Assembly (NCBI RefSeq): GCF_005937885.2
Contig: NZ_CP042176.1
Location: 5,265,501-5,329,500, forward strand
Direction: 5' to 3'
Length of the DNA: 64,000 bases
Origin: Bradyrhizobium sp. KBS0727
GTDB lineage: Bacteria > Pseudomonadota > Alphaproteobacteria > Rhizobiales > Xanthobacteraceae
Positions within the stretch are counted from its first letter, which is position 1. Each line of letters starts with the position of its first letter. Shown in pieces: positions 1 through 64,000 of this stretch. The position numbers were made by a program, and so were the translations under genes. The notes under the pieces were generated by a model, which was not told the origin of the DNA, did no database searches, and was given only the letters and a program-made list of their open reading frames with translations.

Positions 1-502
1 GCTCGGCAAGTCGCTTGTCGCCAGCGGCACGTCGGCGGGCTCGCCGCGGTCGGTCGCCTTCAACGTCCAGGGCTTTCGTGTCGCCGTCAACAAGTTCACC
101 GGCGAGATCAGGATATTGAAAAGCGTGCATGCGGCGGACGCCGGCCGGGTCGCCAATCCCTTGCAGTGCCGCGGCCAGGTCGAGGGCGGCGTCGCGCAAG
201 CGCTCGGGGCAGCGCTGTATGAGGAAATGGTGATCGACGAGACGGGCCGCGTCATCAATCCCCGATTCCGCGACTACCACCTGCCGCAATTTGCCGACAT
301 CCCGCGCACCGAAGTGTTCTTCGCCGACACGTCCGATACGATCGGACCGATGGGCGCGAAATCGATGAGCGAAAGCCCGTATAACCCGGTCGCCGCCGCC
401 ATCGGCAATGCCATTGCCAACGCCACCGGCATCCGCTTTACGTCGACACCGTTCAAGCCGGACAGGCTGTTTCCGGCGCTGCACGAGAAATTCGGGAAAT
501 AA
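1..502 (+). CDS. Molybdenum hydroxylase (xanthine dehydrogenase family) large subunit, C-terminal part
   Basis: The reading frame is open from base 2 to the stop at 500-502, so the gene begins left of the window and only about the last 166 residues are seen. The segments RVANPLQCRGQVEGGVAQ and GAKSMSESPYNPVA match the C-terminal molybdopterin-binding region of the xanthine dehydrogenase/aldehyde oxidase/CO dehydrogenase large subunit, including the GAK-(S/G)-x-(S/G)-E signature holding the glutamate thought to act as base at the molybdenum. These enzymes hydroxylate heterocycles or aldehydes and need FAD and 2Fe-2S partners, which would lie off the left edge. The substrate cannot be told. Uricase lies 2.3 kb to the right, but a role in purine oxidation would be a guess. 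Confidence 0.85.
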   Translation, partial: LGKSLVASGTSAGSPRSVAFNVQGFRVAVNKFTGEIRILKSVHAADAGRVANPLQCRGQVEGGVAQALGAALYEEMVIDETGRVINPRFRDYHLPQFADIPRTEVFFADTSDTIGPMGAKSMSESPYNPVAAAIGNAIANATGIRFTSTPFKPDRLFPALHEKFGK

Positions 503-510
503 TTATCGCG

Positions 511-1515
511 CTATTGCCGGTTGGCCCAATCCAGGATGGCGGACGCTTCGGCCGGCACCTTGGCCTGCCATGCCGCGATCGGACCGCTTCCGGCTTTCTT
601 CAGGGCGGCGATAATGGCTGTCGGCGGCGGCTCGTCGATACTGACCCCATTGGCGCGCATCCGCGCGTAGTTCTCGGCCGTGCGATTGGCGAGCAGTTCG
701 ATCTGGCTTTTTTCGGTTTCCGCGGCAGCGGCATCGACCGCGGCCTGCAGGTCACCGGACAGCGCGTCGAAGGCGTCCTTGCGTACGAACGCGATCGAGA
801 TCGGGATCGCGTAGTTGATCGGCGTGAAATGATGCAGGTCGTCCCAAAGCTTTCGGCCCGCGCCGCCGTCACCGGAAGTCAGGATCGCGTTCAAGGCGTG
901 ATTTTTCACCTTGACGATCGCCTCGTTGAACGGAAGAAATTCCGCCGCAGCGCCCGCAGCACGCAAGACGTCGGCCGAGCTGTTGTCATAGGCTCTCACC
1001 GCTAAGGTATGTAGGTCTTCCTCGCCTTTGAGCGGTTGATCCGACCATATGCCCGTCGCAGGCCAGATCGTGATGTAGAGCAGCTTCATGCCGCGCGCCG
1101 CCAGCGCGCGTTCATACAGCGGTCGTGCTTTGACATTCATCGCCTTGGCGGTCTCGACCGACTGGACCACGAAGGGAAGCGCCGACAGACCGAATATTTG
1201 GTCGGACGATTCCAGCGGCGCCGCAAACGCGTCGCCGCCGTCAATACGGTGGTCCTGGGCCGCCTGGGGCATCTCGCGAGAAGTGATTTTCAGTTCGTTG
1301 TCGAAAGCGGTCACGACCGTCAGCGCGCCCAGCGTTTTCGACGACAGCAGTTTTCCGAACGTCACCAACCCGATGCCGGAGATGTTGCTCTCCGGATATT
1401 CGGTCGTCATCTTCCACTGGACTTGCGCAAAAGCCGTCGCGGGGACCGCCACCAAAATCAGCGCAATCGCGCAGGCTACGGCGCGGACCCGTCGGCTTAC
1501 AACTAACTGATGCAT
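511..1515 (-). CDS. TRAP transporter DctP-type periplasmic solute-binding protein (orphan)
   Basis: A 334-residue protein with a Sec signal peptide: basic RRVRAV, then a hydrophobic stretch to about residue 29, with cleavage near TAFAQ. The mature part, from VQWKMTTEYP, resembles DctP proteins, which bind carboxylates or similar solutes in the periplasm and pass them to DctQM permeases. The start at MHQLVV was chosen because the signal peptide begins there and it lies one base after the stop of the upstream oxygenase, which implies cotranscription. A longer reading would overlap that gene by 200 bases. No DctQM genes are adjacent; the TRAP permease at 15.4-17.4 kb has its own binding protein. 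Ligand unknown. Confidence 0.75.
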   Translation of the reverse strand: MHQLVVSRRVRAVACAIALILVAVPATAFAQVQWKMTTEYPESNISGIGLVTFGKLLSSKTLGALTVVTAFDNELKITSREMPQAAQDHRIDGGDAFAAPLESSDQIFGLSALPFVVQSVETAKAMNVKARPLYERALAARGMKLLYITIWPATGIWSDQPLKGEEDLHTLAVRAYDNSSADVLRAAGAAAEFLPFNEAIVKVKNHALNAILTSGDGGAGRKLWDDLHHFTPINYAIPISIAFVRKDAFDALSGDLQAAVDAAAAETEKSQIELLANRTAENYARMRANGVSIDEPPPTAIIAALKKAGSGPIAAWQAKVPAEASAILDWANRQ

Positions 1516-1516
1516 G

Positions 1517-2473
1517 CTACCCTCTGGCTTGCTTGGCGGCGTAGGTCGGCTCCAGCCGCGAACGCAGGAATTCGGCGCCGGTGATCGGCGGATATTTCGC
1601 CGGACGGTCGGCGCTGACGCAGGTCGGCAGACACGCAACCACGGCATCGGGATTGGGATCGAGAAAGAACGCCACCGAATAGCGATCCTTGCCGGGGTTG
1701 ACCACCTTGTGCGGTGTCGAAACATAGACGTCGTTCGACCACCGCATCAGGCAGTCGCCGATATTGCAGACGAAGGTATCTGGAATCACGGGCGCGTCGA
1801 GCCAGCGACCGGAGCGGTCCTGCACCATCAGGCCGCCGACCTCGTCGGTCGCCAGCAACGTGACGTTGCCGTAGTCGGTGTGAACGCCGGCACCGAGTTG
1901 CCCCTCGGACAACGGCACGGCGCTCTGCGGGTAATGCAGCAGGCGCAGCGTGGCGTTCGGCCGGTCGAGCCTGGTTTCGAAATAGTCGGGCTCAAGCCCG
2001 AGGTCGAGCGCAAACCCGCGATGCAGGTCGCGCCCGAGCCGCCACACCCGGTTGAAGTAATCGAGCATGGTGTCGCGAAAGCCCGGCATGTGCGGCCACA
2101 GATTGGCCGCCCGGAACGGCGCGCGCGCCAGCATCTCGGGATCGTCAGGAGGCAGTTCGAGACCGATGTTGAAGGCCTCCTTGACGTCAGCCGGCTTGCC
2201 GGGATCGAGCGTTTCGCCGCCGACCCGGATGTAACCGCGATTGCCGCCGGGACCGCTGAAGGAAACCGCCTCCCGGATCGACGCCGGTCCCGCAAAGAAA
2301 GCGGCGGAGGTTTCGAAAACGCGCTTCATCAAGGCCGACGGCACGCCATGGTTGGCAATATAAAAGAACCCGACATCCCGGCACGCGTTACCGAGGTCCC
2401 TGGCGACGGCGCGAGCTTGCGCCGGCGAACCGTCCACCAGGGGCGCAATGTCGATCACCGGAATGGCACTCAT
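1517..2473 (-). CDS. Isopenicillin N synthase-like 2-oxoglutarate/Fe(II) dioxygenase
   Basis: A 318-residue enzyme of the isopenicillin N synthase family. An N-terminal DIOX_N-type segment (IPVIDIAPLV, GFFYIANHGVP) is followed by the double-stranded beta-helix. The iron ligands H198-x-D200 (VHTDYGN) and H255 (STPHKV) are present, as is R264-x-S266 (RYSVAF), which usually holds the 2-oxoglutarate carboxylate. It is cytoplasmic and hydroxylates or desaturates a small molecule; the substrate cannot be deduced. The downstream TRAP binding protein starts one base after its stop, so the two may act on the same compound. Confidence 0.85.
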   Translation of the reverse strand: MSAIPVIDIAPLVDGSPAQARAVARDLGNACRDVGFFYIANHGVPSALMKRVFETSAAFFAGPASIREAVSFSGPGGNRGYIRVGGETLDPGKPADVKEAFNIGLELPPDDPEMLARAPFRAANLWPHMPGFRDTMLDYFNRVWRLGRDLHRGFALDLGLEPDYFETRLDRPNATLRLLHYPQSAVPLSEGQLGAGVHTDYGNVTLLATDEVGGLMVQDRSGRWLDAPVIPDTFVCNIGDCLMRWSNDVYVSTPHKVVNPGKDRYSVAFFLDPNPDAVVACLPTCVSADRPAKYPPITGAEFLRSRLEPTYAAKQARG

Positions 2474-2773
2474 ATCGATCTCCCGGAGAGGTCATCGGGC
2501 CAACAAACAGGAATCGTTAACCCAGACGCCCCAGAATCGGAGCCACCAGTCTGTTCGCATTCCCGACGGAACTCCAAATCTGGCGGGGCATTGTCCCCAA
2601 CCAGCGCGTCTAAGCCGCGCACCTCTGTAAGGCAATTTCCCATGCGACGCACGATCGAACACCTCTTTGAACTTGCGTCGCTGGCGATCACGGGCTGCCT
2701 GCGCTTCATCTGGGAATGAAACCACCACGGCGGCAGGAAGACCTGCCAAGGTGGCACGAGGGCCTGCTCTAGA
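2474..2773. other. Intergenic region, 300 bp, no convincing gene
   Basis: It lies between the oxygenase start and the uricase stop. Reading frames on both strands are open for 60-120 codons, but none has a recognisable motif or a good ribosome binding site. One minus-strand stretch near 2640-2710 looks protein-like only briefly, so a decayed gene remnant is possible. The promoter of the oxygenase operon should lie at its left end. Confidence 0.4.
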
Positions 2774-3616
2774 CTAGCCGCGCCCCACCGTGCACTCGAT
2801 CTGGCCGTGCGGCTCGTCGGTCGGCAGGAACACATCGTTGTTGTTGTCCTGCCCGAACGCCGACAGGTTCATCAGGATGAAATGCATGTTCGGGCAGGCC
2901 ATGCTGACCTCGGAAATTTCCGGCACCGCCGCAAGCGCCGCCTCGCCCATCCGGTACAGGCTGTCCTGCACGCTCATGCTGTAGGTCATCGCAAACACTT
3001 CCAGCAAGGTATCGAGAACCCTGTTGTTGGTCGCCGGGTAGCTTGCAGGTTTGCCCGACCACTTCCACGACGCCACCATCGAGGTCGCACACATCCGGTC
3101 GGCGGTCGGCGGGATCGTCGTGTACTTGTCCTTGACGTAATTCTCCCAGCCGGACTGGGTCGACTTCATGAAGGCAAAGCCGTCGATGCCGGACGACATG
3201 ACAGCAGTGCCGCCGCGGATTTGCGAGATTTCCACCGTGGGCTTGCCGTTGCTGTCGAGCACGAAACTGTGCGGATGCGGCTTGCCGCCGACACTGAGCC
3301 GGCTCCATTTGGTCTCGTGCGCGGTGATGGCGACCGAGGAAATCTGCGGATAGGTGTCGAGATATTTCTTCGCCAGCACCTGGCAGAATTCCTCGGTGCT
3401 GAGCCCGGTATTTTCGCGGGCGACGACGTTGACGACGTTCTTGATCGTGTCGGTCGAGACCGAAGTGGAATTGTCGGCATGGGTATAGGCGCGGGCGAAG
3501 TCACCCTCCATCATCGCCTTGATGTTGAGCTGGCTGACCTCGTGCCGGTCGCCGTCGCGATGGATGCGCATCACGCGGACGCGACCTTTCCCGTATCTGT
3601 TCTTGATCAGCGGCAC
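2774..3616 (-). CDS. uox: Urate oxidase (uricase)
   Basis: A 280-residue cofactor-free uricase of two T-fold domains, which oxidises urate with O2 to 5-hydroxyisourate and H2O2. The catalytic triad seen in fungal uricase is visible: K10 (RYGKGRV), T57 (STDTIKN) and H245 (CPNMHF). The conserved AITAHETKWSRL and GIDGFAFMKSTQSGW segments are also present. Length is close to that of known bacterial and plant uricases (about 280-310). It is transcribed divergently from the NCS2 permease at 3800. The product 5-hydroxyisourate is the substrate of the UraH domain encoded at 5257-6141, so the pathway is local. Confidence 0.95.
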   Translation of the reverse strand: MPLIKNRYGKGRVRVMRIHRDGDRHEVSQLNIKAMMEGDFARAYTHADNSTSVSTDTIKNVVNVVARENTGLSTEEFCQVLAKKYLDTYPQISSVAITAHETKWSRLSVGGKPHPHSFVLDSNGKPTVEISQIRGGTAVMSSGIDGFAFMKSTQSGWENYVKDKYTTIPPTADRMCATSMVASWKWSGKPASYPATNNRVLDTLLEVFAMTYSMSVQDSLYRMGEAALAAVPEISEVSMACPNMHFILMNLSAFGQDNNNDVFLPTDEPHGQIECTVGRG

Positions 3617-3652
3617 GTGGGAGCCTCCAGTTCAGCCGGTAAATTAACGGGA

Positions 3653-3678
3653 TATTGGTCGCCCGATATGGTCCAATA
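3653..3678. promoter_or_regulatory. Inverted repeat in the uox / permease divergent promoter region
   Basis: TATTGG (3653-3658) and CCAATA (3673-3678) form a 6-bp inverted repeat with a 14-bp spacer, about 40 bp upstream of uricase and 120 bp upstream of the permease. It could be an operator for a purine-responsive regulator, but no such regulator gene is adjacent and only one copy was found. Low confidence. Confidence 0.3.
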
Positions 3679-3799
3679 ATGAGCAACGTTCGTGCCATCG
3701 AGCAAGGGCCCCGGATCAGGTTCTGGCACGGGCCTTGTATCGGTCTGACCGGGCCGTGGGCCCGTGCCTTTAAGGGGCAAGCTTTTGGGGGGCCAGTCC

Positions 3800-5203
3800 A
3801 TGACCACGACGATCGAAGTTCATCCCGTCGACCAGATCCTGCCGACCCCACGCCTGCTCGCGCTGGGCTTGCAGCACGTGCTGGTCATGTATGCCGGCGC
3901 CGTCGCGGTACCCCTGATCATCGGCCGGGCGCTGAAACTGCCGCCGGAGGACGTCGCGTTCCTGATCAGCGCGGACCTGTTCGCCTGCGGGCTGGCGACG
4001 CTGGTCCAGTGCATCGGCTTTCCCGGGGTCGGCATTCGTCTGCCGGTGATGATGGGCGTCACCTTTGCGTCCGTCGGCCCGATGCTGTCGATGGCGGCGG
4101 CGCCCGATATCGGCCTGCTCGGCATCTACGGCTCGGTCATCGCTGCCGGAATCTTCGGCATCCTTGCCGCGCCTTTCATCAGCCGGCTGCTGCCGTTGTT
4201 TCCCCCGGTCGTGACCGGAACCATCATCATGGTGATCGGCATCTCGCTGATGCGGGTCGGGATCAACTGGGCGGGTGGCGGCCTGCCGACGCTGACCAAG
4301 GTGGTGGATGGCGTCCCCGGCGCGTTTCCCAATCCCGGCTATGGCCAATTGCAGGGGCTCGGCATCGCGCTGTTCGTACTGCTGGTGATCCTCGGCCTGA
4401 TCAAATGGGGCTCCGGCTTCATCGCCAATGTCGCCGTGCTGCTCGGCATCATCGCCGGCGCCATTCTCGCGGCCGCGCTCGGCGTCATGCATTTCGAAAA
4501 GGTCGCAGCCGCGTCATGGGGCGCAGTGGTGATCCCGTTCCATTTCGGCATGCCGCAATTCCATCTGGTGCCTGTTGTCACCATGTGCATCGTGATGATC
4601 GTGGTCATGATCGAATCGCTCGGAATGTTTCTGGCGCTCGGTGAAATCACCGGCAAGACCGTCGATCGCGACGCGCTGACCCGTGGCCTGCGCGCCGACG
4701 GCGTCGGGACGCTGCTCGGCGGTCTTTTCAATACATTCCCCTACACGTCGTTCTCGCAGAACGTCGGCCTGGTCAGCGTCACCGGCGTGCGCTCGCGCTG
4801 GGTGACGATCGCAGGCGGCTGCATCATGCTGCTGCTAGGCTTGCTGCCGAAGATGGCGGCGCTGGTCGAAGCCGTACCGCTGGTGGTGCTTGGCGGCGCG
4901 GGCCTCGTGATGTTCGGCATGGTGGCCGCGACCGGCGCACGCATCCTCACCGCGGTCGATTTCAGGAACAACCGCTTCAACCTGTTCGTGGTCGCGATCT
5001 CGGTCGGCTTCGGCCTGATTCCGCTCGCGGCACCGAACTTCTTCAAGAACCTGCCGCACGACCTGCAGCCACTGCTGGAAAGTGGCATCCTGCTCTGCGC
5101 ACTGGTCGCCGTGATCCTGAACGCCTTCTTCAACGGCGTCAGCAGCAAGGCCGGGGCGGAAGCCGACGCCGCCGCGGCCGCGTCATCGGCGCAGCATGTG
5201 TGA
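3800..5203 (+). CDS. NCS2 family purine (urate/xanthine-type) permease
   Basis: A 467-residue inner-membrane protein with about 12-14 hydrophobic segments and the NCS2 signature QNVGLVSVTGVRSR (QNxGxxxxT type) around two thirds of its length. NCS2 proteins import nucleobases with H+ or Na+. Its place opposite uricase and next to the ureidoimidazoline and allantoin genes points to urate or xanthine as substrate (inference). The ATG at 3800 follows a run of G (around 3786-3792) that can act as ribosome binding site; an upstream GTG at 3764 adds only 12 unconserved residues. Confidence 0.9.
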   Translation: MTTTIEVHPVDQILPTPRLLALGLQHVLVMYAGAVAVPLIIGRALKLPPEDVAFLISADLFACGLATLVQCIGFPGVGIRLPVMMGVTFASVGPMLSMAAAPDIGLLGIYGSVIAAGIFGILAAPFISRLLPLFPPVVTGTIIMVIGISLMRVGINWAGGGLPTLTKVVDGVPGAFPNPGYGQLQGLGIALFVLLVILGLIKWGSGFIANVAVLLGIIAGAILAAALGVMHFEKVAAASWGAVVIPFHFGMPQFHLVPVVTMCIVMIVVMIESLGMFLALGEITGKTVDRDALTRGLRADGVGTLLGGLFNTFPYTSFSQNVGLVSVTGVRSRWVTIAGGCIMLLLGLLPKMAALVEAVPLVVLGGAGLVMFGMVAATGARILTAVDFRNNRFNLFVVAISVGFGLIPLAAPNFFKNLPHDLQPLLESGILLCALVAVILNAFFNGVSSKAGAEADAAAAASSAQHV

Positions 5204-5219
5204 TTTCCAATTGTGCATC

Positions 5220-5246
5220 TCACGCCGTCATGGCCGGGCTTGACGA
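5220..5246. repeat. Fragment of a dispersed intergenic repeat
   Basis: A short stretch (CACGCCGTCATGGCCGGGCT and following) resembles the left half of a common rhizobial intergenic palindrome; the expected second half is missing. It lies between the convergent permease and UraD-UraH stops. Confidence 0.3.
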
Positions 5247-5256
5247 AGAGAGAACC

Positions 5257-6141
5257 TCAACTCCCCCGATAGGTCCCGTAGCTCCAGGGCGTGACCAGGA
5301 GCGGCACGTGCAGATGGCCCTCGGGATCGCTGACCGAAAAGCGCACGGGAATCTGGTCCAGGAACGGCGGCTCCGACATCGGCACGTCGCGGCCGGCAAA
5401 ATATTCGCCGACACTGAACATCAGCTCATAGCGTCCGATCGGCACCGGCCGGCCGCCGATCAGGGGCTGGTCAGTGCGGCCGTCGCTGTTGGTTACCGCG
5501 CGGGCGATCACGCGGGGCTCACCCAAGTCAGACAGTTCGGTCAGCACCAGCGAAATTCCTGCCGCGGGCTTGCCGCTATGGGTGTCCAGCACATGGGTCG
5601 ACAGCCGCCCGTGCACCGGAAGCTTGTCATCGGATAGCACGAGCTGATCAAGCCGCAGCGCCGCGATACGGCAAATTTCATTGATCGAGGTCTGGGTCTC
5701 CGTCGCTACGTCGTTCGGCAGCCGGCGCTCGAAATCGCGCAGCACGGAATCCTTGGTGTGGCGGCGAACGCAGACAATGTAGGGGAAACCGAATTTGGCG
5801 CGATAGGCGTTGTTGACGCGCTCGAACGCCTCGTATTCGGCATCCGACAGCCGGTCGAGACCAAGGCTGTTTTGTTCAGAGGTAGATTCGGCAGTCAGGC
5901 CCGCGGCACGCTGGGTCTTGTTGGCGAGATCGGGATGCGCCTTGATCAGCGCCATCTGCTGTTCGGCCGGCGCGCGATCGACCGCATCCCTCATCGCTGA
6001 TAGCAGCGCCTTTACGCCGGAATAGGGCCGCACCGCGGCGGCCTGTTCGGCAATCCAGGGCGAGTATTCGAAGATATTGGCAAGAGCCGCGACGAAATCA
6101 TCCTTGCTGCAGGCATTGAGTTCAGAAAGGTTCTTTTGCAT
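5257..6141 (-). CDS. Fused OHCU decarboxylase / 5-hydroxyisourate hydrolase (UraD-UraH)
   Basis: A 294-residue fusion. Residues 1 to about 155 are a 2-oxo-4-hydroxy-4-carboxy-5-ureidoimidazoline decarboxylase: AHPDLA with H69, SEQ at 88-90, and FGFPYIVCVR. Residues from about 158 are a transthyretin-like hydroxyisourate hydrolase: LSTHVLDTHSGKPA, HLHVPLL, and the family's C-terminal YRGS as the last four residues. The hydrolase opens 5-hydroxyisourate to OHCU, which the first domain decarboxylates to S-allantoin, so domain order is opposite to reaction order. The start lies three bases after the PuuE stop, indicating one operon with PuuE and DUF3830. The domains are usually separate proteins in bacteria, though fusions are known. 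Confidence 0.93.
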   Translation of the reverse strand: MQKNLSELNACSKDDFVAALANIFEYSPWIAEQAAAVRPYSGVKALLSAMRDAVDRAPAEQQMALIKAHPDLANKTQRAAGLTAESTSEQNSLGLDRLSDAEYEAFERVNNAYRAKFGFPYIVCVRRHTKDSVLRDFERRLPNDVATETQTSINEICRIAALRLDQLVLSDDKLPVHGRLSTHVLDTHSGKPAAGISLVLTELSDLGEPRVIARAVTNSDGRTDQPLIGGRPVPIGRYELMFSVGEYFAGRDVPMSEPPFLDQIPVRFSVSDPEGHLHVPLLVTPWSYGTYRGS

Positions 6142-6144
6142 GAC

Positions 6145-7083
6145 CTACCCGATGTTGAACGCGTGCCCGGCCAAATGCTTCAGATTGGAGTGCCAGTGCT
6201 GCGCGATCTGCAGCCGCGTCGGCACCCAGACGCGCTCGTGCTTGCCGACATAATCGAGAAACCGCATCAGCGACGCGGCGCGGCCTGGGCGGCCGACGAC
6301 GCGGCAATGCAGGCCGATCGACATCATCTTCGGCGAGGTCGCGCCTTCGGCATAGAGCACGTCGAAACTGTCCTTGAGATAGGTGAAGAACTCCTCGCCG
6401 CCGCCGAACCCCTGCGCGTTGACGAAGCGCATGTCATTGGCATCGAGCGTGTAGGGAATGACCAGATGCGGCTCCAGGGCCTGCGTCCTGATCCAGTACG
6501 GCAGGTCGTCGGCATAGGAGTCGCAGAGATAGAGGAGACCGCCAGCCTCCATCAAGAGCCGGAGCGTATTGATCGAGGAACGTCCGGTGTACCAGCCGAG
6601 CGGACGCCCGCCGGTCGCCTCGGTGTGAACGCGGATCGCCTCCGCGATCTCCCAGCGCTCCTCGGCCTCCGACATATCCTTGTGTTCGATCCATTTCAGG
6701 CTGTGGCTGGCGATATCCCAGCCCGCCTCCTTCATGGCGGCAACCACATCGGGGTTTCGCTGCAGGGCGGTGGCGACGCCGAACACCGTCGCCGGCATCT
6801 TGCGCTCGGTGAACATCCGCCACAGCCGCCAGAAGCCGGCGCGCGAGCCATACTCGAACATCGATTCGATATTGGCATGGCGCTGGCCCGGCCAGGGCTG
6901 CGTGCCCAGCACATCCGACAGGAACGCTTCCGAGGCGCGGTCGCCGTGCAGGATGTTGTTCTCGCCGCCTTCCTCGAAATTCACCACGAACTGAACGGCG
7001 ACCCGTGCATGGCCCGGCCACTTCGGATCGGGTGGATGGCGGCCGTAGCCGCGAAGGTCGCGCGGGTAGTTCGGCTCCGTCAC
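6145..7083 (-). CDS. puuE: Allantoinase PuuE (polysaccharide-deacetylase fold)
   Basis: A 312-residue protein of the NodB/polysaccharide deacetylase superfamily. The N-terminal PRDLRGYGRHPPDPKWPG and VNFEEGGENNILHGD are characteristic of the PuuE allantoinases, which hydrolyse allantoin to allantoate without the amidohydrolase fold of AllB. It starts at a GTG directly after the TAG stop of the DUF3830 gene, with GAGGAAG inside the end of that gene as ribosome binding site, so translation is coupled. Together with uricase and UraD-UraH it completes urate to allantoate. No allantoate amidohydrolase is in the purine block. Confidence 0.9.
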   Translation of the reverse strand: MTEPNYPRDLRGYGRHPPDPKWPGHARVAVQFVVNFEEGGENNILHGDRASEAFLSDVLGTQPWPGQRHANIESMFEYGSRAGFWRLWRMFTERKMPATVFGVATALQRNPDVVAAMKEAGWDIASHSLKWIEHKDMSEAEERWEIAEAIRVHTEATGGRPLGWYTGRSSINTLRLLMEAGGLLYLCDSYADDLPYWIRTQALEPHLVIPYTLDANDMRFVNAQGFGGGEEFFTYLKDSFDVLYAEGATSPKMMSIGLHCRVVGRPGRAASLMRFLDYVGKHERVWVPTRLQIAQHWHSNLKHLAGHAFNIG

Positions 7084-7497
7084 CTAGACTTCCTCGAACC
7101 GGATCTTCTGCGCACCCTTCCACAACACGGTCTTGCCGAACGCGGTCAGGTTCTCCAGCCCCGAGGTCAGGGTGATGAAATGGTTGCCGGCGAGCTGGCC
7201 CATCTTGCTGGCGAAATGCACGCCGCCATAGGCGAGCAGGATTTCGGTTTCGCTGATGCCGCCGGGATAGAGGATGATCTGGCCCGGCGCGGGATAGCTG
7301 GTGTGGTTCTCATAGGAGACGCCGAAGTCGAGATCGCCGAGCGGCATCCAGACCCCCTCGCCGCTCCAGCGCACATGGATCGCCTGGCTTTCGAACGGCA
7401 TCGCTTTTCGAAATGCCGCGACCGTTTTCGGCGCCAGCTGCTCCTCGAAACGGGCGTTGAAGGTGAACTCACCGGCGCGGACGATCAATTGGCTCAT
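7084..7497 (-). CDS. DUF3830 family (cyclophilin-like) protein
   Basis: A 137-residue cytoplasmic protein without signal peptide, beginning MSQLIVRAG and containing GDLDFGVSYENHTSYPAPGQ and the YGG-x-H-F region typical of DUF3830, a family with a cyclophilin-like barrel and no assigned reaction. The ATG at 7497 has a purine-rich GAGAAGAG just upstream. Upstream in-frame starts give an unconserved arginine-rich extension. It is the first gene of the operon DUF3830-puuE-uraDH and abuts puuE with no gap, which ties it to purine use; the actual role is unknown. Confidence 0.75.
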   Translation of the reverse strand: MSQLIVRAGEFTFNARFEEQLAPKTVAAFRKAMPFESQAIHVRWSGEGVWMPLGDLDFGVSYENHTSYPAPGQIILYPGGISETEILLAYGGVHFASKMGQLAGNHFITLTSGLENLTAFGKTVLWKGAQKIRFEEV

Positions 7498-7625
7498 CGG
7501 TCTCTTCTCTCGGATGGCTAAAGAAAACGGGTTCGCCATATCCATTGCAGCCGGGATTAGCGGAAGCAAGGACCATTCCAGCCCAAGGGGATAGTCCAAG
7601 GGGATCGGTTTCGAGCCTGGCCGCC

Positions 7626-7913
7626 TTATTGCCGGCGGTCGTAGGACCAGCCGAAAATCCCGCCGCGCTGGGCTTCCGGTTCCGGAGCCGCAGCGGGCGC
7701 GGCCTCCCTGGCTTCGGCCTGCGACGGTGGCGGCGGCGCCGGCAGGTCGTCGCACTTCATGGAATAGACCAGCTCGCCCTTCGCGGTCCGGCCGATCGGC
7801 GCGCAGTTGTCGACAACCCGCGCGGCTCCCTTCGGGGCAGGCTTGGGCGTCAGCGGGGTCTGGGCCCAGGCGGGCGATGCGGCCAGCAAAATGACCAGCA
7901 GGATATTCTTCAT
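7626..7913 (-). CDS. Small secreted proline-rich hypothetical protein
   Basis: About 95 residues from the ATG at 7913; an alternative ATG at 7931 adds MSLMNP. The first 18 residues (MKNILLVILLAASPAWAQ) form a clear Sec signal peptide with cleavage after AWAQ. The mature part contains two cysteines (NCAPIG, MKCDDL), likely a disulfide, and an Ala/Pro/Glu-rich tail. I do not recognise a family. It probably works in the periplasm. Confidence 0.55.
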   Translation of the reverse strand: MKNILLVILLAASPAWAQTPLTPKPAPKGAARVVDNCAPIGRTAKGELVYSMKCDDLPAPPPPSQAEAREAAPAAAPEPEAQRGGIFGWSYDRRQ

Positions 7914-7972
7914 CGGGTTCATCAGCGACAACTGAATTCTCTCATTGGACCGGGTCGGCTGGACCCATTCTA

Positions 7973-8083
7973 TTACAGCCCGACGACAGCGGTTGCTGAA
8001 TATTTAGTCGATCGACGTCCCTGACCAGAAAGTTTGCTCGCCGCTTCGTGATATCCGCGACCGTAATAATTCACATCGGCCAT
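7973..8083 (-). CDS. Possible 36-residue small protein
   Basis: Begins MADVNYYGRGYHEAASKL. The ATG at 8083 is preceded by GGGAGATAACG, a good ribosome binding site at normal spacing, which is the main reason to list it. No signal peptide or membrane segment, and no family recognised. It stands alone, divergent from the secreted protein at 8160. Confidence 0.3.
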   Translation of the reverse strand: MADVNYYGRGYHEAASKLSGQGRRSTKYSATAVVGL

Positions 8084-8159
8084 CGTTATCTCCCATGGAG
8101 CGCTGCAACGGCGAGGCGCGTCTGCCGCGCCAGCGAAAAGCGTCAAAGGGAGAACCACA

Positions 8160-8375
8160 ATGCGAAAGACAATCCTCACCATCCTCGGCTCGGCCCTGAT
8201 CGTTTCGGCTTCCGTGCAATTTGCCGATGCCGCCCAACGTCATCACGGCAACCGCGCCGTCACGAGCCAGCAGCTTGGCCGCAATGCCGATGCCTATGCG
8301 GCGTGGCCGGCCCCTGCCGCACAGCCCGACTGGTCGCGCTATTCGGGCGGCTATTCGGCGCCTGCCGGACGCTGA
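8160..8375 (+). CDS. Small secreted hypothetical protein
   Basis: A 71-residue protein with a Sec signal peptide (residues 1 to about 24, MRKTILTILGSALIVSA to ADA) followed by a short His/Asn/Tyr-containing mature part (QRHHGNRAVTSQQLGRN). The ribosome binding site AAAGGGAGAA lies just upstream of the ATG. No family recognised; it resembles the many short exported proteins of Bradyrhizobium-type genomes. Confidence 0.5.
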   Translation: MRKTILTILGSALIVSASVQFADAAQRHHGNRAVTSQQLGRNADAYAAWPAPAAQPDWSRYSGGYSAPAGR

Positions 8376-8451
8376 GCTAGCCTACAGGATTGAAAAGCCG
8401 GTCGCGCGCAGCGGCTGGCTTTTCAACGGACATCGGTACGAGCCGCGCCGG

Positions 8452-9333
8452 TCAGCCGATGCGGATCCGATAGCCGAGGCTCCGGGTGGCTGATGGCGCG
8501 ATGTGCATCAGCCCGGGCTTGTCGGTGAATTCGCCGTCGAAATCCACCGGGCTGGCAAAGCCGTGCCACGGCTCGATACAGAGAAACGGCACACCGCCGG
8601 GCTTCGACCAGATTCCGAGTTCGCGAAAGCCATCCCACGACATTTCGATCGACGGTCCGCGGTCGGCTGCAAAGCGAACCGAGCTGCTCGCGGGGTGATC
8701 AAGGATGATGGCATCGTCATCGAACAGCTTTTCCGAAAGCGGCAGCGTGTTGCCGCCAATGGGCGTCGGCTCCGGCGTTGCCAGCATCAGTCCCCTTTGG
8801 AGACGCCGGATCGGCACGGTCTCGTCGTGGGAGAAGGTGAGCGTGTAGGTTTCCTTCGCGAGTCCGGGCAGCAACGGCCAGTTAAACGCCGGATGCCCGC
8901 CGATCGAGGCCGGCAGCATCTCGTTTCCGGTGTTGGTGACTTTAAGACCCACGTGAAGGTCGGAGCCTTTCGCCGTATAGGTAACTTCCAGCCGAAACGC
9001 GAACGGGTAACGGGAACGGGTTGCGGGATTGTCGGTCAGAACCAGCGCGCAGGAATCCGGCTGACGCTCGAGCCATTCAAAGCGGTGATCGCGCGCCACA
9101 CCATGCTGTGTCATCGGGTAGGTCTTGCCGCGATGATGCAGCTCGTCGTTCTTCAGGCGGCCGATGATCGGAAACAGCAAGGGAGAATGCCGCGGCCACG
9201 CCTCGCCGGCCTGCCACAGCAATTCCTGCCCTTCGGCATTCCGCAGCGAGCACAGTTCGGCGCCATCGGTCTTGATGGTCGCGGCAATCCCGTTACTGCG
9301 AAGCGTATGGCGGTCGTCGGTTATGCTGTCCAT
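8452..9333 (-). CDS. Aldose 1-epimerase family protein (LacX-like)
   Basis: A 293-residue cytoplasmic protein of the galactose mutarotase fold, close in look to the LacX/YeaD-like branch. Visible features are AELCSLRNAEGQELLWQ near the N-terminus, HGVARDHRFEW, and SIGGHPAFNWPL, which carry the histidines usual for aldose epimerases. These enzymes interconvert sugar anomers. It stands alone, so the sugar is unknown. Confidence 0.8.
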   Translation of the reverse strand: MDSITDDRHTLRSNGIAATIKTDGAELCSLRNAEGQELLWQAGEAWPRHSPLLFPIIGRLKNDELHHRGKTYPMTQHGVARDHRFEWLERQPDSCALVLTDNPATRSRYPFAFRLEVTYTAKGSDLHVGLKVTNTGNEMLPASIGGHPAFNWPLLPGLAKETYTLTFSHDETVPIRRLQRGLMLATPEPTPIGGNTLPLSEKLFDDDAIILDHPASSSVRFAADRGPSIEMSWDGFRELGIWSKPGGVPFLCIEPWHGFASPVDFDGEFTDKPGLMHIAPSATRSLGYRIRIG

Positions 9334-9505
9334 TCCTATCCCTCATAATTCATGGAGTTAACCACCGCAACAAGCGAGGTCCACGCATGGCGGCAGTGGA
9401 TGCCGGCCGTGAGGCCGGCGCATAACCAGCAGCGCGCTAAACGCTTGCATTCCCCGGATGTTGCGCGTTTCATCGGTCCAAACAATTCGAACCGGGGAAG
9501 CACCC

Positions 9506-10579
9506 ATGCCAGCCAGAATCATCGGTATGATTGGCACCCAACAGGAAGGCGTCGCGGTCCACCTGATCCAGGGCAAGATATCGCGCGAGTGGGTGCGCGA
9601 TTTCACCCGCCTGCACGAGCAGTGGAATTACGACTCCGTCCTCGTCGGCTATTACGCATCGGCGGCCGAAGGTTTTGCCATCGCGCTTTACGCGGCCGAC
9701 CACACCGAGCGGATCAAGTTCCTGATCGCGCACCGGCCGGGCTCAGTGGCGCCGGCGCTCGCGGCGCGGCAGGTTGCGACCTTCGACCAGCTCACACAGG
9801 GCCGGATGTCGCTGCATATCATCGCCGGCACCAGCGACAAGGATCAGGCCAGCGAAGGCGACTTCCTGCCGAAGGACGACCGCTACCGCAGAGCCAGCGA
9901 ATATCTCGACGTGATGCGCCGGATCTGGACCAGCGACAGCCCCCTCAACCACCACGGCGAGTTCTACCGGGTCGAGGGCGCGTTCTCCGATATCAAGCCG
10001 TATCAGCAGCCCTATCCGTCGCTGTTCTTCGGCGGCTCGTCAGAAGGCGCGCTGGAGATGGGCGCCAGGCATTGCGACGTGTTTGCGATCTTCGGCGAAC
10101 CGCTCGCCGAGACGCGCGAAAGGATGCAGGATTTCCGGCGGCGCGCGGCCGTGTTCGGCCGCAGGGTCGGCTTCAACATGTCGCTGCGCCCGATCATCGC
10201 GGACACCGAGGGTGCGGCGTGGGACAAGGCCAACAAGCTCCTGGCTGATGTCGAGGGCAAGACCGGGGCTGCGCCGCAACCGACCAACCATTCCGCCGAA
10301 CGCCTGCTCGGCTACGCCGCGCGCGGCGATGTGCATGACGAACGGCTGTGGATGGGGATTGCCCGCGCGACCGGCGCGCCCGGCAATACCTCTTGCCTGG
10401 TCGGCACGCCTGAACAGGTCTCGGCCGCAGTGCTGGAATATTACCGGCTCGGCATCCATTCGTTCCTGCTGCGCGGTTTTGAAAATCCGCACGACACGGT
10501 CGCGATCGGCCGCGAATTGATTCCGCGGATCAAGGCCGGCGCGATCGAGATCGACCGGCTCGCCGAAGCCGCCGAGTAA
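9506..10579 (+). CDS. LLM-class flavin-dependent oxidoreductase (SsuD-like)
   Basis: A 357-residue F420/FMN-dependent luciferase-like monooxygenase. The family pattern is seen in AAEGFAIALYAADHTERIKFLIAHRPG, HIIAGTSDKDQ and FFGGSSEGALEMGARHCDVF, similar to alkanesulfonate monooxygenase SsuD. The start MPARIIG at 9506 follows GGGGAAG at good spacing; an upstream ATG at 9458 adds 16 unconserved residues. No flavin reductase or sulfonate transporter lies nearby, and the substrate is unknown. The quinone-oxidoreductase-like gene at 10624 follows in the same direction. Confidence 0.85.
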   Translation: MPARIIGMIGTQQEGVAVHLIQGKISREWVRDFTRLHEQWNYDSVLVGYYASAAEGFAIALYAADHTERIKFLIAHRPGSVAPALAARQVATFDQLTQGRMSLHIIAGTSDKDQASEGDFLPKDDRYRRASEYLDVMRRIWTSDSPLNHHGEFYRVEGAFSDIKPYQQPYPSLFFGGSSEGALEMGARHCDVFAIFGEPLAETRERMQDFRRRAAVFGRRVGFNMSLRPIIADTEGAAWDKANKLLADVEGKTGAAPQPTNHSAERLLGYAARGDVHDERLWMGIARATGAPGNTSCLVGTPEQVSAAVLEYYRLGIHSFLLRGFENPHDTVAIGRELIPRIKAGAIEIDRLAEAAE

Positions 10580-10623
10580 AGAAGCTGCAACCCGGAGGGA
10601 AATGACGATATGGATCAAGTTGC

Positions 10624-11601
10624 ATGAGAGCTGTTGTTGTCGAGAATTACGATTCGATTGATGGAATTTCGATCAAGGAGAGAGAGTTGCCGGACGTTGC
10701 CGCCGGCGAAGTCCGCGTCAGGATCGGCGCCGCGGCGGTAGGCTTTGTCGACGGGTTGAAGGTGCAGGGTCTCTACCAGACCAAGGATCCGCTGCCGTTC
10801 GTGCCGGGAACGGAGTTCGCCGGCACGGTCGATTGCGTGGCCGACAACGTCGCTCAATTCAAGCCGGGCATGCCCGTGATCGGCATGACGCGTTCCGGCG
10901 CGCTCGCCGAATATATTTCGGTGCCGTCGATGGCGCTGAAGCATCTGCCGGCGCAGGTTCCCTTCGAGGCCGGGGCCTCGTTCCAAGCCAACTATCTCAC
11001 CGGGCTCTATGCGCTTGAAGCGCGTGCGCAGCTTCGCGCGGGCGAAACGCTGCTGGTGCTCGGCGCCGCCGGCGGCGTCGGCATCGCGGCGGTTCAGATC
11101 GGCAAGCTAATGGGCGCGCGCGTGATCGCGGCGGCATCGACGCCGGAGAAGCGCGCATTCGCGGCTCAATACGGCGCGGATGAAACCATCGACTACACCC
11201 AGGCCGACTGGCGCGACACGCTCAAGACGCTGACCGGCGGCCACGGGCCTGATGTGATCTACGATCCCGTCGGCGGCGAAGTGTCGCTGCAGGCGTTCCG
11301 CTCGATCGCCTGGCGCGGCCGGCATCTGGTGGTCGGGTTCGCCTCCGGCACCATTCCGGCGCTTGCCTTCAACCTTCCGCTGCTCAAGGGCGGCGCCCTG
11401 CTCGGCGTCGATCTCGCGCAAATCCAGAAGCGCGAGCCGGAGACGCATACGCGCCTGATCGCGCAACTGTTCGACTGGCTCTCATCCGGCAAATTACAGC
11501 CGGTGGTCGGCAAGGTCGTGCCGTTCGAGAATTTTCGCGAAGCGTTCAAGACCATGCAGTCGCGATCGGCGTTGGGCAAGATGATCATCAAATTCTCCTG
11601 A
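10624..11601 (+). CDS. Quinone oxidoreductase-like MDR family NADPH oxidoreductase
   Basis: A 325-residue zinc-free medium-chain dehydrogenase/reductase of the quinone oxidoreductase type: N-terminal GroES-like domain (VPGTEFAGTVDCVA), then a Rossmann domain with VLGAAGGVGIAAVQIGK and DVIYDPVGG. No structural zinc cysteine cluster is present. It reduces quinones or enones with NADPH. The ATG is the only usable start, because an in-frame stop lies just upstream (10603-10605). The good ribosome binding site GGAGGG at 10594 is 25 bases away and better placed for a 5-codon frame ending at this ATG (see findings). Confidence 0.85.
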   Translation: MRAVVVENYDSIDGISIKERELPDVAAGEVRVRIGAAAVGFVDGLKVQGLYQTKDPLPFVPGTEFAGTVDCVADNVAQFKPGMPVIGMTRSGALAEYISVPSMALKHLPAQVPFEAGASFQANYLTGLYALEARAQLRAGETLLVLGAAGGVGIAAVQIGKLMGARVIAAASTPEKRAFAAQYGADETIDYTQADWRDTLKTLTGGHGPDVIYDPVGGEVSLQAFRSIAWRGRHLVVGFASGTIPALAFNLPLLKGGALLGVDLAQIQKREPETHTRLIAQLFDWLSSGKLQPVVGKVVPFENFREAFKTMQSRSALGKMIIKFS

Positions 11602-11672
11602 ACCCACGCCATCCAGCCATCAACGACAGCCGCGGCGACCACGCCTGCGGCGTCGAACCAGGACAAGGACGA

Positions 11673-12260
11673 ATGCCCAAGGAAGACACTGGCAACCCGA
11701 CAGGGCGCCGCCACATGCATACGCGCACGATCGAATGCAACGGCTACCTGCGCGACGACGGGCTGTGGGAAGTCGAGGCGCGCTTGCGGGATACAAAACC
11801 GTTTTCGCAGAGTGCCAGCCGCTACCGCGAGGAACTCAAGCCGGGCGATCCCGTCCACGACATCGCCCTGCGACTGGCGATCGACGACAGCATGACGATT
11901 CACGAGGCGCAGGCGACCATGCGTGGGACACCTTATCCGACCTGCATCGAGGTCGAGCCGATACTCCAACGATTGATCGGTGAGCGCATCGGCAGCGGAT
12001 GGCGCAAAGTGGTTCAGAGCAAGCTCGGCCGGCTCGAGAGCTGCACGCATCTGTCGGAACTGCTCGGCCCCGCCGTGACCACGCTGTTTCAGACCATGTC
12101 ACATGGCAGAAATCCGGAAGGCCGCGATTCGCTGGAGAACCAGCGCGCCCGTACCGAGCGGCCGTTCTTCGTCGGCGGCTGTCATTCCTGGCGCACCGAC
12201 GGGCCCATCGTCGCCGACATGTTCCCGCAATTCGCCACCGAGCCGGCCGCGCGGGATTAG
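11673..12260 (+). CDS. DUF2889 domain protein
   Basis: A 195-residue cytoplasmic protein matching DUF2889: RTIECNGYLRDDGLWEVEARL near the N-terminus, the HDIALRLAIDDSMTIHEAQA core and a cysteine/histidine C-terminal part (CTHLSELL, GGCHSW). DUF2889 has no known function, though it recurs beside aromatic and CoA-linked catabolic genes. The start at 11673 is uncertain; MHTRTIEC at 11715 is an alternative. It stands downstream of the MDR oxidoreductase, gap 71 bp. Confidence 0.7.
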   Translation: MPKEDTGNPTGRRHMHTRTIECNGYLRDDGLWEVEARLRDTKPFSQSASRYREELKPGDPVHDIALRLAIDDSMTIHEAQATMRGTPYPTCIEVEPILQRLIGERIGSGWRKVVQSKLGRLESCTHLSELLGPAVTTLFQTMSHGRNPEGRDSLENQRARTERPFFVGGCHSWRTDGPIVADMFPQFATEPAARD

Positions 12261-12434
12261 CTGTCAGCTCTCGCGCACCTGATACCGAATTTGGCCGCGG
12301 TCGCCGACACCAGTACGATGAACGCGCCAGCCGGTCCGCCGATCTGATACCGGCCGCCTCCCGGCGCCGAGACTAAAAGCCGCCGATGACGGCGGCATGG
12401 TGTACCGAAAATGCGATGGTTCCGCGTTTTTCAC

Positions 12435-12448
12435 TTGATCCAGATCAA
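12435..12448. promoter_or_regulatory. FixK/FNR-type box (anaerobox)
   Basis: TTGATCCAGATCAA is a perfect TTGAT-N4-ATCAA palindrome, the consensus for FNR/FixK activators that respond to low oxygen. A possible -10 box TGATAC lies at 12473-12478, placing the site centre about 43 bp before a start near 12485, as expected for a class II activator site. The next gene on the + strand starts at 12528. Confidence 0.7.
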
Positions 12449-12527
12449 ATCCGCGGGTCATCTCGGCGCACATGATACCCTCGGGTTGAATCCGTCACGG
12501 ACCCGCCTGCCGCCGTAAAGTCAGCCG

Positions 12528-12683
12528 ATGCAAAAATTCGCGCTCAAGATGCTGCTGACGAGCCTCACCGTCGGGCGAAGCTCGTCGCGGCGGATCGGGG
12601 GCGCGCAAGTCGTAACGGCCTTTCTGACACTTGTTTTGCTCGCGACCGTCGGGCTGTACATCTGGGCACATGGCGGCAATTGA
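12528..12683 (+). CDS. 51-residue single-pass membrane protein under a FixK box
   Basis: Begins MQKFALKMLLTSL and ends IWAHGGN before TGA at 12681-12683. The first half is basic (RSSSRR); residues about 28-46 form one strong transmembrane helix (VVTAFLTLVLLATVGLYIW). It lies 80 bp downstream of an exact FixK/FNR box with a plausible -10 element, so expression under microaerobic conditions is likely (inference). There is no strong Shine-Dalgarno just before the ATG; TAAAG lies 11-15 bases upstream. Small single-span proteins of this kind can belong to respiratory complexes, but no family is recognised. Confidence 0.5.
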   Translation: MQKFALKMLLTSLTVGRSSSRRIGGAQVVTAFLTLVLLATVGLYIWAHGGN

Positions 12684-12726
12684 CAAAGTTTTCGCAAGGA
12701 CTTGGCTTCGGCAACCGGGAGTGGTG

Positions 12727-13131
12727 ATGCGCCCGATCGTCCAGTTACTCGCATTCGCGATCCAGTTTGCCCTGGCGGCAGCAGCATCCGCCGGCCCGGC
12801 GTTCGAGACCAAGGCGGTTTGCCGAACGGCAATCGCTGTCCTCATGGACCGCGACCCCAAACTGCTCCAGGCAACCGACGCGCCTGACGGCGGCGTGGTC
12901 GTGACCTATGCCCGCCCGTTCGACAATTTCGTCTTTGCCTATCGATGCCGGATCGAGGGCGATCGCGTTGTATGGGCGGACGAGCCCGGACGCTGGCGCG
13001 ACCGCGCCAAGGACGCCAAGGTGTCGTTCGAGGTCGCCGGTACCGGCGACCGACTTCGCATCGTCGTCAGCCGCGCCAACGGCCCGACCCTGCAGCAACT
13101 GTTCGATCGCGAGCTGAATGAAGTGCATTAG
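12727..13131 (+). CDS. Secreted hypothetical protein
   Basis: A 134-residue protein with a Sec signal peptide (MRPIVQLLAFAIQFALAAAASA, residues 1-22) and a mature domain with two cysteines (VCRTAI, YRCRIEG), probably disulfide-bonded. The ATG at 12727 follows GGGAGTGGTG and gives a clean signal peptide; longer readings put unconserved residues in front. It lies 43 bp downstream of the FixK-box membrane protein in the same direction and may share its transcript. Family not recognised. Confidence 0.6.
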   Translation: MRPIVQLLAFAIQFALAAAASAGPAFETKAVCRTAIAVLMDRDPKLLQATDAPDGGVVVTYARPFDNFVFAYRCRIEGDRVVWADEPGRWRDRAKDAKVSFEVAGTGDRLRIVVSRANGPTLQQLFDRELNEVH

Positions 13132-13152
13132 AATGTCGCGATGGTTGCACGA

Positions 13153-14346
13153 TCAACCCACGTGCTCGATGGCGCGGATCGCGCCGCGCAGTTCGGCCAG
13201 TCCCCGCAGCCTGCCGATCGCGGTATAGCCGGGGTTGGTCCGCTTGGTCTCGGCGAGATCGTCCAGCATGCGGTGGCCGTGATCCGGCCGGAACACGATC
13301 CGGTCGCGCGCGGAACGCTTGCTGTTTTCGGTCAGCAGCGCCTTGAGCACCGCGATCATGTCGACATCGCCGTCAAGATGATCGGACTCATAGAACGACA
13401 GGCCGTCCTGCTCCCGCTTGGTCGCCCGCAGATGGGCAAAGCCGATCCGGGGCGCAAAGCGCTTCGCCATCGCAGGCAGGTCGTTTTCCGCGCGCACGCC
13501 GAGCGAGCCGGTGCAGAAGCAGATGCCGTTGGCCCTGGACGGAACGGCGTCGAACAGCGCCTGATAGTCTTCCGCCGACGAGGCGATGCGCGGCAGGCCG
13601 AACAGCGGGCGCGGCGGATCGTCCGGATGCAGCGTCAGCGTCACGCCGAGCTGCTCCGCCACCGGCGTCACGCGTGCGAGGAATTCGCTCAGATGCCGGC
13701 GCAACACCGCTGAGTCGATGCCGCGGTACTGCTCCAGCCGGTCGCGAAACTGCGGAATGGTCAGGGGATCGGTGGTCGATCCCGGCAGCGCGCTGGCAAT
13801 ATTGGTCACGAGGCGGTCGATGTCGGCTTGCGTCATGCCGGCATGGATCTGCCTGGCACGCTGCTGCGCGGCCTCGGAATATTCGGAGGCCGCTTCCGGC
13901 CGCTGCAGGATATGGAGATCGAACGCCGCGAAGCGGTCCTGGTCGAAGCGCATGGCGCGGGCGCCGTTCGGCAATTCCCATTCGAGATCGGTGCGGCACC
14001 AGTCGACCACGGGCATGAAATTGTAGCAGATGAGCCTGATGCCGGCCGCGGCCACCGCCTCGAGGCTGGCGATCCAGGCCTCGATCGAGCGCGTCGCCTT
14101 ACCGCCGAGCCGCTTGACGTCGTCGGGCACCGGAATCGATTCCACCACCGACCATGTCAGCGGCGAGCGGCCGGGCTGGCCGTTCTCGATCAGGTTCTTG
14201 CGCGCTTCGACGGCCGATCGCGTCCAGGCTTCGCCGATCGGCACCTGGTGCAGCGCCGTCACCACATCGGTGGCGCCGGCCTGGCGGATATCGTCGAGCG
14301 ACACCGGATCATCCGGCCCATACCACCGCCATCCCTGCAACATCAT
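13153..14346 (-). CDS. uxuA: D-mannonate dehydratase UxuA
   Basis: A 397-residue enzyme that converts D-mannonate to 2-keto-3-deoxygluconate. It has the usual UxuA length and landmarks: MLQGWRWYGPDDPVSL at the start, LICYNFMPVVDW, TLHPDDPPRPLFGLPRI, GICFCTGSLG and FRPDHGHRMLDD, which carry the metal-binding histidine, cysteine and aspartate residues of the TIM barrel. It is the last gene of the operon regulator-TRAP-dehydrogenase-uxuA, 28 bp after the dehydrogenase. Confidence 0.95.
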   Translation of the reverse strand: MMLQGWRWYGPDDPVSLDDIRQAGATDVVTALHQVPIGEAWTRSAVEARKNLIENGQPGRSPLTWSVVESIPVPDDVKRLGGKATRSIEAWIASLEAVAAAGIRLICYNFMPVVDWCRTDLEWELPNGARAMRFDQDRFAAFDLHILQRPEAASEYSEAAQQRARQIHAGMTQADIDRLVTNIASALPGSTTDPLTIPQFRDRLEQYRGIDSAVLRRHLSEFLARVTPVAEQLGVTLTLHPDDPPRPLFGLPRIASSAEDYQALFDAVPSRANGICFCTGSLGVRAENDLPAMAKRFAPRIGFAHLRATKREQDGLSFYESDHLDGDVDMIAVLKALLTENSKRSARDRIVFRPDHGHRMLDDLAETKRTNPGYTAIGRLRGLAELRGAIRAIEHVG

Positions 14347-14374
14347 GCGGAGTCTCCTGAACGTATGTCGCCCA

Positions 14375-15424
14375 TCATTGCGCGGTCAGCACGACCTTGA
14401 CGCTCTGCGAGCGGTCGAGCGCGAGGCGGACCGCGTCGGGCGCCACCGACAACGGACGTTCGGCCGTCACCAGCGCCAGCACGTCGACGCTGCCGTCGGC
14501 GATCAGCTCGACCGCGGTGAAGAATTCGCTTCCGAAACGGAATGAGCCGCGGAGGTCGATCTCCTTGGCCATCACGGCGTTGGCCGGCACCGGGATCTGC
14601 CCGCCCGGCAGATTGCCGACCTGAACCACGATGCCGCCGCGCCTGACGACGCCGATCGCGCTGGCGAGGCCGGCCGCCGTGCCCGATACTTCGAACGCCA
14701 CATCGAACGGCTGCGCCGCGGCCTGCGCCTTCAAGGCCTCGTCACCGCCCGAGATATCGACGACATGGTTGGCGCCGAGTCGCGTGGCAAACGCCAATGG
14801 CGCCGCCGCGATGTCGACGACGGTGACGTCGGCCATCCCCGCCCGCCGCGCCGCCAGCATGGTCAGCAGCCCGATCGGACCGGCGCCGAACAGCACCGCG
14901 CGTTTGCCGTTGACGTCACCGGCGCGCGCGACCGCATGCAGGCACACCGCCAGCGGCTCGGCCAGCGCCGCCGCCTGATACGGGACGTGGTCGGGAATCT
15001 TCACGCATTGCGCCGGGACGGCATCGAACACCGAGGCAAAACCGCCCTGCATGTGCGGGGTCTTCGAGGCCGAGCCCATGAAGAAGATGTTTTCGCAGAG
15101 GTTTGCCCGGTTCTCTCGGCATGGCTTGCAATGGCCGCACCAGCGCGACGGATTGACGGCAACCCTGTCGCCGACTTTCAGGCCCGGCGCGGGGCCTGCG
15201 ATCTCGACGACTTCGCCCGCGATCTCGTGGCCGAGCACGAGCGGCGAGGTCACGACGAAATCGCCGGTGCGGGCATGGCGGTAATAATGCATGTCCGAAC
15301 CGCAAATGCCGCCGGCGCCGAACCGGACGCGCACCATGCCGGACGCCAGCGGATCGAGCGGCCGTTCGACCATGCGCAGATCTTCCGGACCGAACAAGGT
15401 TGCGGCCAATGCCATCGATGTCAT
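14375..15424 (-). CDS. Zinc-dependent sugar-acid dehydrogenase (L-idonate/L-gulonate 5-dehydrogenase type)
   Basis: A 349-residue medium-chain alcohol dehydrogenase. Catalytic zinc region GICGSDMHYYRHARTGDF and GHEIAGEV; structural zinc cluster CGHCKPCRENRANLC; NAD(P) site FGAGPIGLLTM. It most resembles IdnD-type L-idonate 5-dehydrogenases. The start MTSMAL at 15424 overlaps the DctM stop by 4 bases (ATGA), so the two are translationally coupled. With UxuB and UxuA present but no uronate isomerase here, oxidation of L-gulonate to D-fructuronate is an attractive role (inference; see findings). Confidence 0.85.
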   Translation of the reverse strand: MTSMALAATLFGPEDLRMVERPLDPLASGMVRVRFGAGGICGSDMHYYRHARTGDFVVTSPLVLGHEIAGEVVEIAGPAPGLKVGDRVAVNPSRWCGHCKPCRENRANLCENIFFMGSASKTPHMQGGFASVFDAVPAQCVKIPDHVPYQAAALAEPLAVCLHAVARAGDVNGKRAVLFGAGPIGLLTMLAARRAGMADVTVVDIAAAPLAFATRLGANHVVDISGGDEALKAQAAAQPFDVAFEVSGTAAGLASAIGVVRRGGIVVQVGNLPGGQIPVPANAVMAKEIDLRGSFRFGSEFFTAVELIADGSVDVLALVTAERPLSVAPDAVRLALDRSQSVKVVLTAQ

Positions 15425-16827
15425 TTTGAAAGCCCCATATATTTCGGAAGCCAGAGCGTTAGCTCCGGGATGTAGGTGATCGCAATCAGCGCCAGCAACA
15501 GCGGCACCAGCCACGGCAGGATCGCCATCGTGGTACGCTCGACCGAGAGCTTCGCCACGCGCGCGAGCACGAACAGCACCATGCCGAGCGGCGGATGCAG
15601 CAACCCGATCATCAGGTTGAGCGTCATGATCAGGCCGAAATGGATCGGATCAATGCCCAATTTCAGAACGATCGGCAGCAGGATCGGCACCAGGATGGTG
15701 ATGGCGGCGATGGTGTCGATGAAGCAGCCGACGAACAGGATCAGGATATTCGCCAGCAGCAGGAACACCCATTTGTTGTGGGTGATCCCGAGTATCGTGT
15801 CCGTCAGGATCTGTGCCGCCTGCGAGACCGTCAGCAACCACGCAAAGATCGAGGCCGCGGTGACGATGAAGAGCACGGAGGCCGTGGTCTCGATGGTGTC
15901 GAACGTCGCCTTCGCCACCGTCTTGAGCGTCATCGAGCGATAACGCACCAGCCCGAGAAATAGCGACCAGATCACGGCGGCCACTGCGGCCTCGGTCGGC
16001 GTGAACCAGCCGAGCGTCATGCCGCCGATCAGGATGACCGGCGCCATCAGCGCCATCACGGCGGAGAAGTCGAAGTACCAGTCGAGCGCCAGCAGCACGG
16101 CGAGCCCGATGCCGACCGCCATGTTGGTCGAGAGGCCGGCGACGACCATCAGCCACACCACAAGCGGGAAGCCCAGCACGATGACGATCTCGAGGCCGGC
16201 CGATCCGATCTGCGCCCACGAGAACGGCGAGTCGCTGCCCCAGCCGTTCTTGTGGGCGAAATAGGCCACGGTCGCCATCATCAGCAAGGTCATGACCACG
16301 CCGGGAATGACGCCGCCGAGAAACAGCGCGCCGATCGAGACGTTCGCCATCATGCCGTAGATCACGAACGGCAGCGACGGCGGGATGATGGGGCCGAGCG
16401 TTGCGGACGCCGCCGTCACGCCGACGGAAAATTCCGTCGAGTAACCATGGTCCTTCATCGCCTTGATCTCGATGGTGCCTAGGCCGGCGGCATCCGCAAT
16501 CGCGGTGCCGGACATACCCGAGAAGATCACCGAGCCGATGATGTTGACGTGGCCGAGGCCGCCGCGCATCCAGCCCACGAGCGCGACCGCAAACTTGTAG
16601 ATGCGCCCGGTGACGCCGGCGATGTTCATCAGATTGCCGGCGAGAATGAAGAACGGCACCGCCAGCAACGGAAAACTCTCGACGCCGGCAATCATGCGCT
16701 GCGCCAAGGTCACGTCGGGCGTGATGCCGGTGACGAGGATATACAATAGCGAGGACGCGGCCATCGCCAGCGCGACGGGAAGGCCGAGCAGCATCAGGAT
16801 CAGAAATCCACCGAGGAGCAACAGCAT
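15421..16827 (-). CDS. dctM: TRAP transporter large permease DctM
   Basis: A 468-residue inner-membrane protein with 12 or more hydrophobic segments, beginning MLLLLGGFLILMLLGLPVA and containing PFFILAGNLMNIAGVTGRI, GSVIFSGMSGTAIADAAGLG, PPSLPFVIYG and FTPTEAAVAAV, all DctM hallmarks. It uses a cation gradient to move the solute delivered by the DctP encoded at 17507-18490. Overlaps the dehydrogenase by 4 bases and follows DctQ by 4 bases. Confidence 0.95.
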   Translation of the reverse strand: MLLLLGGFLILMLLGLPVALAMAASSLLYILVTGITPDVTLAQRMIAGVESFPLLAVPFFILAGNLMNIAGVTGRIYKFAVALVGWMRGGLGHVNIIGSVIFSGMSGTAIADAAGLGTIEIKAMKDHGYSTEFSVGVTAASATLGPIIPPSLPFVIYGMMANVSIGALFLGGVIPGVVMTLLMMATVAYFAHKNGWGSDSPFSWAQIGSAGLEIVIVLGFPLVVWLMVVAGLSTNMAVGIGLAVLLALDWYFDFSAVMALMAPVILIGGMTLGWFTPTEAAVAAVIWSLFLGLVRYRSMTLKTVAKATFDTIETTASVLFIVTAASIFAWLLTVSQAAQILTDTILGITHNKWVFLLLANILILFVGCFIDTIAAITILVPILLPIVLKLGIDPIHFGLIMTLNLMIGLLHPPLGMVLFVLARVAKLSVERTTMAILPWLVPLLLALIAITYIPELTLWLPKYMGLSK

Positions 16828-16831
16828 CGCC

Positions 16832-17410
16832 TTACCCTTCCGTTCCGTCGAATGCGCCGGGGCGTTCCAGGATCGAATAGCCCCGCTGCCAGTTCTCGAC
16901 CGCGATCTGGATCGAGCGGCCGAACATCAGCACGAAGCCGAGCAGCACGGCGTAATAGACGAAGCCCTTCTGGAACTTGATCGTCGTCATCCGTTCGTCG
17001 CCGATGATCTGGATGAACTGCCAGACCAGCGTGGCCGCGTAGCCGAAGAACGCGATCCGGATCAGGTCGATCACGGTCGAAAGCGCGCGCGCGGGCAGAC
17101 GCGGCAGATAGCGGAAAATCAGGTCCACCTGGATGTGCCGGGACAGCCGCACGCACATCGACGAACCGATGAATACCACCCCGATCAGGCAATAGGTCGC
17201 GATCTCCTCGGTCCAGGCGTAGCTGTCGTTGAGGACATAGCGGGTGAAGAACTGCAGGAAGACGCACAGCGCCATGATCCAGAAGATCGCCAGCGCCAGC
17301 CAGTCTTCCAGCGCGTATTGCCCGAGGTCGGCGCTGACCGGCGCTTCTTCCTCGAACGTGTGGGCGATCTCGTCCCCCGTGATCTGCTTGTGCACTTCAA
17401 CCATCGACAT
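16832..17410 (-). CDS. dctQ: TRAP transporter small permease DctQ
   Basis: A 192-residue membrane protein with four hydrophobic segments after a 40-residue cytoplasmic N-terminus. The YVLNDSYAWTEEIATYCLI segment (N-x-x-x-x-W-x-E-E pattern) is diagnostic for DctQ. The ATG at 17410 is preceded by GAAGAGGGGCAG, a good ribosome binding site; upstream readings are unconserved. It pairs with DctM. Confidence 0.92.
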   Translation of the reverse strand: MSMVEVHKQITGDEIAHTFEEEAPVSADLGQYALEDWLALAIFWIMALCVFLQFFTRYVLNDSYAWTEEIATYCLIGVVFIGSSMCVRLSRHIQVDLIFRYLPRLPARALSTVIDLIRIAFFGYAATLVWQFIQIIGDERMTTIKFQKGFVYYAVLLGFVLMFGRSIQIAVENWQRGYSILERPGAFDGTEG

Positions 17411-17506
17411 CTGCCCCTCTTCTGGCGTCGAAAATCCGCGAGCCTCGACCGGGCTAACGCCGTGCCGCCGCAGGGACGCGGCCGGCACGGACGAAGGTCC
17501 GACCGT

Positions 17507-18490
17507 TTATTTGATGGCCTGGATGCGATCCCAATCGGCCTTGCGATAATCGAAGCTCTCGAAGCTCGTTGTCTTGAGGACCGCGTCGCGGAACTCGTCC
17601 TTGTTGATCTCGGTCACGGTCAGGCCCTTCTCCTTGAAGAAGGCAACCAGCTTGGCCTCGTTCACCTTGATCTCCGCGGTCGCCTTGGCCGACGCCTCCT
17701 GCGCCACGTCGGTGAAGATCTTGCGATCTTCCTCACTGAGCTTCTTCCAGAGGCCAGCGGAGATGATGGTGTTGAGGTGGTCGACGATGTGACCGGTTAG
17801 AACGATGTGCTTCTGCACCTCGTAGAACTTCTTGGCTTCGATCGTGGTGAGCGGATTTTCCTGGGCTTCCACCGTGCCGTTCTGCAGCGCCAGATAGACC
17901 TCCGCGAAGGCGATCGGCGCGGTATTGGCGCCGCAGGCGCGCGGCATCGCCAGATAGGCCGGCACGTCAGGCACCCGCATCTTCAGGCCCTTCATGTCGG
18001 CGCAGGTCTTGATCGGCCTGTTCGACGAGGTGTGCCGCACGCCATAATAGGTCACCGCCACGATGTGGTGGCCGGTCTTGTCCTCGTAGCCCTTGGCGAG
18101 CTCCTTGAAGACGTCGCTCTTGGTGTAGGCCAGGAGATGATCGGCATCGCGGAAGGTGTAGGGATAATAGGTCACGCCGATCGGCGGGTAGCTCTTGGCA
18201 GCAAAACTCGATCCGGAAATGATGATGTCGACCGAGCCGAGCGAAAGACCCTGATTGATGTCGGCTTCCTTGCCGAGCTGGGAGGCCGGATAGACGTCGA
18301 TCGCGTAGCGGTTATTGGTCCGCTTGTTGATTTCCTGCGCCGCCCAGACGGAGGCAGTGTGGAACGGTTCCGAGGTCTCGTAGACGTGGGCCCATTTGAG
18401 CTTGGTCTGGGCCATTCCGGCGGTGGTCGCGGCCATCAGCGCTGCGGCAGACGCCGCCAGTACGATCGTCAATTTCTTCAACACGTGCAT
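17507..18490 (-). CDS. dctP: TRAP transporter solute-binding protein DctP
   Basis: A 327-residue periplasmic protein with a Sec signal peptide (residues 1 to about 27, ending GMAQ) and the DctP core: KWAHVYETSEPFHTAS, VRHTSSNRPIKTCADMKGLKMRVPDVP (with the arginine that usually pairs with the ligand carboxylate), VYLALQNGTVEAQENPL. Given the uxuA/uxuB context the ligand is probably a sugar acid (inference). An inverted repeat GTTCGG-N7-CCGAAC at 18528-18546 lies in its upstream gap and may be a further regulatory site. Confidence 0.93.
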   Translation of the reverse strand: MHVLKKLTIVLAASAAALMAATTAGMAQTKLKWAHVYETSEPFHTASVWAAQEINKRTNNRYAIDVYPASQLGKEADINQGLSLGSVDIIISGSSFAAKSYPPIGVTYYPYTFRDADHLLAYTKSDVFKELAKGYEDKTGHHIVAVTYYGVRHTSSNRPIKTCADMKGLKMRVPDVPAYLAMPRACGANTAPIAFAEVYLALQNGTVEAQENPLTTIEAKKFYEVQKHIVLTGHIVDHLNTIISAGLWKKLSEEDRKIFTDVAQEASAKATAEIKVNEAKLVAFFKEKGLTVTEINKDEFRDAVLKTTSFESFDYRKADWDRIQAIK

Positions 18491-18569
18491 TCCCTCCGTT
18501 GTTACCGTTTTCTCTTGTTACGCATTGGTTCGGGATCTGACCGAACATCGAATGTCCGTCCTGATCGTC

Positions 18570-19382
18570 TCAACCGCTCCCGGCCGAAACACGCGACATC
18601 GGTGCGGCCTCCGTCCCGAAACTCTGTGCAAAGCGCGCCTGCGAATGCGCCAGATGCTCGCGCATCGCCGCGCGGGCGGCTTCCGGATCGTGCGCGGCAA
18701 TGGCGTCGCGGATCGCCTGGTGCTCGGCCAGCGCAGCGCCCCAGGACTGCGGATTCTCGAAATAATGTGCGAGCTTGGCGAAGTAGGGATTGAGCCGCTG
18801 ATCGAACAACTCGCCGACGACGCGGACCAGAACCGCATTGTCGAGACATCCGGCGACCGCGACGTGAAACGCGCGGTCATGGATCATCGAGGCTTCGCCG
18901 GGATGCTGCACGGTCGCCATCGCCTCGAGCGAGGCGTCGATACGCCCGATATCAGCAGGCGTCGCGACCCTCGCCGCCTGTTCGGCAATGGCGGCTTCGA
19001 TGAATTCGCGGGCGCGCAGCAGTTCGAACGGCCCTTCGATCATCCCGGACAGGTGTGCGGGCAACGCGTGCGCGGCGGGTTCGCTGACATAGATTCCGGA
19101 GCCGACCCGAATGCGCACCAGGCCTTCGACCTCGAGCGCAATCAGCGCCTCGCGCACGGTCGGCCGCGACACCTTCAACTGTTCGGCCAGATCGCGTTCG
19201 GTCGGAAGCCGGCTGCCGACGGCGTATTCGCCGCGCTCGATCAAGCCGCGAAGCTGATCGGCAATCTGGCGATACAGGCGTCGTGCTTCCACAGCCTCGA
19301 GCGGCACGCTCGTCTCTCCCTGAAACGATCCCAGACGGATCGATTTTTCTTGCTTGTCTTGCTTGCTTTGGTGAGAGGCCAT
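18570..19382 (-). CDS. GntR/FadR-family regulator (FCD domain), UxuR/ExuR-like
   Basis: A 270-residue repressor-type regulator. The winged helix covers about residues 35-100 ([22 protein letters not shown] is the recognition helix region) and the all-helical FCD ligand-binding domain follows ([46 protein letters not shown], with histidines that often bind a metal). It heads the TRAP/uxuA operon and is divergent from uxuB, with a palindrome resembling E. coli UxuR/ExuR operators between them, so it most likely regulates both sides and itself. Confidence 0.9.
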
Positions 19383-19386
19383 TGAA

Positions 19387-19403
19387 AATTGGCCTTACCA
19401 ATT
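19387..19403. promoter_or_regulatory. Candidate UxuR-like operator
   Basis: AATTGG-N5-CCAATT, a perfect 6-bp inverted repeat, sits 4 bp upstream of the GntR gene and 28 bp before uxuB. The shape matches operators of the E. coli UxuR/ExuR regulators (TTGGT-ACCAA core) and, with one mismatch, the FadR subfamily pattern TNGT-N3-ACNA. Confidence 0.6.
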
Positions 19404-19417
19404 GACCAAAGATTGAC

Positions 19418-19429
19418 GGAACCGGTTCC
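19418..19429. promoter_or_regulatory. Perfect 12-bp palindrome at the uxuB ribosome-binding region
   Basis: GGAACCGGTTCC ends two bases before the uxuB ATG at 19432, where a Shine-Dalgarno is expected. It could be a second protein site or a hairpin-free chance palindrome; one copy only. Confidence 0.3.
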
Positions 19430-19431
19430 AC

Positions 19432-20952
19432 ATGTCAAGCGAGAGGACGAAATCCGTCCATTCCAACCCGATAGAGGGCCATTTGCGCCTCTCGAACGCC
19501 AACCTCGACCGGCTCCCGGGCCAGATCCGTCGCCCGAATTACGACCGCGCGGGCATCCGGCCGGGCATTATTCATCTAGGGATCGGCGCCTTTCACCGCG
19601 CGCACCAGGCGGTCGTGATCGACGATCTGCTCGCGGGAGGCGCGTCAGCCTGGGGAATCGTCGGGGCCAGCCTGCGAAGTCCGGACACACGCGATGCCCT
19701 GGTCCCGCAGGACTGCCTCTATACGCTTGCCGTTCGTTCCGGCGCCGGCACAGAACACCGGATTATCGGCTCGGTCCTTGAGACCGTCGTCGCGCCCGCC
19801 AACCCCGCAGCGCTGATCGCGCGCATGGCCGATCCCGCCGCGCGCATCGTCTCCTTGACCGTCACCGAGAAGGGCTATTGCCACACGCCGCAAACCGGCG
19901 AGCTCGACGGGCATCATCCCGATGTCGTCCATGACCTGCAACATCTGGACGCGCCGCGATCGGCGCCCGGATTCATCGTGGCCGCGCTTGCGCGCCGGCG
20001 GGCTGCGGGCACCGCGCCCTTCACCGTCCTCTCCTGCGACAATCTTTCCGCCAACGGCCACACTGCAAAGCGCATCGTCACGCAGTTCGCCGCCCTGAAA
20101 TCGCGCGAACTCGCCCGATGGATCGAAGACGAGGTCGCATTCCCCGCGACGATGGTAGACCGGATCGTTCCGGAGACCACCGAAGCCGACCGCGCTTCGG
20201 TCGCATCCGCGCTCGGCATGACCGACGCGTGGCCGGTGGTCACCGAGCCGTTCACGCAATGGATCGTCGAGGATCGCTTTCCGGCCGGACGGCCGGATTT
20301 CGCGGCTGCCGGCGTGCAGCTCGTCTCCGATGTGACGCCGTTCGAGCACATGAAGCTGCGGCTGCTCAACGCCAGCCACTCGGCGCTCGCCTATCTCGGC
20401 TATCTCGCCGGCTATGAGACCATCGCCGCCGCCATGACCGACGCGCATTTTGCGGCCTATGCGCGGCAAGTGATGGAAGACGCGGCGCCTACGCTCGCCA
20501 TGCCCGAGGGCACTGATCTGGCGGCCTACAGCGCATTGCTGCTGCAGCGCTTTGCCAACCCTGCTTTGCATCATCGCACTTGGCAGATCGCGATGGACGG
20601 ATCGCAGAAACTGCCGCAACGGCTGCTCGCCACAATGCAGGACCGGCTGCGGCTCGGCTTGCCGATCGACACGCACGCGCTCGCCGTCGCAGGCTGGATG
20701 CGCTACGTCACTGCCAGGGACGAGGCCGGACGCGCGATCGACGTGCGCGATCCGATCGCAGCCAGGTTGAAGGAAATTGCCGAAGACGCAGGCCCCGTCG
20801 CCAACCGGCTGGCTCCGGCGCTGCTGGAGGTCAGCTCCATTTTCGGCGCGCTCGGAGCGGATCCCCGGATGCAGCGCGCCGTCACGCAGGCGCTCACACG
20901 GCTCTATGCGGTCGGCGCGCGACAGGCCGTGCAGGAATTTCGCCCCGCATAA
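19432..20952 (+). CDS. uxuB: D-mannonate oxidoreductase / fructuronate reductase (mannitol dehydrogenase family)
   Basis: A 506-residue long-chain polyol dehydrogenase. Landmarks: IIHLGIGAFHRAHQAVVIDDL (dinucleotide site), SLTVTEKGYCH, VLSCDNLSANG, ERIVPETT-like DRIVPETTEAD, and KLRLLNASHSALAYLGYL with the lysine and catalytic residues of the family. It interconverts D-fructuronate and D-mannonate with NAD(H). In this context D-mannonate is then dehydrated by UxuA. It is transcribed alone, divergent from the regulator, and ends 6 bp from the convergent RidA gene. Confidence 0.9.
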   Translation: MSSERTKSVHSNPIEGHLRLSNANLDRLPGQIRRPNYDRAGIRPGIIHLGIGAFHRAHQAVVIDDLLAGGASAWGIVGASLRSPDTRDALVPQDCLYTLAVRSGAGTEHRIIGSVLETVVAPANPAALIARMADPAARIVSLTVTEKGYCHTPQTGELDGHHPDVVHDLQHLDAPRSAPGFIVAALARRRAAGTAPFTVLSCDNLSANGHTAKRIVTQFAALKSRELARWIEDEVAFPATMVDRIVPETTEADRASVASALGMTDAWPVVTEPFTQWIVEDRFPAGRPDFAAAGVQLVSDVTPFEHMKLRLLNASHSALAYLGYLAGYETIAAAMTDAHFAAYARQVMEDAAPTLAMPEGTDLAAYSALLLQRFANPALHHRTWQIAMDGSQKLPQRLLATMQDRLRLGLPIDTHALAVAGWMRYVTARDEAGRAIDVRDPIAARLKEIAEDAGPVANRLAPALLEVSSIFGALGADPRMQRAVTQALTRLYAVGARQAVQEFRPA

Positions 20953-20958
20953 ACAGGA

Positions 20959-21444
20959 TCAGCGCGGCACCACTGCCGTCGCCTCGATCTCGACGCGCGC
21001 GGCCTTCTCGACCAGCCGCACCACCTGAACCAGCGCCATCGCCGGATAATGCGTGCCAAAGATCTCGCGATAGACCCGGCCGAGCGTCTTGAGACTGGCC
21101 AGATATTCCTCGATATCGACGACGTACCAGGTCAGCCGCACCAGATGCTCGGGCCCGGCGCCACCTTCAGCAAGGATGGCGGCAATGTTGCTCAGCGCCT
21201 GACGCACCTGGGCGACAAAGTCGGCGGCCAGATGGCCCTCCGTATCCCAACCGATCACGCCGCCGGTCACGACGAGACGGCCATCGGCCGCCATGCCGTT
21301 GGCGTATCCTTTCGGCATCGGCCAGCCGCTCGGCTGCAGCACTTGCGGGCCGGACGACGAAGCATCGGATTTGGGATGAGGCACCACGGTCAAGGTGGGG
21401 CCTTTGGGGGCGGTCACGTTCAATTCTCCTTCCAGGACGTTCAC
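20959..21444 (-). CDS. RidA/YjgF family protein lacking the canonical arginine
   Basis: A 161-residue protein with a 40-residue N-terminal extension before the RidA fold (GYANGMAADGRLVVTGGVIGWD, LVRLTWYVVDIEEY, VEIEATAVVP). RidA proteins hydrolyse enamines or imines. The arginine that in E. coli RidA holds the substrate carboxylate (PAR motif) is Met here (M136, YPAMALVQ), so it is not a standard 2-aminoacrylate deaminase. It overlaps the end of the CoA ligase gene by 4 bases (ATGA), which couples it to the aminobenzoyl-CoA pathway, where the predicted intermediate is an enamine CoA thioester. Confidence 0.85.
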   Translation of the reverse strand: MNVLEGELNVTAPKGPTLTVVPHPKSDASSSGPQVLQPSGWPMPKGYANGMAADGRLVVTGGVIGWDTEGHLAADFVAQVRQALSNIAAILAEGGAGPEHLVRLTWYVVDIEEYLASLKTLGRVYREIFGTHYPAMALVQVVRLVEKAARVEIEATAVVPR

Positions 21445-23126
21445 TCAGCCGCAGCGCTCGACGATACGGCGCTGGCCGCAGCCATCTGCCTCAGCGCAAA
21501 ACGCCGCAGCTTGCCGGTTTCGGTCTTCGGCAGCGCCTCGACATATTCGATGGCGCGCGGATATTTATAGGGCGCGATCTCGCGCTTGACGTGCTCCTGC
21601 AACGCCGCCGTGAGTTCGGCATCGCCGCGAGCACCGCCGGCGAGGATGACATAGGCCTTGACGATCATCCCGCGCGCCTCGTCGGGCGCGCCGACGACGC
21701 CGCATTCGGCGACCGCAGGATGGGACAGCAACGCCGCCTCGATCTCGGGGCCGGCGATGTTGTAGCCGGAAGAGACGATCATGTCGTCCGAGCGCGCCAC
21801 AAAGGACAGCCGGCCGTTGGCGTCGCTGACAAAGGTATCGCCGGTCAAATTCCAGCCGTCGCGCACATAGTTCGATTGCCTGGAGTCGGCGAGATAACGG
21901 CAGCCGGTGGGACCACGAACCGCAAGCTTGCCGACCGTGCCCGCCGGCAGTTCGTTCATGTCGTCGTCGACGATCTTGGCCTCATAGCCGGTGACCGGAT
22001 GTCCGGTGGTTCCGGCGACGGCATCGCCGAGCCGGTTGGTGATGAAGATATGCAGCAGCTCTGTCGAGCCGATGCCGTCGAGAATCGTCTTGCCGGTTCT
22101 GCGGGTCCAGGCGTCGAACACCGGCGCCGGCAAGGTCTCGCCGGCGGAGACCGCGAGCCGCAGCGACGAAAGATCGGCGCCCTTGTCCATCGCCGCCATC
22201 ATGGCGCGATAGGCGGTCGGCGAGGTAAAGCAGATCGTGGCCTTGTAGGTCTCGATGATCTTGACCATTTCCGGCGGCGAAGCCGTTTCCAGCAGCGTCG
22301 CCGTGGCGCCGAATCGCAACGGAAAGATCGCAAGCCCGCCTAGCCCGAACGTAAACGCCAGCGGCGGCGAGCCGACGAACACGTCATCCTCGGTGACATT
22401 GAGGACCTCCCGCGCATAGCCATCGGCGACGATCATGAGGTCGCGATGGAAGTGCATCGTGGCCTTCGGTTCGCCCGTGGTGCCCGAGGTAAATCCGAGC
22501 AAGGCGACATCGTCGCGGCCGGTCTTCACCGCATCGAAGCGCACCGGCTTGTTCAGCGCCACCCGGTCGAGCTCGGCGTCGTGGTTCGAGGTGCCGTCGA
22601 AATTCACCACCTGCTTGAGAAAGCGGCTGGTCTTCGCGCATGCCACCAATTCATCGGCAATGCGGCTGTCGGTCAGCGCCAGCGCGATCTCGGCCTTGTC
22701 GACAATCTTTGTCAGTTCGCCGGCGCGCAGCATCGGCATGGTGTTGACGACGACGGCGCCGGCCTTCGTCGCCGCAAGCCATGCCGCGACCAGCGCCGGA
22801 TTGTTGCCGGAACGGATCAACACCCGATTGCCGGGCTTGACCCCGTAATTCTCCACCAGCGCATGCGCCAGGCGGTTCGACCAGTCAGCCAGCTCCTTGT
22901 AGGTGCGCTGACGACCATTGCCGATCAGCGCAATGCGATCGCCCATGCCCTTCTCGACAATGCGGTCGGTCAGTTCGACGGCGGCGTTCAGATATTCCGG
23001 ATATTGAAACTCCGGCCGGTCGAGCCGCAGCTCCGGCCATTGCTCGAACGGCGGCAGATTTCGCCGCGCAAAATCATCGACGTGGCCCGACGGACCAAGG
23101 ACAGGGTCTCTACCTGACATTTCCAT
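21441..23126 (-). CDS. Aryl-CoA ligase, probably 2-aminobenzoate-CoA ligase
   Basis: A 561-residue ANL-superfamily ligase of the benzoate-CoA ligase group. P-loop LLGFTSGTTGEPKATMHFHRD; GIGSTELLHIF; the hinge region GRLSFVARSDDMIVSSGYNI; C-terminal catalytic lysine in PKTETGKLRR. It activates an aromatic acid to its CoA thioester with ATP in the cytoplasm. 2-Aminobenzoate is proposed because the same regulon encodes the two-domain 2-aminobenzoyl-CoA monooxygenase/reductase at 28072-30420; salicylate or benzoate are alternatives. A MarR-type box lies 65 bp upstream. Confidence 0.85.
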   Translation of the reverse strand: MEMSGRDPVLGPSGHVDDFARRNLPPFEQWPELRLDRPEFQYPEYLNAAVELTDRIVEKGMGDRIALIGNGRQRTYKELADWSNRLAHALVENYGVKPGNRVLIRSGNNPALVAAWLAATKAGAVVVNTMPMLRAGELTKIVDKAEIALALTDSRIADELVACAKTSRFLKQVVNFDGTSNHDAELDRVALNKPVRFDAVKTGRDDVALLGFTSGTTGEPKATMHFHRDLMIVADGYAREVLNVTEDDVFVGSPPLAFTFGLGGLAIFPLRFGATATLLETASPPEMVKIIETYKATICFTSPTAYRAMMAAMDKGADLSSLRLAVSAGETLPAPVFDAWTRRTGKTILDGIGSTELLHIFITNRLGDAVAGTTGHPVTGYEAKIVDDDMNELPAGTVGKLAVRGPTGCRYLADSRQSNYVRDGWNLTGDTFVSDANGRLSFVARSDDMIVSSGYNIAGPEIEAALLSHPAVAECGVVGAPDEARGMIVKAYVILAGGARGDAELTAALQEHVKREIAPYKYPRAIEYVEALPKTETGKLRRFALRQMAAASAVSSSAAAE

Positions 23127-23190
23127 CGCTCGCTTTCATCCATGAAAGGCACGAGTTGGGTATCGCGGACGCCCGGCAGCGTTATCGGCA

Positions 23191-23212
23191 ATCATTTTAG
23201 GCTTAAAGTAAT
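23191..23212. promoter_or_regulatory. MarR-type operator, copy 1 (CoA ligase promoter)
   Basis: A 22-bp near-palindrome whose right half is TTAGGCTTAAAGTAAT. It differs at two positions from the reverse complement of the perfect-armed copy at 30455-30476 and lies 65 bp upstream of the ligase start. Confidence 0.65.
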
Positions 23213-23259
23213 TTGGTGCAAGTCCGGAATTTGGCCATCCCGAAGATTTTGCGGAGAGT

Positions 23260-24084
23260 CTAGCGCCCGGCCAGTTGCTTCAGCCGCAGCGTCATCGGCG
23301 AGTTCGGATCGGCCAGCGGCGCAATCGCGGTAAAATGGTTGGCATCGGCAACGGTGCCAAACCGCGCCGCAAGGCCTGCCGCGCCCCAGGCGTCGACAAT
23401 GATCCGGCTCTGCCGGAAATATTCGGCGCTTTCGTTGCCGCCGACCACCGCATCAAGCGAGCCGCGCGCCGGTGGCTGCCAGAACAAGGGGCTGGCCGCC
23501 TTCGCCGACGCGTCGTCGAGCTTCAGCGCGGTGTTGATCGAGGTCGGAACCAGCGGCCGCAGGTCGAACAGGCCCGATATGGTGTAGGCCGCCGTCACCA
23601 GATCTTCCGGCAATGCCGCATCGAGCGCGCGCCAGTCGGTCGCCAGCAGGCAGGCGGCGAGATGGCCGCCGGCGGAATGACCGCTCATGACCAACGGGCG
23701 CCCGAGCTTTGCGAGTTCGCGCGTTGCGGTTCGCATCTGTTCGATGATGTCGGCGACGGAAACGTTGGGGCAAAGGTCGTAGCTCGGCACCGCGACATCG
23801 ATCCCGTGCGCATTCAATCCGCCAGCCAAATGGCTGAAGAAGGAGCCATCGAGCGCCTGCCAATAGCCGCCATGAATGAAGACGACGATCGGCCCCGTTC
23901 CATTGCCGGCAAACAGATCGATCCGATGGCGCTCGCCCGGGCCATAAGCCAGCACTTTTGAACGGCCCTGATGCAGTTCGCGATAGGCCTGCGCATCGCG
24001 CGCCCAGCCGGCCATGATCGCCGGATTTTCCGGCACCCGCGCGCGATTATTGTATTCGACCTCGTAGTCCACATCCGCATTCAA
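23260..24084 (-). CDS. Alpha/beta hydrolase, kynurenine formamidase-like
   Basis: A 274-residue serine hydrolase of the esterase/lipase (hormone-sensitive-lipase-like) group: oxyanion motif HGGYW at 71-75, nucleophile elbow GHSAGG with S137, and a late histidine in ADANHFTAI. The N-terminal EVEYNNRARVPE and HGGYWQALD resemble alpha/beta-hydrolase kynurenine formamidases, which release formate from N-formylkynurenine on the way to anthranilate. The context of anthranilate genes fits, but a pathway ester or thioester is also possible. It lies 33 bp downstream of the MarR gene in the same direction. Confidence 0.75.
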   Translation of the reverse strand: MNADVDYEVEYNNRARVPENPAIMAGWARDAQAYRELHQGRSKVLAYGPGERHRIDLFAGNGTGPIVVFIHGGYWQALDGSFFSHLAGGLNAHGIDVAVPSYDLCPNVSVADIIEQMRTATRELAKLGRPLVMSGHSAGGHLAACLLATDWRALDAALPEDLVTAAYTISGLFDLRPLVPTSINTALKLDDASAKAASPLFWQPPARGSLDAVVGGNESAEYFRQSRIIVDAWGAAGLAARFGTVADANHFTAIAPLADPNSPMTLRLKQLAGR

Positions 24085-24117
24085 CGGATCACCTCATGCG
24101 ATAATCGAAGCGCTGCG

Positions 24118-24612
24118 CTACGCCATCCGCGCCTTGGCGGATTTCTGTGCCGAGCCCTTGGTCTTCGCCAGCAGGCGCATCAATTCGCGGACATCCTTCG
24201 GCGTCAGGTCGCCAAAAATGTCGGCGATCCATAACTCGTGCTCCGCCGCCATCTTGCGAAACTCGGCGCGGCCGGCCTTGGTCAGGCGGATCACCTGGAC
24301 CCGGCGGTCGGAATCCGAGGTGCGGCGGTCGAGATGGCCGGATTCGACAAGGCGCTCGACCAGGCCGGTGACGTTGCCGTTCGAGACCATCATCCGCTTC
24401 GAGACATCCGACAGCGTCATGCCCTCGGGGACCTTGTCGAGCTGGGCCATCAGGTCGAAGCGCGGCAGCGTGACGTCGAACCGCTCGCGCAGGCGGCTCC
24501 GCACCTCGCCTTCGATCAGGGTGGTGCAGGTCAGGAGACGCAGCCACAGCCTGATTTCGTCGCCATGATCCTCCGGGAGCTCGACGGCCTTGGTCTCGGA
24601 ATCGAGAATCAT
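24118..24612 (-). CDS. MarR family transcriptional regulator
   Basis: A 164-residue winged-helix regulator with the MarR pattern: TLPRFDLMAQLDKVPEGMTLSDVSKRM, recognition helix VSNGNVTGLVERLVESG, and the wing DRRTSDSDRRVQVIRLTKAGR. MarR proteins of aromatic pathways often release DNA on binding the aryl-CoA. A divergent copy of the 22-bp box lies at 24681-24702, between this gene and the binding-protein gene at 24839, so it is the obvious candidate to bind all four boxes. Confidence 0.9.
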   Translation of the reverse strand: MILDSETKAVELPEDHGDEIRLWLRLLTCTTLIEGEVRSRLRERFDVTLPRFDLMAQLDKVPEGMTLSDVSKRMMVSNGNVTGLVERLVESGHLDRRTSDSDRRVQVIRLTKAGRAEFRKMAAEHELWIADIFGDLTPKDVRELMRLLAKTKGSAQKSAKARMA

Positions 24613-24680
24613 CGTACAATCTTGTCTGGTTTGGATATCGCGAGATTACCAACAGACCGCAGCTTGGGGTGATTGTCCAG

Positions 24681-24702
24681 ATTTCTTTAGGGTTCAAGCA
24701 AT
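24681..24702. promoter_or_regulatory. MarR-type operator, copy 2 (marR / ABC binding-protein promoters)
   Basis: A 22-bp site reading ATTTCTTTAG-GG-TTCAAGCAAT, matching the consensus orientation of copy 1 at about 18 of 22 positions. It lies 69 bp upstream of the MarR gene and 137 bp before the + strand gene at 24839. Confidence 0.5.
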
Positions 24703-24838
24703 TGGCGCACGGCTTGCATGACCTGCAGGCTAGCTTGCGCAAGCTTGCAGGCGCGGTCGTCATCAGAATAAGCTGCCGCTCGAACATTGGTGTGGCGTCA
24801 GGTTTCGGCGGCGGTCGCGGCCGAACGGAGGAATAATC

Positions 24839-26026
24839 ATGAAGCAGTCGTTGAAACTGGCGCCGTTGAAGCTGGCCGGACTTGCCGTCCTGCTGGGTGC
24901 CGCGGCCGGTCCCGCTGTCGCGCAGGAAAAGGTCAAGATCGGCGTGATCGTGACCTTGTCCGGCCCGGCCGCCGGCCTCGGCCAGCAATCGCGCGACGGT
25001 TTTCAGCTCGCGATCAAGGATCTCGGCGGCAAGATGGCCGGCAAGGAGGTCGAGGTCGTTGTCGTCGACGACGAACTGAAGCCGGACGGCGCCGTGACCA
25101 AGGTCAAGGGTCTCCTGGAACGCGACAAGGTCGACTTCGTCGTCGGGCCGATCTTCTCCAACATCCTGCAGGCCATTCACCGGCCGGTCACCGAGAACAA
25201 AACCTTCCTGATCAGCCCGAACGCCGGACCGTCGAGCTACGCCGGCAAGGAATGCAGCCCGTTCTTCTACGTCACCTCGTACCAGAACGACCAGGTTCAC
25301 GAGATCCTCGGCAAGGTGGCGCAGGATCGCGGCTACAAGCGCGTCTACGTGCTGGTGCCGAACTATCAGGCCGGCAAGGATTCCGCCGCCGGCTTCAAGC
25401 TCGATTACAAGGGCGAGATAGCAGAGGAAAGCTACATGCCGCTCGGCACGCTCGACTTCCAGGTCGAGCTCACCAAGATCGCATCCGCCAAGCCCGACGC
25501 GCTGTTCACCTTCATGCCAGGCGGCATGGGCGTCGGCCTCGTCAAGCAATACCGGCAGGCCGGCCTCGCCGACAAGATTCCGGTGCTCTCCGCCTTCACC
25601 GTCGATGAATCGACGCTGCCGGCGCAGCAGGACGCCGCGGTCGGCATGTTCGGCGGCGCCAACTGGGCCCCCGATCTCGACAATCCGCAGAGCAAGAAGT
25701 TCGTTGCCGCCTACGAGGCTGCCTACAACGGCGTACCCGGCACCTATGCGATGCAGGGCTATGACGCGGCGCTGCTGATCGACAGCGCGGTGAAAGCGGT
25801 GAAAGGCGACCTCAGCAACAAGGACGCGGTGGCGGCGGCACTGAAGAAGGCCGATTTCACCTCGCTGCGCGGCGATTTCAAGTTCAACACCAACGGCTAT
25901 CCGATCCAGAATTTCTACCTGACCAAAGTGGCAAAACGCACGGACGGTAAGTTCGAGACCGAGATTGTCGAGAAGGTGTTTTCGAATTACGGCGACCGCT
26001 ACGCCAAGGACTGCGGCGCGAAATAA
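24839..26026 (+). CDS. ABC transporter substrate-binding protein, branched-chain amino acid/aromatic type
   Basis: A 395-residue periplasmic protein of the LivJ/type I fold, with a signal peptide ending at about residue 28 (GPAVAQ) and the core VKIGVIVTLSGPAAGLGQQSRDG, SPNAGPSSYAGKECSPFFYVTSYQ, LGTLDFQVELTKI, and YDAALLIDSAVKA. Members from aromatic regulons bind benzoate derivatives. The permease and ATPase genes that it needs are not in this window. It is followed 22 bp later by a cupin gene, probably cotranscribed. Confidence 0.9.
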   Translation: MKQSLKLAPLKLAGLAVLLGAAAGPAVAQEKVKIGVIVTLSGPAAGLGQQSRDGFQLAIKDLGGKMAGKEVEVVVVDDELKPDGAVTKVKGLLERDKVDFVVGPIFSNILQAIHRPVTENKTFLISPNAGPSSYAGKECSPFFYVTSYQNDQVHEILGKVAQDRGYKRVYVLVPNYQAGKDSAAGFKLDYKGEIAEESYMPLGTLDFQVELTKIASAKPDALFTFMPGGMGVGLVKQYRQAGLADKIPVLSAFTVDESTLPAQQDAAVGMFGGANWAPDLDNPQSKKFVAAYEAAYNGVPGTYAMQGYDAALLIDSAVKAVKGDLSNKDAVAAALKKADFTSLRGDFKFNTNGYPIQNFYLTKVAKRTDGKFETEIVEKVFSNYGDRYAKDCGAK

Positions 26027-26047
26027 CAATCGGAAGGAAACAGCACC

Positions 26048-26503
26048 ATGAAAACCGAAATCGCCGGGATCACCCGGGCCAACGAGGGCATGCAGGGCAT
26101 CTCCTGGAACATCCTCGGCCAGACCTATGTACCGAAACACCTCACCGAGCATTCCTTCTCATGGCATGCGACCTTCCCGCCCGAGACCTTCGTGCCGCCG
26201 CATATTCATCCGGACCAGGACGAGTATCTCTACATCCTCGAAGGCAAGCTCGACTTCTTCCTCGACGGCGCCGAAACGCAAGGGTCGCCGGGCGATCTCG
26301 TGCGGCTGCCGATGGGCAAGCCGCATGGCATCTTCAACAAGTCCGGGCGGACTGCGAAAACGCTGTTCTGGGTGTCACCGACGCGCCGGCTCTACGATCT
26401 GTTCTGGGGTATCCACAACATGAAGGAACAGACCCCGGACGCCGTGGTGGCGCTGGCCGCCGAGCACAACATCCACTTCCTGCCGCCGCCTCCGGGGGCG
26501 TGA
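26048..26503 (+). CDS. Small single-domain cupin (paralog 1)
   Basis: A 151-residue cupin with a complete metal site: H52-x-H54-x4-E59 (HIHPDQDEYLYI) and H93 (GKPHGIFN). The ribosome binding site CGGAAGGAAA precedes the ATG. It aligns without gaps over its first 100 residues with the cupin at 32392-32841, including identical positions of all four metal ligands, so the two are paralogs bracketing the aminobenzoyl-CoA genes. Function unknown: a small dioxygenase, isomerase or sensor acting on the ring or ring-cleavage products are options. Confidence 0.85.
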   Translation: MKTEIAGITRANEGMQGISWNILGQTYVPKHLTEHSFSWHATFPPETFVPPHIHPDQDEYLYILEGKLDFFLDGAETQGSPGDLVRLPMGKPHGIFNKSGRTAKTLFWVSPTRRLYDLFWGIHNMKEQTPDAVVALAAEHNIHFLPPPPGA

Positions 26504-26513
26504 GCGCCTAACC

Positions 26514-26607
26514 CTCATGGTGAGGAGGCGCGTAGCGCCGTCTCGAACCATGAGGCCCCGATGTGGCCATCCTTCGAGACGCCGCTTCGCGGCTCCTCAG
26601 GATGAGG
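26514..26607. repeat. Intergenic palindromic repeat, family A copy 1
   Basis: A 94-bp element beginning CTCATGGTGAGGAGGCGCG and ending GCTCCTCAGGATGAGG, with internal inverted segments (CGTCTCGAACCATGAG and CATCCTTCGAGACG). The copy at 30509-30605 is nearly identical in opposite orientation. This family is familiar from Bradyrhizobium/Rhodopseudomonas-type genomes. Between convergent genes it may act as a terminator. Confidence 0.75.
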
Positions 26608-26620
26608 ATGAGAACGTGTG

Positions 26621-27874
26621 TTACGCCCGCACCGCCGCCAGCCCCAGCGTCGGCGCGGCAAATCCTGCCTTCGACGCATAGCCGCGCACGATCGCCTCAC
26701 GCTGGGCGTGGCTCAGCACCTTCTCGATATCGGTAAAGCCGTCGGGCGCCAGTTGCTCGACGGCGTCGATGACGCCCTCGGGCCCGCCGCGGCGGTTCGA
26801 GCGCACGATGTCGGCCGTCATCGGCAGGCGCTTCTGCTCGTAGGCCAGCAGCGCCTGACGCGGATGTTCGGCATGCGCCAGCGAATCCGCCAGCGCGCGG
26901 GCGTCGAGGATCGCCTGCGATGCCCCGTTTGAGCCGACCGGATACATCGGATGCGCGGCGTCGCCGAGCAGCGTGACCCGTCCCCAGGTCCAGTACGGCA
27001 AGGGATCGCGGTCGCAGCACGGATATTCGTAAAATTCCGGCGTCGCCGAGATCAGGCTGCGCGCATCAACATGCGGCACCTTGAACCGCTCGACATGCGG
27101 CATCAGTTCCTCGCGCTTGCCGAGGCGCGACCAGTCCTCGCGGCGCGGCGGCGGGGCGTTGTTCTCGCCAACCTTGACCAGCACCGCCCAGTTGGTCAGC
27201 CGGCTCGCCGGGCTCGATCCTTCGGCGATCGGATAGACCACGACCTTGGCATTTAAGCCGCCGGCGACGATCATCGAGTTGCCGGTCAGGAACGCCGGCC
27301 AGTCGCGCGCGCCGCGCCACAACATCAGGCCGTTCCAGCACGGCGGGCCCTCGTCCGGAAACAGCATCTCGCGCACGCGCGAATGGATGCCGTCGGCGCC
27401 AACAAGCACGTCGCCCTGCGCGGTCTTGACGTGCGACCCGGTGCGGTCGAAGAAATGCGCGATCACGCCGCCTTCATGCTGCGCGAAGGCGCCGAGCCGG
27501 CAACCGGTGTGGATCGCTTCCCTGCCCAGCCGTTCCTCGACGGCGCGATGAATGACGCTCTGCAGACGGCCGCGGTGGATCGAGAACTGCGGCACGTCGT
27601 GACCGGCCCCGAGGCCGCGCGGCTCGCGCCAGACCTCCTGGCCGTGGCGATTGAGGTAATACAATTCATCAGTGCGGATCGCGGCAGCATCCAGCCGATC
27701 CAGTAGCCCAAGACCGGCCAGTTCGCGGATCGCATGCGGCAACGTGTTGATGCCGACGCCGAGTTCGCGGATGGTATCGGACTGTTCGAACAATTCGCAG
27801 TCGATGCCGCGCGCGCGCAGCATCAGCGCCGTGGTAAGGCCCCCGATGCCGCCTCCGACGATGATCGCCTTCAT
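26621..27874 (-). CDS. FAD-dependent aromatic monooxygenase (PhzS-like)
   Basis: A 417-residue group A flavoprotein monooxygenase: GxGxxG motif GGGIGGLTTALMLRARG, then SIHRGRLQSVIHRAV, and the FAD/NADPH motif VTLLGDAAHPMYPVGSNGASQ. The start MKAIIVGGG at 27874 gives the usual N-terminus; MSGVEW in front is unlikely. Members resemble phenazine hydroxylase PhzS and salicylate hydroxylase. The substrate may be a free hydroxy- or amino-aromatic acid of this regulon. It lies between repeats, downstream of the monooxygenase/reductase gene, in the same direction. Confidence 0.82.
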   Translation of the reverse strand: MKAIIVGGGIGGLTTALMLRARGIDCELFEQSDTIRELGVGINTLPHAIRELAGLGLLDRLDAAAIRTDELYYLNRHGQEVWREPRGLGAGHDVPQFSIHRGRLQSVIHRAVEERLGREAIHTGCRLGAFAQHEGGVIAHFFDRTGSHVKTAQGDVLVGADGIHSRVREMLFPDEGPPCWNGLMLWRGARDWPAFLTGNSMIVAGGLNAKVVVYPIAEGSSPASRLTNWAVLVKVGENNAPPPRREDWSRLGKREELMPHVERFKVPHVDARSLISATPEFYEYPCCDRDPLPYWTWGRVTLLGDAAHPMYPVGSNGASQAILDARALADSLAHAEHPRQALLAYEQKRLPMTADIVRSNRRGGPEGVIDAVEQLAPDGFTDIEKVLSHAQREAIVRGYASKAGFAAPTLGLAAVRA

Positions 27875-27919
27875 CCACTCAACTCCACTCAACGCAAACT
27901 CAAAACCGCGGCTCTCTTA

Positions 27920-28045
27920 CCTCGCCCCGCTTGCGGGGAGAGGTCGGCGCCCTTGCGCCGGATGAGGGGGTACCGAACTCACGGCGATCTCGCCCGTTGA
28001 GAGAGCCCCTCACCCAACCCTCTCCCCGCAAGGGCGGAGCGAGGG
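27920..28045. repeat. Intergenic palindromic repeat, family B
   Basis: Long imperfect inverted repeat: the left arm begins CCTCGCCCCGCTTGCGGGGA and the right arm is CTCTCCCCGCAAGGGCGGAG and following. It is a common Bradyrhizobium-type intergenic element. It separates the genes at 26621 and 28072 and could fold as a strong hairpin that limits read-through. Confidence 0.7.
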
Positions 28046-28071
28046 AAGAACGAGCCAGCGTGCCACCCGGC

Positions 28072-30420
28072 CTATTCGGCTGCAAGCGGCTTTGTCGCCT
28101 CCGCCTTCAGCTCCGCCCGTGTTTTCGGCTTACCCTTAATTTTGAGGTCGTCGAAATCCTGCCGGTCGCGAACACTGTTGCGGAAAATCTGCTCCTTGCC
28201 GGGCAGATATTGCTGCGGACAGGCGATATCGGCGCCATACCAGGCCGCCGCCCGCATCGTGAACGACGGATCGACCAGATGCGGCCGGCCCAGCGCCACC
28301 AGGTCGGCGCGCCCGGCGGCGAGGATGGTGTTGACCTGGTCCGACGTGGTGATGTTGCCGACGCACATGGTGGCGACCCGGGCCTCGTTGCGGACCTGTT
28401 CGGAGAACGGCGTCTGGAACATCCGCCCGTAGACCGGCTGGGCGTCGCGCACGGTCTGGCCGGTGGAAACGTCGATCAGGTCGACGCCGGCCTCGCCGAA
28501 CGCACGCGCGACCGCGACCGCGTCATCGCCGGTGATGCCGCCTTCGGCCCAGTCGGTCGCGGAGATCCGCACCGACATCGGCTTGTGCGCGGGCCAGGCC
28601 GCGCGCATCGCCGCAAACACTTCCAGCGGATAGCGCAGCCGGTTGGCGAGCGTGCCGCCATAGTCATCCGTCCGCGTGTTGGTCAGCGGCGAAATGAAAC
28701 TCGCCAGCAGATAGCCGTGGGCGCAGTGCAGCTCCAGCATATCGAAGCCGCAGGCTTCGCCGCGTTCGGTCGCGGCGACGAACTCGGCCTTGACGTGGTC
28801 CATCGCGGCGCGATCCAACTCGCGCGGCACCTGGCTATCCGGGAAGTAAGGGATCGGCGACGCCGACACCGTGTCCCAGCCGCCCTGTTCCAGTGGCCGG
28901 TCCATGCCCTCCCACATCAGTTTGGTCGCGCCCTTGCGGCCGGCATGACCCAACTGCAGGCAGATTTTGGCGGCGGAATTGGCGTGAACGAAATCGACAA
29001 TGTGCGTCCACGCCGCCTGCTGCTCGTCGTTCCACAACCCGGTGCAGCCGGGCGTGATCCGGGCGTCGCGGCCGACACAGGTCATCTCGGTGAAGATCAA
29101 ACCCGCCCCGCCGATCGCACGCGACCCGTAATGCACGAGGTGAAAATCGCCGGGCATGCCCTCGTTCGCCGAGTACATGCACATCGGCGACACCACCGCG
29201 CGGTTCGCCACTTCCATCTCGCGCAGCCGGAGCGGCTGGAACATCGGCGCTACCGGCTTGTCGAGATCGACGTCAAATCCTTTTGAGCGAACCTGCGTCG
29301 CAAAGGCCCTGTCGACCTCGCGGACAAATTCCGGCGCCCGCAGCGTCAGGTTATCGTAGGTGATGGCCTTGGCGCGGGTCATGACGCCGAACGCAAACTG
29401 TACGGGATCGAAATCCCAGAACCGGTCGACATGCTCGAACCAGACCAGCGACACGTCGGCGGCGTGTTGGGTCTTCTCGACCTCCTCGCGGCGGCCCTGC
29501 TCATACTTCTGTAAAGCGCCTTCCACCGTCGGCGCCTGCGCCATCGCGTCGCCAAGCGCGATCGCGTCCTCCATCGCAAGCTTGGTGCCGGAGCCGATCG
29601 AGAAGTGCGCGGTCGCCTTGGCATCGCCGAGCAGCACCATGTTGCCTTTGACCCAGCGCTGGCTGCGGATCATCGGAAAATTGCGCCACATCGAGCGGTT
29701 GGTCAGCAGCGGATGGCCGTCGAGGAACCAGCCAAAGATCTCTGCCATGCGATCGGCGGATTGCCGTTCGCTCAACCCTTCGAGGCCTGCCCGCGCAAAG
29801 GTCTCGGCATCGGTCTCAAAGATCCAGGTCGAGCGACCGGCCTCGTATTGATAGGCGTGGGCAATGAACGGCCCCCACTCGGTCTCCTGGAAGATGAAGG
29901 TGAAGGCGTCCAGCGGCCGGGTCGAGCCCATCCAGGCGAACTTGTTGGAGCGCAGGTCGACTTCGGGCTGGAAATGATCGGTGTATTTGTCGCGGAAGCG
30001 GCTGTTGATGCCGTCGGCCAGCACCACGAGATCGGCATCGGCAAACCTGCTCTCGTCGTCGATATCGGTTTCGAACTTAAGCGTCACGCCGAGTTCTCGG
30101 GCGCGCTCCTGCAGGATCAGCAGCAGCATGCGGCGCGAGCAGCCGCAAAAGCCGTTGCCGCCGACCCGATGTACGGTGCCGCGGAAATGCACGGCGATAT
30201 CGTCCCAATAGGCGAATTCCTGGGTGATGCGGCGGTAGCTCGGCGGATCGTACTTTTCGAAGTTATCCAGCGTCGCATCGGAGAACACCACGCCGAAACC
30301 AAAGGTGTCATCGGCGCGGTTGCGCTCATAGACGGTGATCTCGGCCTGCGGCCGCTGCTTCTTCAAAAGGATCGCGGCATAGAGACCGGCCGGTCCGCCA
30401 CCGATTATCGCGATCTTCAT
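28072..30420 (-). CDS. Bifunctional 2-aminobenzoyl-CoA (or salicylyl-CoA) monooxygenase/reductase
   Basis: A 782-residue fusion. Residues 1 to about 370 are an FAD monooxygenase ([37 protein letters not shown]). Residues from about 395 to 740 are an Old Yellow Enzyme-type FMN reductase ([57 protein letters not shown]). This architecture is that of 2-aminobenzoyl-CoA monooxygenase/reductase of Azoarcus evansii, which hydroxylates and partly reduces the ring in one protein; related fusions are named salicylyl-CoA 5-hydroxylase. A perfect-armed MarR box lies 35 bp upstream. It supplies the key step for the CoA ligase and enoyl-CoA hydratase in this regulon. Confidence 0.92.
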
Positions 30421-30454
30421 CAGCGCCTCCGAAGCAGGCTATCGGGTCATTCCA

Positions 30455-30476
30455 ATTACTTTAAGCCTAAAGTAAT
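30455..30476. promoter_or_regulatory. MarR-type operator, copy 4 (monooxygenase/reductase promoter), best palindrome
   Basis: ATTACTTTA-N4-TAAAGTAAT, perfect 9-bp arms, 35 bp upstream of the monooxygenase/reductase start. It defines the consensus for the copies at 23191, 24681 and 32278. Confidence 0.75.
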
Positions 30477-30508
30477 TTTTCGGCAAGGCCCGCCACACCC
30501 TCCGCCCC

Positions 30509-30605
30509 CATCCTGAGGAGCGGCCACTTGGCCGCGTCTCGAAGGATGGGCCACATCGGGGCTTCATGGTTCGAGACGGCGCTGACGCGCCTCCTCACCA
30601 TGAGG
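30509..30605. repeat. Intergenic palindromic repeat, family A copy 2
   Basis: Inverted copy of the element at 26514-26607, differing at a few positions and with small length changes near the hairpin tips. It separates the monooxygenase/reductase promoter from the enoyl-CoA hydratase stop. Confidence 0.75.
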
Positions 30606-30610
30606 GCTCC

Positions 30611-31447
30611 TCAATTCCCCTGGAACGCCGGCGTCCGCTTGTTCGAGAACGCCTCGAACGCGCGAGCAAAATCTTCCGTGGTCATGCAGAGCGCCTGCGC
30701 CACCGCTTCGGCCTCGATCGCCTCTTCCACCGACATCGCCCATTCCATCGCCAGCATACGCTTGGTCATGGTGTTGGCGAAGGTGGGACCGTCGGAAATC
30801 TGCTTCGCCAGCACCTGTGCCTGTGCCAGCACGGCGTCCTGCGTCACGATCCGGCTGAAAAAGCCCCAGCGCTCGCCTTCCTCAGCGGTCATGAAGCGGC
30901 CGGTATAGAGCAGTTCGGAAGCGCGGGACTGTCCGATGATGCGCGGCAGGATCGCACAGGCGCCCATGTCGCAACCCGCGAGCCCAACCTTGTTGAACAG
31001 GAACGCGACCTTGGCGCCGACAGCGGCCAGCCGCAGGTCGGAGGCCATGGCGATGATCGCACCGGCGCCGGCGCAGATGCCTTCGACGGCTGCGACGATC
31101 GGCTGCGGACACGCCCGCATCGCCTTGACCAGATCGCCGGTCATGCGGGTAAACGCGGTCAGACCCTTGGTGTCCATCTGCACCAGCGGACCGATGATCT
31201 CGAACACGTCGCCGCCGGACGAGAAATTGCCGCCGGCACCGGACACGACGATGGTTTTCACCTCATCGTCCATCGCGCAGGCGCGGAAGAAATCGGTGAG
31301 TTCGCGATAGCTCTCGAAGGTCAGCGGATTCTTCCGCTCGGGACGATTGAGCGTCACGGTGGCGACACCACCGACCACGGCGAGCAGGAAATGTTTTGGC
31401 GAATAATCCGCCAGCGGCAGTGTCACGGGGTTGGCGGGTCTGCTCAT
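30611..31447 (-). CDS. Enoyl-CoA hydratase/isomerase family protein
   Basis: A 278-residue crotonase-fold protein: [31 protein letters not shown] (first oxyanion-hole segment), [20 protein letters not shown], and [20 protein letters not shown]. It hydrates or isomerises enoyl-CoA. In this regulon it would act on the partly reduced ring CoA thioester or its open-chain product. It follows the SDR gene by 35 bp in one transcript. Confidence 0.88.
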
Positions 31448-31482
31448 GGGTTCTCCCTAGCATTATGGTTGTTGTTGCCGCT

Positions 31483-32244
31483 TCAGACTTCGCCGCCAGC
31501 CACCGCGATGGCTTGTCCGGTGATGGCGGCAGCACCTTCGCCGCACAGCCACAGCACGGCGTCAGCGACTTCCTGTGGCGTCACGAGGCGTCCTTGCGGG
31601 TTGTGTTTCGACAATTCGGCCACCGCCTGCTCGCGGCCGCGGCCGGTCTTCTTCATGATGTTGTCGATCGAGCCTTCGAGCAGATCGGTCTCGGTGAACC
31701 CGGGACAAACCGCATTGACGGTGACGCCGCTCCTCGCCGTCTCCAGCGCCAGCGAGCGCACCAGGCCGATCACCGCATGCTTGGCGGCGCTATAGGCGCT
31801 GACATAGGCATAGCCCTTGAGACCCGCCGTCGATGCAATCGCGACAATCCGGCCGTGGCGGCGCTCGATCATACCGGGCAGCACCGCCTGCGTGGCATGC
31901 ACCACGCCCATGAAATTGACGTCCATCATCCGCTGGAACAGTGCCGCCTCGGAGCGGCCGAAGGGGGCGGATTCCGCAGCCCCGGCATTGGCGACCAGGA
32001 TGTCGATCGGCTGGCGGCGAGCCGCTTCCGCGATCACCGATTTCACCGAAGCCTGATCGGCAACATCGGCCACTTCGGCGAACTGCGCCGCGCCCGATGC
32101 AACGGCCTCATCAAGCGTGGCGCGATTGCGGCCGAGAATGGTGACCGTCGCACCCGCCTCTGTCAGCGCCGCGGCCACCGCACGGCCGATGCCGCGCCCG
32201 CCACCGGTGACGAGCGCATGGGAGGAACGCGAAAGTTTCGACAT
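31483..32244 (-). CDS. SDR family 3-hydroxyacyl-CoA dehydrogenase-like protein
   Basis: A 253-residue short-chain dehydrogenase: TGGGRGIGRAVAAAL (NAD(P) site), NAG motif in LVANAGAAES, catalytic Ser with Y-x3-K in SAYSAAKHA, and VNAVCPGFTETDL. It likely oxidises the 3-hydroxyacyl-CoA made by the enoyl-CoA hydratase next door. A MarR-type box lies 33 bp upstream. First gene of a two-gene operon. Confidence 0.88.
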   Translation of the reverse strand: MSKLSRSSHALVTGGGRGIGRAVAAALTEAGATVTILGRNRATLDEAVASGAAQFAEVADVADQASVKSVIAEAARRQPIDILVANAGAAESAPFGRSEAALFQRMMDVNFMGVVHATQAVLPGMIERRHGRIVAIASTAGLKGYAYVSAYSAAKHAVIGLVRSLALETARSGVTVNAVCPGFTETDLLEGSIDNIMKKTGRGREQAVAELSKHNPQGRLVTPQEVADAVLWLCGEGAAAITGQAIAVAGGEV

Positions 32245-32277
32245 CCGTTGGCCTTCCCGCGAAAGAACGCTTCTGCA

Positions 32278-32299
32278 TATATTTTAAACTTCAAGCATT
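32278..32299. promoter_or_regulatory. MarR-type operator, copy 3 (SDR / cupin divergent promoters), weak
   Basis: A 22-bp site, TATATTTTAAA-CTTCAAGCATT, sharing the TTTA-N4-TCAAGCA part with the copy at 24681 but with a poorer left arm. Its placement between the divergent SDR (32244) and cupin (32392) genes supports it more than its sequence does. Confidence 0.4.
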
Positions 32300-32391
32300 G
32301 GCAAGGAAGCGTCCCCCCCCCCTGCCGACATGCTTGACAGCAAGCCGGCCGAGGCTAGCGTCGTCCCTTCAACAACGAAGGGATCGGCAAC

Positions 32392-32841
32392 ATGGCGGCG
32401 CTCGAAAAAGGCATCACGCGGAACGGCACCGGCTATTCCGGCAAGACCTGGAACATCCTTGGACAGGTCTATTTTCCGAAAGCCGTCACCGACTCGACCT
32501 TTGCGTTCGAGACCAACAGCGACCCGGGCCAGTTCGTACCGGTTCATATCCATCCGACTCAGGACGAATTCATCCTGGTGCAGGACGGCATGCTCGACCT
32601 GAAGCTCGACGGCGTCTGGGTTCAGGCCAAGGCCGGCGACCTGGTCCGGTTGCCGCGCGGCATTCCGCACGGCTATTTCAATAAATCGGACAAGCCGGCG
32701 CGGGCGTTGTTCTGGGTTTCGCCGACCCAGAAGCTGGAGGCGCTGTTCAACCAGTTGCACGACCTGACCGACGTCGCCGAAATCGTGCGCATCTCGGCCG
32801 AGCATGAAGTGAATTTCCTGCCGCCGGAAGCGAACGAGTGA
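32392..32841 (+). CDS. Small single-domain cupin (paralog 2)
   Basis: A 149-residue cupin, paralog of the protein at 26048-26503. Metal ligands H52, H54, E59 (HIHPTQDEFILV) and H93 (GIPHGYFN) are at the same residue numbers. Shared blocks include KTWNILGQVYFPK, AGDLVRLPRG and LFWVSPTQKL. It is divergent from the SDR gene, with a shared weak MarR-type site between. Role unknown. Confidence 0.85.
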   Translation: MAALEKGITRNGTGYSGKTWNILGQVYFPKAVTDSTFAFETNSDPGQFVPVHIHPTQDEFILVQDGMLDLKLDGVWVQAKAGDLVRLPRGIPHGYFNKSDKPARALFWVSPTQKLEALFNQLHDLTDVAEIVRISAEHEVNFLPPEANE

Positions 32842-32851
32842 AGGCGCCCGC

Positions 32852-32935
32852 CGTCATTGCGAGCGAAGCGAAGCAATCCATGCCGCCGCGAAACAAGTAT
32901 AGATTGCTTCGTCGCAAGTGCTCCTCGCAATGACG
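32852..32935. repeat. Intergenic inverted repeat, family C copy 1
   Basis: CGTCATTGCGAG at 32852 and CTCGCAATGACG at 32935 close an 84-bp element with inner GAAGCAATCC/GATTGCTTC arms. A second copy is at 45423-45508. It lies between the convergent cupin and amidohydrolase genes. Confidence 0.75.
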
Positions 32936-32948
32936 CTGCGCCAATCAG

Positions 32949-33845
32949 TCAAATCCGATAAAGCCTCGCCGCGGTGTCGTGCAGGATGGCAGACTGCTCG
33001 GCCTCGTCGAGATGCGCGATAGCATTGCGGAAGGTCCGGTACAAAGTGCCGTAGTCCGTCCACAGTTTCTCGATCGGAAAATTGCTGCCGAAGAAACAGC
33101 GATCCGCGCCGAACAACGCCACAGTCTCCCTCACGATCGGACCGATGACATCGTCGCGGCAGGCATGAACGAAGGTGCCAAGCCCGGAGAGCTTGACGTT
33201 GACGTTGCGGCATTGCGCCAACGCGGCCATGCCGTCGCGCCACAGCTGCCAGCCCGCAGGCGACATGTCTTCCAGCATGCCGGCGTGTTCGAGCACGAAT
33301 ACCGTATCCGGGAACCCGCGCGCAAGCGCCGCGCCATCGGCCATCTGGCTCGCAAAGATCTGCAGTTCGAACAGCAGGCCGTGATCGGAAAGGCGCGCCA
33401 GTCCGCGGCGCCAATCGGCGTCCTTCATGACGTCGAGCCGCGGCGCAAAGCGATATTGCGGATTTTCGTGCCAATGCAGTTGCTGGCGAATCCCGCGCGT
33501 GGCCGGCAAATCAGCGAGACGGCGCAGCAACGAACCGGCGTCGGAATCGGCCAAGTCGGCATGCGCGACGTTGGCGTGCGGCCAGCCGGTCTCGTCGGCC
33601 ACCGACTGCACCCACCGCGCTTCGTCAAAACTCTTGCCCGCGGGCCAGTTGGTCTGGATGTAGATCGATTTGACGATATCGCAGCCGGCCATGTCGCTGC
33701 GGTATTCGGAGATCGGATAGTCGCGGCAGATCGGCTGATAGGGCCCGAAGATCCGCGGCACCTGCGGCCCCGCAAGCCAGGGCAGATCGTTCAGCCGCCA
33801 GATGTGATGGTGGGCGTCGATGGTCGGAACAGGCTTCATGGGCAT
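32949..33845 (-). CDS. Amidohydrolase family lactonase (fuconolactonase/PDC hydrolase-like)
   Basis: A 298-residue TIM-barrel hydrolase starting with the metal motif IDAHHHIWRL and containing QQLHWHENP, FELQIFASQM, FVLEHAGM and FGSNFPIEKLW, typical of COG3618 enzymes that open sugar lactones or pyrone dicarboxylates. The neighbouring carboxymuconolactone-decarboxylase-like gene lies 3 bp upstream in the same direction, so they form an operon. The substrate is unknown; the divergent operon encodes sugar-acid-type dehydrogenases. Confidence 0.83.
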   Translation of the reverse strand: MPMKPVPTIDAHHHIWRLNDLPWLAGPQVPRIFGPYQPICRDYPISEYRSDMAGCDIVKSIYIQTNWPAGKSFDEARWVQSVADETGWPHANVAHADLADSDAGSLLRRLADLPATRGIRQQLHWHENPQYRFAPRLDVMKDADWRRGLARLSDHGLLFELQIFASQMADGAALARGFPDTVFVLEHAGMLEDMSPAGWQLWRDGMAALAQCRNVNVKLSGLGTFVHACRDDVIGPIVRETVALFGADRCFFGSNFPIEKLWTDYGTLYRTFRNAIAHLDEAEQSAILHDTAARLYRI

Positions 33846-33848
33846 GCG

Positions 33849-34250
33849 CTAGGTTTCGGCCGCCGGGTCGGAAGCCGGCACTTCGCCGAAAATCTGCGCC
33901 GCGATCCGGTTGGTTTCGATTGCCGCCGGCACGCCGCAATACATCGCCACCAGCAGCAGCACATCCTGCACCTGCTCCTTGGTGCAGCCGTTCGCCAGCG
34001 CGCCCTTGGCATGGACGCGAAATTCGGCAGGCTTGCCGCTGGCCGCGGTGATGCCCAGCATCACCAGGCTGCGAATATCGCTGGAAAGGCCGGAGCGCTC
34101 CCAGACATCGCCATAGACGTAGGCGTTGATGATGTTCTGCAGCGGCGCGCCGAATTCGCCGGCCGCCGCCATCCGCTTCTCGACGTCGGCGTCGCCGAAC
34201 ATCGCCTTGCGCCGGCGCAAGCCGCGCGCGTACATTTCGCTGGTGTCCAC
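33849..34250 (-). CDS. Carboxymuconolactone decarboxylase (CMD/AhpD-like) family protein
   Basis: A 133-residue all-helical protein. The segment ERSGLSSDIRSLVMLGITAASGKPAEFRVHAKGAL and the later GCTKEQVQDVLLLVAMYCGVPAA match the CMD family. The family covers gamma-carboxymuconolactone decarboxylases and peroxidase-like proteins. Here the AhpD C-x-x-C pair is absent, so a decarboxylase/lactone-type role is more likely. First gene of the two-gene operon with the amidohydrolase. Confidence 0.8.
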   Translation of the reverse strand: MDTSEMYARGLRRRKAMFGDADVEKRMAAAGEFGAPLQNIINAYVYGDVWERSGLSSDIRSLVMLGITAASGKPAEFRVHAKGALANGCTKEQVQDVLLLVAMYCGVPAAIETNRIAAQIFGEVPASDPAAET

Positions 34251-34270
34251 GTTTGGCTCCCGGTGAACGA

Positions 34271-34286
34271 TTTATACGGTCAAATA
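34271..34286. promoter_or_regulatory. Operator-like element, left copy (forward)
   Basis: TTTATACGGTCAAATA, 20 bp upstream of the CMD-like gene. Its reverse complement recurs at 34344-34359 with 15 of 16 positions identical, giving two inverted copies inside one divergent promoter region. Confidence 0.55.
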
Positions 34287-34335
34287 TACAGGTTCGACCG
34301 AACAGGGATAGCTTTATTCGCCGCATTGTTCTTGC

Positions 34336-34359
34336 GACAAATCTATTTGTCCGTATAAA
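34336..34359. promoter_or_regulatory. Operator-like element, right copy, overlapping a perfect palindrome
   Basis: GACAAAT-CT-ATTTGTC (34336-34351) is a perfect 7-bp inverted repeat. It overlaps the inverted copy (34344-34359) of the element at 34271-34286. It lies 52 bp upstream of the binding-protein gene. The UTRA-type GntR regulator of the same operon is the natural candidate to bind here. Confidence 0.55.
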
Positions 34360-34410
34360 GTTTTGGACGGGTCCGAGAGAGATCCCGCTGATAAATGCCG
34401 GGAGCACGCG

Positions 34411-35373
34411 ATGAAACTGTCTTTGGGTGCCGTTGCCGCCGCCATCTTGCTTGGCCTTGTAGGCTCGCCGGCCAACGCCGCCGACGATTATCCGTCGCGC
34501 CAGATCAAGATCATTGTGCCGTTCCCGGCCGGCGCCGGCCCCGACCAGGTCGCCCGGCTGCTCGGCCAGCAGTTGCAGGATGCACTCGGACAGACTGTCG
34601 TGATCGAGAACCGCAGCGGCGCACTCGGCAGCATCGGCGCTCAGGAAGTCGCGCGCGCCCAGCCCGACGGCTACACGCTGCTGATGGGAACCAACACCAC
34701 CCAGGCCAGCAATGTCGCGATGCTGAAGAACCTGCCCTACGATCCGGCCAAGGATTTTACGCCCGTCATCCGTACCGTGACCACGGCGATGGTGCTGCTG
34801 GTGAATCCCAATTTCCCGGCCAAGGACCTGCCGCAGTTCATGGCCTACGCCAAAACCCATCCGAACATGACGGCGGGCTACGGCTCCGGCGCGTCGCAGA
34901 TATCGAACGCGCAACTGCAGAGCCGCGGCGGGATATCGATCGTCTCGGCGGCCTATCGCGGCGTGCCGCTCGCCGTCACCGACGTGATCGCCGGCGTGAT
35001 CGATCTCGCCTTTGCCGATTTCTCGGTGGCGATCCCGCAGATGCAGGGCGGCATGCTGCGCGGCATCGGGGTAACCTCACCGATGCGAAACGAACTGACG
35101 CCGGACCTGCCGCCGCTCGCCGATGTCATGCCGGGCTTCGAGGCCACCATCTGGTACGGGCTGCTGGCGCCCGCGAATACGCCGGCGCCAATCGTCAACA
35201 AGCTCTATGCCGCGAGCGAGAAAATCCTGTCGGCGCCGGCGACCCGCGAGAGGCTCGCAAGCCTCGGCATGATCGTGTCGACGATGCCGCCCGCCGAGTT
35301 CGGCGCCTTCGTCAACAGCGAAATCACGCGGTGGACCGAGGCTGCCAAGGCCGCCGGCATCGAAGCGAAATAG
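34411..35373 (+). CDS. Bug/TctC-family tripartite transporter solute-binding protein
   Basis: A 320-residue periplasmic protein with a signal peptide (residues 1 to about 23, ending NAAD) and the TctC core: YPSRQIKIIVPFPAGAGPDQVARLL, VVIENRSGALGSIGAQEVA, and GSGASQISNAQL. These bind carboxylates or similar small molecules. No TctA or TctB membrane genes are nearby, as is common for this expanded family. The start at MKLSLG is fixed by the signal peptide. First gene of a four-gene operon. Confidence 0.9.
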   Translation: MKLSLGAVAAAILLGLVGSPANAADDYPSRQIKIIVPFPAGAGPDQVARLLGQQLQDALGQTVVIENRSGALGSIGAQEVARAQPDGYTLLMGTNTTQASNVAMLKNLPYDPAKDFTPVIRTVTTAMVLLVNPNFPAKDLPQFMAYAKTHPNMTAGYGSGASQISNAQLQSRGGISIVSAAYRGVPLAVTDVIAGVIDLAFADFSVAIPQMQGGMLRGIGVTSPMRNELTPDLPPLADVMPGFEATIWYGLLAPANTPAPIVNKLYAASEKILSAPATRERLASLGMIVSTMPPAEFGAFVNSEITRWTEAAKAAGIEAK

Positions 35374-36258
35374 ATGTCTGGGGACACGCCGGTCGGAATC
35401 ATTGGGCTCGGCCTGATGGGAACTGCGCTGGCGGAGCGCCTCACCGGCGCTGGCATTGCAGTGATTGGCTTCGATATCGACGCGAATAGGCGCGACGTGT
35501 TCAGAGACGACAGCCGAAAGATTGCAGCCTCGGGCAGCGATCTCGCCGGCCAATCGCAATCGATCGTCATCGCGGTCTATGACGGCGCCCAGGTCGAGGC
35601 ATTGCTCGGCGAGTTCGAGCTCAGCCCTGCCCGCCCGGCCTTGATCTGCACGACGACGTGTGCACCCGACGAGATCGAGCGGATCGCCGCACGCGCGGCC
35701 AACGCGGGCTTCACCTTTGTCGAAGCGCCGATATCGGGCACCAGCGCCGAGGTCAAAGATGGTGCCGCGACCGCGCTGGTCGCCGGCGACGCTGACGCGA
35801 TCGAGGCGCTCGACGCGCTGTTGGCCGTGCTCTGTCCGCATCGGATTCGCATCGGCAACATCGGCGACGCCAGCCGGACCAAGCTTGCGATCAATCTGAT
35901 CCTGCAGAATAACCGGGCGGCACTGGCCGAAGGCATTGTGTTTGCGGAGCGGCTGGGGCTGGATGGGCAGGCTTTCCTGGCCGCCGCGCGGCAATCCGCG
36001 GCCTATTCGCGCGTGATGGATACCAAGGGTGAGAAAATGGTGAGCCGGGATTTTCGGCCGCAATCACATATCGCGCAAACCTTGAAGGACGCCGAGTTGA
36101 TCCTGCACGAAGCCCGACGACGGGGCCTGCGCCTCGCCGTCACCGAGGCCCGGGCCGACCTGCTGCGCGCGGCCATCGCGCTCGACGGAGCGGAGCGCGA
36201 CAGTTCCGCGATCATCGAAGCAATCCGGCAGCGGCCTTCATCAGAGGTTGTCCGATGA
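35374..36258 (+). CDS. Beta-hydroxyacid dehydrogenase family protein
   Basis: A 294-residue enzyme of the 3-hydroxyisobutyrate dehydrogenase/tartronate semialdehyde reductase family: Rossmann motif GLGLMGTALAERL, substrate segment EAPISGTSAEVKDG, and the catalytic lysine in RTKLAINLILQNN. It oxidises a beta-hydroxy acid with NAD(P). Its ATG directly follows the stop of the binding protein, and its end overlaps the next gene by 4 bases. Confidence 0.88.
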   Translation: MSGDTPVGIIGLGLMGTALAERLTGAGIAVIGFDIDANRRDVFRDDSRKIAASGSDLAGQSQSIVIAVYDGAQVEALLGEFELSPARPALICTTTCAPDEIERIAARAANAGFTFVEAPISGTSAEVKDGAATALVAGDADAIEALDALLAVLCPHRIRIGNIGDASRTKLAINLILQNNRAALAEGIVFAERLGLDGQAFLAAARQSAAYSRVMDTKGEKMVSRDFRPQSHIAQTLKDAELILHEARRRGLRLAVTEARADLLRAAIALDGAERDSSAIIEAIRQRPSSEVVR

Positions 36259-37229
36259 TACCAGCCGCCATCGTCGGCCTCGGCCGCTGGGGCCGCAATA
36301 TCGTGGAAGCCGCAGGCGGCCACGACAGGCTGAAGATCGTCCGCGCCGTCGAGCCCGATGCCGATGGCGCGCGGGAGTTCTGCAACCGGTATCACCTCGA
36401 TCTTTCTCCTACTCTCGATGACGTTTTGGCCGATCCCGCGATCAAGGCGGTGTTGCTGGCAACGCCGCACTCGCTGCATCCGGCGCAGGTGATCGCCTGC
36501 GCCGCTGCGGGCAAGCAGGTGTTCTGCGAAAAGCCGCTCGCGTTGCATCGCGCCGACGCCGCGCGGATGTTCGACACCTGCCGCGCGGCCGGCGTCCTGC
36601 TTGCGGTCGGACACAACCGGCGCTTCTGGCCCTCGTTGCGGGCGTTGCGCGATATCGTCGCCGGTGGCGAGTTGGGCACCCTGCTCCATATCGAAGGCCA
36701 CAACAGCAACGAGAACTCGCAAAACATCGCCGCGGGCTGGCGATTGTCGGAAGCTGAATCGCCGGGTGGCGGGCTGACCGGCGCCGGCCTTCATGTACTG
36801 GACGCGTTCATCAGTATGCTTGGACCGGTGCGGCAGATCTCGGCGCAACTGCATGCCCGCGAGCCGGGTCCGCCACCGCTGGACACCGCCATGCTGATGA
36901 TGGATTTTGTCAGCGGCGTCACCGGGACGCTCTCGACCATCAGGGCCACGCCGTTCTACTGGCGCGTGCATGTGTTCGGAACCCAGGGGTCTGCGGAGGT
37001 GCTGGACGAAATGACCTTGATCAGGCGGGTGTCCGGCAGCAAGCCGATGCGACACATCTTTCCGGCCATCAACGTGCTGCGCGCCGAGCTCGACGCATTT
37101 GCCGATGCCGTCGAAGGCAGGCGGACGTTTCCGGTACCGGAGGCGGACGTGCTGGCGACGCTCGCGGCATTCGAGGCCGCCCTGGCCTCGATGAAATCGG
37201 GCCAACCGGTGCGGTGCGATGGCCAATAA
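36255..37229 (+). CDS. Gfo/Idh/MocA family oxidoreductase
   Basis: A 324-residue NAD(P)-dependent dehydrogenase: Rossmann GLGRWGRNIVEAAGG, the CEKPLALH motif with the family's EKP, and the C-terminal sheet (GGGLTGAGLHVLDAFISMLG). These act on sugars, inositols or sugar acids. It overlaps both neighbours (4 and 11 bases), indicating tight coupling. Substrate unknown. Confidence 0.88.
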   Translation: MIPAAIVGLGRWGRNIVEAAGGHDRLKIVRAVEPDADGAREFCNRYHLDLSPTLDDVLADPAIKAVLLATPHSLHPAQVIACAAAGKQVFCEKPLALHRADAARMFDTCRAAGVLLAVGHNRRFWPSLRALRDIVAGGELGTLLHIEGHNSNENSQNIAAGWRLSEAESPGGGLTGAGLHVLDAFISMLGPVRQISAQLHAREPGPPPLDTAMLMMDFVSGVTGTLSTIRATPFYWRVHVFGTQGSAEVLDEMTLIRRVSGSKPMRHIFPAINVLRAELDAFADAVEGRRTFPVPEADVLATLAAFEAALASMKSGQPVRCDGQ

Positions 37230-37974
37230 GGAGGAAGCCCGCAAAACCACGCGCTACCGCGACATCGCGGCCGAACTGCAGAAAGCTGTCAGGCTCGGCA
37301 AATATCCGGTCGGAGACCTGCTGCCGACCGAGACCGAATTGATGGCGCGCTATGCGGCGAGCCGCCAGACCGTGCGCGAGGCGCTGCGCATCATCACCGA
37401 ACAAGGTCTGATCGTGCGCCGCGCCGGGCTCGGCTCCGTCGTCATCGCCGCCGAACCGCCGGTGCTGTTCACCCACAGCGTCAAGTCGCTGACCGAATGG
37501 CTGCGATATTCCAACGAGACCTATCGTCAGGTAGTGCGCTCGAGCGAGATCGTCGCCGACCGCAAGCTCGCGGCGATGCTGAAATGCGAACCCGGCAAGC
37601 ACTGGTTCCTGATCGAGGCGGTCCGCCGTTCCGACGAATTTGCGGCGCCGCTGGGCTGGACCGAAATCTACGTGCTGCGGAAATTTGCCGGCGTCGTCGA
37701 CCGCAAGGACCACGGCCGGACACCGGTGCATGAGCAGATCGCGAAGATGTACGGCGAGACCATCGAATACGCCCAGCTCGAAGTGTTCGTGCGCGGCATG
37801 CCGGCCCGGCTAGCCAAGCCGCTCAAGGTCAAGCCGGGATCGCCGGCGCTGACCATGGTGCGCCGCTATTACGGCCGGCGCGAGGAACTGTTCGAGGTCA
37901 CGGTCACCACCCATCCCGAAGGCCGCTACACCTATACGATGGACATGCAACGGTCGCTGCGGCCGCGGGTGTAG
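37219..37974 (+). CDS. GntR/HutC-family regulator with UTRA domain
   Basis: A 251-residue regulator: winged helix at about residues 12-80 (LPTETELMARYAASRQTVREALRII) and a UTRA ligand-binding domain from about 90 on, ending with the typical RRYYGRREELFEVTVTTHPEGRYTY. Last gene of the operon that starts at 34411, overlapping the oxidoreductase by 11 bases. It probably controls both operons through the inverted elements at 34271-34359. Confidence 0.9.
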   Translation: MANKEEARKTTRYRDIAAELQKAVRLGKYPVGDLLPTETELMARYAASRQTVREALRIITEQGLIVRRAGLGSVVIAAEPPVLFTHSVKSLTEWLRYSNETYRQVVRSSEIVADRKLAAMLKCEPGKHWFLIEAVRRSDEFAAPLGWTEIYVLRKFAGVVDRKDHGRTPVHEQIAKMYGETIEYAQLEVFVRGMPARLAKPLKVKPGSPALTMVRRYYGRREELFEVTVTTHPEGRYTYTMDMQRSLRPRV

Positions 37975-38094
37975 AAAAGTCAGCGAGAGTTGAACAGTGC
38001 GGCATGGCTGATGTCGCCCCAGGCGCTAGGCGCGATCCGGCGAAGCTGATAACAATTCCAATCCTCATATCGAGTTCAAGATCGGGATCTGACG

Positions 38095-39513
38095 ATGGAC
38101 AACCGCAGTGACATCTGGCGTGGCGTCGACACCATCAAGCCGCGCTTCGTCGCCCTCGCCGACAGGGTCTGGGCGATGCCGGAGGTGTGTTACACCGAGG
38201 CGCGCTCTTCGGCCGAACACCTGGCCGAGCTGCGCCACCAGGGTTTCCGCATCACCGAGAACGTCGCCAGCATTCCCACCGCCCTGATGGGCGAAGCGGG
38301 CGAAGGCGGCCCCGTTATCGCGTTCCTCGGCGAATATGACGCGCTGCCGGGCCTCAGCCAGGAAGCGGGCGTGGCGGAACATCGCCCGATCGAAGCCGGC
38401 GGCCATGGCCACGGCTGCGGCCATAATCTCCTCGGCTCCGCCGCCCTGCTCGCCGCCACCGCGGTGAAGGACTGGCTCGCCGCCAACAAGGTGCCGGGAC
38501 GCGTGCGCTATTACGGCTGTCCCGCCGAAGAAGGCGGCGCTGCGAAAGCCTTCATGGTGCGCTCCGGCGCGTTCGCCGATGCCGACATCGCCATCACCTG
38601 GCACCCGTCGAGCTTCTGGGAAGTCGTGGTGACGCCGTCGCTCGCCAACACCCGCGCCGACTTCATCTTCACCGGCCGCACCTCGCATGCCGCAGCTTCC
38701 CCGCATCTCGGCCGCAGCGCGCTCGACGCGGTGGAACTGATGAATGTCGGCGTCAACTACATGCGCGAGCACATGCCGAGCGACGCCCGGATCCACTATG
38801 CCGTGCTCGACACCGGCGGCATTGCCCCCAACGTGGTGCAGGCCCACGCCCGCGTGCGCTACTCGATCCGCGCCCGCGACCTGCCCGGCATGAACGAACT
38901 GGTGGCGCGCGTCCACAAGGTCGCGCAGGGCGCGGCGTTGATGACCGAGACCAAGATGGAGATGCGGATCATTTCCGCCGTCTCCAACATCCTGTTCAAC
39001 ACCCCGCTCGAGGAAGCGCTGCATGGCATCATGCAGGAACTCGGCCCGCCGCATTTCGACGACATCGACAAGGATTTCGCCGCCAAGATCCAGTCGACAC
39101 TGACCGACAAGGACATCGCCAGCGTCTATCATTCGATCGGCATGGACCCCACCGACCGACCGCTGGCCGATTTTCTGGTTCCAATGGATGCCAAACGCAA
39201 TCCGCAGATCGGCTCGACCGACGTGGGCGACGTGAGCTGGGTGGTTCCGACCGTGCAGGTCCATGCCCCGACCATCGCGATCGGTACCCCCTTGCACACC
39301 TGGCAGGTGGTGGCGCAGGGCAAGACCCCGGCCGCCCACAAGGCGATGGTGCAGGCCGCGAAGGCGATGGCCGGACTTGGCATCAAGGCGCTGACCGAGC
39401 CGGACTTGGTCGCCGCCGCCAGGGCTGATCTGGAGAAGCGCACCGCCCGGACACCCTATGTCTGCCCGATGCCGGACAGCGTGGCGCCGCCGCTGGACAT
39501 GTCGCTGGGCTAG
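38095..39513 (+). CDS. M20 family amidohydrolase (AbgB-like)
   Basis: A 472-residue metallo-amidohydrolase close to p-aminobenzoyl-glutamate hydrolase subunit B and other M20D proteins: GEYDALPGLSQEAG, the metal motif GHGHGCGHNLLG, CPAEEGGAAKAFM with the catalytic Glu pair, and FTGRTSHAAASPHLGR in the lid domain. It cleaves an N-acyl or peptide-like amide in the cytoplasm. It lies upstream of a dipeptide-type ABC importer (gap 266 bp), so its substrate is probably the imported compound. Confidence 0.88.
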   Translation: MDNRSDIWRGVDTIKPRFVALADRVWAMPEVCYTEARSSAEHLAELRHQGFRITENVASIPTALMGEAGEGGPVIAFLGEYDALPGLSQEAGVAEHRPIEAGGHGHGCGHNLLGSAALLAATAVKDWLAANKVPGRVRYYGCPAEEGGAAKAFMVRSGAFADADIAITWHPSSFWEVVVTPSLANTRADFIFTGRTSHAAASPHLGRSALDAVELMNVGVNYMREHMPSDARIHYAVLDTGGIAPNVVQAHARVRYSIRARDLPGMNELVARVHKVAQGAALMTETKMEMRIISAVSNILFNTPLEEALHGIMQELGPPHFDDIDKDFAAKIQSTLTDKDIASVYHSIGMDPTDRPLADFLVPMDAKRNPQIGSTDVGDVSWVVPTVQVHAPTIAIGTPLHTWQVVAQGKTPAAHKAMVQAAKAMAGLGIKALTEPDLVAAARADLEKRTARTPYVCPMPDSVAPPLDMSLG

Positions 39514-39779
39514 CGCGGCCCGCGAACCCAACGAACAAATTTTTTGCAATCCGGACCGGTTTCGCCACGCCGGAACCGCCGGATTGCCGAAGCCGTGTGC
39601 GCCGCAGCGTCCTTCTGCCCAAGCGATCACCAGAATCCGCTCGCCTTGATCTGGATTGTCGCGCGCCAGACGTTGACCTCCGAGGCATTTGGTGTGCCAT
39701 CTATTGCCATCTGCCAAAGGCATACCCGGCGCACCCCTGCGGCGCGCCGTGACGAGGCGCGAACCGGACGAGGGGAACT

Positions 39780-41576
39780 ATGCTGGATACCGAACTGCGT
39801 ACCATGATCAACGAAGTGAAAGACGGGCGCATGGATCGCCGCGGCTTCATTCAGCGTATGATCGCCCTTGGCCTCACCGCGCCCATGGCCACCCAAATTC
39901 TCGCCGTCGGCGGCGTCGCCATGGCCCAGAGCCCCGCACAGTACATGCCGACCAAACGTGGCGGAGGCGGACCGCTGAAGCTGCTGTGGTGGCAGGGGCC
40001 GACCCTGCTCAATCCGCATTTCGCCACCGGCACCAAGGATCAGGACGCTTCGCGCATCTTCTATGAGCCGCTCGCAAGCTGGGATCTCGACGGTCATCTC
40101 AACCCGATCCTCGCCGCCGAAATTCCCTCGATCCAGAACGGAGGCCTCGCTGCCGACGCCAAGTCGGTGACCTGGAAACTCAAGCCCGGCGTCAAATGGC
40201 ACGACGGCAAACCGTTCACCGCCGACGACGTCGTGTTCAACTGGGAATACGCCACCGATCCCGCTACCGCGGCGGTGAGCAGCGGCGCTTTCGGCGATGC
40301 CACGGTCGAGAAGGTCGATGACCTCACCGTCCGCATCCTGTTCAAGGTGCCCACGCCGTTCTGGGCCAACGCCTTTGTCGGCGCCTATGGCTGCATCATC
40401 CCAAAGCACCTGTTCGCCGAGTACAAGGGCGGCAAATCGCGCGAAGCCCCGAACAACCTCAAGCCGGTCGGCACCGGCGCCTACAAATTCGTCGAGTTCA
40501 AGCCGGGCGACCTGATCCGCGGCGAGATCAACCCCGACTATCACATGGCCAACCGTCCCTACTTCGACACGATCGAGCTGAAGGGCGGCGGCGATGCCGT
40601 CTCGGCGGCGCGCGCCATCATCCAGACCGGCGAATATGACTATGCCTGGAACATGCAGGTCGAGGACGAAGTCCTGCTGCGCCTCGAGAAGGGCGGCAAG
40701 GGCAAGACCATCTATGCAGTCGGTGGCGACATCGAGTTCATCGCCGTCAACTCCACCGACCCCAACACCGAGGTCGACGGCGAACGTTCCTCGATGAAGA
40801 CCAAGCATCCGATCCTGTCCGACATCAGGGTGCGCAAGGCGCTGGCGCTGCTGATCGACCGCAACGCCGTTCAGAAGGTCATCTACGGCCGCGCCGGACG
40901 CACCACCTCCAACTATCTCAACGGCCCCGCGCCATTCGTTTCCAAGAACACGTCGTGGGAGTTCAGCATCGAAAAGGCGAGCAAGCTGCTGGACGATGCC
41001 GGATGGAAGCCGGGCGCGGACGGCATCCGCGAGAAGGACGGCAAGAAGCTGAAGCTGCTCTATCAGACCTCGATCAACGGACCGCGCCAGAAGACCCAGG
41101 CCATCGTCAAGCAGGCCTGCCAGAAGGCCGGGATCGACGTCGAGCTGAAGTCGGTCGTCGCCTCGGTGTTCTTCTCCTCCGACGTCGCCAATCCCGACAC
41201 TTATGCGCATTTCTACGCCGACCTCGAGATGTTCCAGATCCCGATGACCCAGCCCGATCCGGTCCTGCTGATGCGGCGCTATCATTCGCGCTACGTCGCC
41301 ACCAAGGAGAACAAGTGGCAGGGCTCGAATTTCCCGCGCTGGGTCAACAAGGAATACGACGCGGCGGTCGATGCGGCGGAAACCGAAGTCGACCCGGTCA
41401 AGCGCGCGGCGCTCTACATCAAGTGCAACGACCTGATGTGGCAGGAGGGCGTCATGATTCCCGTGATGCACCGCGTCAAGGTCGGCGCCACCGCCAACGC
41501 GCTGCGCCCGGTGATGAGCGGCTGGGCTAACGATCTGGATAACCTGCAGGACTGGTATCGGGAGGCGACGGGATAG
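39780..41576 (+). CDS. Peptide-type ABC transporter substrate-binding protein, Tat-exported
   Basis: A 598-residue SBP family 5 protein. The N-terminus DRRGFIQRMIALGL carries a twin-arginine motif, followed by a hydrophobic stretch and cleavage near AMAQ, so export by Tat is likely. Core features: LLWWQGPTLLNPHFATG, WKLKPGVKWHDGKPFTADDV, PVGTGAYKFVEFKPGD. It is preceded by GAGGGGAACT as ribosome binding site. First gene of a five-gene ABC operon running to 45416. Confidence 0.92.
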   Translation: MLDTELRTMINEVKDGRMDRRGFIQRMIALGLTAPMATQILAVGGVAMAQSPAQYMPTKRGGGGPLKLLWWQGPTLLNPHFATGTKDQDASRIFYEPLASWDLDGHLNPILAAEIPSIQNGGLAADAKSVTWKLKPGVKWHDGKPFTADDVVFNWEYATDPATAAVSSGAFGDATVEKVDDLTVRILFKVPTPFWANAFVGAYGCIIPKHLFAEYKGGKSREAPNNLKPVGTGAYKFVEFKPGDLIRGEINPDYHMANRPYFDTIELKGGGDAVSAARAIIQTGEYDYAWNMQVEDEVLLRLEKGGKGKTIYAVGGDIEFIAVNSTDPNTEVDGERSSMKTKHPILSDIRVRKALALLIDRNAVQKVIYGRAGRTTSNYLNGPAPFVSKNTSWEFSIEKASKLLDDAGWKPGADGIREKDGKKLKLLYQTSINGPRQKTQAIVKQACQKAGIDVELKSVVASVFFSSDVANPDTYAHFYADLEMFQIPMTQPDPVLLMRRYHSRYVATKENKWQGSNFPRWVNKEYDAAVDAAETEVDPVKRAALYIKCNDLMWQEGVMIPVMHRVKVGATANALRPVMSGWANDLDNLQDWYREATG

Positions 41577-41598
41577 AAGTCGAAGGGATCGTTCCCTC

Positions 41599-42558
41599 AT
41601 GGGCCAGTATGTCCTGCGTCGCCTGCTGATCGCGGTGCCGAGCCTGCTCGGCATCTCGCTCGTTCTGTTCACCGTGCTGGCGCTGGCGCCCGGCGACCCC
41701 TTTGGCGACCTCGCAACCAATCCGAACGTACCGCCCGAAATAGCCCTCGCGCTTCGGGCCAAGTTCGGCCTCGACGACCCGATCTATCTTCGCTACCTGC
41801 ACTGGCTGGCGGCGATGGCGCAGGGCGACTGGGGCTTCTCCTTTGCCAGCCGCACGAACGTCGACACGCTGATCCTGCAGCGCCTGCCCACCACGCTCTA
41901 TGTGATCGGCTCGGCGCAGTTGCTGGCGCTCGCGATTGCGATCCCGGTCGGCGTCTTTGCCGCGACCAGGCCGTATTCGATCTTCGACCAGATCGCCAAC
42001 ACCCTCGCCTTCATCGGCTTTTCGCTGCCGACCTTCTTCACCGGCCTGCTGTTCATCCTGGTATTTTCGGTCAAGCTGGACTGGCTGCCCTTCGTCTATT
42101 CGACCGACGTCAAGGGAACCGGCATTCACTGGGTGCTCGAACAGATCAAGCAGGCCATCATGCCGGTGATGGTGCTCGGCCTGTTCCAGGCGGCCTCCAT
42201 GACCCGCTTCGTGCGCTCGGCCATGCTGGACGTGATCCGGCTCGACTACGTCACCACCGCCCGCGCCAAGGGGCTCGGTCAGGCCACGGTGATCGTCAAG
42301 CATGTGATGCGCAACGCCATGATCCCGGTCGTGACCCTGATTGCGCTGCAGATACCGGCCGTGTTCGGCGGCGCCATCGTCACCGAGCAGATCTTCCGCA
42401 TTCCCGGCATCGGCTCGCTCTTGATTTCCTCCATTCTCTCCAATGACACGCCGGTCGTGATGGCCGTGACGTTCGTGTTCGCCTGTCTCGTGGTGTTCTT
42501 CAATCTGATCGCGGATGTTCTGTATGGCTGGCTTGACCCTCGCATCTCGCTCCGTTGA
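41599..42558 (+). CDS. ABC transporter permease, DppB-like
   Basis: A 319-residue inner-membrane permease: MGQYVLRRLLIAVPSLLGISL at the start, six hydrophobic segments and the ATPase-contact EAA-loop region (LDYVTTARAKGLGQATVIVKH). It forms the channel with the DppC-like partner whose gene overlaps its end. Confidence 0.93.
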   Translation: MGQYVLRRLLIAVPSLLGISLVLFTVLALAPGDPFGDLATNPNVPPEIALALRAKFGLDDPIYLRYLHWLAAMAQGDWGFSFASRTNVDTLILQRLPTTLYVIGSAQLLALAIAIPVGVFAATRPYSIFDQIANTLAFIGFSLPTFFTGLLFILVFSVKLDWLPFVYSTDVKGTGIHWVLEQIKQAIMPVMVLGLFQAASMTRFVRSAMLDVIRLDYVTTARAKGLGQATVIVKHVMRNAMIPVVTLIALQIPAVFGGAIVTEQIFRIPGIGSLLISSILSNDTPVVMAVTFVFACLVVFFNLIADVLYGWLDPRISLR

Positions 42559-43441
42559 GCGGGGCGGCTACTCGCCCTGGCGCGAGACCTGGCGGCGCTA
42601 CCGCCGCCACAAGCTCGCCGTGGTCAGCGCAGTGCTGCTGCTGGTGCTGGCCGCGGCGGTGATCTTCGGCCCGTTCGTCTGGCGCGTCGCCATCAACGAA
42701 ATCGATTTCACGGCGCGGCTGGAAGGCCCCTCGTTCGCCCACCCCTTCGGCACCGACGATTTGGGTCAGGATATCCTCGCCCGGATGATCTATGGCGGCC
42801 GCATCTCGCTCGCGGTCGGCCTTGCCGCGATGGCGGTGTCGGTGATCGTCGGCACGCTGATCGGCGCGCTCGCCGGCATGTCGCGCGGCGCGCTCGGCCA
42901 TGCGCTGATGTGGCTCACCGACCTCTTCCTCTCGCTGCCGCAATTGCCGCTGCTGCTTCTGCTGATCTACCTGTTCCGCGACGGGCTCAAGGCCGCGTTC
43001 GGCCCGGAGGGCGGCATCTTCATTCTCATCGTCCTTGTGATCGGCGGCCTGCGCTGGATGCCGGTCGCCCGCCTGGTGCGCGCCCAGTTCCTCTCGCTGC
43101 GCGAGAAGGAGTTCGTCGAGGCCGCCCGCGCACTCGGCGCCAGTCCGTTGCGGCAGATCGTCCGCCACATCCTGCCCAATGCGCTCGGGCCAGTGATCAT
43201 TGCGGGCACCATCGATGTCGCCGCCGCCATCATCGCGGAATCGACACTGTCGTTTCTCGGCCTCGGCTTTCCGCCGGATACGCCGACCTGGGGCCGGCTG
43301 CTCTACGACGCCAAGGATTATCTCGACATCGCCGCGCACTGGGCCATGTTCCCGGGCGGGGCGATCTTCATCGCCGTCGTCGCCATCAACTTCATCGGCG
43401 ACGGGTTGCGCGATGCGCTCGACGCGCGGCGGGTGATCTGA
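42515..43441 (+). CDS. ABC transporter permease, DppC-like
   Basis: A 308-residue permease: HPFGTDDLGQDILARMIYGGRISL, and the EAA-type loop REKEFVEAARALGASPLRQIV. The start overlaps the DppB-like gene by 44 bases; an in-frame ATG at 42524 (MAGLTL) is an equally possible start. Ends at a TGATG overlap with the next gene. Confidence 0.92.
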   Translation: MFCMAGLTLASRSVERGGYSPWRETWRRYRRHKLAVVSAVLLLVLAAAVIFGPFVWRVAINEIDFTARLEGPSFAHPFGTDDLGQDILARMIYGGRISLAVGLAAMAVSVIVGTLIGALAGMSRGALGHALMWLTDLFLSLPQLPLLLLLIYLFRDGLKAAFGPEGGIFILIVLVIGGLRWMPVARLVRAQFLSLREKEFVEAARALGASPLRQIVRHILPNALGPVIIAGTIDVAAAIIAESTLSFLGLGFPPDTPTWGRLLYDAKDYLDIAAHWAMFPGGAIFIAVVAINFIGDGLRDALDARRVI

Positions 43442-44421
43442 TGGCGCCGCTGCTCGAAATCAAGGGCCTGAAGACCCACTTCGCCACCGACGACGGCATC
43501 CTTCAGGCCGTCGACGGTGTCGATCTCTCGATCAACAAGGGCGAGACGCTGTGCGTGGTCGGGGAATCCGGTTGCGGCAAGACCGTCACCGCGATGTCGA
43601 TCCTCAAGCTGATCGCGATGCCGCCGGGCCGCATCGCGGCGGGTCAGATCATCTTCGAGGGCCGCGACCTCGTGCCGCTGACCAGCGAGCAGCTGGATGA
43701 GGTCCGGGCCAAGGAAATCGGCTTTATCTTCCAGGAGCCGATGACCTCGCTCAACCCGGTGCTGTCCATCGGCGAACAGATCGCCGAGAGCCTGCGCCGC
43801 CACGAGGCCGTGACGCGCAAGCAGGCGCTCGCCCGCACCATCGAAATGCTGCAACTGGTCCAGCTCCCGAACGCCGCCGGCCGGGTGCATGACTACCCGC
43901 ATCAGTTCTCGGGCGGCATGCGCCAGCGCGTCATGATCGCGATGGCGCTGGCCTGCAAGCCCAAGCTCGTCATCGCAGATGAGCCGACCACCGCGCTCGA
44001 CGTCACCATCCAGGCGCAAATCCTCGATTTGCTGCAGGACATGAAGGAGCGCTTCGGCATGGCGGTCATGCTGATCACCCATGCGATGGGCGTGGTGGCC
44101 GAGACCGCGCAACGCGTGGTGGTGATGTATGCCGGCAAGATCGTCGAGGAGGCCGACGTCGACAGCCTGTTCGAAAGCCCGGGCCATCCCTATACACAGG
44201 GCCTGATCCGCTCCATTCCGCGCATCGACCTCGCCGCCACCCACAAGACCCGGCTGGAGGCGATCGGCGGTTCGGTGCCGAGCCTGATCAATCCCGCCCC
44301 CGGCTGCCGCTTCGCCGCGCGCTGCCGCTTCGCCATGCGCATCTGCACCGAAGTGGAACCGCTGCTGCGCGAGATCGCGCCCGGTCATCGCATGGCCTGC
44401 CATCTGGGAGCTGTGCCATGA
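43441..44421 (+). CDS. ABC transporter ATPase, DppD-like
   Basis: A 326-residue nucleotide-binding protein: Walker [10 protein letters not shown]-loop [12 protein letters not shown], signature FSGGMRQRV, Walker [13 protein letters not shown], and the oligopeptide-type C-terminal cysteine region ([16 protein letters not shown]). It powers the importer together with the DppF-like partner. Starts at 43441 within the TGA of the permease gene. Confidence 0.94.
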
Positions 44422-45416
44422 GCGAGTTTCCCGTGCGCGCGCCCGAAACCAGCGAATCGCTGTTGCGCGTTACCGATCTGAAGAAGCATTTTGCCGTCAA
44501 GGGCGGACTGCTTTCGCGCGAGGTCGGGCGCGTTCACGCGGTGGATGGCGTGTCGTTCGCGGTGAAGCGCGGCGAGACGCTCGGACTGGTCGGCGAATCC
44601 GGCTGCGGCAAATCCACCACCGCCCGCTGCGTCATGCGGCTGATCGAGCCCAGCGAAGGCGAGATTATCTTCGACGGGCAGAACGTGCTGAACCTCGGCG
44701 GCGACGATCTGCGCGCGATGCGGCGCAACATCCAGATCGTATTCCAGGATCCGTTCGCCTCGCTCAATCCGCGCATGACCGTCGGCGCGATCCTCGGCGA
44801 AGCCTTCATCATCCACAAGCTCGCCTCCTCGGCCCGCGAGCGCGAGGAGCGTGTCGCGAGCCTGCTTCTCAAGGTCGGACTCAAGCCCGAGCACATGCGC
44901 CGCTACCCGCACGAATTTTCCGGCGGCCAGCGCCAGCGTATCGTGATCGCGCGTGCGCTCGCGGTCGAGCCCAAATTCATCGTCTGCGACGAGCCGGTTT
45001 CGGCGCTCGACGTTTCGATCCAGGCGCAGGTGATCAATCTGCTGGAAGACCTGCAGGCCGAAATGAACCTCACTTATCTGTTCGTGGCCCACGATCTGTC
45101 CGTCGTCGAGCATATCTCCGACCGCGTCGCGGTGATGTATCTCGGCCGCATCGTCGAGCTGGCCAGCGCCAGCGACCTCTACCGCCATCCGCAGCATCCC
45201 TATACGCAGGCGCTGCTCTCCGCCGTGCCGGTGCCGGACCCCAAGGTGAAACGCAAGCGGATCCGCCTGCAGGGCGACGTGCCAAGCCCGATGAACCCGC
45301 CGAAGGGCTGTCATTTCCACACCCGCTGCCCGATCGCCGAACCGCGCTGCCGCGAAGTTGCGCCCGAGCTGAAGCAGGGCAGCGACGGACATTTCGTGGC
45401 CTGCCATCTGGCGTGA
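44418..45416 (+). CDS. ABC transporter ATPase, DppF-like
   Basis: A 332-residue nucleotide-binding protein: Walker [10 protein letters not shown], signature FSGGQRQRI, Walker [13 protein letters not shown], and a C-terminal [14 protein letters not shown] cluster as in Dpp/Opp ATPases. Overlaps the preceding gene by 4 bases (ATGA). Last gene of the operon; a family C repeat follows. Confidence 0.94.
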
Positions 45417-45422
45417 GCCGAC

Positions 45423-45508
45423 CGTCATTGCGAGGAGCGTGGCGACGAAGCAATCCGTTTTTCCCCTTTTGCGGCGAGATGGATTGCTTCGCTTCGCTCG
45501 CAATGACG
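45423..45508. repeat. Intergenic inverted repeat, family C copy 2
   Basis: CGTCATTGCGAG at 45423-45434 and CTCGCAATGACG at 45497-45508, with inner GAAGCAATCC/GGATTGCTTC arms: the same design as 32852-32935. It lies 6 bp after the DppF-like stop, where it can serve as a terminator. Confidence 0.75.
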
Positions 45509-46082
45509 TTGTGAGACATACGTTCTTGATCTCGCGGCGCATCGCGCCCGAAGTTTTGAAAGAAATCCGTGCCCTCGAAATCAGAGGGCGCAGGGAAGAC
45601 CGGGTGCGCGCCGCACCCGCGGTCTCGCGCGCAAAACAGTGCATCAAACACGCGCACGAGCATGCAGGTTTGGCGGAAACACACCGGCCTTCCCTGCGCA
45701 ATGGCTTTACGGCTTATACGATTTCGTCCTGGTGACCGGCTTTCTTGCCACCATCATCAGCTTCGGCTTTCGCTTCCGCCAACTTGACGCCAGCACCGGG
45801 GCGTCGGACCCAAACGATTTCGCCGTACGCTCATGCCACGCTCGTCAGTCGCAGCCTTCGCGTCCATCGCATCCCACCGCACGTTCGTGACGATCGCGAT
45901 CGCCCCTCTTGTCGCGGTAGACGAGCGGAGTTGAACTCCTGATTTGCCCGACGGCGCAACGGAAATATTTTTGCGCCGAGCACTGGACAGACTTTGGTGA
46001 TTTGCCCGTCGTGCCAATTTGTCGCGGATGCCGGTGATTGACGCGCCGACAAATCAGACCCTGGAACAGGCGAAGCCCGCCG
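45509..46082. repeat. Non-coding region resembling a dispersed Bradyrhizobium repeat
   Basis: Reading frames here (for example 45569-45787) are rich in Arg, Ser, His and Pro and lack motifs. The text from GAGGGCGCAGGGAAGACCGG onward, and the later TTGAACTCCTGATTTGCCCG, resemble a degenerate multi-copy intergenic element often mis-called as hypothetical genes in Bradyrhizobium. I see no real gene. The identification is from memory of the family, not a comparison. Confidence 0.45.
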
Positions 46083-47267
46083 CTACACGATACGTTTATC
46101 CCGTAGTGCCGTGATCGTTGCCGCATCATAGCCGAGTTCGGCCAGCACCAGATTGGTGTGTTCGCCGAGCGTCGGCGGCCGCGTCACGATCTCGCCGGGC
46201 GTTTCCGACAGCCGTACCGCAGCGCGCGCCAGCGGCGCGGGTTTCGGCAGTCCCGGATAGTCGACGTCCTGCATGAAGCCGGCGGCGCGAATATGCGGAT
46301 GATCCAGCGCCTGTTGCGGGCTCAGGACGGGGCCTGCCGGAATCATCGCCTTGCCGAGGGTATCGAGCGCCTCCTGCGAGGTACGCTCGGCGCACCAGCG
46401 CGCCATCCGTTCGCTGATGACGGGACCGTTCTCGCCGCGCTTGAGATCGTCGGCAAAGCGTGGATCCTGTAGCCAGAACTCCTCACCCATCAGTTTGGCC
46501 CAGCGAATGAACAGCGGGTGGCCCGTCACCTGGCACAGCACCCAGCCGTCCTTGGTGCGGTAGATGTCGACGGGCGCCGCGGTCTGGCCGAGATTGCCGG
46601 TCGGAACGCGATTGGCCGCGATCACCGCCTGTTCGATCAGCGTCGAATTGGTAAAGGACAGCGCAGTCGCCAGCAGCGCGCCCTCGACGATCTGGCCGCG
46701 CCCCGACTTGGCCTTCTCCATCAGGGCCGCGAGCGTGCCGAACGCACAATGCAGCGCCGTTCCGAAATCGACCCAGTTGACGGCCGCCCGGTACGGCGGA
46801 TCGCCGGCGCCGGTCATATAGACCGCGCCCGACATCACCTGCCCGACGCCGTCGAAGCCGACGCGGTCGGACCATGGCCCTGGCCCGCCGAACGCGGTTG
46901 CCGTCGTTAGAATAATGTCCGGTTTGATCGCCTTCAGCGAATCGTAATCGAGCTTCATCGCCGCAAGCGTCTGCGGCGGCAGGTTGGCGACGACGACGTC
47001 TGCGGTCGCGATCAGCCGACGCATCACTTCCTGGCCCTCGGGCTTCATCGGATTGAGGGTGATGCACTTCTTGTTGCGGTTGATCTGCAGGAACAGCGCA
47101 CCCTCGCCGCCTTCGCCGACGGGAGCGACGAAGCGATCCTCGCTGCCATCGAGCTTTTCGACGCGGATGACTTCGGCGCCGAATTCGGCCAGCAAGGTCG
47201 CACAATACGGTCCCGCGATATAGCGCCCGAAATCCAGGACGCGAACGCCCTCCAGAACTCCCCCCAT
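46083..47267 (-). CDS. CaiB/BaiF family CoA-transferase
   Basis: A 394-residue class III CoA-transferase: GVRVLDFGRYIAGPYCATLLAEFGAEVIRVE at the N-terminus, FLQINRNKKCITLN, and ILTTATAFGGPGPWSDRVGFD, which are typical. They move CoA between carboxylic acids. It lies 54 bp downstream of the molybdenum hydroxylase gene in the same direction, so the two probably act on the same acid. Partner acid unknown. Confidence 0.9.
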   Translation of the reverse strand: MGGVLEGVRVLDFGRYIAGPYCATLLAEFGAEVIRVEKLDGSEDRFVAPVGEGGEGALFLQINRNKKCITLNPMKPEGQEVMRRLIATADVVVANLPPQTLAAMKLDYDSLKAIKPDIILTTATAFGGPGPWSDRVGFDGVGQVMSGAVYMTGAGDPPYRAAVNWVDFGTALHCAFGTLAALMEKAKSGRGQIVEGALLATALSFTNSTLIEQAVIAANRVPTGNLGQTAAPVDIYRTKDGWVLCQVTGHPLFIRWAKLMGEEFWLQDPRFADDLKRGENGPVISERMARWCAERTSQEALDTLGKAMIPAGPVLSPQQALDHPHIRAAGFMQDVDYPGLPKPAPLARAAVRLSETPGEIVTRPPTLGEHTNLVLAELGYDAATITALRDKRIV

Positions 47268-47321
47268 CGACCTACCTTTGCTTTCGTTTGGCTGAAGCGT
47301 TCTCTAATTGCGGGCAGCGAG

Positions 47322-49646
47322 TCAACCGTTCTGGCGTCCCCGCCGCGCCGCCTCGATCGCGTGCCAGATGCGGGAGGGCGTCGCCGGCATGTCGAGATGC
47401 GTCACGCCGAGCGGCGTCAGTGCATTCATTACGGCGTTCATGATGGTGGCGGGTGCGGCGATGGCGCCGGCCTGGCCGCTTCCTTTCACGCCGAGCCGGT
47501 TGGCGCTGCTTGGAAAATCGGGTGTCAGGGCGCCCTCGAACGAGGGAATATCGTCGGCACGCGGCAGCGCATAATCCATCAGCGATCCCGAAAGGATCTG
47601 GCCGGTCTCGCCGTCGTACAGCGCCTGCTCGAACAGCGCCTGCCCGATGCCTTGCACCACGCCGCCATGCACCTGCCCCAGCGTCAGGCGCGGATCGAGC
47701 AGGCGGCCGTAGTCATCGAAGATCACGTAACGCGCGAGCGTCACCTCGCCGGTCGCCGGGTCGATCTCGACTTCGGCGACATGGCACCCGTTGGGAAAGG
47801 TGTAGCGGTCGCAGAGATGGGTTGCCTTATGTGCGAGGCCGGGCGCGACGTCGTCGCTCGGCATCTGGTACGAGACGCGCGCCACCTCATCGACACTGAT
47901 CTCCTGCCCTGTCGCGGCCACGCGCAACAGGCCGGCTTCGTAGCTGACGGCATCGACGCTGGTTTGCAGCAGCCGCGCGGCCAGCCGTCGCGCATTCTCG
48001 ATCAGGCCTTCGGCCGCCATCAGCACCGCGGTGCCGCCCTGGTGCATGGAGCGCGCGCCGCCATGTCCGCCGCCGCTATCGAGATCGTCGGTATCGCCCT
48101 GCCGAAATCGAAATCGATCCAGCGGCAAACCAAGCGCGGCGGCCGCGATCTGGGCGTAGGTCGTTTCATGGCCCTGGCCATTGGAATGCGTGCCGACTTT
48201 TATATCGATCAGGCCGTCCTCACTGAAACCGACTTCCGCCACTTCATTGGGTTGACCCCGCGCGGTTTCGAGGAAGCAGGCATAACCTAGACCACGCAAG
48301 CGGCCTCGCGCGCGCGAACTCTTTTGGCGCGCCTTGAATCCCTCCACGGCCGCGACCGCGCAATCGATGGCGTGCGCAAAGCTGCCTTGCTCGATCGTGA
48401 GTCCCATCGCGCTTGCGTAGGGAAACCGGCTGACGATGTTCTTGCGCCGCAGCTTCAGCGCATCCATGCCGAGTTGGGCGGCGGCGATATCGATCAGGCG
48501 CTCGATCAGATAGTTCGCCTCGGGCTTGCCGGCGCCGCGATAGGCGTCGACCGGCGTGGTGTTGGTGAAGACGCCCTTCGCCTGAAATGCGATCAGCGGA
48601 ATGTCGTAAACGCCGCCCATCGCGCTTGCCATCGCCATGGTCGGCACGACCGGCGCCACCGTCGAGACATAGGCGCCCAGATTGGCGAGAACGTGTGTGT
48701 CGAGCGCGAGGAAGCGGCCGTTCCGATCGAGCGCCAGGCGCGCTCGGACGATGCTGTCGCGGCCATGCACGGAGGCGACGAAATCCTCGCCGCGCTCCCC
48801 GATCCAATTGACCGGACGGCCGAGGCGCCGCGCCGCCCACAGCACCAGCACCCATTCGGGATAGAGCACGTTCTTCATCCCGAAGCCGCCGCCGACGTCG
48901 GGAATAGTGACGCGAAGCTGTTGACGGGGGACGCGAAAAACCTGATCGGCGAGCAGGTCGCGGATCGCATGCGCACCGGCGGCGGACGCCGTCAGGTGCA
49001 GGCGGCCGCTCGACGCGTCGAACTCGCCGAGCGCACCGCGTGTTTCCAAGGGAGCCGCGACCACGCGGTTGTTGACCAGTTCGCATTCCACGACATGCGC
49101 GGCACTGCCGATCGCGGCTTCCACCGGACTGATTTCGCCGCGGTTGAACTGAAACGCAGAATTGTCCTTTGCCTCCGGCCAGATCGCCGGCGCTCCCGGC
49201 GTCACGGCGTCCGTGATCGCGACGACCGGCGCCAGCGGCTCATAGTCGACGACAACCGCCTCGGCGGCATCGCGGGCGCTTTCGATGCTTTCCGCGACCA
49301 CGAAGGCGACGGGTTCGCCGACATAGCGAACCACGTCGGCCGCCAGCGCGTGACAGGGCGGCACCACCAGCGGCATGGTCATCGGGATCTGGGTCGTCGC
49401 GCACGGCAGCGGGCCAATATGATCGGAAGCCAGATCGGCCCCCGTGAGTACGGCTACGACGCCGGGCATCCGGCGCGCCGCATCGACTTCAAGCTGGCGG
49501 ATGCGCGCATGCGCATGCGGCGAGCGAACGACAACGCCGTGAAGCGCGTTCGGCGTCGCCAGATCGGCGATGTAACGCCCGCTCCCCCTTACGAAGCGCG
49601 CGTCTTCAAGACGGTTGATACTGCGTCCCAGGAGCGGCTCGGTCAT
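47322..49646 (-). CDS. Molybdenum hydroxylase large subunit (CoxL/xanthine dehydrogenase family), orphan
   Basis: A 774-residue molybdopterin-binding subunit from the ATG at 49646 (MTEPLLGRSINRLED); a TTG at 49682 would add 12 residues without a ribosome binding site. Landmarks: FVRGSGRYIADL, GGGFGMKNVLYPEW, AYRGAGKPEANYLIERLID, GQGHETTYAQI, and GVKGSGQAGAIAAP with the G-x-K-(G/S) segment that precedes the usual catalytic region. The usual Glu of the GxGE signature reads Gln (GSGQAG), as in several CoxL-like branches. The FAD and 2Fe-2S subunit genes that normally accompany it are absent on either side. Confidence 0.87.
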   Translation of the reverse strand: MTEPLLGRSINRLEDARFVRGSGRYIADLATPNALHGVVVRSPHAHARIRQLEVDAARRMPGVVAVLTGADLASDHIGPLPCATTQIPMTMPLVVPPCHALAADVVRYVGEPVAFVVAESIESARDAAEAVVVDYEPLAPVVAITDAVTPGAPAIWPEAKDNSAFQFNRGEISPVEAAIGSAAHVVECELVNNRVVAAPLETRGALGEFDASSGRLHLTASAAGAHAIRDLLADQVFRVPRQQLRVTIPDVGGGFGMKNVLYPEWVLVLWAARRLGRPVNWIGERGEDFVASVHGRDSIVRARLALDRNGRFLALDTHVLANLGAYVSTVAPVVPTMAMASAMGGVYDIPLIAFQAKGVFTNTTPVDAYRGAGKPEANYLIERLIDIAAAQLGMDALKLRRKNIVSRFPYASAMGLTIEQGSFAHAIDCAVAAVEGFKARQKSSRARGRLRGLGYACFLETARGQPNEVAEVGFSEDGLIDIKVGTHSNGQGHETTYAQIAAAALGLPLDRFRFRQGDTDDLDSGGGHGGARSMHQGGTAVLMAAEGLIENARRLAARLLQTSVDAVSYEAGLLRVAATGQEISVDEVARVSYQMPSDDVAPGLAHKATHLCDRYTFPNGCHVAEVEIDPATGEVTLARYVIFDDYGRLLDPRLTLGQVHGGVVQGIGQALFEQALYDGETGQILSGSLMDYALPRADDIPSFEGALTPDFPSSANRLGVKGSGQAGAIAAPATIMNAVMNALTPLGVTHLDMPATPSRIWHAIEAARRGRQNG

Positions 49647-49782
49647 ATCAGGTTGTATGGAACTGGGCGTTCGTGAAGGCAAGTGCAGCCATGCTTCAAA
49701 ATGGTACCTTGAATGGTTGGAATAGTCGGTTGCCCTGCCCTAGTATTACAATAGTCGTGCATTCACACTCCGAGCCGCTTTC

Positions 49783-50673
49783 ATGCACCAGCCCTTCGAT
49801 CGTGCCGCCGAGGACCTCGGCAACGCCATCCACCTCGAACATGTCAACGTCCAGGTCCCCGATCAGCGCCTGGCGACGTTGTTTTACGTCGCGGGACTTG
49901 GGCTCACCCGCGATCCCTATCTGATGGTGTCCGACACCAACATGTGGGTCAATGTCGGCAGGAGCCAGTTTCATCTGCCGAGCGGAAGTGCGCAGGTGCT
50001 GCGCGGCCATACCGGCCTAGTGATCTCGGGCCGCGAGGCGCTGCTCGACCGGCTCGCTTCCGTCGCCAAAAAGCTCGAAGGCACCGCGTTCGCATTCGCC
50101 GAGCATAACGACTACGTCGAGGCGACCTGTCCGTGGGGCAATCGCCTGCGTTGCCACGAACCGGACGCCGATCGTTTCGGGCGCATCACGCTCGGCATTC
50201 CCTATGTCGAGTTCGACGTGCCCCTCGGGACCGCGTCGGCGATCTGCGCCTTCTATCCCGAGATCATGGGAATGCCGGCGGAACTGCACAACGGCGACGG
50301 CACCGTCGCTGTGGTGAAGACCGGCCACGGCCAGCATCTGCGGTTCCGCGAGACCGACCGGCCGCAGCGCGAATATGACGGCCACCATGTGCAGATCTAC
50401 ATCACGAATTTTTCCGGACCGCACCGGCGGCTGGCTGAACGCAACCTGATCTTCAGCGAGGACAACCCGTACCAGTACCGGTTTCGCGACCTCGTCGATC
50501 TCGCCAGCGGCAAGCACCTGTTCACGGTCGAGCACGAGGTGCGCAGTGCGACCCATCCGATGTTCATGCGGCCGATGGTCAACCGCAATCCGGCCCAGAA
50601 CAACCGCAACTACGCCTTCGGCCACGACCAGTGGCGCTGGGCGATGGGGCCGGACGAATACGACCGCCGATAG
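49783..50673 (+). CDS. VOC (glyoxalase/extradiol dioxygenase fold) family protein
   Basis: A 296-residue protein with two VOC half-modules: IHLEHVNVQVPDQRLATLFYVAGLG in the first and GIPYVEFDVPLGTASAICAFYPEIMGM in the second. DGHHVQIYI and HLFTVEHEVRSATHPMFMRP resemble metal-site strands. It is divergent from the molybdenum hydroxylase gene. Two AATAGTCG direct repeats (49721 and 49750) lie between the two genes. Activity unknown. Confidence 0.75.
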   Translation: MHQPFDRAAEDLGNAIHLEHVNVQVPDQRLATLFYVAGLGLTRDPYLMVSDTNMWVNVGRSQFHLPSGSAQVLRGHTGLVISGREALLDRLASVAKKLEGTAFAFAEHNDYVEATCPWGNRLRCHEPDADRFGRITLGIPYVEFDVPLGTASAICAFYPEIMGMPAELHNGDGTVAVVKTGHGQHLRFRETDRPQREYDGHHVQIYITNFSGPHRRLAERNLIFSEDNPYQYRFRDLVDLASGKHLFTVEHEVRSATHPMFMRPMVNRNPAQNNRNYAFGHDQWRWAMGPDEYDRR

Positions 50674-50771
50674 CCTCCCACGTCCTGTTAACCGGGCCTT
50701 GAAACCGGGTCTTGACTGTTATCCGGGCCTATTTGATGCTGCAGCGCACGATAACGTCAGGGTGAGCCGAA

Positions 50772-51260
50772 TTGCGAGACAGTAAATGGGATGAGCGGTT
50801 CATGCTACTGGCCCACCATCTGGCGGAATGGAGCATCGAGAAGGGACGGCGCGTCGGCGCCGTCATCGTCGGGCCCGATAACGAGATACGCTCGACCGGA
50901 TTCAACGGCCTGCCGCGCGGCGTGAACGATGCGGTGGAGGAACGCCACTCCCGCATTACCGGCGCGAAATACATCTGGAGCTGCCACGCCGAGCAGAACG
51001 CGATCTTCAACGCGGCCCGCACCGGGATCGCGCTCAAGGGCTGCGCGATCTACGTTCCCTGGTTTCCCTGCGTCGAATGCACCAAGGCGATCATTCAATC
51101 AGGGATCACGGAGGTCATCGGCTACGAACTCGACCGGCCCAACTCCAATTGGGCCCAGGATTTCGCCATCGCCAGCACCATGCTGAAGGAAGCCAATGTC
51201 ACCGTGCGCTTCATTCCGAGACTGGCCGAACTGCCGGACGTATCCGAAAACAATAGCTGA
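50772..51260 (+). CDS. dCMP/cytidine deaminase family protein
   Basis: A 162-residue zinc deaminase: CHAEQNAIFNAA carries the zinc histidine and catalytic glutamate, PWFPCVECTKAI the two zinc cysteines. The N-terminal SKWDERFMLLAHHLAEWS matches dCMP deaminases and begins at a TTG (50772-50774) preceded by GGTGAG; the first ATG (50802) would cut off this conserved part. It lies directly beside the URC-type genes in opposite orientation (convergent with the UPRT), where it could deaminate a cytosine nucleotide or the ring-opened pathway intermediate (inference). Confidence 0.85.
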   Translation: MRDSKWDERFMLLAHHLAEWSIEKGRRVGAVIVGPDNEIRSTGFNGLPRGVNDAVEERHSRITGAKYIWSCHAEQNAIFNAARTGIALKGCAIYVPWFPCVECTKAIIQSGITEVIGYELDRPNSNWAQDFAIASTMLKEANVTVRFIPRLAELPDVSENNS

Positions 51261-51290
51261 TCGCGACCACCCGAAGACGATTAGTCACAA

Positions 51291-51920
51291 TTACCGGGTG
51301 CCGTAGGCGCGGTCGCCGGCGTCGCCAAGGCCCGGCACGATAAAGGCGTCCTTGTCGAGCCCTTCGTCGATCGCGGCGAGCCAGACCGGCACATCCGGGT
51401 GAATACCGCGCATGCGCTCGATCCCTTGCGGCGAGGCGATCAGGCTGACCAGGCGGATATCGTTGGCTCCGCGCTCCTTGAGCCGGTCTACCGCCGCGAC
51501 GGACAGGTTGGCCGTCGCCAGCACCGGGGAGACCACGATCACGAGCCGCTCGTGCAGATCGCTCGGGGCCTTGAAGAAATATTCCACGGCGGTGAACGTT
51601 TCCGGCTCGCGATAGAGGCCGATATGGGCGACGCGCGCGGTCGGCACCAGGTCGAGCATGCCGTCGGCAAAGGTGACGCCGGCGCGCAGCACCGGCGCGA
51701 ACACCAGCTTCTTGCCGGATATCTCCGGCGACTTCATCTTCGCCAGCGGCGTCTCGATCTCGACATCGGCAAGCGGCAGATCGCGGGTCACCTCGTAGCA
51801 GAGCAGCATCCCGATCTCCTTGAGGAGTTCGCGAAACGACTTGGTCGAGGTATCCTTGCTGCGCAACAGTGTCAGCTTGTGCTGTACCAGCGGGTGGCTA
51901 ACGATCGTGACGCCTTCCAT
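51291..51920 (-). CDS. upp: Uracil phosphoribosyltransferase, divergent (URC-type)
   Basis: A 209-residue [42 protein letters not shown] (uracil/PRPP region), VEYFFKAP, and the C-terminal uracil-binding [15 protein letters not shown]. The PRPP loop, usually DPMLATGGS, is [10 protein letters not shown] here (residues 131-140): the acidic residue and one glycine are changed. The gene is followed by a palindromic repeat and then DUF1688 and GCHII-like genes, all on the minus strand. It would turn uracil into UMP as first step of uracil degradation by the URC route; ordinary salvage is the alternative. Confidence 0.88.
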
Positions 51921-51946
51921 GGCTTAATATCCCTGCTTCTTCTATT

Positions 51947-52022
51947 GAGCATGATCTCCGCGCAAACGCGTTCCGCGTTTGTCGCGAGGGAAAACCGGTG
52001 CCCACTTTTCCGGATCATGCTC
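51947..52022. repeat. Intergenic palindromic repeat, family D
   Basis: GAGCATGATC (51947-51956) and GATCATGCTC (52013-52022) are perfect 10-bp inverted ends of a 76-bp element with inner CAAACGCG/CGCGTTTG-type arms. Such elements are common between rhizobial genes. Its right end overlaps the DUF1688 stop codon by one base. Confidence 0.75.
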
Positions 52023-53278
52023 TAAAATACCGTACCGTCGCTGATGATCTTTATTGGGGGCGACGCGTCGGCGCGGCGATCGCGCGCCAGCCGCCGGCCC
52101 GCGGCCCAGGTGCCGCCTTCCAGAATTTTGGCCAGCGGTAGCGCGCCGGCATCGAGCCCAAGGCGGCGCCGCACGCCGTCAGCGACGCGATCGAGCAACG
52201 CCACCGTCAGCGCCCGCCACTCCACGACCAGCGGCGATCCCACATCGTGCTCGCGGGATGCATCGTCCGGATCGCGGAACGTCAGCACGCCGTGGTCGAC
52301 GAACAGTCCGCCGTTGCGATATTCGGCAAGGCCGGTCAGCCCGTCGATATCGGTCACATCGATGCCGGCCCGCTGCAGCGGTTCGATCAGCGAATAGGAA
52401 AGCCACTGCGACAGCTTGTGCAGCGGCATCAGTTGGCTGGTGGCGTCCCCGGTCGTCAGCATCGGATGCCGCCAGCAATCGCCGAGCGCGATGCCGCCGA
52501 GCGCCAGCCGCGACGGCCAGATCGGCCCGAATTCCCTGAGCAGCTCCGACAATATCGTCGGCGCCGGAAGCCTGCCATCGGCGGCCAGCGTTGCCAGCCG
52601 GTCGAACAGGCCGCCGGGCCGCGGCGTATCCTGGCTTGCAAAGACGCCCGGCTTCGCGGCCACCAGCCTGCCGAGGCCGCGCAACAAATTCACACGGCCC
52701 TCGAGGCCCACCAGCGGATTGTCCGCCGCGACCTGCATGCCGCGTTCGAGGTCGGCCACGGAAAAATTCGCCAGCACTTCGGCATCGACCCGCAGCGGAT
52801 GTCGGGAATCGGACGAGAAGACACCGCTCGTGAACATCGCAAGGCTGGCCAGCCCCAATCCCTCCGACCGACCGATCGCCGATCCGGTGACGGGATCGCG
52901 GTAACGCCACGAGGGGCCGGCGCCGGCGTCGAGGAAGACGCTGACCATGGCGAGATCGAATTCGGCACGGGCCCGCGCCGCCGGATCGGGCCACGCGATC
53001 CGGTCGGCCAGCTCAGCCCAGCGATCGACACCGTCAATCGCAAAATGCCGCCAGCGCGAATGAAACGGTATCGCCAGCGAGGGATAGGCCTTGCGCGTGG
53101 TCTCCACCACCAGCTCGGCGGTTGCGTCCATCCGATCGAAGTGGATGCGAAAGTTCGGAAGCCTGTCGTCGAGGCCGATCGCCAGCAGCCGATGGGCGCG
53201 CTGGCGAACTGCGCCGGCATTCAGCAACGACAACGCCGCCGCCGTCTCGGGATTTTCGACAGACACGGCCGTTCTCAA
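52022..53278 (-). CDS. DUF1688 family protein (URC4)
   Basis: A 418-residue cytoplasmic protein. The conserved blocks HFAIDGVDRWAEL, FDLAMVSVFLDAGAG, YRSEGLGLASLAMFTSGVF-like GRSEGLGLASLAMFTSG, HKLSQWLSYSLIEPL and GLTGLAEYRNGGLFVD mark DUF1688, the family of URC4 in the yeast Lachancea kluyveri, which is required for uracil catabolism by the URC pathway but has no assigned reaction. It overlaps the GCHII-like gene by 4 bases (ATGA at 53275-53278), so the two are coupled and encoded in one transcript ahead of upp. Confidence 0.88.
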   Translation of the reverse strand: MRTAVSVENPETAAALSLLNAGAVRQRAHRLLAIGLDDRLPNFRIHFDRMDATAELVVETTRKAYPSLAIPFHSRWRHFAIDGVDRWAELADRIAWPDPAARARAEFDLAMVSVFLDAGAGPSWRYRDPVTGSAIGRSEGLGLASLAMFTSGVFSSDSRHPLRVDAEVLANFSVADLERGMQVAADNPLVGLEGRVNLLRGLGRLVAAKPGVFASQDTPRPGGLFDRLATLAADGRLPAPTILSELLREFGPIWPSRLALGGIALGDCWRHPMLTTGDATSQLMPLHKLSQWLSYSLIEPLQRAGIDVTDIDGLTGLAEYRNGGLFVDHGVLTFRDPDDASREHDVGSPLVVEWRALTVALLDRVADGVRRRLGLDAGALPLAKILEGGTWAAGRRLARDRRADASPPIKIISDGTVF

Positions 53279-54522
53279 TATTTGTCGAGCGAGCGGCCGA
53301 CGAAGTCCCGCTGGGTCGGTTCATCCGGCGAATAGTAGCCGGCGGCTTTCTTCGCAACGATCTCGACCTGGGCATCCGCCGGCACCAGATCGTCGGGGAT
53401 CGGTACGCGTTCGACGATGTCGATGCCCTGGCTGGTCAGCGCGTCGTACTTCATGTCGCTCATGGAGACGAAACGGTCGATCCGTTTCAGGCCAAGCCAG
53501 TGCACGACATCCGGCATCAACTGCTGGAATCTTGCATCCTGCACACCCGCGACGCATTCGGTGCGCTCGAAATACTGGGCCGCGGCGTCGCCGCCTTCCT
53601 GTCGCTTGCGCGCATTGTAGACCAGGAATTTGGTGACCTCGCCGAGCGCGCGGCCTTCCTTGCGGTTGTAGATGATGATGCCGAGGCCGCCGGTCTGCCC
53701 GGCCCGTACGCATTCCTCGATGCCGTGCAGCAGATACGGGCGGCAGGTGCAGATGTCGGAGCCGAACACGTCCGAGCCGTTGCATTCGTCATGCACGCGG
53801 CAGGTGATGCGGGTGCGATGGTCAGGAAGTTTGGTGACATCGCCGAACAGATAGGCGGTGGTGCCGCCGATCGGCGGCAGGAACACATGAAGGTCGGGCC
53901 GCGTCACCAGTTCGGGAAACATGCCGGCGGTCTGATCGAACAATTGCCGGCGCAGGTTGTTTTCGGTGGTGGCGAAGCGCGCGGCGATTCCCGGCAGGTA
54001 CCACACCGGGTCGATCGCGATCTTGACGACGCCGACGCTGCCGTTGGCGTGAACGACTTCGCCGTCATGCTTCAGCCGACCGGCGGCGAGCGCGGCCTGC
54101 AGTTCCGGCAGATCGAGGCGCGCGCGCGTGACGGCAATGCTCGGGCGGATATCGATGCCCTCGGCGATTTCCTTCGAAAACGCTTCCGCGGCGAGATGTC
54201 CCCACGGATCGAGCGAAACGATCCGGTCCGGTTCGGTCCATTGCGGGAACGGCCCGATCACCGCCGCCGGCTGGGTATTGGTCAGGTCGGGGCGCCTGAT
54301 CGGATCGAGCGCGCCCGACGACACCGCCAGCGCGCGATAGATCGAATAGGAGCCGCTATGGGTGCCGATCACGTTGCGGTCCTGCGGACGTGAAACCGTG
54401 CCGATCACCGGCCCGCGTTCGCGCGCCGTCGCAGCCCCCCAGTGGATCGGGAAATCAACCTTCGCACCCGGCGCCGGGTGGGAAGTAATGCGGATGTGGT
54501 CAGTCCGATTGGAGCGAGTCAT
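53275..54522 (-). CDS. GTP cyclohydrolase II-like protein, URC1 type
   Basis: A 415-residue protein: about 200 N-terminal residues of unknown fold, then a GTP cyclohydrolase II domain. Zinc ligands C247, C258 and C260 (CRVHDECNGS, ICTC) have the same spacing as C54, C65 and C67 of E. coli RibA. IIIYNRKEGRALG replaces the usual YLRQEGRGIG, and GIDIVERVPI ends the domain. RibA is about 196 residues, so the length and extension mark the URC1 class, thought to open the uracil ring of a uridine nucleotide. Start MTRSNRTDHI at 54522; longer readings are unconserved. Overlaps DUF1688 by 4 bases. Confidence 0.88.
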   Translation of the reverse strand: MTRSNRTDHIRITSHPAPGAKVDFPIHWGAATARERGPVIGTVSRPQDRNVIGTHSGSYSIYRALAVSSGALDPIRRPDLTNTQPAAVIGPFPQWTEPDRIVSLDPWGHLAAEAFSKEIAEGIDIRPSIAVTRARLDLPELQAALAAGRLKHDGEVVHANGSVGVVKIAIDPVWYLPGIAARFATTENNLRRQLFDQTAGMFPELVTRPDLHVFLPPIGGTTAYLFGDVTKLPDHRTRITCRVHDECNGSDVFGSDICTCRPYLLHGIEECVRAGQTGGLGIIIYNRKEGRALGEVTKFLVYNARKRQEGGDAAAQYFERTECVAGVQDARFQQLMPDVVHWLGLKRIDRFVSMSDMKYDALTSQGIDIVERVPIPDDLVPADAQVEIVAKKAAGYYSPDEPTQRDFVGRSLDKY

Positions 54523-54932
54523 CGTCACACACCAAGAGATGCCGACTGTATTAGATGCCGACTGTCCGCAGAGCGGACCGGCCGGCCACAACAATCGAAG
54601 GATTCTCCAGTATGGCCGAATTGCCGCCGAGCACAACGGGGGTTTCGGGCATGGCGCTGGTTGGCGACGCGGTACTGGTTCGCAGCCGTTTTCGCCTGAG
54701 AACAGAGAATTTTTTGCAAAATTCGCCAAATAACAGGCCTTTGGCCGGTTTGATGCCGGCCAGTTGTCGGAGATTCGGCTGCAATCTCCGACGGTTACGG
54801 GAGGGCTCAGGCACTTTCCCTGCTATTCTGCATCACAGGCATTTGAAGCGCGAAAAAGTGACCGCATGAATCTCCACTGCTTGTGACAACCACGCCAGTC
54901 GCGGCGAGACCATCTTCATTCGACTCGGTCAG
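54523..54932. other. Intergenic region between URC1 and FGE genes, 410 bp
   Basis: No convincing gene; the longest + strand frame (54555-54869) has no motif. It must hold the promoter of the URC operon at its left end. Two adjacent stem-loops, each with a 7-base loop, lie at 54743-54761 (GGCCGG/CCGGCC) and 54766-54792 (GTCGGAGATT/AATCTCCGAC). No T-run follows either on any strand. Confidence 0.5.
54743..54792. repeat. Tandem stem-loops
   Basis: Stem 1: GGCCGG at 54743-54748 and CCGGCC at 54756-54761. Stem 2: GTCGGAGATT at 54766-54775 and AATCTCCGAC at 54783-54792, a perfect 10-bp stem. Both loops are 7 bases. They may be structured RNA, a factor-dependent terminator for the FGE gene transcribed toward them (54933), or part of a dispersed repeat. 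Confidence 0.45.
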
Positions 54933-55919
54933 CTACGCGATGCTTCTTTTGATGCACCGGAAACCGACATGGCTGGCCGATGTGTCGATCGGCTCGGCGT
55001 GACGCGCGGCCGGACGATAGCGGCGGCAATAGTTGGGAGCGCAAAGATGCGATCCACCTTTCAGCACCTTGCGCGGAATCTTGCTGTTCGGATCACGAGC
55101 ATCGTAGCTTTGCTCTTCCCGCCCGCCGCGCGGATTTTCGGGAATGCAGCACGCCTTCGGCGCATCGGCCGTATGCTTCGGCGAATACCAATCGGCGGTC
55201 CATTCCCAGACATTGCCGATCATGTCATGGAGGCCGTAGCCGTTAGCCGGGAATGCGGTGACCGGCGAGGTCCGTTCGAAGCCGTCGGCGGCAAGGTTCT
55301 CGTGCGGGAAATTGCCTTGCCAGGTGTTCGCCATGTGTTTGCCGCCCGGCGTCAGCTCGTCTCCCCATGCGAATTCCGTGTCGTTCAATCCGCCGCGTGC
55401 CGCAAATTCCCATTCGGCTTCGGTCGGCAATTCCTTGCCGGCCCATTTGGCATAGGCTTCGACGTCCCGGTAGGCGACGTGGACGACGGGATGATCGTCA
55501 AGCCCGCTAATGTTGCTGCGCGGCCCATAGGGACGGCGCCAGTTGGCGCCGAATTTGAACGTCCACCATTCTCCCCAATAACGGAGGTCGACTGCTTGCT
55601 TGGGCGGCGTAAAGACCAGCGAACCAGCCTTGAGCATATGCGGGAGCGCGTTCGGATAATCTTCCGCCTTAGGCGTCAATTCGGCGAAAGTGACGTAGCC
55701 GGTTGCGTTCACGAATTTACGGAATTGGCGGTTGGTGACCGGCGTCCGGTCGATCCAGAACCCCTCGACGGTGACGCGATGGCTGGGCGCTTCCTCCGGA
55801 TAATGTCGGTCGGAACCCATGCGATAGGTACCGCCCGGCACGTACAGCATCCCCTCATCCGCGAGCGCTTCCGACGACGGCGCGCGATCGGATAATGATT
55901 TTGCTTCCGCAAAACTCAT
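54933..55919 (-). CDS. Formylglycine-generating enzyme (sulfatase-modifying factor)
   Basis: A 328-residue SUMF1-family protein: MLYVPGGTYRMGSDRHYPEEAP, HRVTVEGFWIDRTPVTNRQF, ELPTEAEWEFAARGG, and the active-site block GGSHLCAPNYCRRYRPAAR. Both catalytic cysteines (C-x4-C) and the downstream SASHVGFRC are present, so it should be a true FGE that turns the sulfatase cysteine into formylglycine, rather than one of the many cysteine-less relatives. The ATG at 55919 has GGAG seven bases upstream; no signal peptide, so it acts in the cytoplasm. Two sulfatases with the target motif follow upstream on the same strand. Confidence 0.92.
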   Translation of the reverse strand: MSFAEAKSLSDRAPSSEALADEGMLYVPGGTYRMGSDRHYPEEAPSHRVTVEGFWIDRTPVTNRQFRKFVNATGYVTFAELTPKAEDYPNALPHMLKAGSLVFTPPKQAVDLRYWGEWWTFKFGANWRRPYGPRSNISGLDDHPVVHVAYRDVEAYAKWAGKELPTEAEWEFAARGGLNDTEFAWGDELTPGGKHMANTWQGNFPHENLAADGFERTSPVTAFPANGYGLHDMIGNVWEWTADWYSPKHTADAPKACCIPENPRGGREEQSYDARDPNSKIPRKVLKGGSHLCAPNYCRRYRPAARHAEPIDTSASHVGFRCIKRSIA

Positions 55920-56073
55920 CTTGAACTCCAACAGCGTTGCGAGCGGCTTCAGGCCTTTCACGCGTGATACTGCCGAAGCGCTATTTCGTCCGCTATGCAG
56001 TTTCGGCAGCAAAGCCGTTGGGGGGGACCGACGCCCCAATGTCGATGATCGGAGGAGGACCGCGGTTCCTCCA

Positions 56074-57675
56074 CTAGTTACTGGACGGCGGCAGCCTCAG
56101 CTTTTCCAGCGCCTGTTCGACCGAGAACGAACCGGGCCTTTGGCGCGGCGGGAATTGCACGAAGCTCGCGAGATGCTGTCCCACGATCGCCTGCGCCGGG
56201 ACAACCACGAAGGCGTGCTCAATGAACCATCGTACGTAGTCGCCGGACTCGTGCTGCGCCCGCTCGAACGGATCGGAGCGCAGGTTGAACAACATCGGCA
56301 GTCGAAGTTGAATCATCGGCTGTTGCCAGACACTGAAACCCTCCGCCTTTTGCTCGAGGAACACAGCCTTCCACTGTTCATACCGCAGACCCGCAAGATT
56401 GCCGTCGTCGGTCCAGTAGAAGAATTCGCGGCGCTTGTCCGGCCCCTTGCGGCTAAGAAGGTCACGCTGGTCATAGCCGTCGAGGTGAACCTTGAAGGTC
56501 TGGCCTGCCGCGCTGTAGCCCTGCAACAGCTTTTCCTTCATATCGGGCTCGCCGGCCGCCGCGACCAGGGTCGTCGCCCAGTCCTCCGCCGAAAAGATGT
56601 CGTTGATCTCGGTATGCGCCGGTACCAGCCCGGGCCAGCGTACCATCGCCGGAACGCGATAGCCGCCCTCCCAGTTGGTGTTCTTCTCGCCCTTGAAGGG
56701 CGTGGTGCCGCCGTCGGGCCACGTGAACGTCTCGGCGCCGTTGTCGGTGGTGTAGATCACGATGGTGTTGTTGGCGATCCCGAGATCGTCGAGCTTTTTG
56801 AGCAGCTGTCCGACCTGACCGTCATGCTCCACCATGCCATCCGGATAGAGACCGAGACCGGTTTTCCCCTGGGATTCGGCCTTCAGGCGAGTCCAGATGT
56901 GCATGCGGCTCGGATTGAACCAGACAAAGAACGGCTTCTTGTCGCGGTTGGCGCGATCGATGAAATCCGTCGAGGCTTTGAGGAACTCCTCGTCAATCGT
57001 TTCCATGCGCTTCTTCGTGAGCGGCCCGGTGTCTTCGCACTTCTGCTTGCCCCAAGTGCCGAAACGAGGGTCGTCGCCGGGGGTGTCGGTCGGGACAGCG
57101 ACGCACTTCATTACACCGCGCGGGCCGAACTGCGCCCTGAACGAAGGATTTTTCGGATAGTCGGGGTTCTCCGGCTCATCCTCGGCATTCAGATGGTAGA
57201 GATTGCCGAAGAACTCATCGAAGCCGTGTAGGGTCGGCAGGAATTCGTTGCGGTCGCCGAGATGGTTCTTGCCGAACTGTCCCGTCACATATCCCTGCGG
57301 CTTCAGAAGCTCGGCGATCGTCGGGTCTTTCCCGGACAGTCCTTCCTTTGCTCCAGGCAGGCCAACTTTCAGAAGTCCTGTCCGCAACGGACTCTGTCCG
57401 GTGATGAAAGCAGAACGACCCGCGGTGCAGGACTGCTGTCCATAATAGTCGGTGAATATCGCACCTTCGTCGGCGATGCGATCGATGTTGGGCGTTCGAT
57501 ATCCCATCATCCCGCGGTTGTAAGCGCTGATGTTCCAGTAGCCGATGTCATCGGCCATGATGACGAGAATGTTTGGCTTCTGCGGCTGTTGGGCCAAGGC
57601 GGGCGCGCATGCTGTTGCCGCAACTGCAGACAAAGCGAATAGCGCCGGCCGGAGGTTGCTTGCAAAGCCCATCAC
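56074..57675 (-). CDS. Periplasmic arylsulfatase-type sulfatase 1
   Basis: A 533-residue sulfatase with a signal peptide (residues 1 to about 29, ending ALAQ). ILVIMADDIG holds the metal aspartates; the motif CTAGR with C83 is the site converted to formylglycine; GKNHLGD and TTDNGAETF complete the metal site. It hydrolyses a sulfate ester in the periplasm. It lies 154 bp upstream of the FGE gene and 154 bp downstream of sulfatase 2, all on the minus strand, and is a paralog of sulfatase 2. Substrate unknown. Confidence 0.93.
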   Translation of the reverse strand: MMGFASNLRPALFALSAVAATACAPALAQQPQKPNILVIMADDIGYWNISAYNRGMMGYRTPNIDRIADEGAIFTDYYGQQSCTAGRSAFITGQSPLRTGLLKVGLPGAKEGLSGKDPTIAELLKPQGYVTGQFGKNHLGDRNEFLPTLHGFDEFFGNLYHLNAEDEPENPDYPKNPSFRAQFGPRGVMKCVAVPTDTPGDDPRFGTWGKQKCEDTGPLTKKRMETIDEEFLKASTDFIDRANRDKKPFFVWFNPSRMHIWTRLKAESQGKTGLGLYPDGMVEHDGQVGQLLKKLDDLGIANNTIVIYTTDNGAETFTWPDGGTTPFKGEKNTNWEGGYRVPAMVRWPGLVPAHTEINDIFSAEDWATTLVAAAGEPDMKEKLLQGYSAAGQTFKVHLDGYDQRDLLSRKGPDKRREFFYWTDDGNLAGLRYEQWKAVFLEQKAEGFSVWQQPMIQLRLPMLFNLRSDPFERAQHESGDYVRWFIEHAFVVVPAQAIVGQHLASFVQFPPRQRPGSFSVEQALEKLRLPPSSN

Positions 57676-57829
57676 ACACTCCCGTGGTTCTTCAGTCTGC
57701 CGAAAGCTATTGCGAAGTCGTGGTATCTTCTGCTCGAAGGCACAAAGGTCAGAGATCGTCGGCTCCGGAAGACCTTCGACGGGCAGCGGACGCCCCGGGG
57801 GGCGCCCGCATCAACCGCAAGCATCCGGA

Positions 57830-59557
57830 CTACTGGCTCGGGTGCCCCTGACCCTTCTTGAGCTGTTCCATGACCTGATCGAGGTTGTAGCTCGCCGGAT
57901 CCTGAAGCGGGGGGAACTCCTTGTAGGTTTCCAGCTCCTTCAGCCACAGCACCTGGCCGATGGGCAGCAGGTTCCAGTCATAGATGTAAGCAGAGACCGG
58001 CCCGGCGAGCGCGCCGCTGAACCAGAAACTCGCCTTCTTCTCGTCGCCCCACGACGTCTCGAATGGATCGCGCTTGAGGTTTACCATGCCGGCCGCGAAC
58101 TGGGTCTGGACTCCCGGGGAGAGGAAGCCCGTCGCGGTTTCGGGCGCGATCGCGAAATACATCTTCCAATTCTTGTAGCGCACCGCCGACGGGTGTGCGC
58201 TGGAATAGTAGAAGAAGGTGTCGCGCGCCGACTTCTCCGAACGTCCCGAGAGATATTCGGTCTGGTCGACGCCATCGAGCCTGGTCTTGACTATGCCCGG
58301 ATAGGAACCGGCCATGATCCGCTTGTTCAGCGCATCGCCCTTATCGCCGCCGGCGATGTCGACAAGCGTGGGCAGCCAGTCGAGCGACGCGAAGATGTCG
58401 TTCTTGACGGTGCCGGGCTTGATGACGCCCGGCCAGCGCATGACCGCCGGAGCGCGCATGCCGCCTTCCCAGGTGTTCATCTTCGAGCCCTTGAACGGGG
58501 TGGTGCCGCCGTCCGGGTAGGTGAACGTCTCGGCGCCGTTGTCGGTGGTGAACACGATGATCGTGTTGTCGAGTTGGCCCATGTCCTGGAGCTTCTTCAT
58601 CACGTAGCCGATATTGTCGTCCATCTGCTTCATGCCGGCTTCGTTGACGCCCCAGTCCTTGCCGCCCGGCTCGCCGACCATGGCCATGTACTTGTCATTC
58701 AGCACGGTCGTCACATGCATACGCGCCGGGTTGTACCAGACGAAGAACGGCTTGTTGGTCTTCTTCGGGTCGTTGCGGTCGAGGAAGTCGATGACCTTGG
58801 TCGAGATTTCCTCGTCGACACCCTTCGATCGTTCGAGCGTCAGCGGACCCTCGTCCTTGCATGTCATGTTCTTGGCGGTGCCGTCGGACTTGCACGCCAG
58901 CACGGGCCGCGGAGGCGTCAGGCAAACCGACGTTCTCGGATCGACCGCGCCCGGCACTTCCGCAACACCGGGGATCGGCGTGTTCTTGCACGGCGGCGCG
59001 ACCGTCTGCTGGGTCGGAGTCTTGTTGATGTCCGGGAAGCTCACCCCCTGCATGGCATCGAGATGATACAGGTAGCCCCAGAATTCCTGGAAGCCGTGCG
59101 CGGTCGGCAGCGCGTCGGTGTGATCGCCGAGATGGTTCTTGCCGAACTCGCCGGTGTTGTAGCCGAGATCGAGCAGGAATTTGGCGAGCGTCGGGGTGCC
59201 GGGCCGCAGATAGGACGGACTGCCGGGCAATTGTGGAGGGATCATGCCGGTGCGCAGCGGATTCATGCCGGTGAAGAAGGCATTTCGCCCGGCCGTGCAA
59301 CTTTGCTCGGCATAGTACGTCATAAAGATCGCACCTTCGTTGCCGATGCGATCGATATTAGGCGTTTCGCCGACCATCAGGCCGCGATGGTAGATGCTTG
59401 GCTGCATCCAGCCGATGTCGTCGCCCATGATGAAGACAATGTTGGGCTTGGCAGCCGGCGCCTGTGCGAATGCCGGCAGGTTGATTGCGGGCAGACTTGC
59501 CGTCGCTAGAGCGACACTCGAAACCAGTAGGGCTCCTATCCGTTTACTGATCTTCAT
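57830..59557 (-). CDS. Periplasmic arylsulfatase-type sulfatase 2
   Basis: A 575-residue sulfatase, start MKISKRIG at 59557 with GGAGGATCTGGAG upstream. Signal peptide to about residue 32 (AFAQ). IVFIMGDDIGW, CTAGR with C87 (formylglycine site), KNHLGDHTDALPTAHGF and FTTDNGAETFTYPDGG are all present. It is about 40 residues longer than sulfatase 1, chiefly by a cysteine-containing insert (CKNTPIPG to CKSDGTAKNMTCKDEG). First gene of the sulfatase-FGE block; the AraC gene upstream (59744) is in the same direction. Confidence 0.93.
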   Translation of the reverse strand: MKISKRIGALLVSSVALATASLPAINLPAFAQAPAAKPNIVFIMGDDIGWMQPSIYHRGLMVGETPNIDRIGNEGAIFMTYYAEQSCTAGRNAFFTGMNPLRTGMIPPQLPGSPSYLRPGTPTLAKFLLDLGYNTGEFGKNHLGDHTDALPTAHGFQEFWGYLYHLDAMQGVSFPDINKTPTQQTVAPPCKNTPIPGVAEVPGAVDPRTSVCLTPPRPVLACKSDGTAKNMTCKDEGPLTLERSKGVDEEISTKVIDFLDRNDPKKTNKPFFVWYNPARMHVTTVLNDKYMAMVGEPGGKDWGVNEAGMKQMDDNIGYVMKKLQDMGQLDNTIIVFTTDNGAETFTYPDGGTTPFKGSKMNTWEGGMRAPAVMRWPGVIKPGTVKNDIFASLDWLPTLVDIAGGDKGDALNKRIMAGSYPGIVKTRLDGVDQTEYLSGRSEKSARDTFFYYSSAHPSAVRYKNWKMYFAIAPETATGFLSPGVQTQFAAGMVNLKRDPFETSWGDEKKASFWFSGALAGPVSAYIYDWNLLPIGQVLWLKELETYKEFPPLQDPASYNLDQVMEQLKKGQGHPSQ

Positions 59558-59743
59558 GACTCCAGATCCTCCGTTTCGAACGTGATTGGTCATTGAGTCG
59601 CATTTTCCGGATGACAGCGCAGAGAGCAGGCCACACGTGGTCTTCGCCTCTGGCTATCGCCGGGGTCGTCGCATCCTGTCGATCTGTCGATTTTCGGCGG
59701 GTTGCTCTGCGTACGCTATGCGGCTTCGGCAGAAATGATCAGA

Positions 59744-60700
59744 TCAGGACGTTTTGATCAGCGGGCTTCTCAGCGTGGACGACGGCATTTCACCGAAGAC
59801 GGTGCGGTAGGCCACGGCGAAACGCCCAAGCTCCAGGAAATGATGGTTTCGAGCTATCTCCGCGACACTTGCCGTTTCCGGATCGGCACGCCATAACGCC
59901 GAGCGGACCAGGTTCAATCGTTGCAGCAATTGGTACCGGGTTGGACTCATATCCAGGAATTCATTGCAGCACGCTCGCAGCGTTCGCTCGGGCACGCCGA
60001 TCGCTGAGCAAAGCGCAGGCAAGCTCGGTCGCGGATCGGCATGTGCGGCCAAGGCATCCTCGAACTGGAGCATGATATCGGTATGATGCCGCCGCTTTTT
60101 CAGATTGCCGACGGCATCGCCGACCGTCAGGCAATTCACAAGAGCATGAATTAGTTCTTGCTCGAGAGCTCGCGCGACTTCCGGATTCGCAATCAGCTCA
60201 TGTTTCGTTTCGGCGAGACGACAGACCCTTGAATAGAGCCCCAGCAGATGTCTGGCGGCGCTCCGCGGCGGCCGCAGCACCCAGCCCTCCGGTGGCGACA
60301 CGATGTTGTATCCGATCAGGGCCTTACTGGACGCGGCGAGTTGCTCGGGCGGCAGCGATATGAGGCCCCATTGGCCTTCTCCATCGATCCGCTGATGCAT
60401 TCGCTCGCCGCGGCTGTGCAGCACGACATCGCCGAGCTGCAAGTCAATTCCGCCGTACGTTAAGGGGGCGCCCGGATTTGTCGGAAACGAAACAAACGAT
60501 TGTGTAGGCGACAACGAGAAAAAGCCAATGCGCGGCAGATTTTCGCGGCCATGGAGGACGTGGAGATGACCTAAATTCAACCACGTCAGGCGGGCGTTGA
60601 AGTTTCCACCGCCCGTGACGACGAGATTGACAGTCGCGGATCCAATGGCCGCGCGGTAGTCGTCCGGGTTGGCAAACGTGGCCGTGCCCTTCTCCGCCAT
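59744..60700 (-). CDS. AraC-family transcriptional regulator, paralog 1
   Basis: About 318 residues from MAEKGTATF at 60700 (a longer frame to 60817 adds a basic, unconserved stretch). N-terminal AraC-binding-like domain, then the double helix-turn-helix: LPALCSAIGVPERTLRACCNEFLDMSPTRYQLL and the AraC signature AEIARNHHFLELGRFAVAYRTVFGEMPS. It lies 186 bp upstream of sulfatase 2 and divergent from the outer-membrane protein gene, so it likely governs one or both. Its paralog is at 62179-63180. Confidence 0.87.
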   Translation of the reverse strand: MAEKGTATFANPDDYRAAIGSATVNLVVTGGGNFNARLTWLNLGHLHVLHGRENLPRIGFFSLSPTQSFVSFPTNPGAPLTYGGIDLQLGDVVLHSRGERMHQRIDGEGQWGLISLPPEQLAASSKALIGYNIVSPPEGWVLRPPRSAARHLLGLYSRVCRLAETKHELIANPEVARALEQELIHALVNCLTVGDAVGNLKKRRHHTDIMLQFEDALAAHADPRPSLPALCSAIGVPERTLRACCNEFLDMSPTRYQLLQRLNLVRSALWRADPETASVAEIARNHHFLELGRFAVAYRTVFGEMPSSTLRSPLIKTS

Positions 60701-61058
60701 CCGCCCGATCTCATTCGAGGTGTGACGCCATCGCGAACGGCGATCGCTAAAACGCGCAGGATGGCGGATCAGCTTCGGTCCAGCTATGCGACTTCGGAAG
60801 CTGGCCTTCAATTTCAACTAATACGTCTCTCTTAGGCCCGGACCATCTTCGATAGGGGTAAGAATAGCCGTAGGCCGGGCCGTCTGAAGTCAAACCGGCC
60901 GGCGTCAGAGGTTCACCCTCCGCGAAGCAACGCCGGCGATGTTGCATCAAAGCATCAGAGGAAACAGATTCGGACCGTTTTGCCGTTTCTGCATACTGTC
61001 CCTGGAAATATCGGTACTAGACTAAAGCGATAGGAGTCGATCTCGGGGGAGCCAGCAG

Positions 61059-62129
61059 GTGCAGCACGATTTTTCGGATTTGAAACACAATCTTCGATGT
61101 CTGGGACTCGGCGCTTGCACACTTGGCGCACTACTTACGCTTTCTCCCGAGATTTCCCGCGCCGACGAAAGTGGCGTTTCGTTCTGGCTTCCCGGGCAAG
61201 TTGACAGTCTTCCGGCGGTTCCGGGGGCGCCGGGCTGGTCGATGGGGGCGGTTTATTATCATACCAGTGTATCGGCATTCGGCGCCGTAGCCGCGGCAAG
61301 AGAGATCCAGATCGGCAGGTTCTCGCCGAACGTTAATGTCAGCTTCAACGCGAGTTTGAACGCGCAAGCCGATCTCCTTTTCTTGAATCCGACCTATACG
61401 TTCGCGACGCCGGTGCTTGGCGGGCAACTCGCGATGGGTGTTACCGGCATATTCGGCCGATCGGCAGCGACCATCGACGGGACGCTGACCACAGGGATCG
61501 GAGCATTTGCGGCAAGCCGTATGGGAAGCATCGGAGACTCCATCACGTCGGTCGGCGATTTGTATCCAATGATAACACTGAAGTGGAACTCAGGCGTTCA
61601 TAACTTCATGACCTACGCGACCGGGGATATTCCCGTCGGCGCCTACGACCCGAGCCGTCTCGCCAACATCGGCATCGGTCACGGTGCTATCGACGGTGGC
61701 GGCGGCTATACTTACTTGAATCCGGTGACTGGGCACACGTTCTCCGGTGTTGCGGGATTCACCTACAATTTCAAGAATCCCGATACGCAGGTTCAGAGCG
61801 GCATCGATTTCCACTTCGACTGGAGCGCAGCGCAATTTCTTTCGAAACAGGTTTTTGTCGGCCTCGTCGGATATGCCTATCAGCAAGTCTCGGACGATAC
61901 GGGCCAAAGCCCGATTCTTGGTGGTTTCAGATCGCGTGTTCTCGGAGTGGGTCCACAGATCGGCTATATCTTCCCCGTCGGCGACATGCAGGGATATCTG
62001 AACTTCAAGGCATATGGGGAATTCGACCAGGCTAACCGTCCGGCGGGCTGGAACACATGGCTGACGTTTGCGATATCGCCGACGGCACCCACCGAAGCGA
62101 GGCCGACGCGCCACCTGATTACGAAGTAG
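61059..62129 (+). CDS. Outer-membrane MetA-pathway-of-phenol-degradation family protein
   Basis: A 356-residue predicted beta-barrel, with a signal peptide (residues 1 to about 35) and alternating hydrophobic strands (LNPTYTFATPVLGGQLAMGV, SGVAGFTYNFKNPDTQVQSG, GPQIGYIFPVGDMQGYLNFK) of the COG4313/Phenol_MetA_deg family, which are thought to pass aromatic or hydrophobic compounds through the outer membrane. Starts at a GTG at 61059 preceded by GGGGGAGC. It sits between two paralogous AraC genes. Confidence 0.82.
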   Translation: MQHDFSDLKHNLRCLGLGACTLGALLTLSPEISRADESGVSFWLPGQVDSLPAVPGAPGWSMGAVYYHTSVSAFGAVAAAREIQIGRFSPNVNVSFNASLNAQADLLFLNPTYTFATPVLGGQLAMGVTGIFGRSAATIDGTLTTGIGAFAASRMGSIGDSITSVGDLYPMITLKWNSGVHNFMTYATGDIPVGAYDPSRLANIGIGHGAIDGGGGYTYLNPVTGHTFSGVAGFTYNFKNPDTQVQSGIDFHFDWSAAQFLSKQVFVGLVGYAYQQVSDDTGQSPILGGFRSRVLGVGPQIGYIFPVGDMQGYLNFKAYGEFDQANRPAGWNTWLTFAISPTAPTEARPTRHLITK

Positions 62130-62178
62130 ACCGGTAACGATGGGCTGGCTCGCCGGTACCGAGCCGCCTTCGAAACGC

Positions 62179-63180
62179 TCACTGGTAGGCGGAGCCCGCC
62201 AGCGATGATGGACGATTCAGGAATTCGGGCCGCTGGTCCGCGGGCCGTCGCAAGGATTCCGACGGTGACTCGTTAAACAAGGCACGATAGGCGACCGCAA
62301 AGCGCCCCAGTTCCCAGAAGCCGTGATCGGTCGCCAATCGAGTGACGGTTGTGGTCGACGAATCCGCCCGCTGAAGCGCCCGGTGGACAAGGTGCATTCT
62401 CCGCAAGGAAAGAAAGCGAATTGGGCCCATCCCCAGATGCTTCTCGCAGGCGACGCGCAACGTTCGTTCCGCCACACCAATCGCCGCGCAAATCTCTGTC
62501 AGATACAGCGGCCGGCAGGGGTGTGCCTCCAGGAATTCCTCGAACCGGGCGATGATGATGTCGTGGCGGCGGCCGCCGCTGGTCATATCCAGCGAGCATC
62601 CCTCGGTCAGGCACCGGATCATCACAAGAATCAGCTCCTGCTCCAGCGCCCGTGTCACCTCGGGAAGCGAAAGAATATCCGGAGAAGTCTTGGCGAGCTG
62701 TCCGACCATCTCATGAATCTTCAGCAGCCGTGACATCAGTGCGGGAGCTGGCCTGACCAGATGTTTCAAGGGCGACCCCGAATATTCGCGGCCGGTCAAG
62801 GCTTTGCACGATGCATCGAGATCGTCCTCGGGGAGAGACATCGACCCCCAATCGCAGTTGGCCTCGGTCCGCCGATACATCAAGTCAGTGTCGTTGATAA
62901 CGATATCGCCGGGCAAGACCGCCATACCGCAGTGTTGCATGGCCGGCTGGTCTGGCCTGGTTAGAAAGCCGATCGCCGCTCGATGCGGCTTGACAGTGCC
63001 GATGTAAACCCGGGGCAGATCCTCGTGAGCGCCGTGTACCCAGAGCTTGCCCATGCTGACTTGAGTCAATTCGGCGCGGAATTCTCCTTTCGCGGTCGGG
63101 AGAAGCTCTACCTCCACGGAACGAAAAGCCGATTGATAAGCAAACGGGTCGGTGAAGGTGAGCACGCTGCTCGAAGGCAT
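62179..63180 (-). CDS. AraC-family transcriptional regulator, paralog 2
   Basis: A 333-residue regulator with the same layout as paralog 1: ligand domain, then LTEICAAIGVAERTLRVACEKHLGMGPIRFL and the second HTH VTRLATDHGFWELGRFAVAYRALFNESPSESLRRP. Shared blocks (EVTRALEQELI, RHDIIIARFEEFLEAH) show that it arose by duplication. It is convergent with the outer-membrane protein gene. Confidence 0.88.
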   Translation of the reverse strand: MPSSSVLTFTDPFAYQSAFRSVEVELLPTAKGEFRAELTQVSMGKLWVHGAHEDLPRVYIGTVKPHRAAIGFLTRPDQPAMQHCGMAVLPGDIVINDTDLMYRRTEANCDWGSMSLPEDDLDASCKALTGREYSGSPLKHLVRPAPALMSRLLKIHEMVGQLAKTSPDILSLPEVTRALEQELILVMIRCLTEGCSLDMTSGGRRHDIIIARFEEFLEAHPCRPLYLTEICAAIGVAERTLRVACEKHLGMGPIRFLSLRRMHLVHRALQRADSSTTTVTRLATDHGFWELGRFAVAYRALFNESPSESLRRPADQRPEFLNRPSSLAGSAYQ

Positions 63181-63882
63181 TTCCGCACTCCTGGATCAGC
63201 TGAAATTGCAACCGACTGCTTGACCGTGTTTTCATTTAAATGAGAAGCGATGAGCGAAATTCTCTTTGCCGATAATCGTCAGGGCACATGTACGGAATAT
63301 GACATAAAACCAGAGGATGCAGAACGCAAAAGGCTATCTCCAACGGAAATTGGTTACGAATCTCTTCGCGTACAATGTCGCGCTGCAAGCGCGTAAATCG
63401 GCGCTTGTCGAACGGAAGATCGTCGGCGTGCAATTCCTTGATGGCAATGGGATCGCTTTGGGCGACTCCCTGAACCGAGTAGTCCTAGCCTAATGTTATT
63501 CCGAGGATCGCCCCGGCCAACGCATTTAATCGCCTGTTTTTCATCGTGGCTCTCTGGAACACGTGGGAGAAGGGCAAATCCTTCGCACCACCGATCCAGA
63601 AGAGAAGTTTGGGGTGAGGAATAGTCGCAGTCTATGCAAATTCGGCACATTTGTCTTGCCGTTTAAATGAGCTTCATTCTGCCCCGCGGATGGCATCTCG
63701 CTCCGCGCTCATCTACGCGCCGTTTCTGCATAGTCGATACATTTGAAATGCCTCATACAATCGAGTGAAGCGCGATCGTCCGCGTTAGGACAATACCGTT
63801 TACCTGTGACTATTTACCTGTGCCGTTGCGGTACAACCGCTCCCAATGCCCCTCGCATTGCGCTCATCAAGGAACGGTCTAG
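63181..63882. other. Intergenic region, about 700 bp
   Basis: No gene that I can support; frames such as 63354-63650 have no motifs. Base composition is noticeably more A+T-rich than the left of the window. The decamer TTTAAATGAG occurs at 63236-63245 (inside the palindrome CATTTAAATG, 53 bp upstream of the AraC gene) and again at 63662-63671. The right end carries two direct repeats before the truncated gene. Confidence 0.5.
63799..63822. promoter_or_regulatory. Direct repeats TTTACCTGTG upstream of the right-edge gene
   Basis: TTTACCTGTG occurs at 63799-63808 and 63813-63822, 14 bp centre to centre, about 60-85 bp before the ATG at 63883. Paired direct repeats are typical sites of AraC-like or OmpR-like activators, though 14 bp spacing is unusual. 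Confidence 0.35.
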
Positions 63883-64000
63883 ATGAAGCTGTCCACAAGG
63901 CGCCGGCGATGGCTGTTCATTCTAGGGGCTGTGCCAATCGTCTATTTCATACTGGCTTACCTCGTGTTGCCTGCGATTTGGACGCACCACGAGCACGAAC
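63883..64000 (+). CDS. N-terminus of a membrane-anchored protein, truncated by the window
   Basis: The first 39 residues begin MKLSTRRRRWLFILGAV: five positive charges, then one hydrophobic span (WLFILGAVPIVYFILAYLVL) followed by WTHHEHE, so an inner-membrane anchor or uncleaved signal. The AAGGAACGG before the ATG is a fair ribosome binding site. The rest lies outside the window. LssY C-terminal-domain proteins can start this way, but that is a weak suggestion. Confidence 0.45.
   Translation, partial: MKLSTRRRRWLFILGAVPIVYFILAYLVLPAIWTHHEHE

Follow-up and report, generated by a model that had tools for sequence, protein, structure and literature searches.

Rid-Family Proteins and the CoA-Dependent Pathway of Anthranilate Catabolism

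In the aerobic catabolism of anthranilate via CoA thioesters, a ligase forms 2-aminobenzoyl-CoA, and 2-aminobenzoyl-CoA monooxygenase/reductase (ABM/R) oxygenates this compound and reduces its ring to 2-amino-5-oxocyclohex-1-enecarbonyl-CoA. The description of two anthranilate gene clusters of Azoarcus evansii in 2001 reportedly listed a gene for a "putative translation inhibitor," which is the old name of the Rid family. We take this gene, located in the founding ABM/R clusters, to be probably the same as the rid gene analyzed here; to our knowledge, that description gave it no deaminase role and did not discuss its missing arginine.

Several characterized proteins of the Rid family are deaminases. 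In TdcF, Arg105 grips the carboxylate of the ligand, whose keto group at the reacting carbon lies in contact with Cys107 and Glu120 (PMC1884159). On free-acid imines, hardly any activity is left once this arginine is changed to alanine (PMC4433059). RidA and RutC variants altered at Arg105 are inactive, and the Arg-less Rid proteins assayed so far, all of them with free-acid substrates, displayed no deaminase activity (PMC4433059; PMC8113886). The Rid proteins linked to ABM/R belong to the same family as the 2-iminobutanoate/2-iminopropanoate deaminases RidA and TdcF and retain the positions Tyr17 (as Tyr or Phe) and Glu120, but carry Met, or in a few cases Leu or Val, in place of Arg105 and Gly in place of Asn88.

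RutC, which deaminates the beta-enamine 3-aminoacrylate, is a close functional parallel as a pathway-specific Rid protein of a catabolic operon, and shows that members of the family can hydrolyze beta-enamines; 3-aminoacrylate also hydrolyzes slowly unaided (PMC8113886). Unlike the proteins considered here, RutC retains and requires the arginine, and its substrate has a free carboxylate (PMC8113886). AmnE, the Rid-family 2-aminomuconate deaminase of Pseudomonas AP-3, frees ammonium from an enamine in aromatic-amine degradation; its substrate is, however, a free acid, its cleft contains a conserved Arg117, and it acts past ring cleavage (PMC6742747). The arginine is also absent from subfamilies Rid4–Rid7, being variable in Rid5 and Rid6, but Rid4 and Rid7 have Trp at this position rather than Met, as judged from the published description of these subfamilies (PMC4433059).

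A comparative study of 2019 treats Rid proteins in the benzoate and catechol regulons, not in the anthranilate-CoA pathway (PMC6449761). No paper tying a Rid protein to ABM/R, or noting the missing arginine there, was found in the open literature, subscription papers being mostly outside this coverage. New here is the comparative test, which comprises the conserved loss of Arg, the Gly shared by all linked proteins, the joint occurrence of both genes in bacteria and archaea, and the lack of rid in gentisate-type clusters. The locus joins two questions, the role of Arg-less Rid proteins and the steps that follow ABM/R, and supplies, besides a specific candidate substrate, a substitution pattern that is conserved and a set of loci serving as natural negative control.

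The rid Gene and Its Neighborhood

The window, a stretch of 64,000 nucleotides, lies in the genome of Bradyrhizobium sp. KBS0727, a single 7.3-Mb contig. Its minus strand encodes, from upstream to downstream, SDR, crotonase, ABM/R, FAD monooxygenase, MarR, alpha/beta hydrolase, ligase and Rid (Table 1), and thus unites ABM/R and the aryl-CoA ligase with genes of the beta-oxidation type (crotonase and SDR), the combination by which an anthranilate-CoA cluster is recognized. No acyl-CoA dehydrogenase gene was found near the cluster in the window. The NCBI label of the model matched by ABM/R is salicylyl-CoA hydroxylase; despite this name, the presence in 18 loci of relatives of genes for kynureninase or tryptophan dioxygenase, enzymes on the way to anthranilate, argues to some extent for anthranilate, rather than salicylate or benzoate, as the substrate. 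Neither of these two genes was found in the genome of the window, whose anthranilate therefore presumably comes from outside.

Table 1. Genes of the anthranilate-CoA cluster and its surroundings in the window, with the codon at the Arg105 position.
Feature	Coordinates	Strand	Basis	Examined loci with the gene
Rid-family protein	20959..21417	-	PF01042; start common to Bradyrhizobium orthologues behind ribosome site	
Met codon (ATG) at the TdcF/RidA Arg105 position	21037..21039	-	Alignments with E. coli TdcF	
Aryl-CoA ligase of the benzoate-CoA ligase family, candidate 2-aminobenzoate-CoA ligase	21441..23126	-	TIGR02262, 375.7 bits (cut-off 375.25); PF00501, PF13193	
Alpha/beta hydrolase	23260..24084	-	PF07859	12/107
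MarR-family regulator	24118..24612	-	PF12802	73/107
ABC-type periplasmic substrate-binding protein, possible anthranilate uptake	24839..26026	+	PF13458; conserved neighbor	
Small cupin protein	26048..26503	+	PF07883	
FAD-dependent monooxygenase (PRK07538 family)	26621..27892	-	NF005720, 576 bits (cut-off 400)	
ABM/R, FAD monooxygenase fused to Old-Yellow-Enzyme domain	28072..30420	-	PF01494, PF00724; NF006101 (PRK08255), 1136.9 bits (cut-off 1078)	
Enoyl-CoA hydratase-family (crotonase) protein, candidate ring hydrolase after deamination	30611..31447	-	NF006107 (PRK08258), 466 bits (cut-off 330)	80/107
Short-chain dehydrogenase (SDR)	31483..32244	-	PF00106, PF13561	82/107

The rid open reading frame (20959-21444, minus strand) matches PF01042 with 77.5 bits, against a Pfam gathering score of 27.3. 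The protein stays below the cut-offs of the RidA model TIGR00004 for Rid family detoxifying hydrolases (61 bits versus 106.25) and of the RutC model TIGR03610 (29.1 bits versus 169.1), and Met replaces Arg104 of RutC. An AlphaFold2 model computed with 18 Bradyrhizobium-type sequences had a mean pLDDT of 58 and was set aside.

The product comprises 161 amino acids if translation starts at the upstream GTG (21442-21444) and 152 if it starts at a second GTG, 27 bases inside, whose equivalent (21415-21417 in the window) is conserved in the Bradyrhizobium orthologues. A purine-rich ribosome site, in the window AAGGAGAATTGAACGTG, precedes the conserved GTG at a distance of about 8 bases, where the window reads GGAAGGAGAATTGAACGTGACC. 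The conserved inner start behind a ribosome site indicates that the gene likely spans 20959-21417 and begins about 23 bases past the ligase stop. The initial annotation had described rid as coupled to the ligase gene by a 4-base overlap. The adjacency stands, rid being located directly downstream on the same strand, but the overlap rests on the upstream GTG, which the Bradyrhizobium orthologues do not share; it is probably a start-codon artefact, judging from these orthologues, and was rejected as a sign of coupling.

Residues of the Rid Cleft

The residue singled out in the initial annotation, Met136 in the numbering of the 161-residue product and Met127 in that of the 152-residue product, indeed aligns with the carboxylate-binding Arg105 of E. 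coli TdcF. For comparison, ABM/R relatives were located in 398 genomes of the phylum (71 positive) and in 61 relatives, stretches of up to 20 kb around ABM/R were fetched, and every rid gene inside them was aligned to TdcF. Annotated plasmid records of Actinomycetota, Deinococcota, Gemmatimonadota and Halobacteria were added; sampling beyond Pseudomonadota consists of plasmid records only.

The expectation that Rid proteins beside ABM/R in other genomes would also lack the arginine was borne out: all 75 stretches with both genes, which span Pseudomonadota, Actinomycetota, Deinococcota and Halobacteria, carry a Rid protein with Met (71), Leu (3) or Val (1) at this position in the alignment to TdcF, and none of them has an Arg-containing Rid protein alone. 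Leu and Val occur among these proteins in haloarchaeal cases only. This count includes one haloarchaeal locus (L378) with ABM/R located 12 kb away on the same plasmid, beyond the stretch. Two stretches encode a second Rid protein of another subfamily, with Asn (L117) or Arg (L166), beside a Met-containing one. A protein with Ser (L376) was dismissed as an exception, not being linked to ABM/R.

Of the other cleft positions in the linked proteins, the equivalent of Glu120, Glu152 in the protein of the window, is present in all 75, and the Tyr17 position is occupied by Tyr in 63 and by Phe in 12. A Tyr within a short insertion is invariant (75/75). Asn88 is replaced by Gly in every one of the 75, compared with Asn in 60, Ser in 14 and Gly in 4 proteins of the background. 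Among the best 80 matches listed in a contig scan, nearly all from Bradyrhizobium and near kin, every intact orthologue has Met (59/59); gaps in four Bradyrhizobium rows represent genes cut at the locus end, and an Ile-containing row was dismissed as a weak, distant paralogue.

Loss of the arginine is in itself common. Rid-family proteins sampled regardless of context from 40 genomes (n=99) have Arg in 64 cases, Ser in 14, Ala in 6, Met in 5 and other residues in 10, and 14 further places added to this sample yielded no new Met. Five of the nine family members in the genome of the window have no Arg (Met, Ser, Val, Ala and Ser), and its absence alone was therefore rejected as a signal. Since all five sampled Met-containing proteins are linked to ABM/R although Arg loss is frequent, it is Met that marks this linkage.

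Co-Occurrence of Rid and ABM/R

In the 40 unselected genomes, Met-containing Rid proteins are encoded in exactly the five that have ABM/R, and beside it (Fisher p 1.5e-6). The association was also evident in an even sample of 297 genomes from the order, with Rid detected in 99 (E up to 1e-25) and ABM/R in 99: both were present in 96 genomes, Rid only in 3, ABM/R only in 3 and neither in 195. The nominal p of 3e-70 overstates the association, because these genomes are related; the pair nevertheless occurs in 47-48 of 122 genera. Where both genes lie on one contig, the distance never exceeds 16 kb (85 of 85 genomes) and has a median of 5.7 kb. Whole genomes were searched in 22 cases, of which 20 showed no rid gene within about 9 kb of ABM/R; the orthologue turned up in 19 of the 22, each time with Met. 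In 17 of the 20, the Met-containing protein is encoded 10-15 kb away, on another contig or elsewhere; the remaining three are of the gentisate type described below.

The few unpaired cases are of several kinds. The ABM/R-only genomes comprise two that are about 71-75% complete (G532 and G587) and one of the gentisate type (G610). Among the Rid-only genomes, the remaining cluster genes run off the contig end in G060, and the relatives found in G499 and G633 are 40-44% identical and located in other settings. Met-containing proteins with no ABM/R in the stretch read are those of G633 and G499 and copies on Microvirga and Sulfitobacter plasmids.

In G633 (locus L369, 4750-14126), such a gene accompanies those for a methylmalonyl-CoA-mutase-like protein, a crotonase, an SDR, a CoA-ligase C-terminal domain and a P450, with no ABM/R; this set possibly represents another CoA-ester pathway with an enamine. 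In G499 (locus L372, 3010-6242), the Met-containing relative adjoins two genes for DAO-type (amino-acid-oxidase-like) FAD oxidoreductases, and no ABM/R was found in this genome, which is 76% complete.

RidA proteins are known to clear stray imines and enamines, and genes of the family often adjoin those of flavin and PLP enzymes (PMC4433059). The linked proteins might likewise perform damage control for the flavoenzymes of the cluster or for kynureninase, with no obligatory step of their own. The nearly one-to-one co-occurrence with ABM/R is hard to reconcile with this role, which we consider highly improbable: the genome of the window keeps Rid while having neither kynureninase nor tryptophan dioxygenase, and the arginine required for free-acid imines is gone.

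Gentisate-Type Loci Lack Rid

Four ABM/R loci (L149, L153, L157 and L368) are located near a gentisate-1,2-dioxygenase-like gene and have no Rid nearby; rid is absent where this gentisate-type dioxygenase replaces the beta-oxidation genes beside ABM/R. Three of the genomes (G353, G404 and G610) are essentially complete and contain ABM/R, but no Met-containing Rid protein was found in the whole of any of them. Their dioxygenases were assigned by sub-cut-off matches to the gentisate and 5-aminosalicylate dioxygenase models, and thioesterase and fumarylacetoacetase-like (FAH-family) genes are present in two of the three loci and in most of the four. The fourth locus, with the second ABM/R copy of G282, has a similar setting.

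To place the four loci on the ABM/R tree, three or more label changes are required, so that this arrangement arose more than once on that tree. They probably reflect a different use of the oxygenase, in a salicylyl-CoA or 5-hydroxyanthranilate route. Such a route cleaves a hydroxylated aromatic ring and involves no cyclic enamine, so that Rid is missing from a setting in which the substrate proposed for it would not arise. These loci are a natural negative control for the role of Rid, in a small sample of four.

The same distribution bears on the possibility that the protein is not a deaminase at all and serves in regulation or transfer by binding a CoA intermediate, as may be imagined for Rid subfamilies with no known activity. 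The inactivity of the Arg-less proteins tested so far is in line with this possibility (PMC4433059; PMC8113886). The invariance in all 75 linked proteins of the Glu implicated in catalysis, and the way in which the gene follows the amine-forming and not the gentisate-type branch, nevertheless make it improbable.

Actinobacterial, Deinococcal and Haloarchaeal Loci

The plasmid pAL1 of Arthrobacter Rue61a carries genes for the ligase, ABM/R and a Met-containing Rid protein. Anthranilate-CoA ligase activity was reported for the plasmid-borne ligase (PMC3534580). Cells grown on anthranilate contain anthraniloyl-CoA and a C7H8O4-CoA ester, the latter detected only in such cells and possibly being cyclohexanedione-carboxyl-CoA, i.e., the deaminated ring; the same paper calls the ABM/R product unstable at pH <5 (PMC3534580). 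The ABM/R–Rid pairing is kept, in differing gene orders, in Rhodococcus, Tsukamurella, Streptantibioticus and a Deinococcus.

Haloarchaeal plasmids encode ABM/R with an adjacent LLM-class flavin gene, Rid, acyl-CoA dehydrogenase and SDR, as well as kynureninase in several cases. Seven haloarchaeal loci (L176, L177, L180, L182, L377, L378 and L379) are island-like and resemble an anthranilate-CoA island. The Rid protein of Haladaptatus has Leu at the Arg105 position. In the Rid tree, the linked proteins group in a single region of loose support, made up of three blocks, Halobacteria (SH-aLRT 99), Actinomycetota (99) and Pseudomonadota with Deinococcus (93). The deep forks are without resolution, and a single origin of the linked proteins is therefore not claimed.

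Proposed Function and Mechanism

The Rid protein of the window is likely a pathway-specific deaminase of 2-amino-5-oxocyclohex-1-enecarbonyl-CoA in the aerobic catabolism of anthranilate via CoA thioesters, an activity that we infer from comparative evidence. This agrees with the initial annotation, which proposed that it deaminates the ring intermediate, and is supported by the absence of Arg from all the linked proteins, by co-occurrence and by the lack of rid in gentisate-type loci. The C7H8O4-CoA ester of Rue61a cells fits this reading as well (PMC3534580). The ligase would convert anthranilate to 2-aminobenzoyl-CoA, from which ABM/R would produce 2-amino-5-oxocyclohex-1-enecarbonyl-CoA, a beta-enamino thioester. 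Rid would then hydrolyze the C2 enamine, yielding 2,5-dioxocyclohexanecarbonyl-CoA and ammonium, with the retained counterpart of TdcF Glu120 presumably contacting the reacting carbon. The neighboring crotonase could hydrolytically open the ring of the resulting beta-keto thioester.

The replacement of Arg105 by Met (by Leu or Val in some archaea) and of Asn88 by Gly may be owed to the esterification of the substrate's acid group to CoA. The ABM/R product has no carboxylate, so that an arginine would find nothing to pair with and might obstruct the thioester arm, while a neutral, bulkier group would be better accommodated by Met, Leu or Val together with the smaller Gly. That no arginine is needed where there is no free carboxylate, as first suggested in the initial annotation, would provide a structural reason for Met.

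Rid could also act later in the pathway, on a CoA-bound intermediate formed after reduction of the 5-oxo group or on a ring-opened, linear beta-aminoenoyl-CoA. The SDR and acyl-CoA dehydrogenase genes conserved in the clusters could serve steps preceding deamination, and in haloarchaea rid is located directly ahead of the acyl-CoA dehydrogenase gene. This order of reactions appears unlikely, as the C7H8O4-CoA ester detected in Rue61a cells may be cyclohexanedione-carboxyl-CoA (PMC3534580) and the ring of a beta-keto thioester is a natural substrate for hydrolytic opening.

The balance tips slightly toward the linked proteins being the first subfamily of Rid proteins with CoA thioesters as substrates, with the combined loss of Arg105 and Asn88 marking enamine-thioester deaminases. 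If so, they would account for the deamination step still lacking in the anthranilate-CoA pathway of bacteria and archaea, the rule that a Rid protein with no Arg105 is no deaminase would be overturned, and the Met-containing protein of G633, with its mutase, crotonase and CoA-ligase set, would belong to a second pathway of this kind. Annotators would also gain a marker that distinguishes anthranilate-CoA catabolism from the gentisate-type use of the oxygenase, now labeled "salicylyl-CoA 5-hydroxylase."

Other Genes of the Window

Several other gene sets are encoded on the minus strand of the window. Consecutive genes at 51291-54729 code for uracil phosphoribosyltransferase, a DUF1688 protein and a GTP-cyclohydrolase-II-like protein, a set that we take to resemble the genes of URC-type uracil catabolism. 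Two sulfatase genes adjoin a gene of the formylglycine-generating-enzyme type (54933-59593). Ureide genes at 2774-7083 encode uricase, a fused OHCU decarboxylase/HIU hydrolase and a protein of the polysaccharide-deacetylase fold, which is likely allantoinase.
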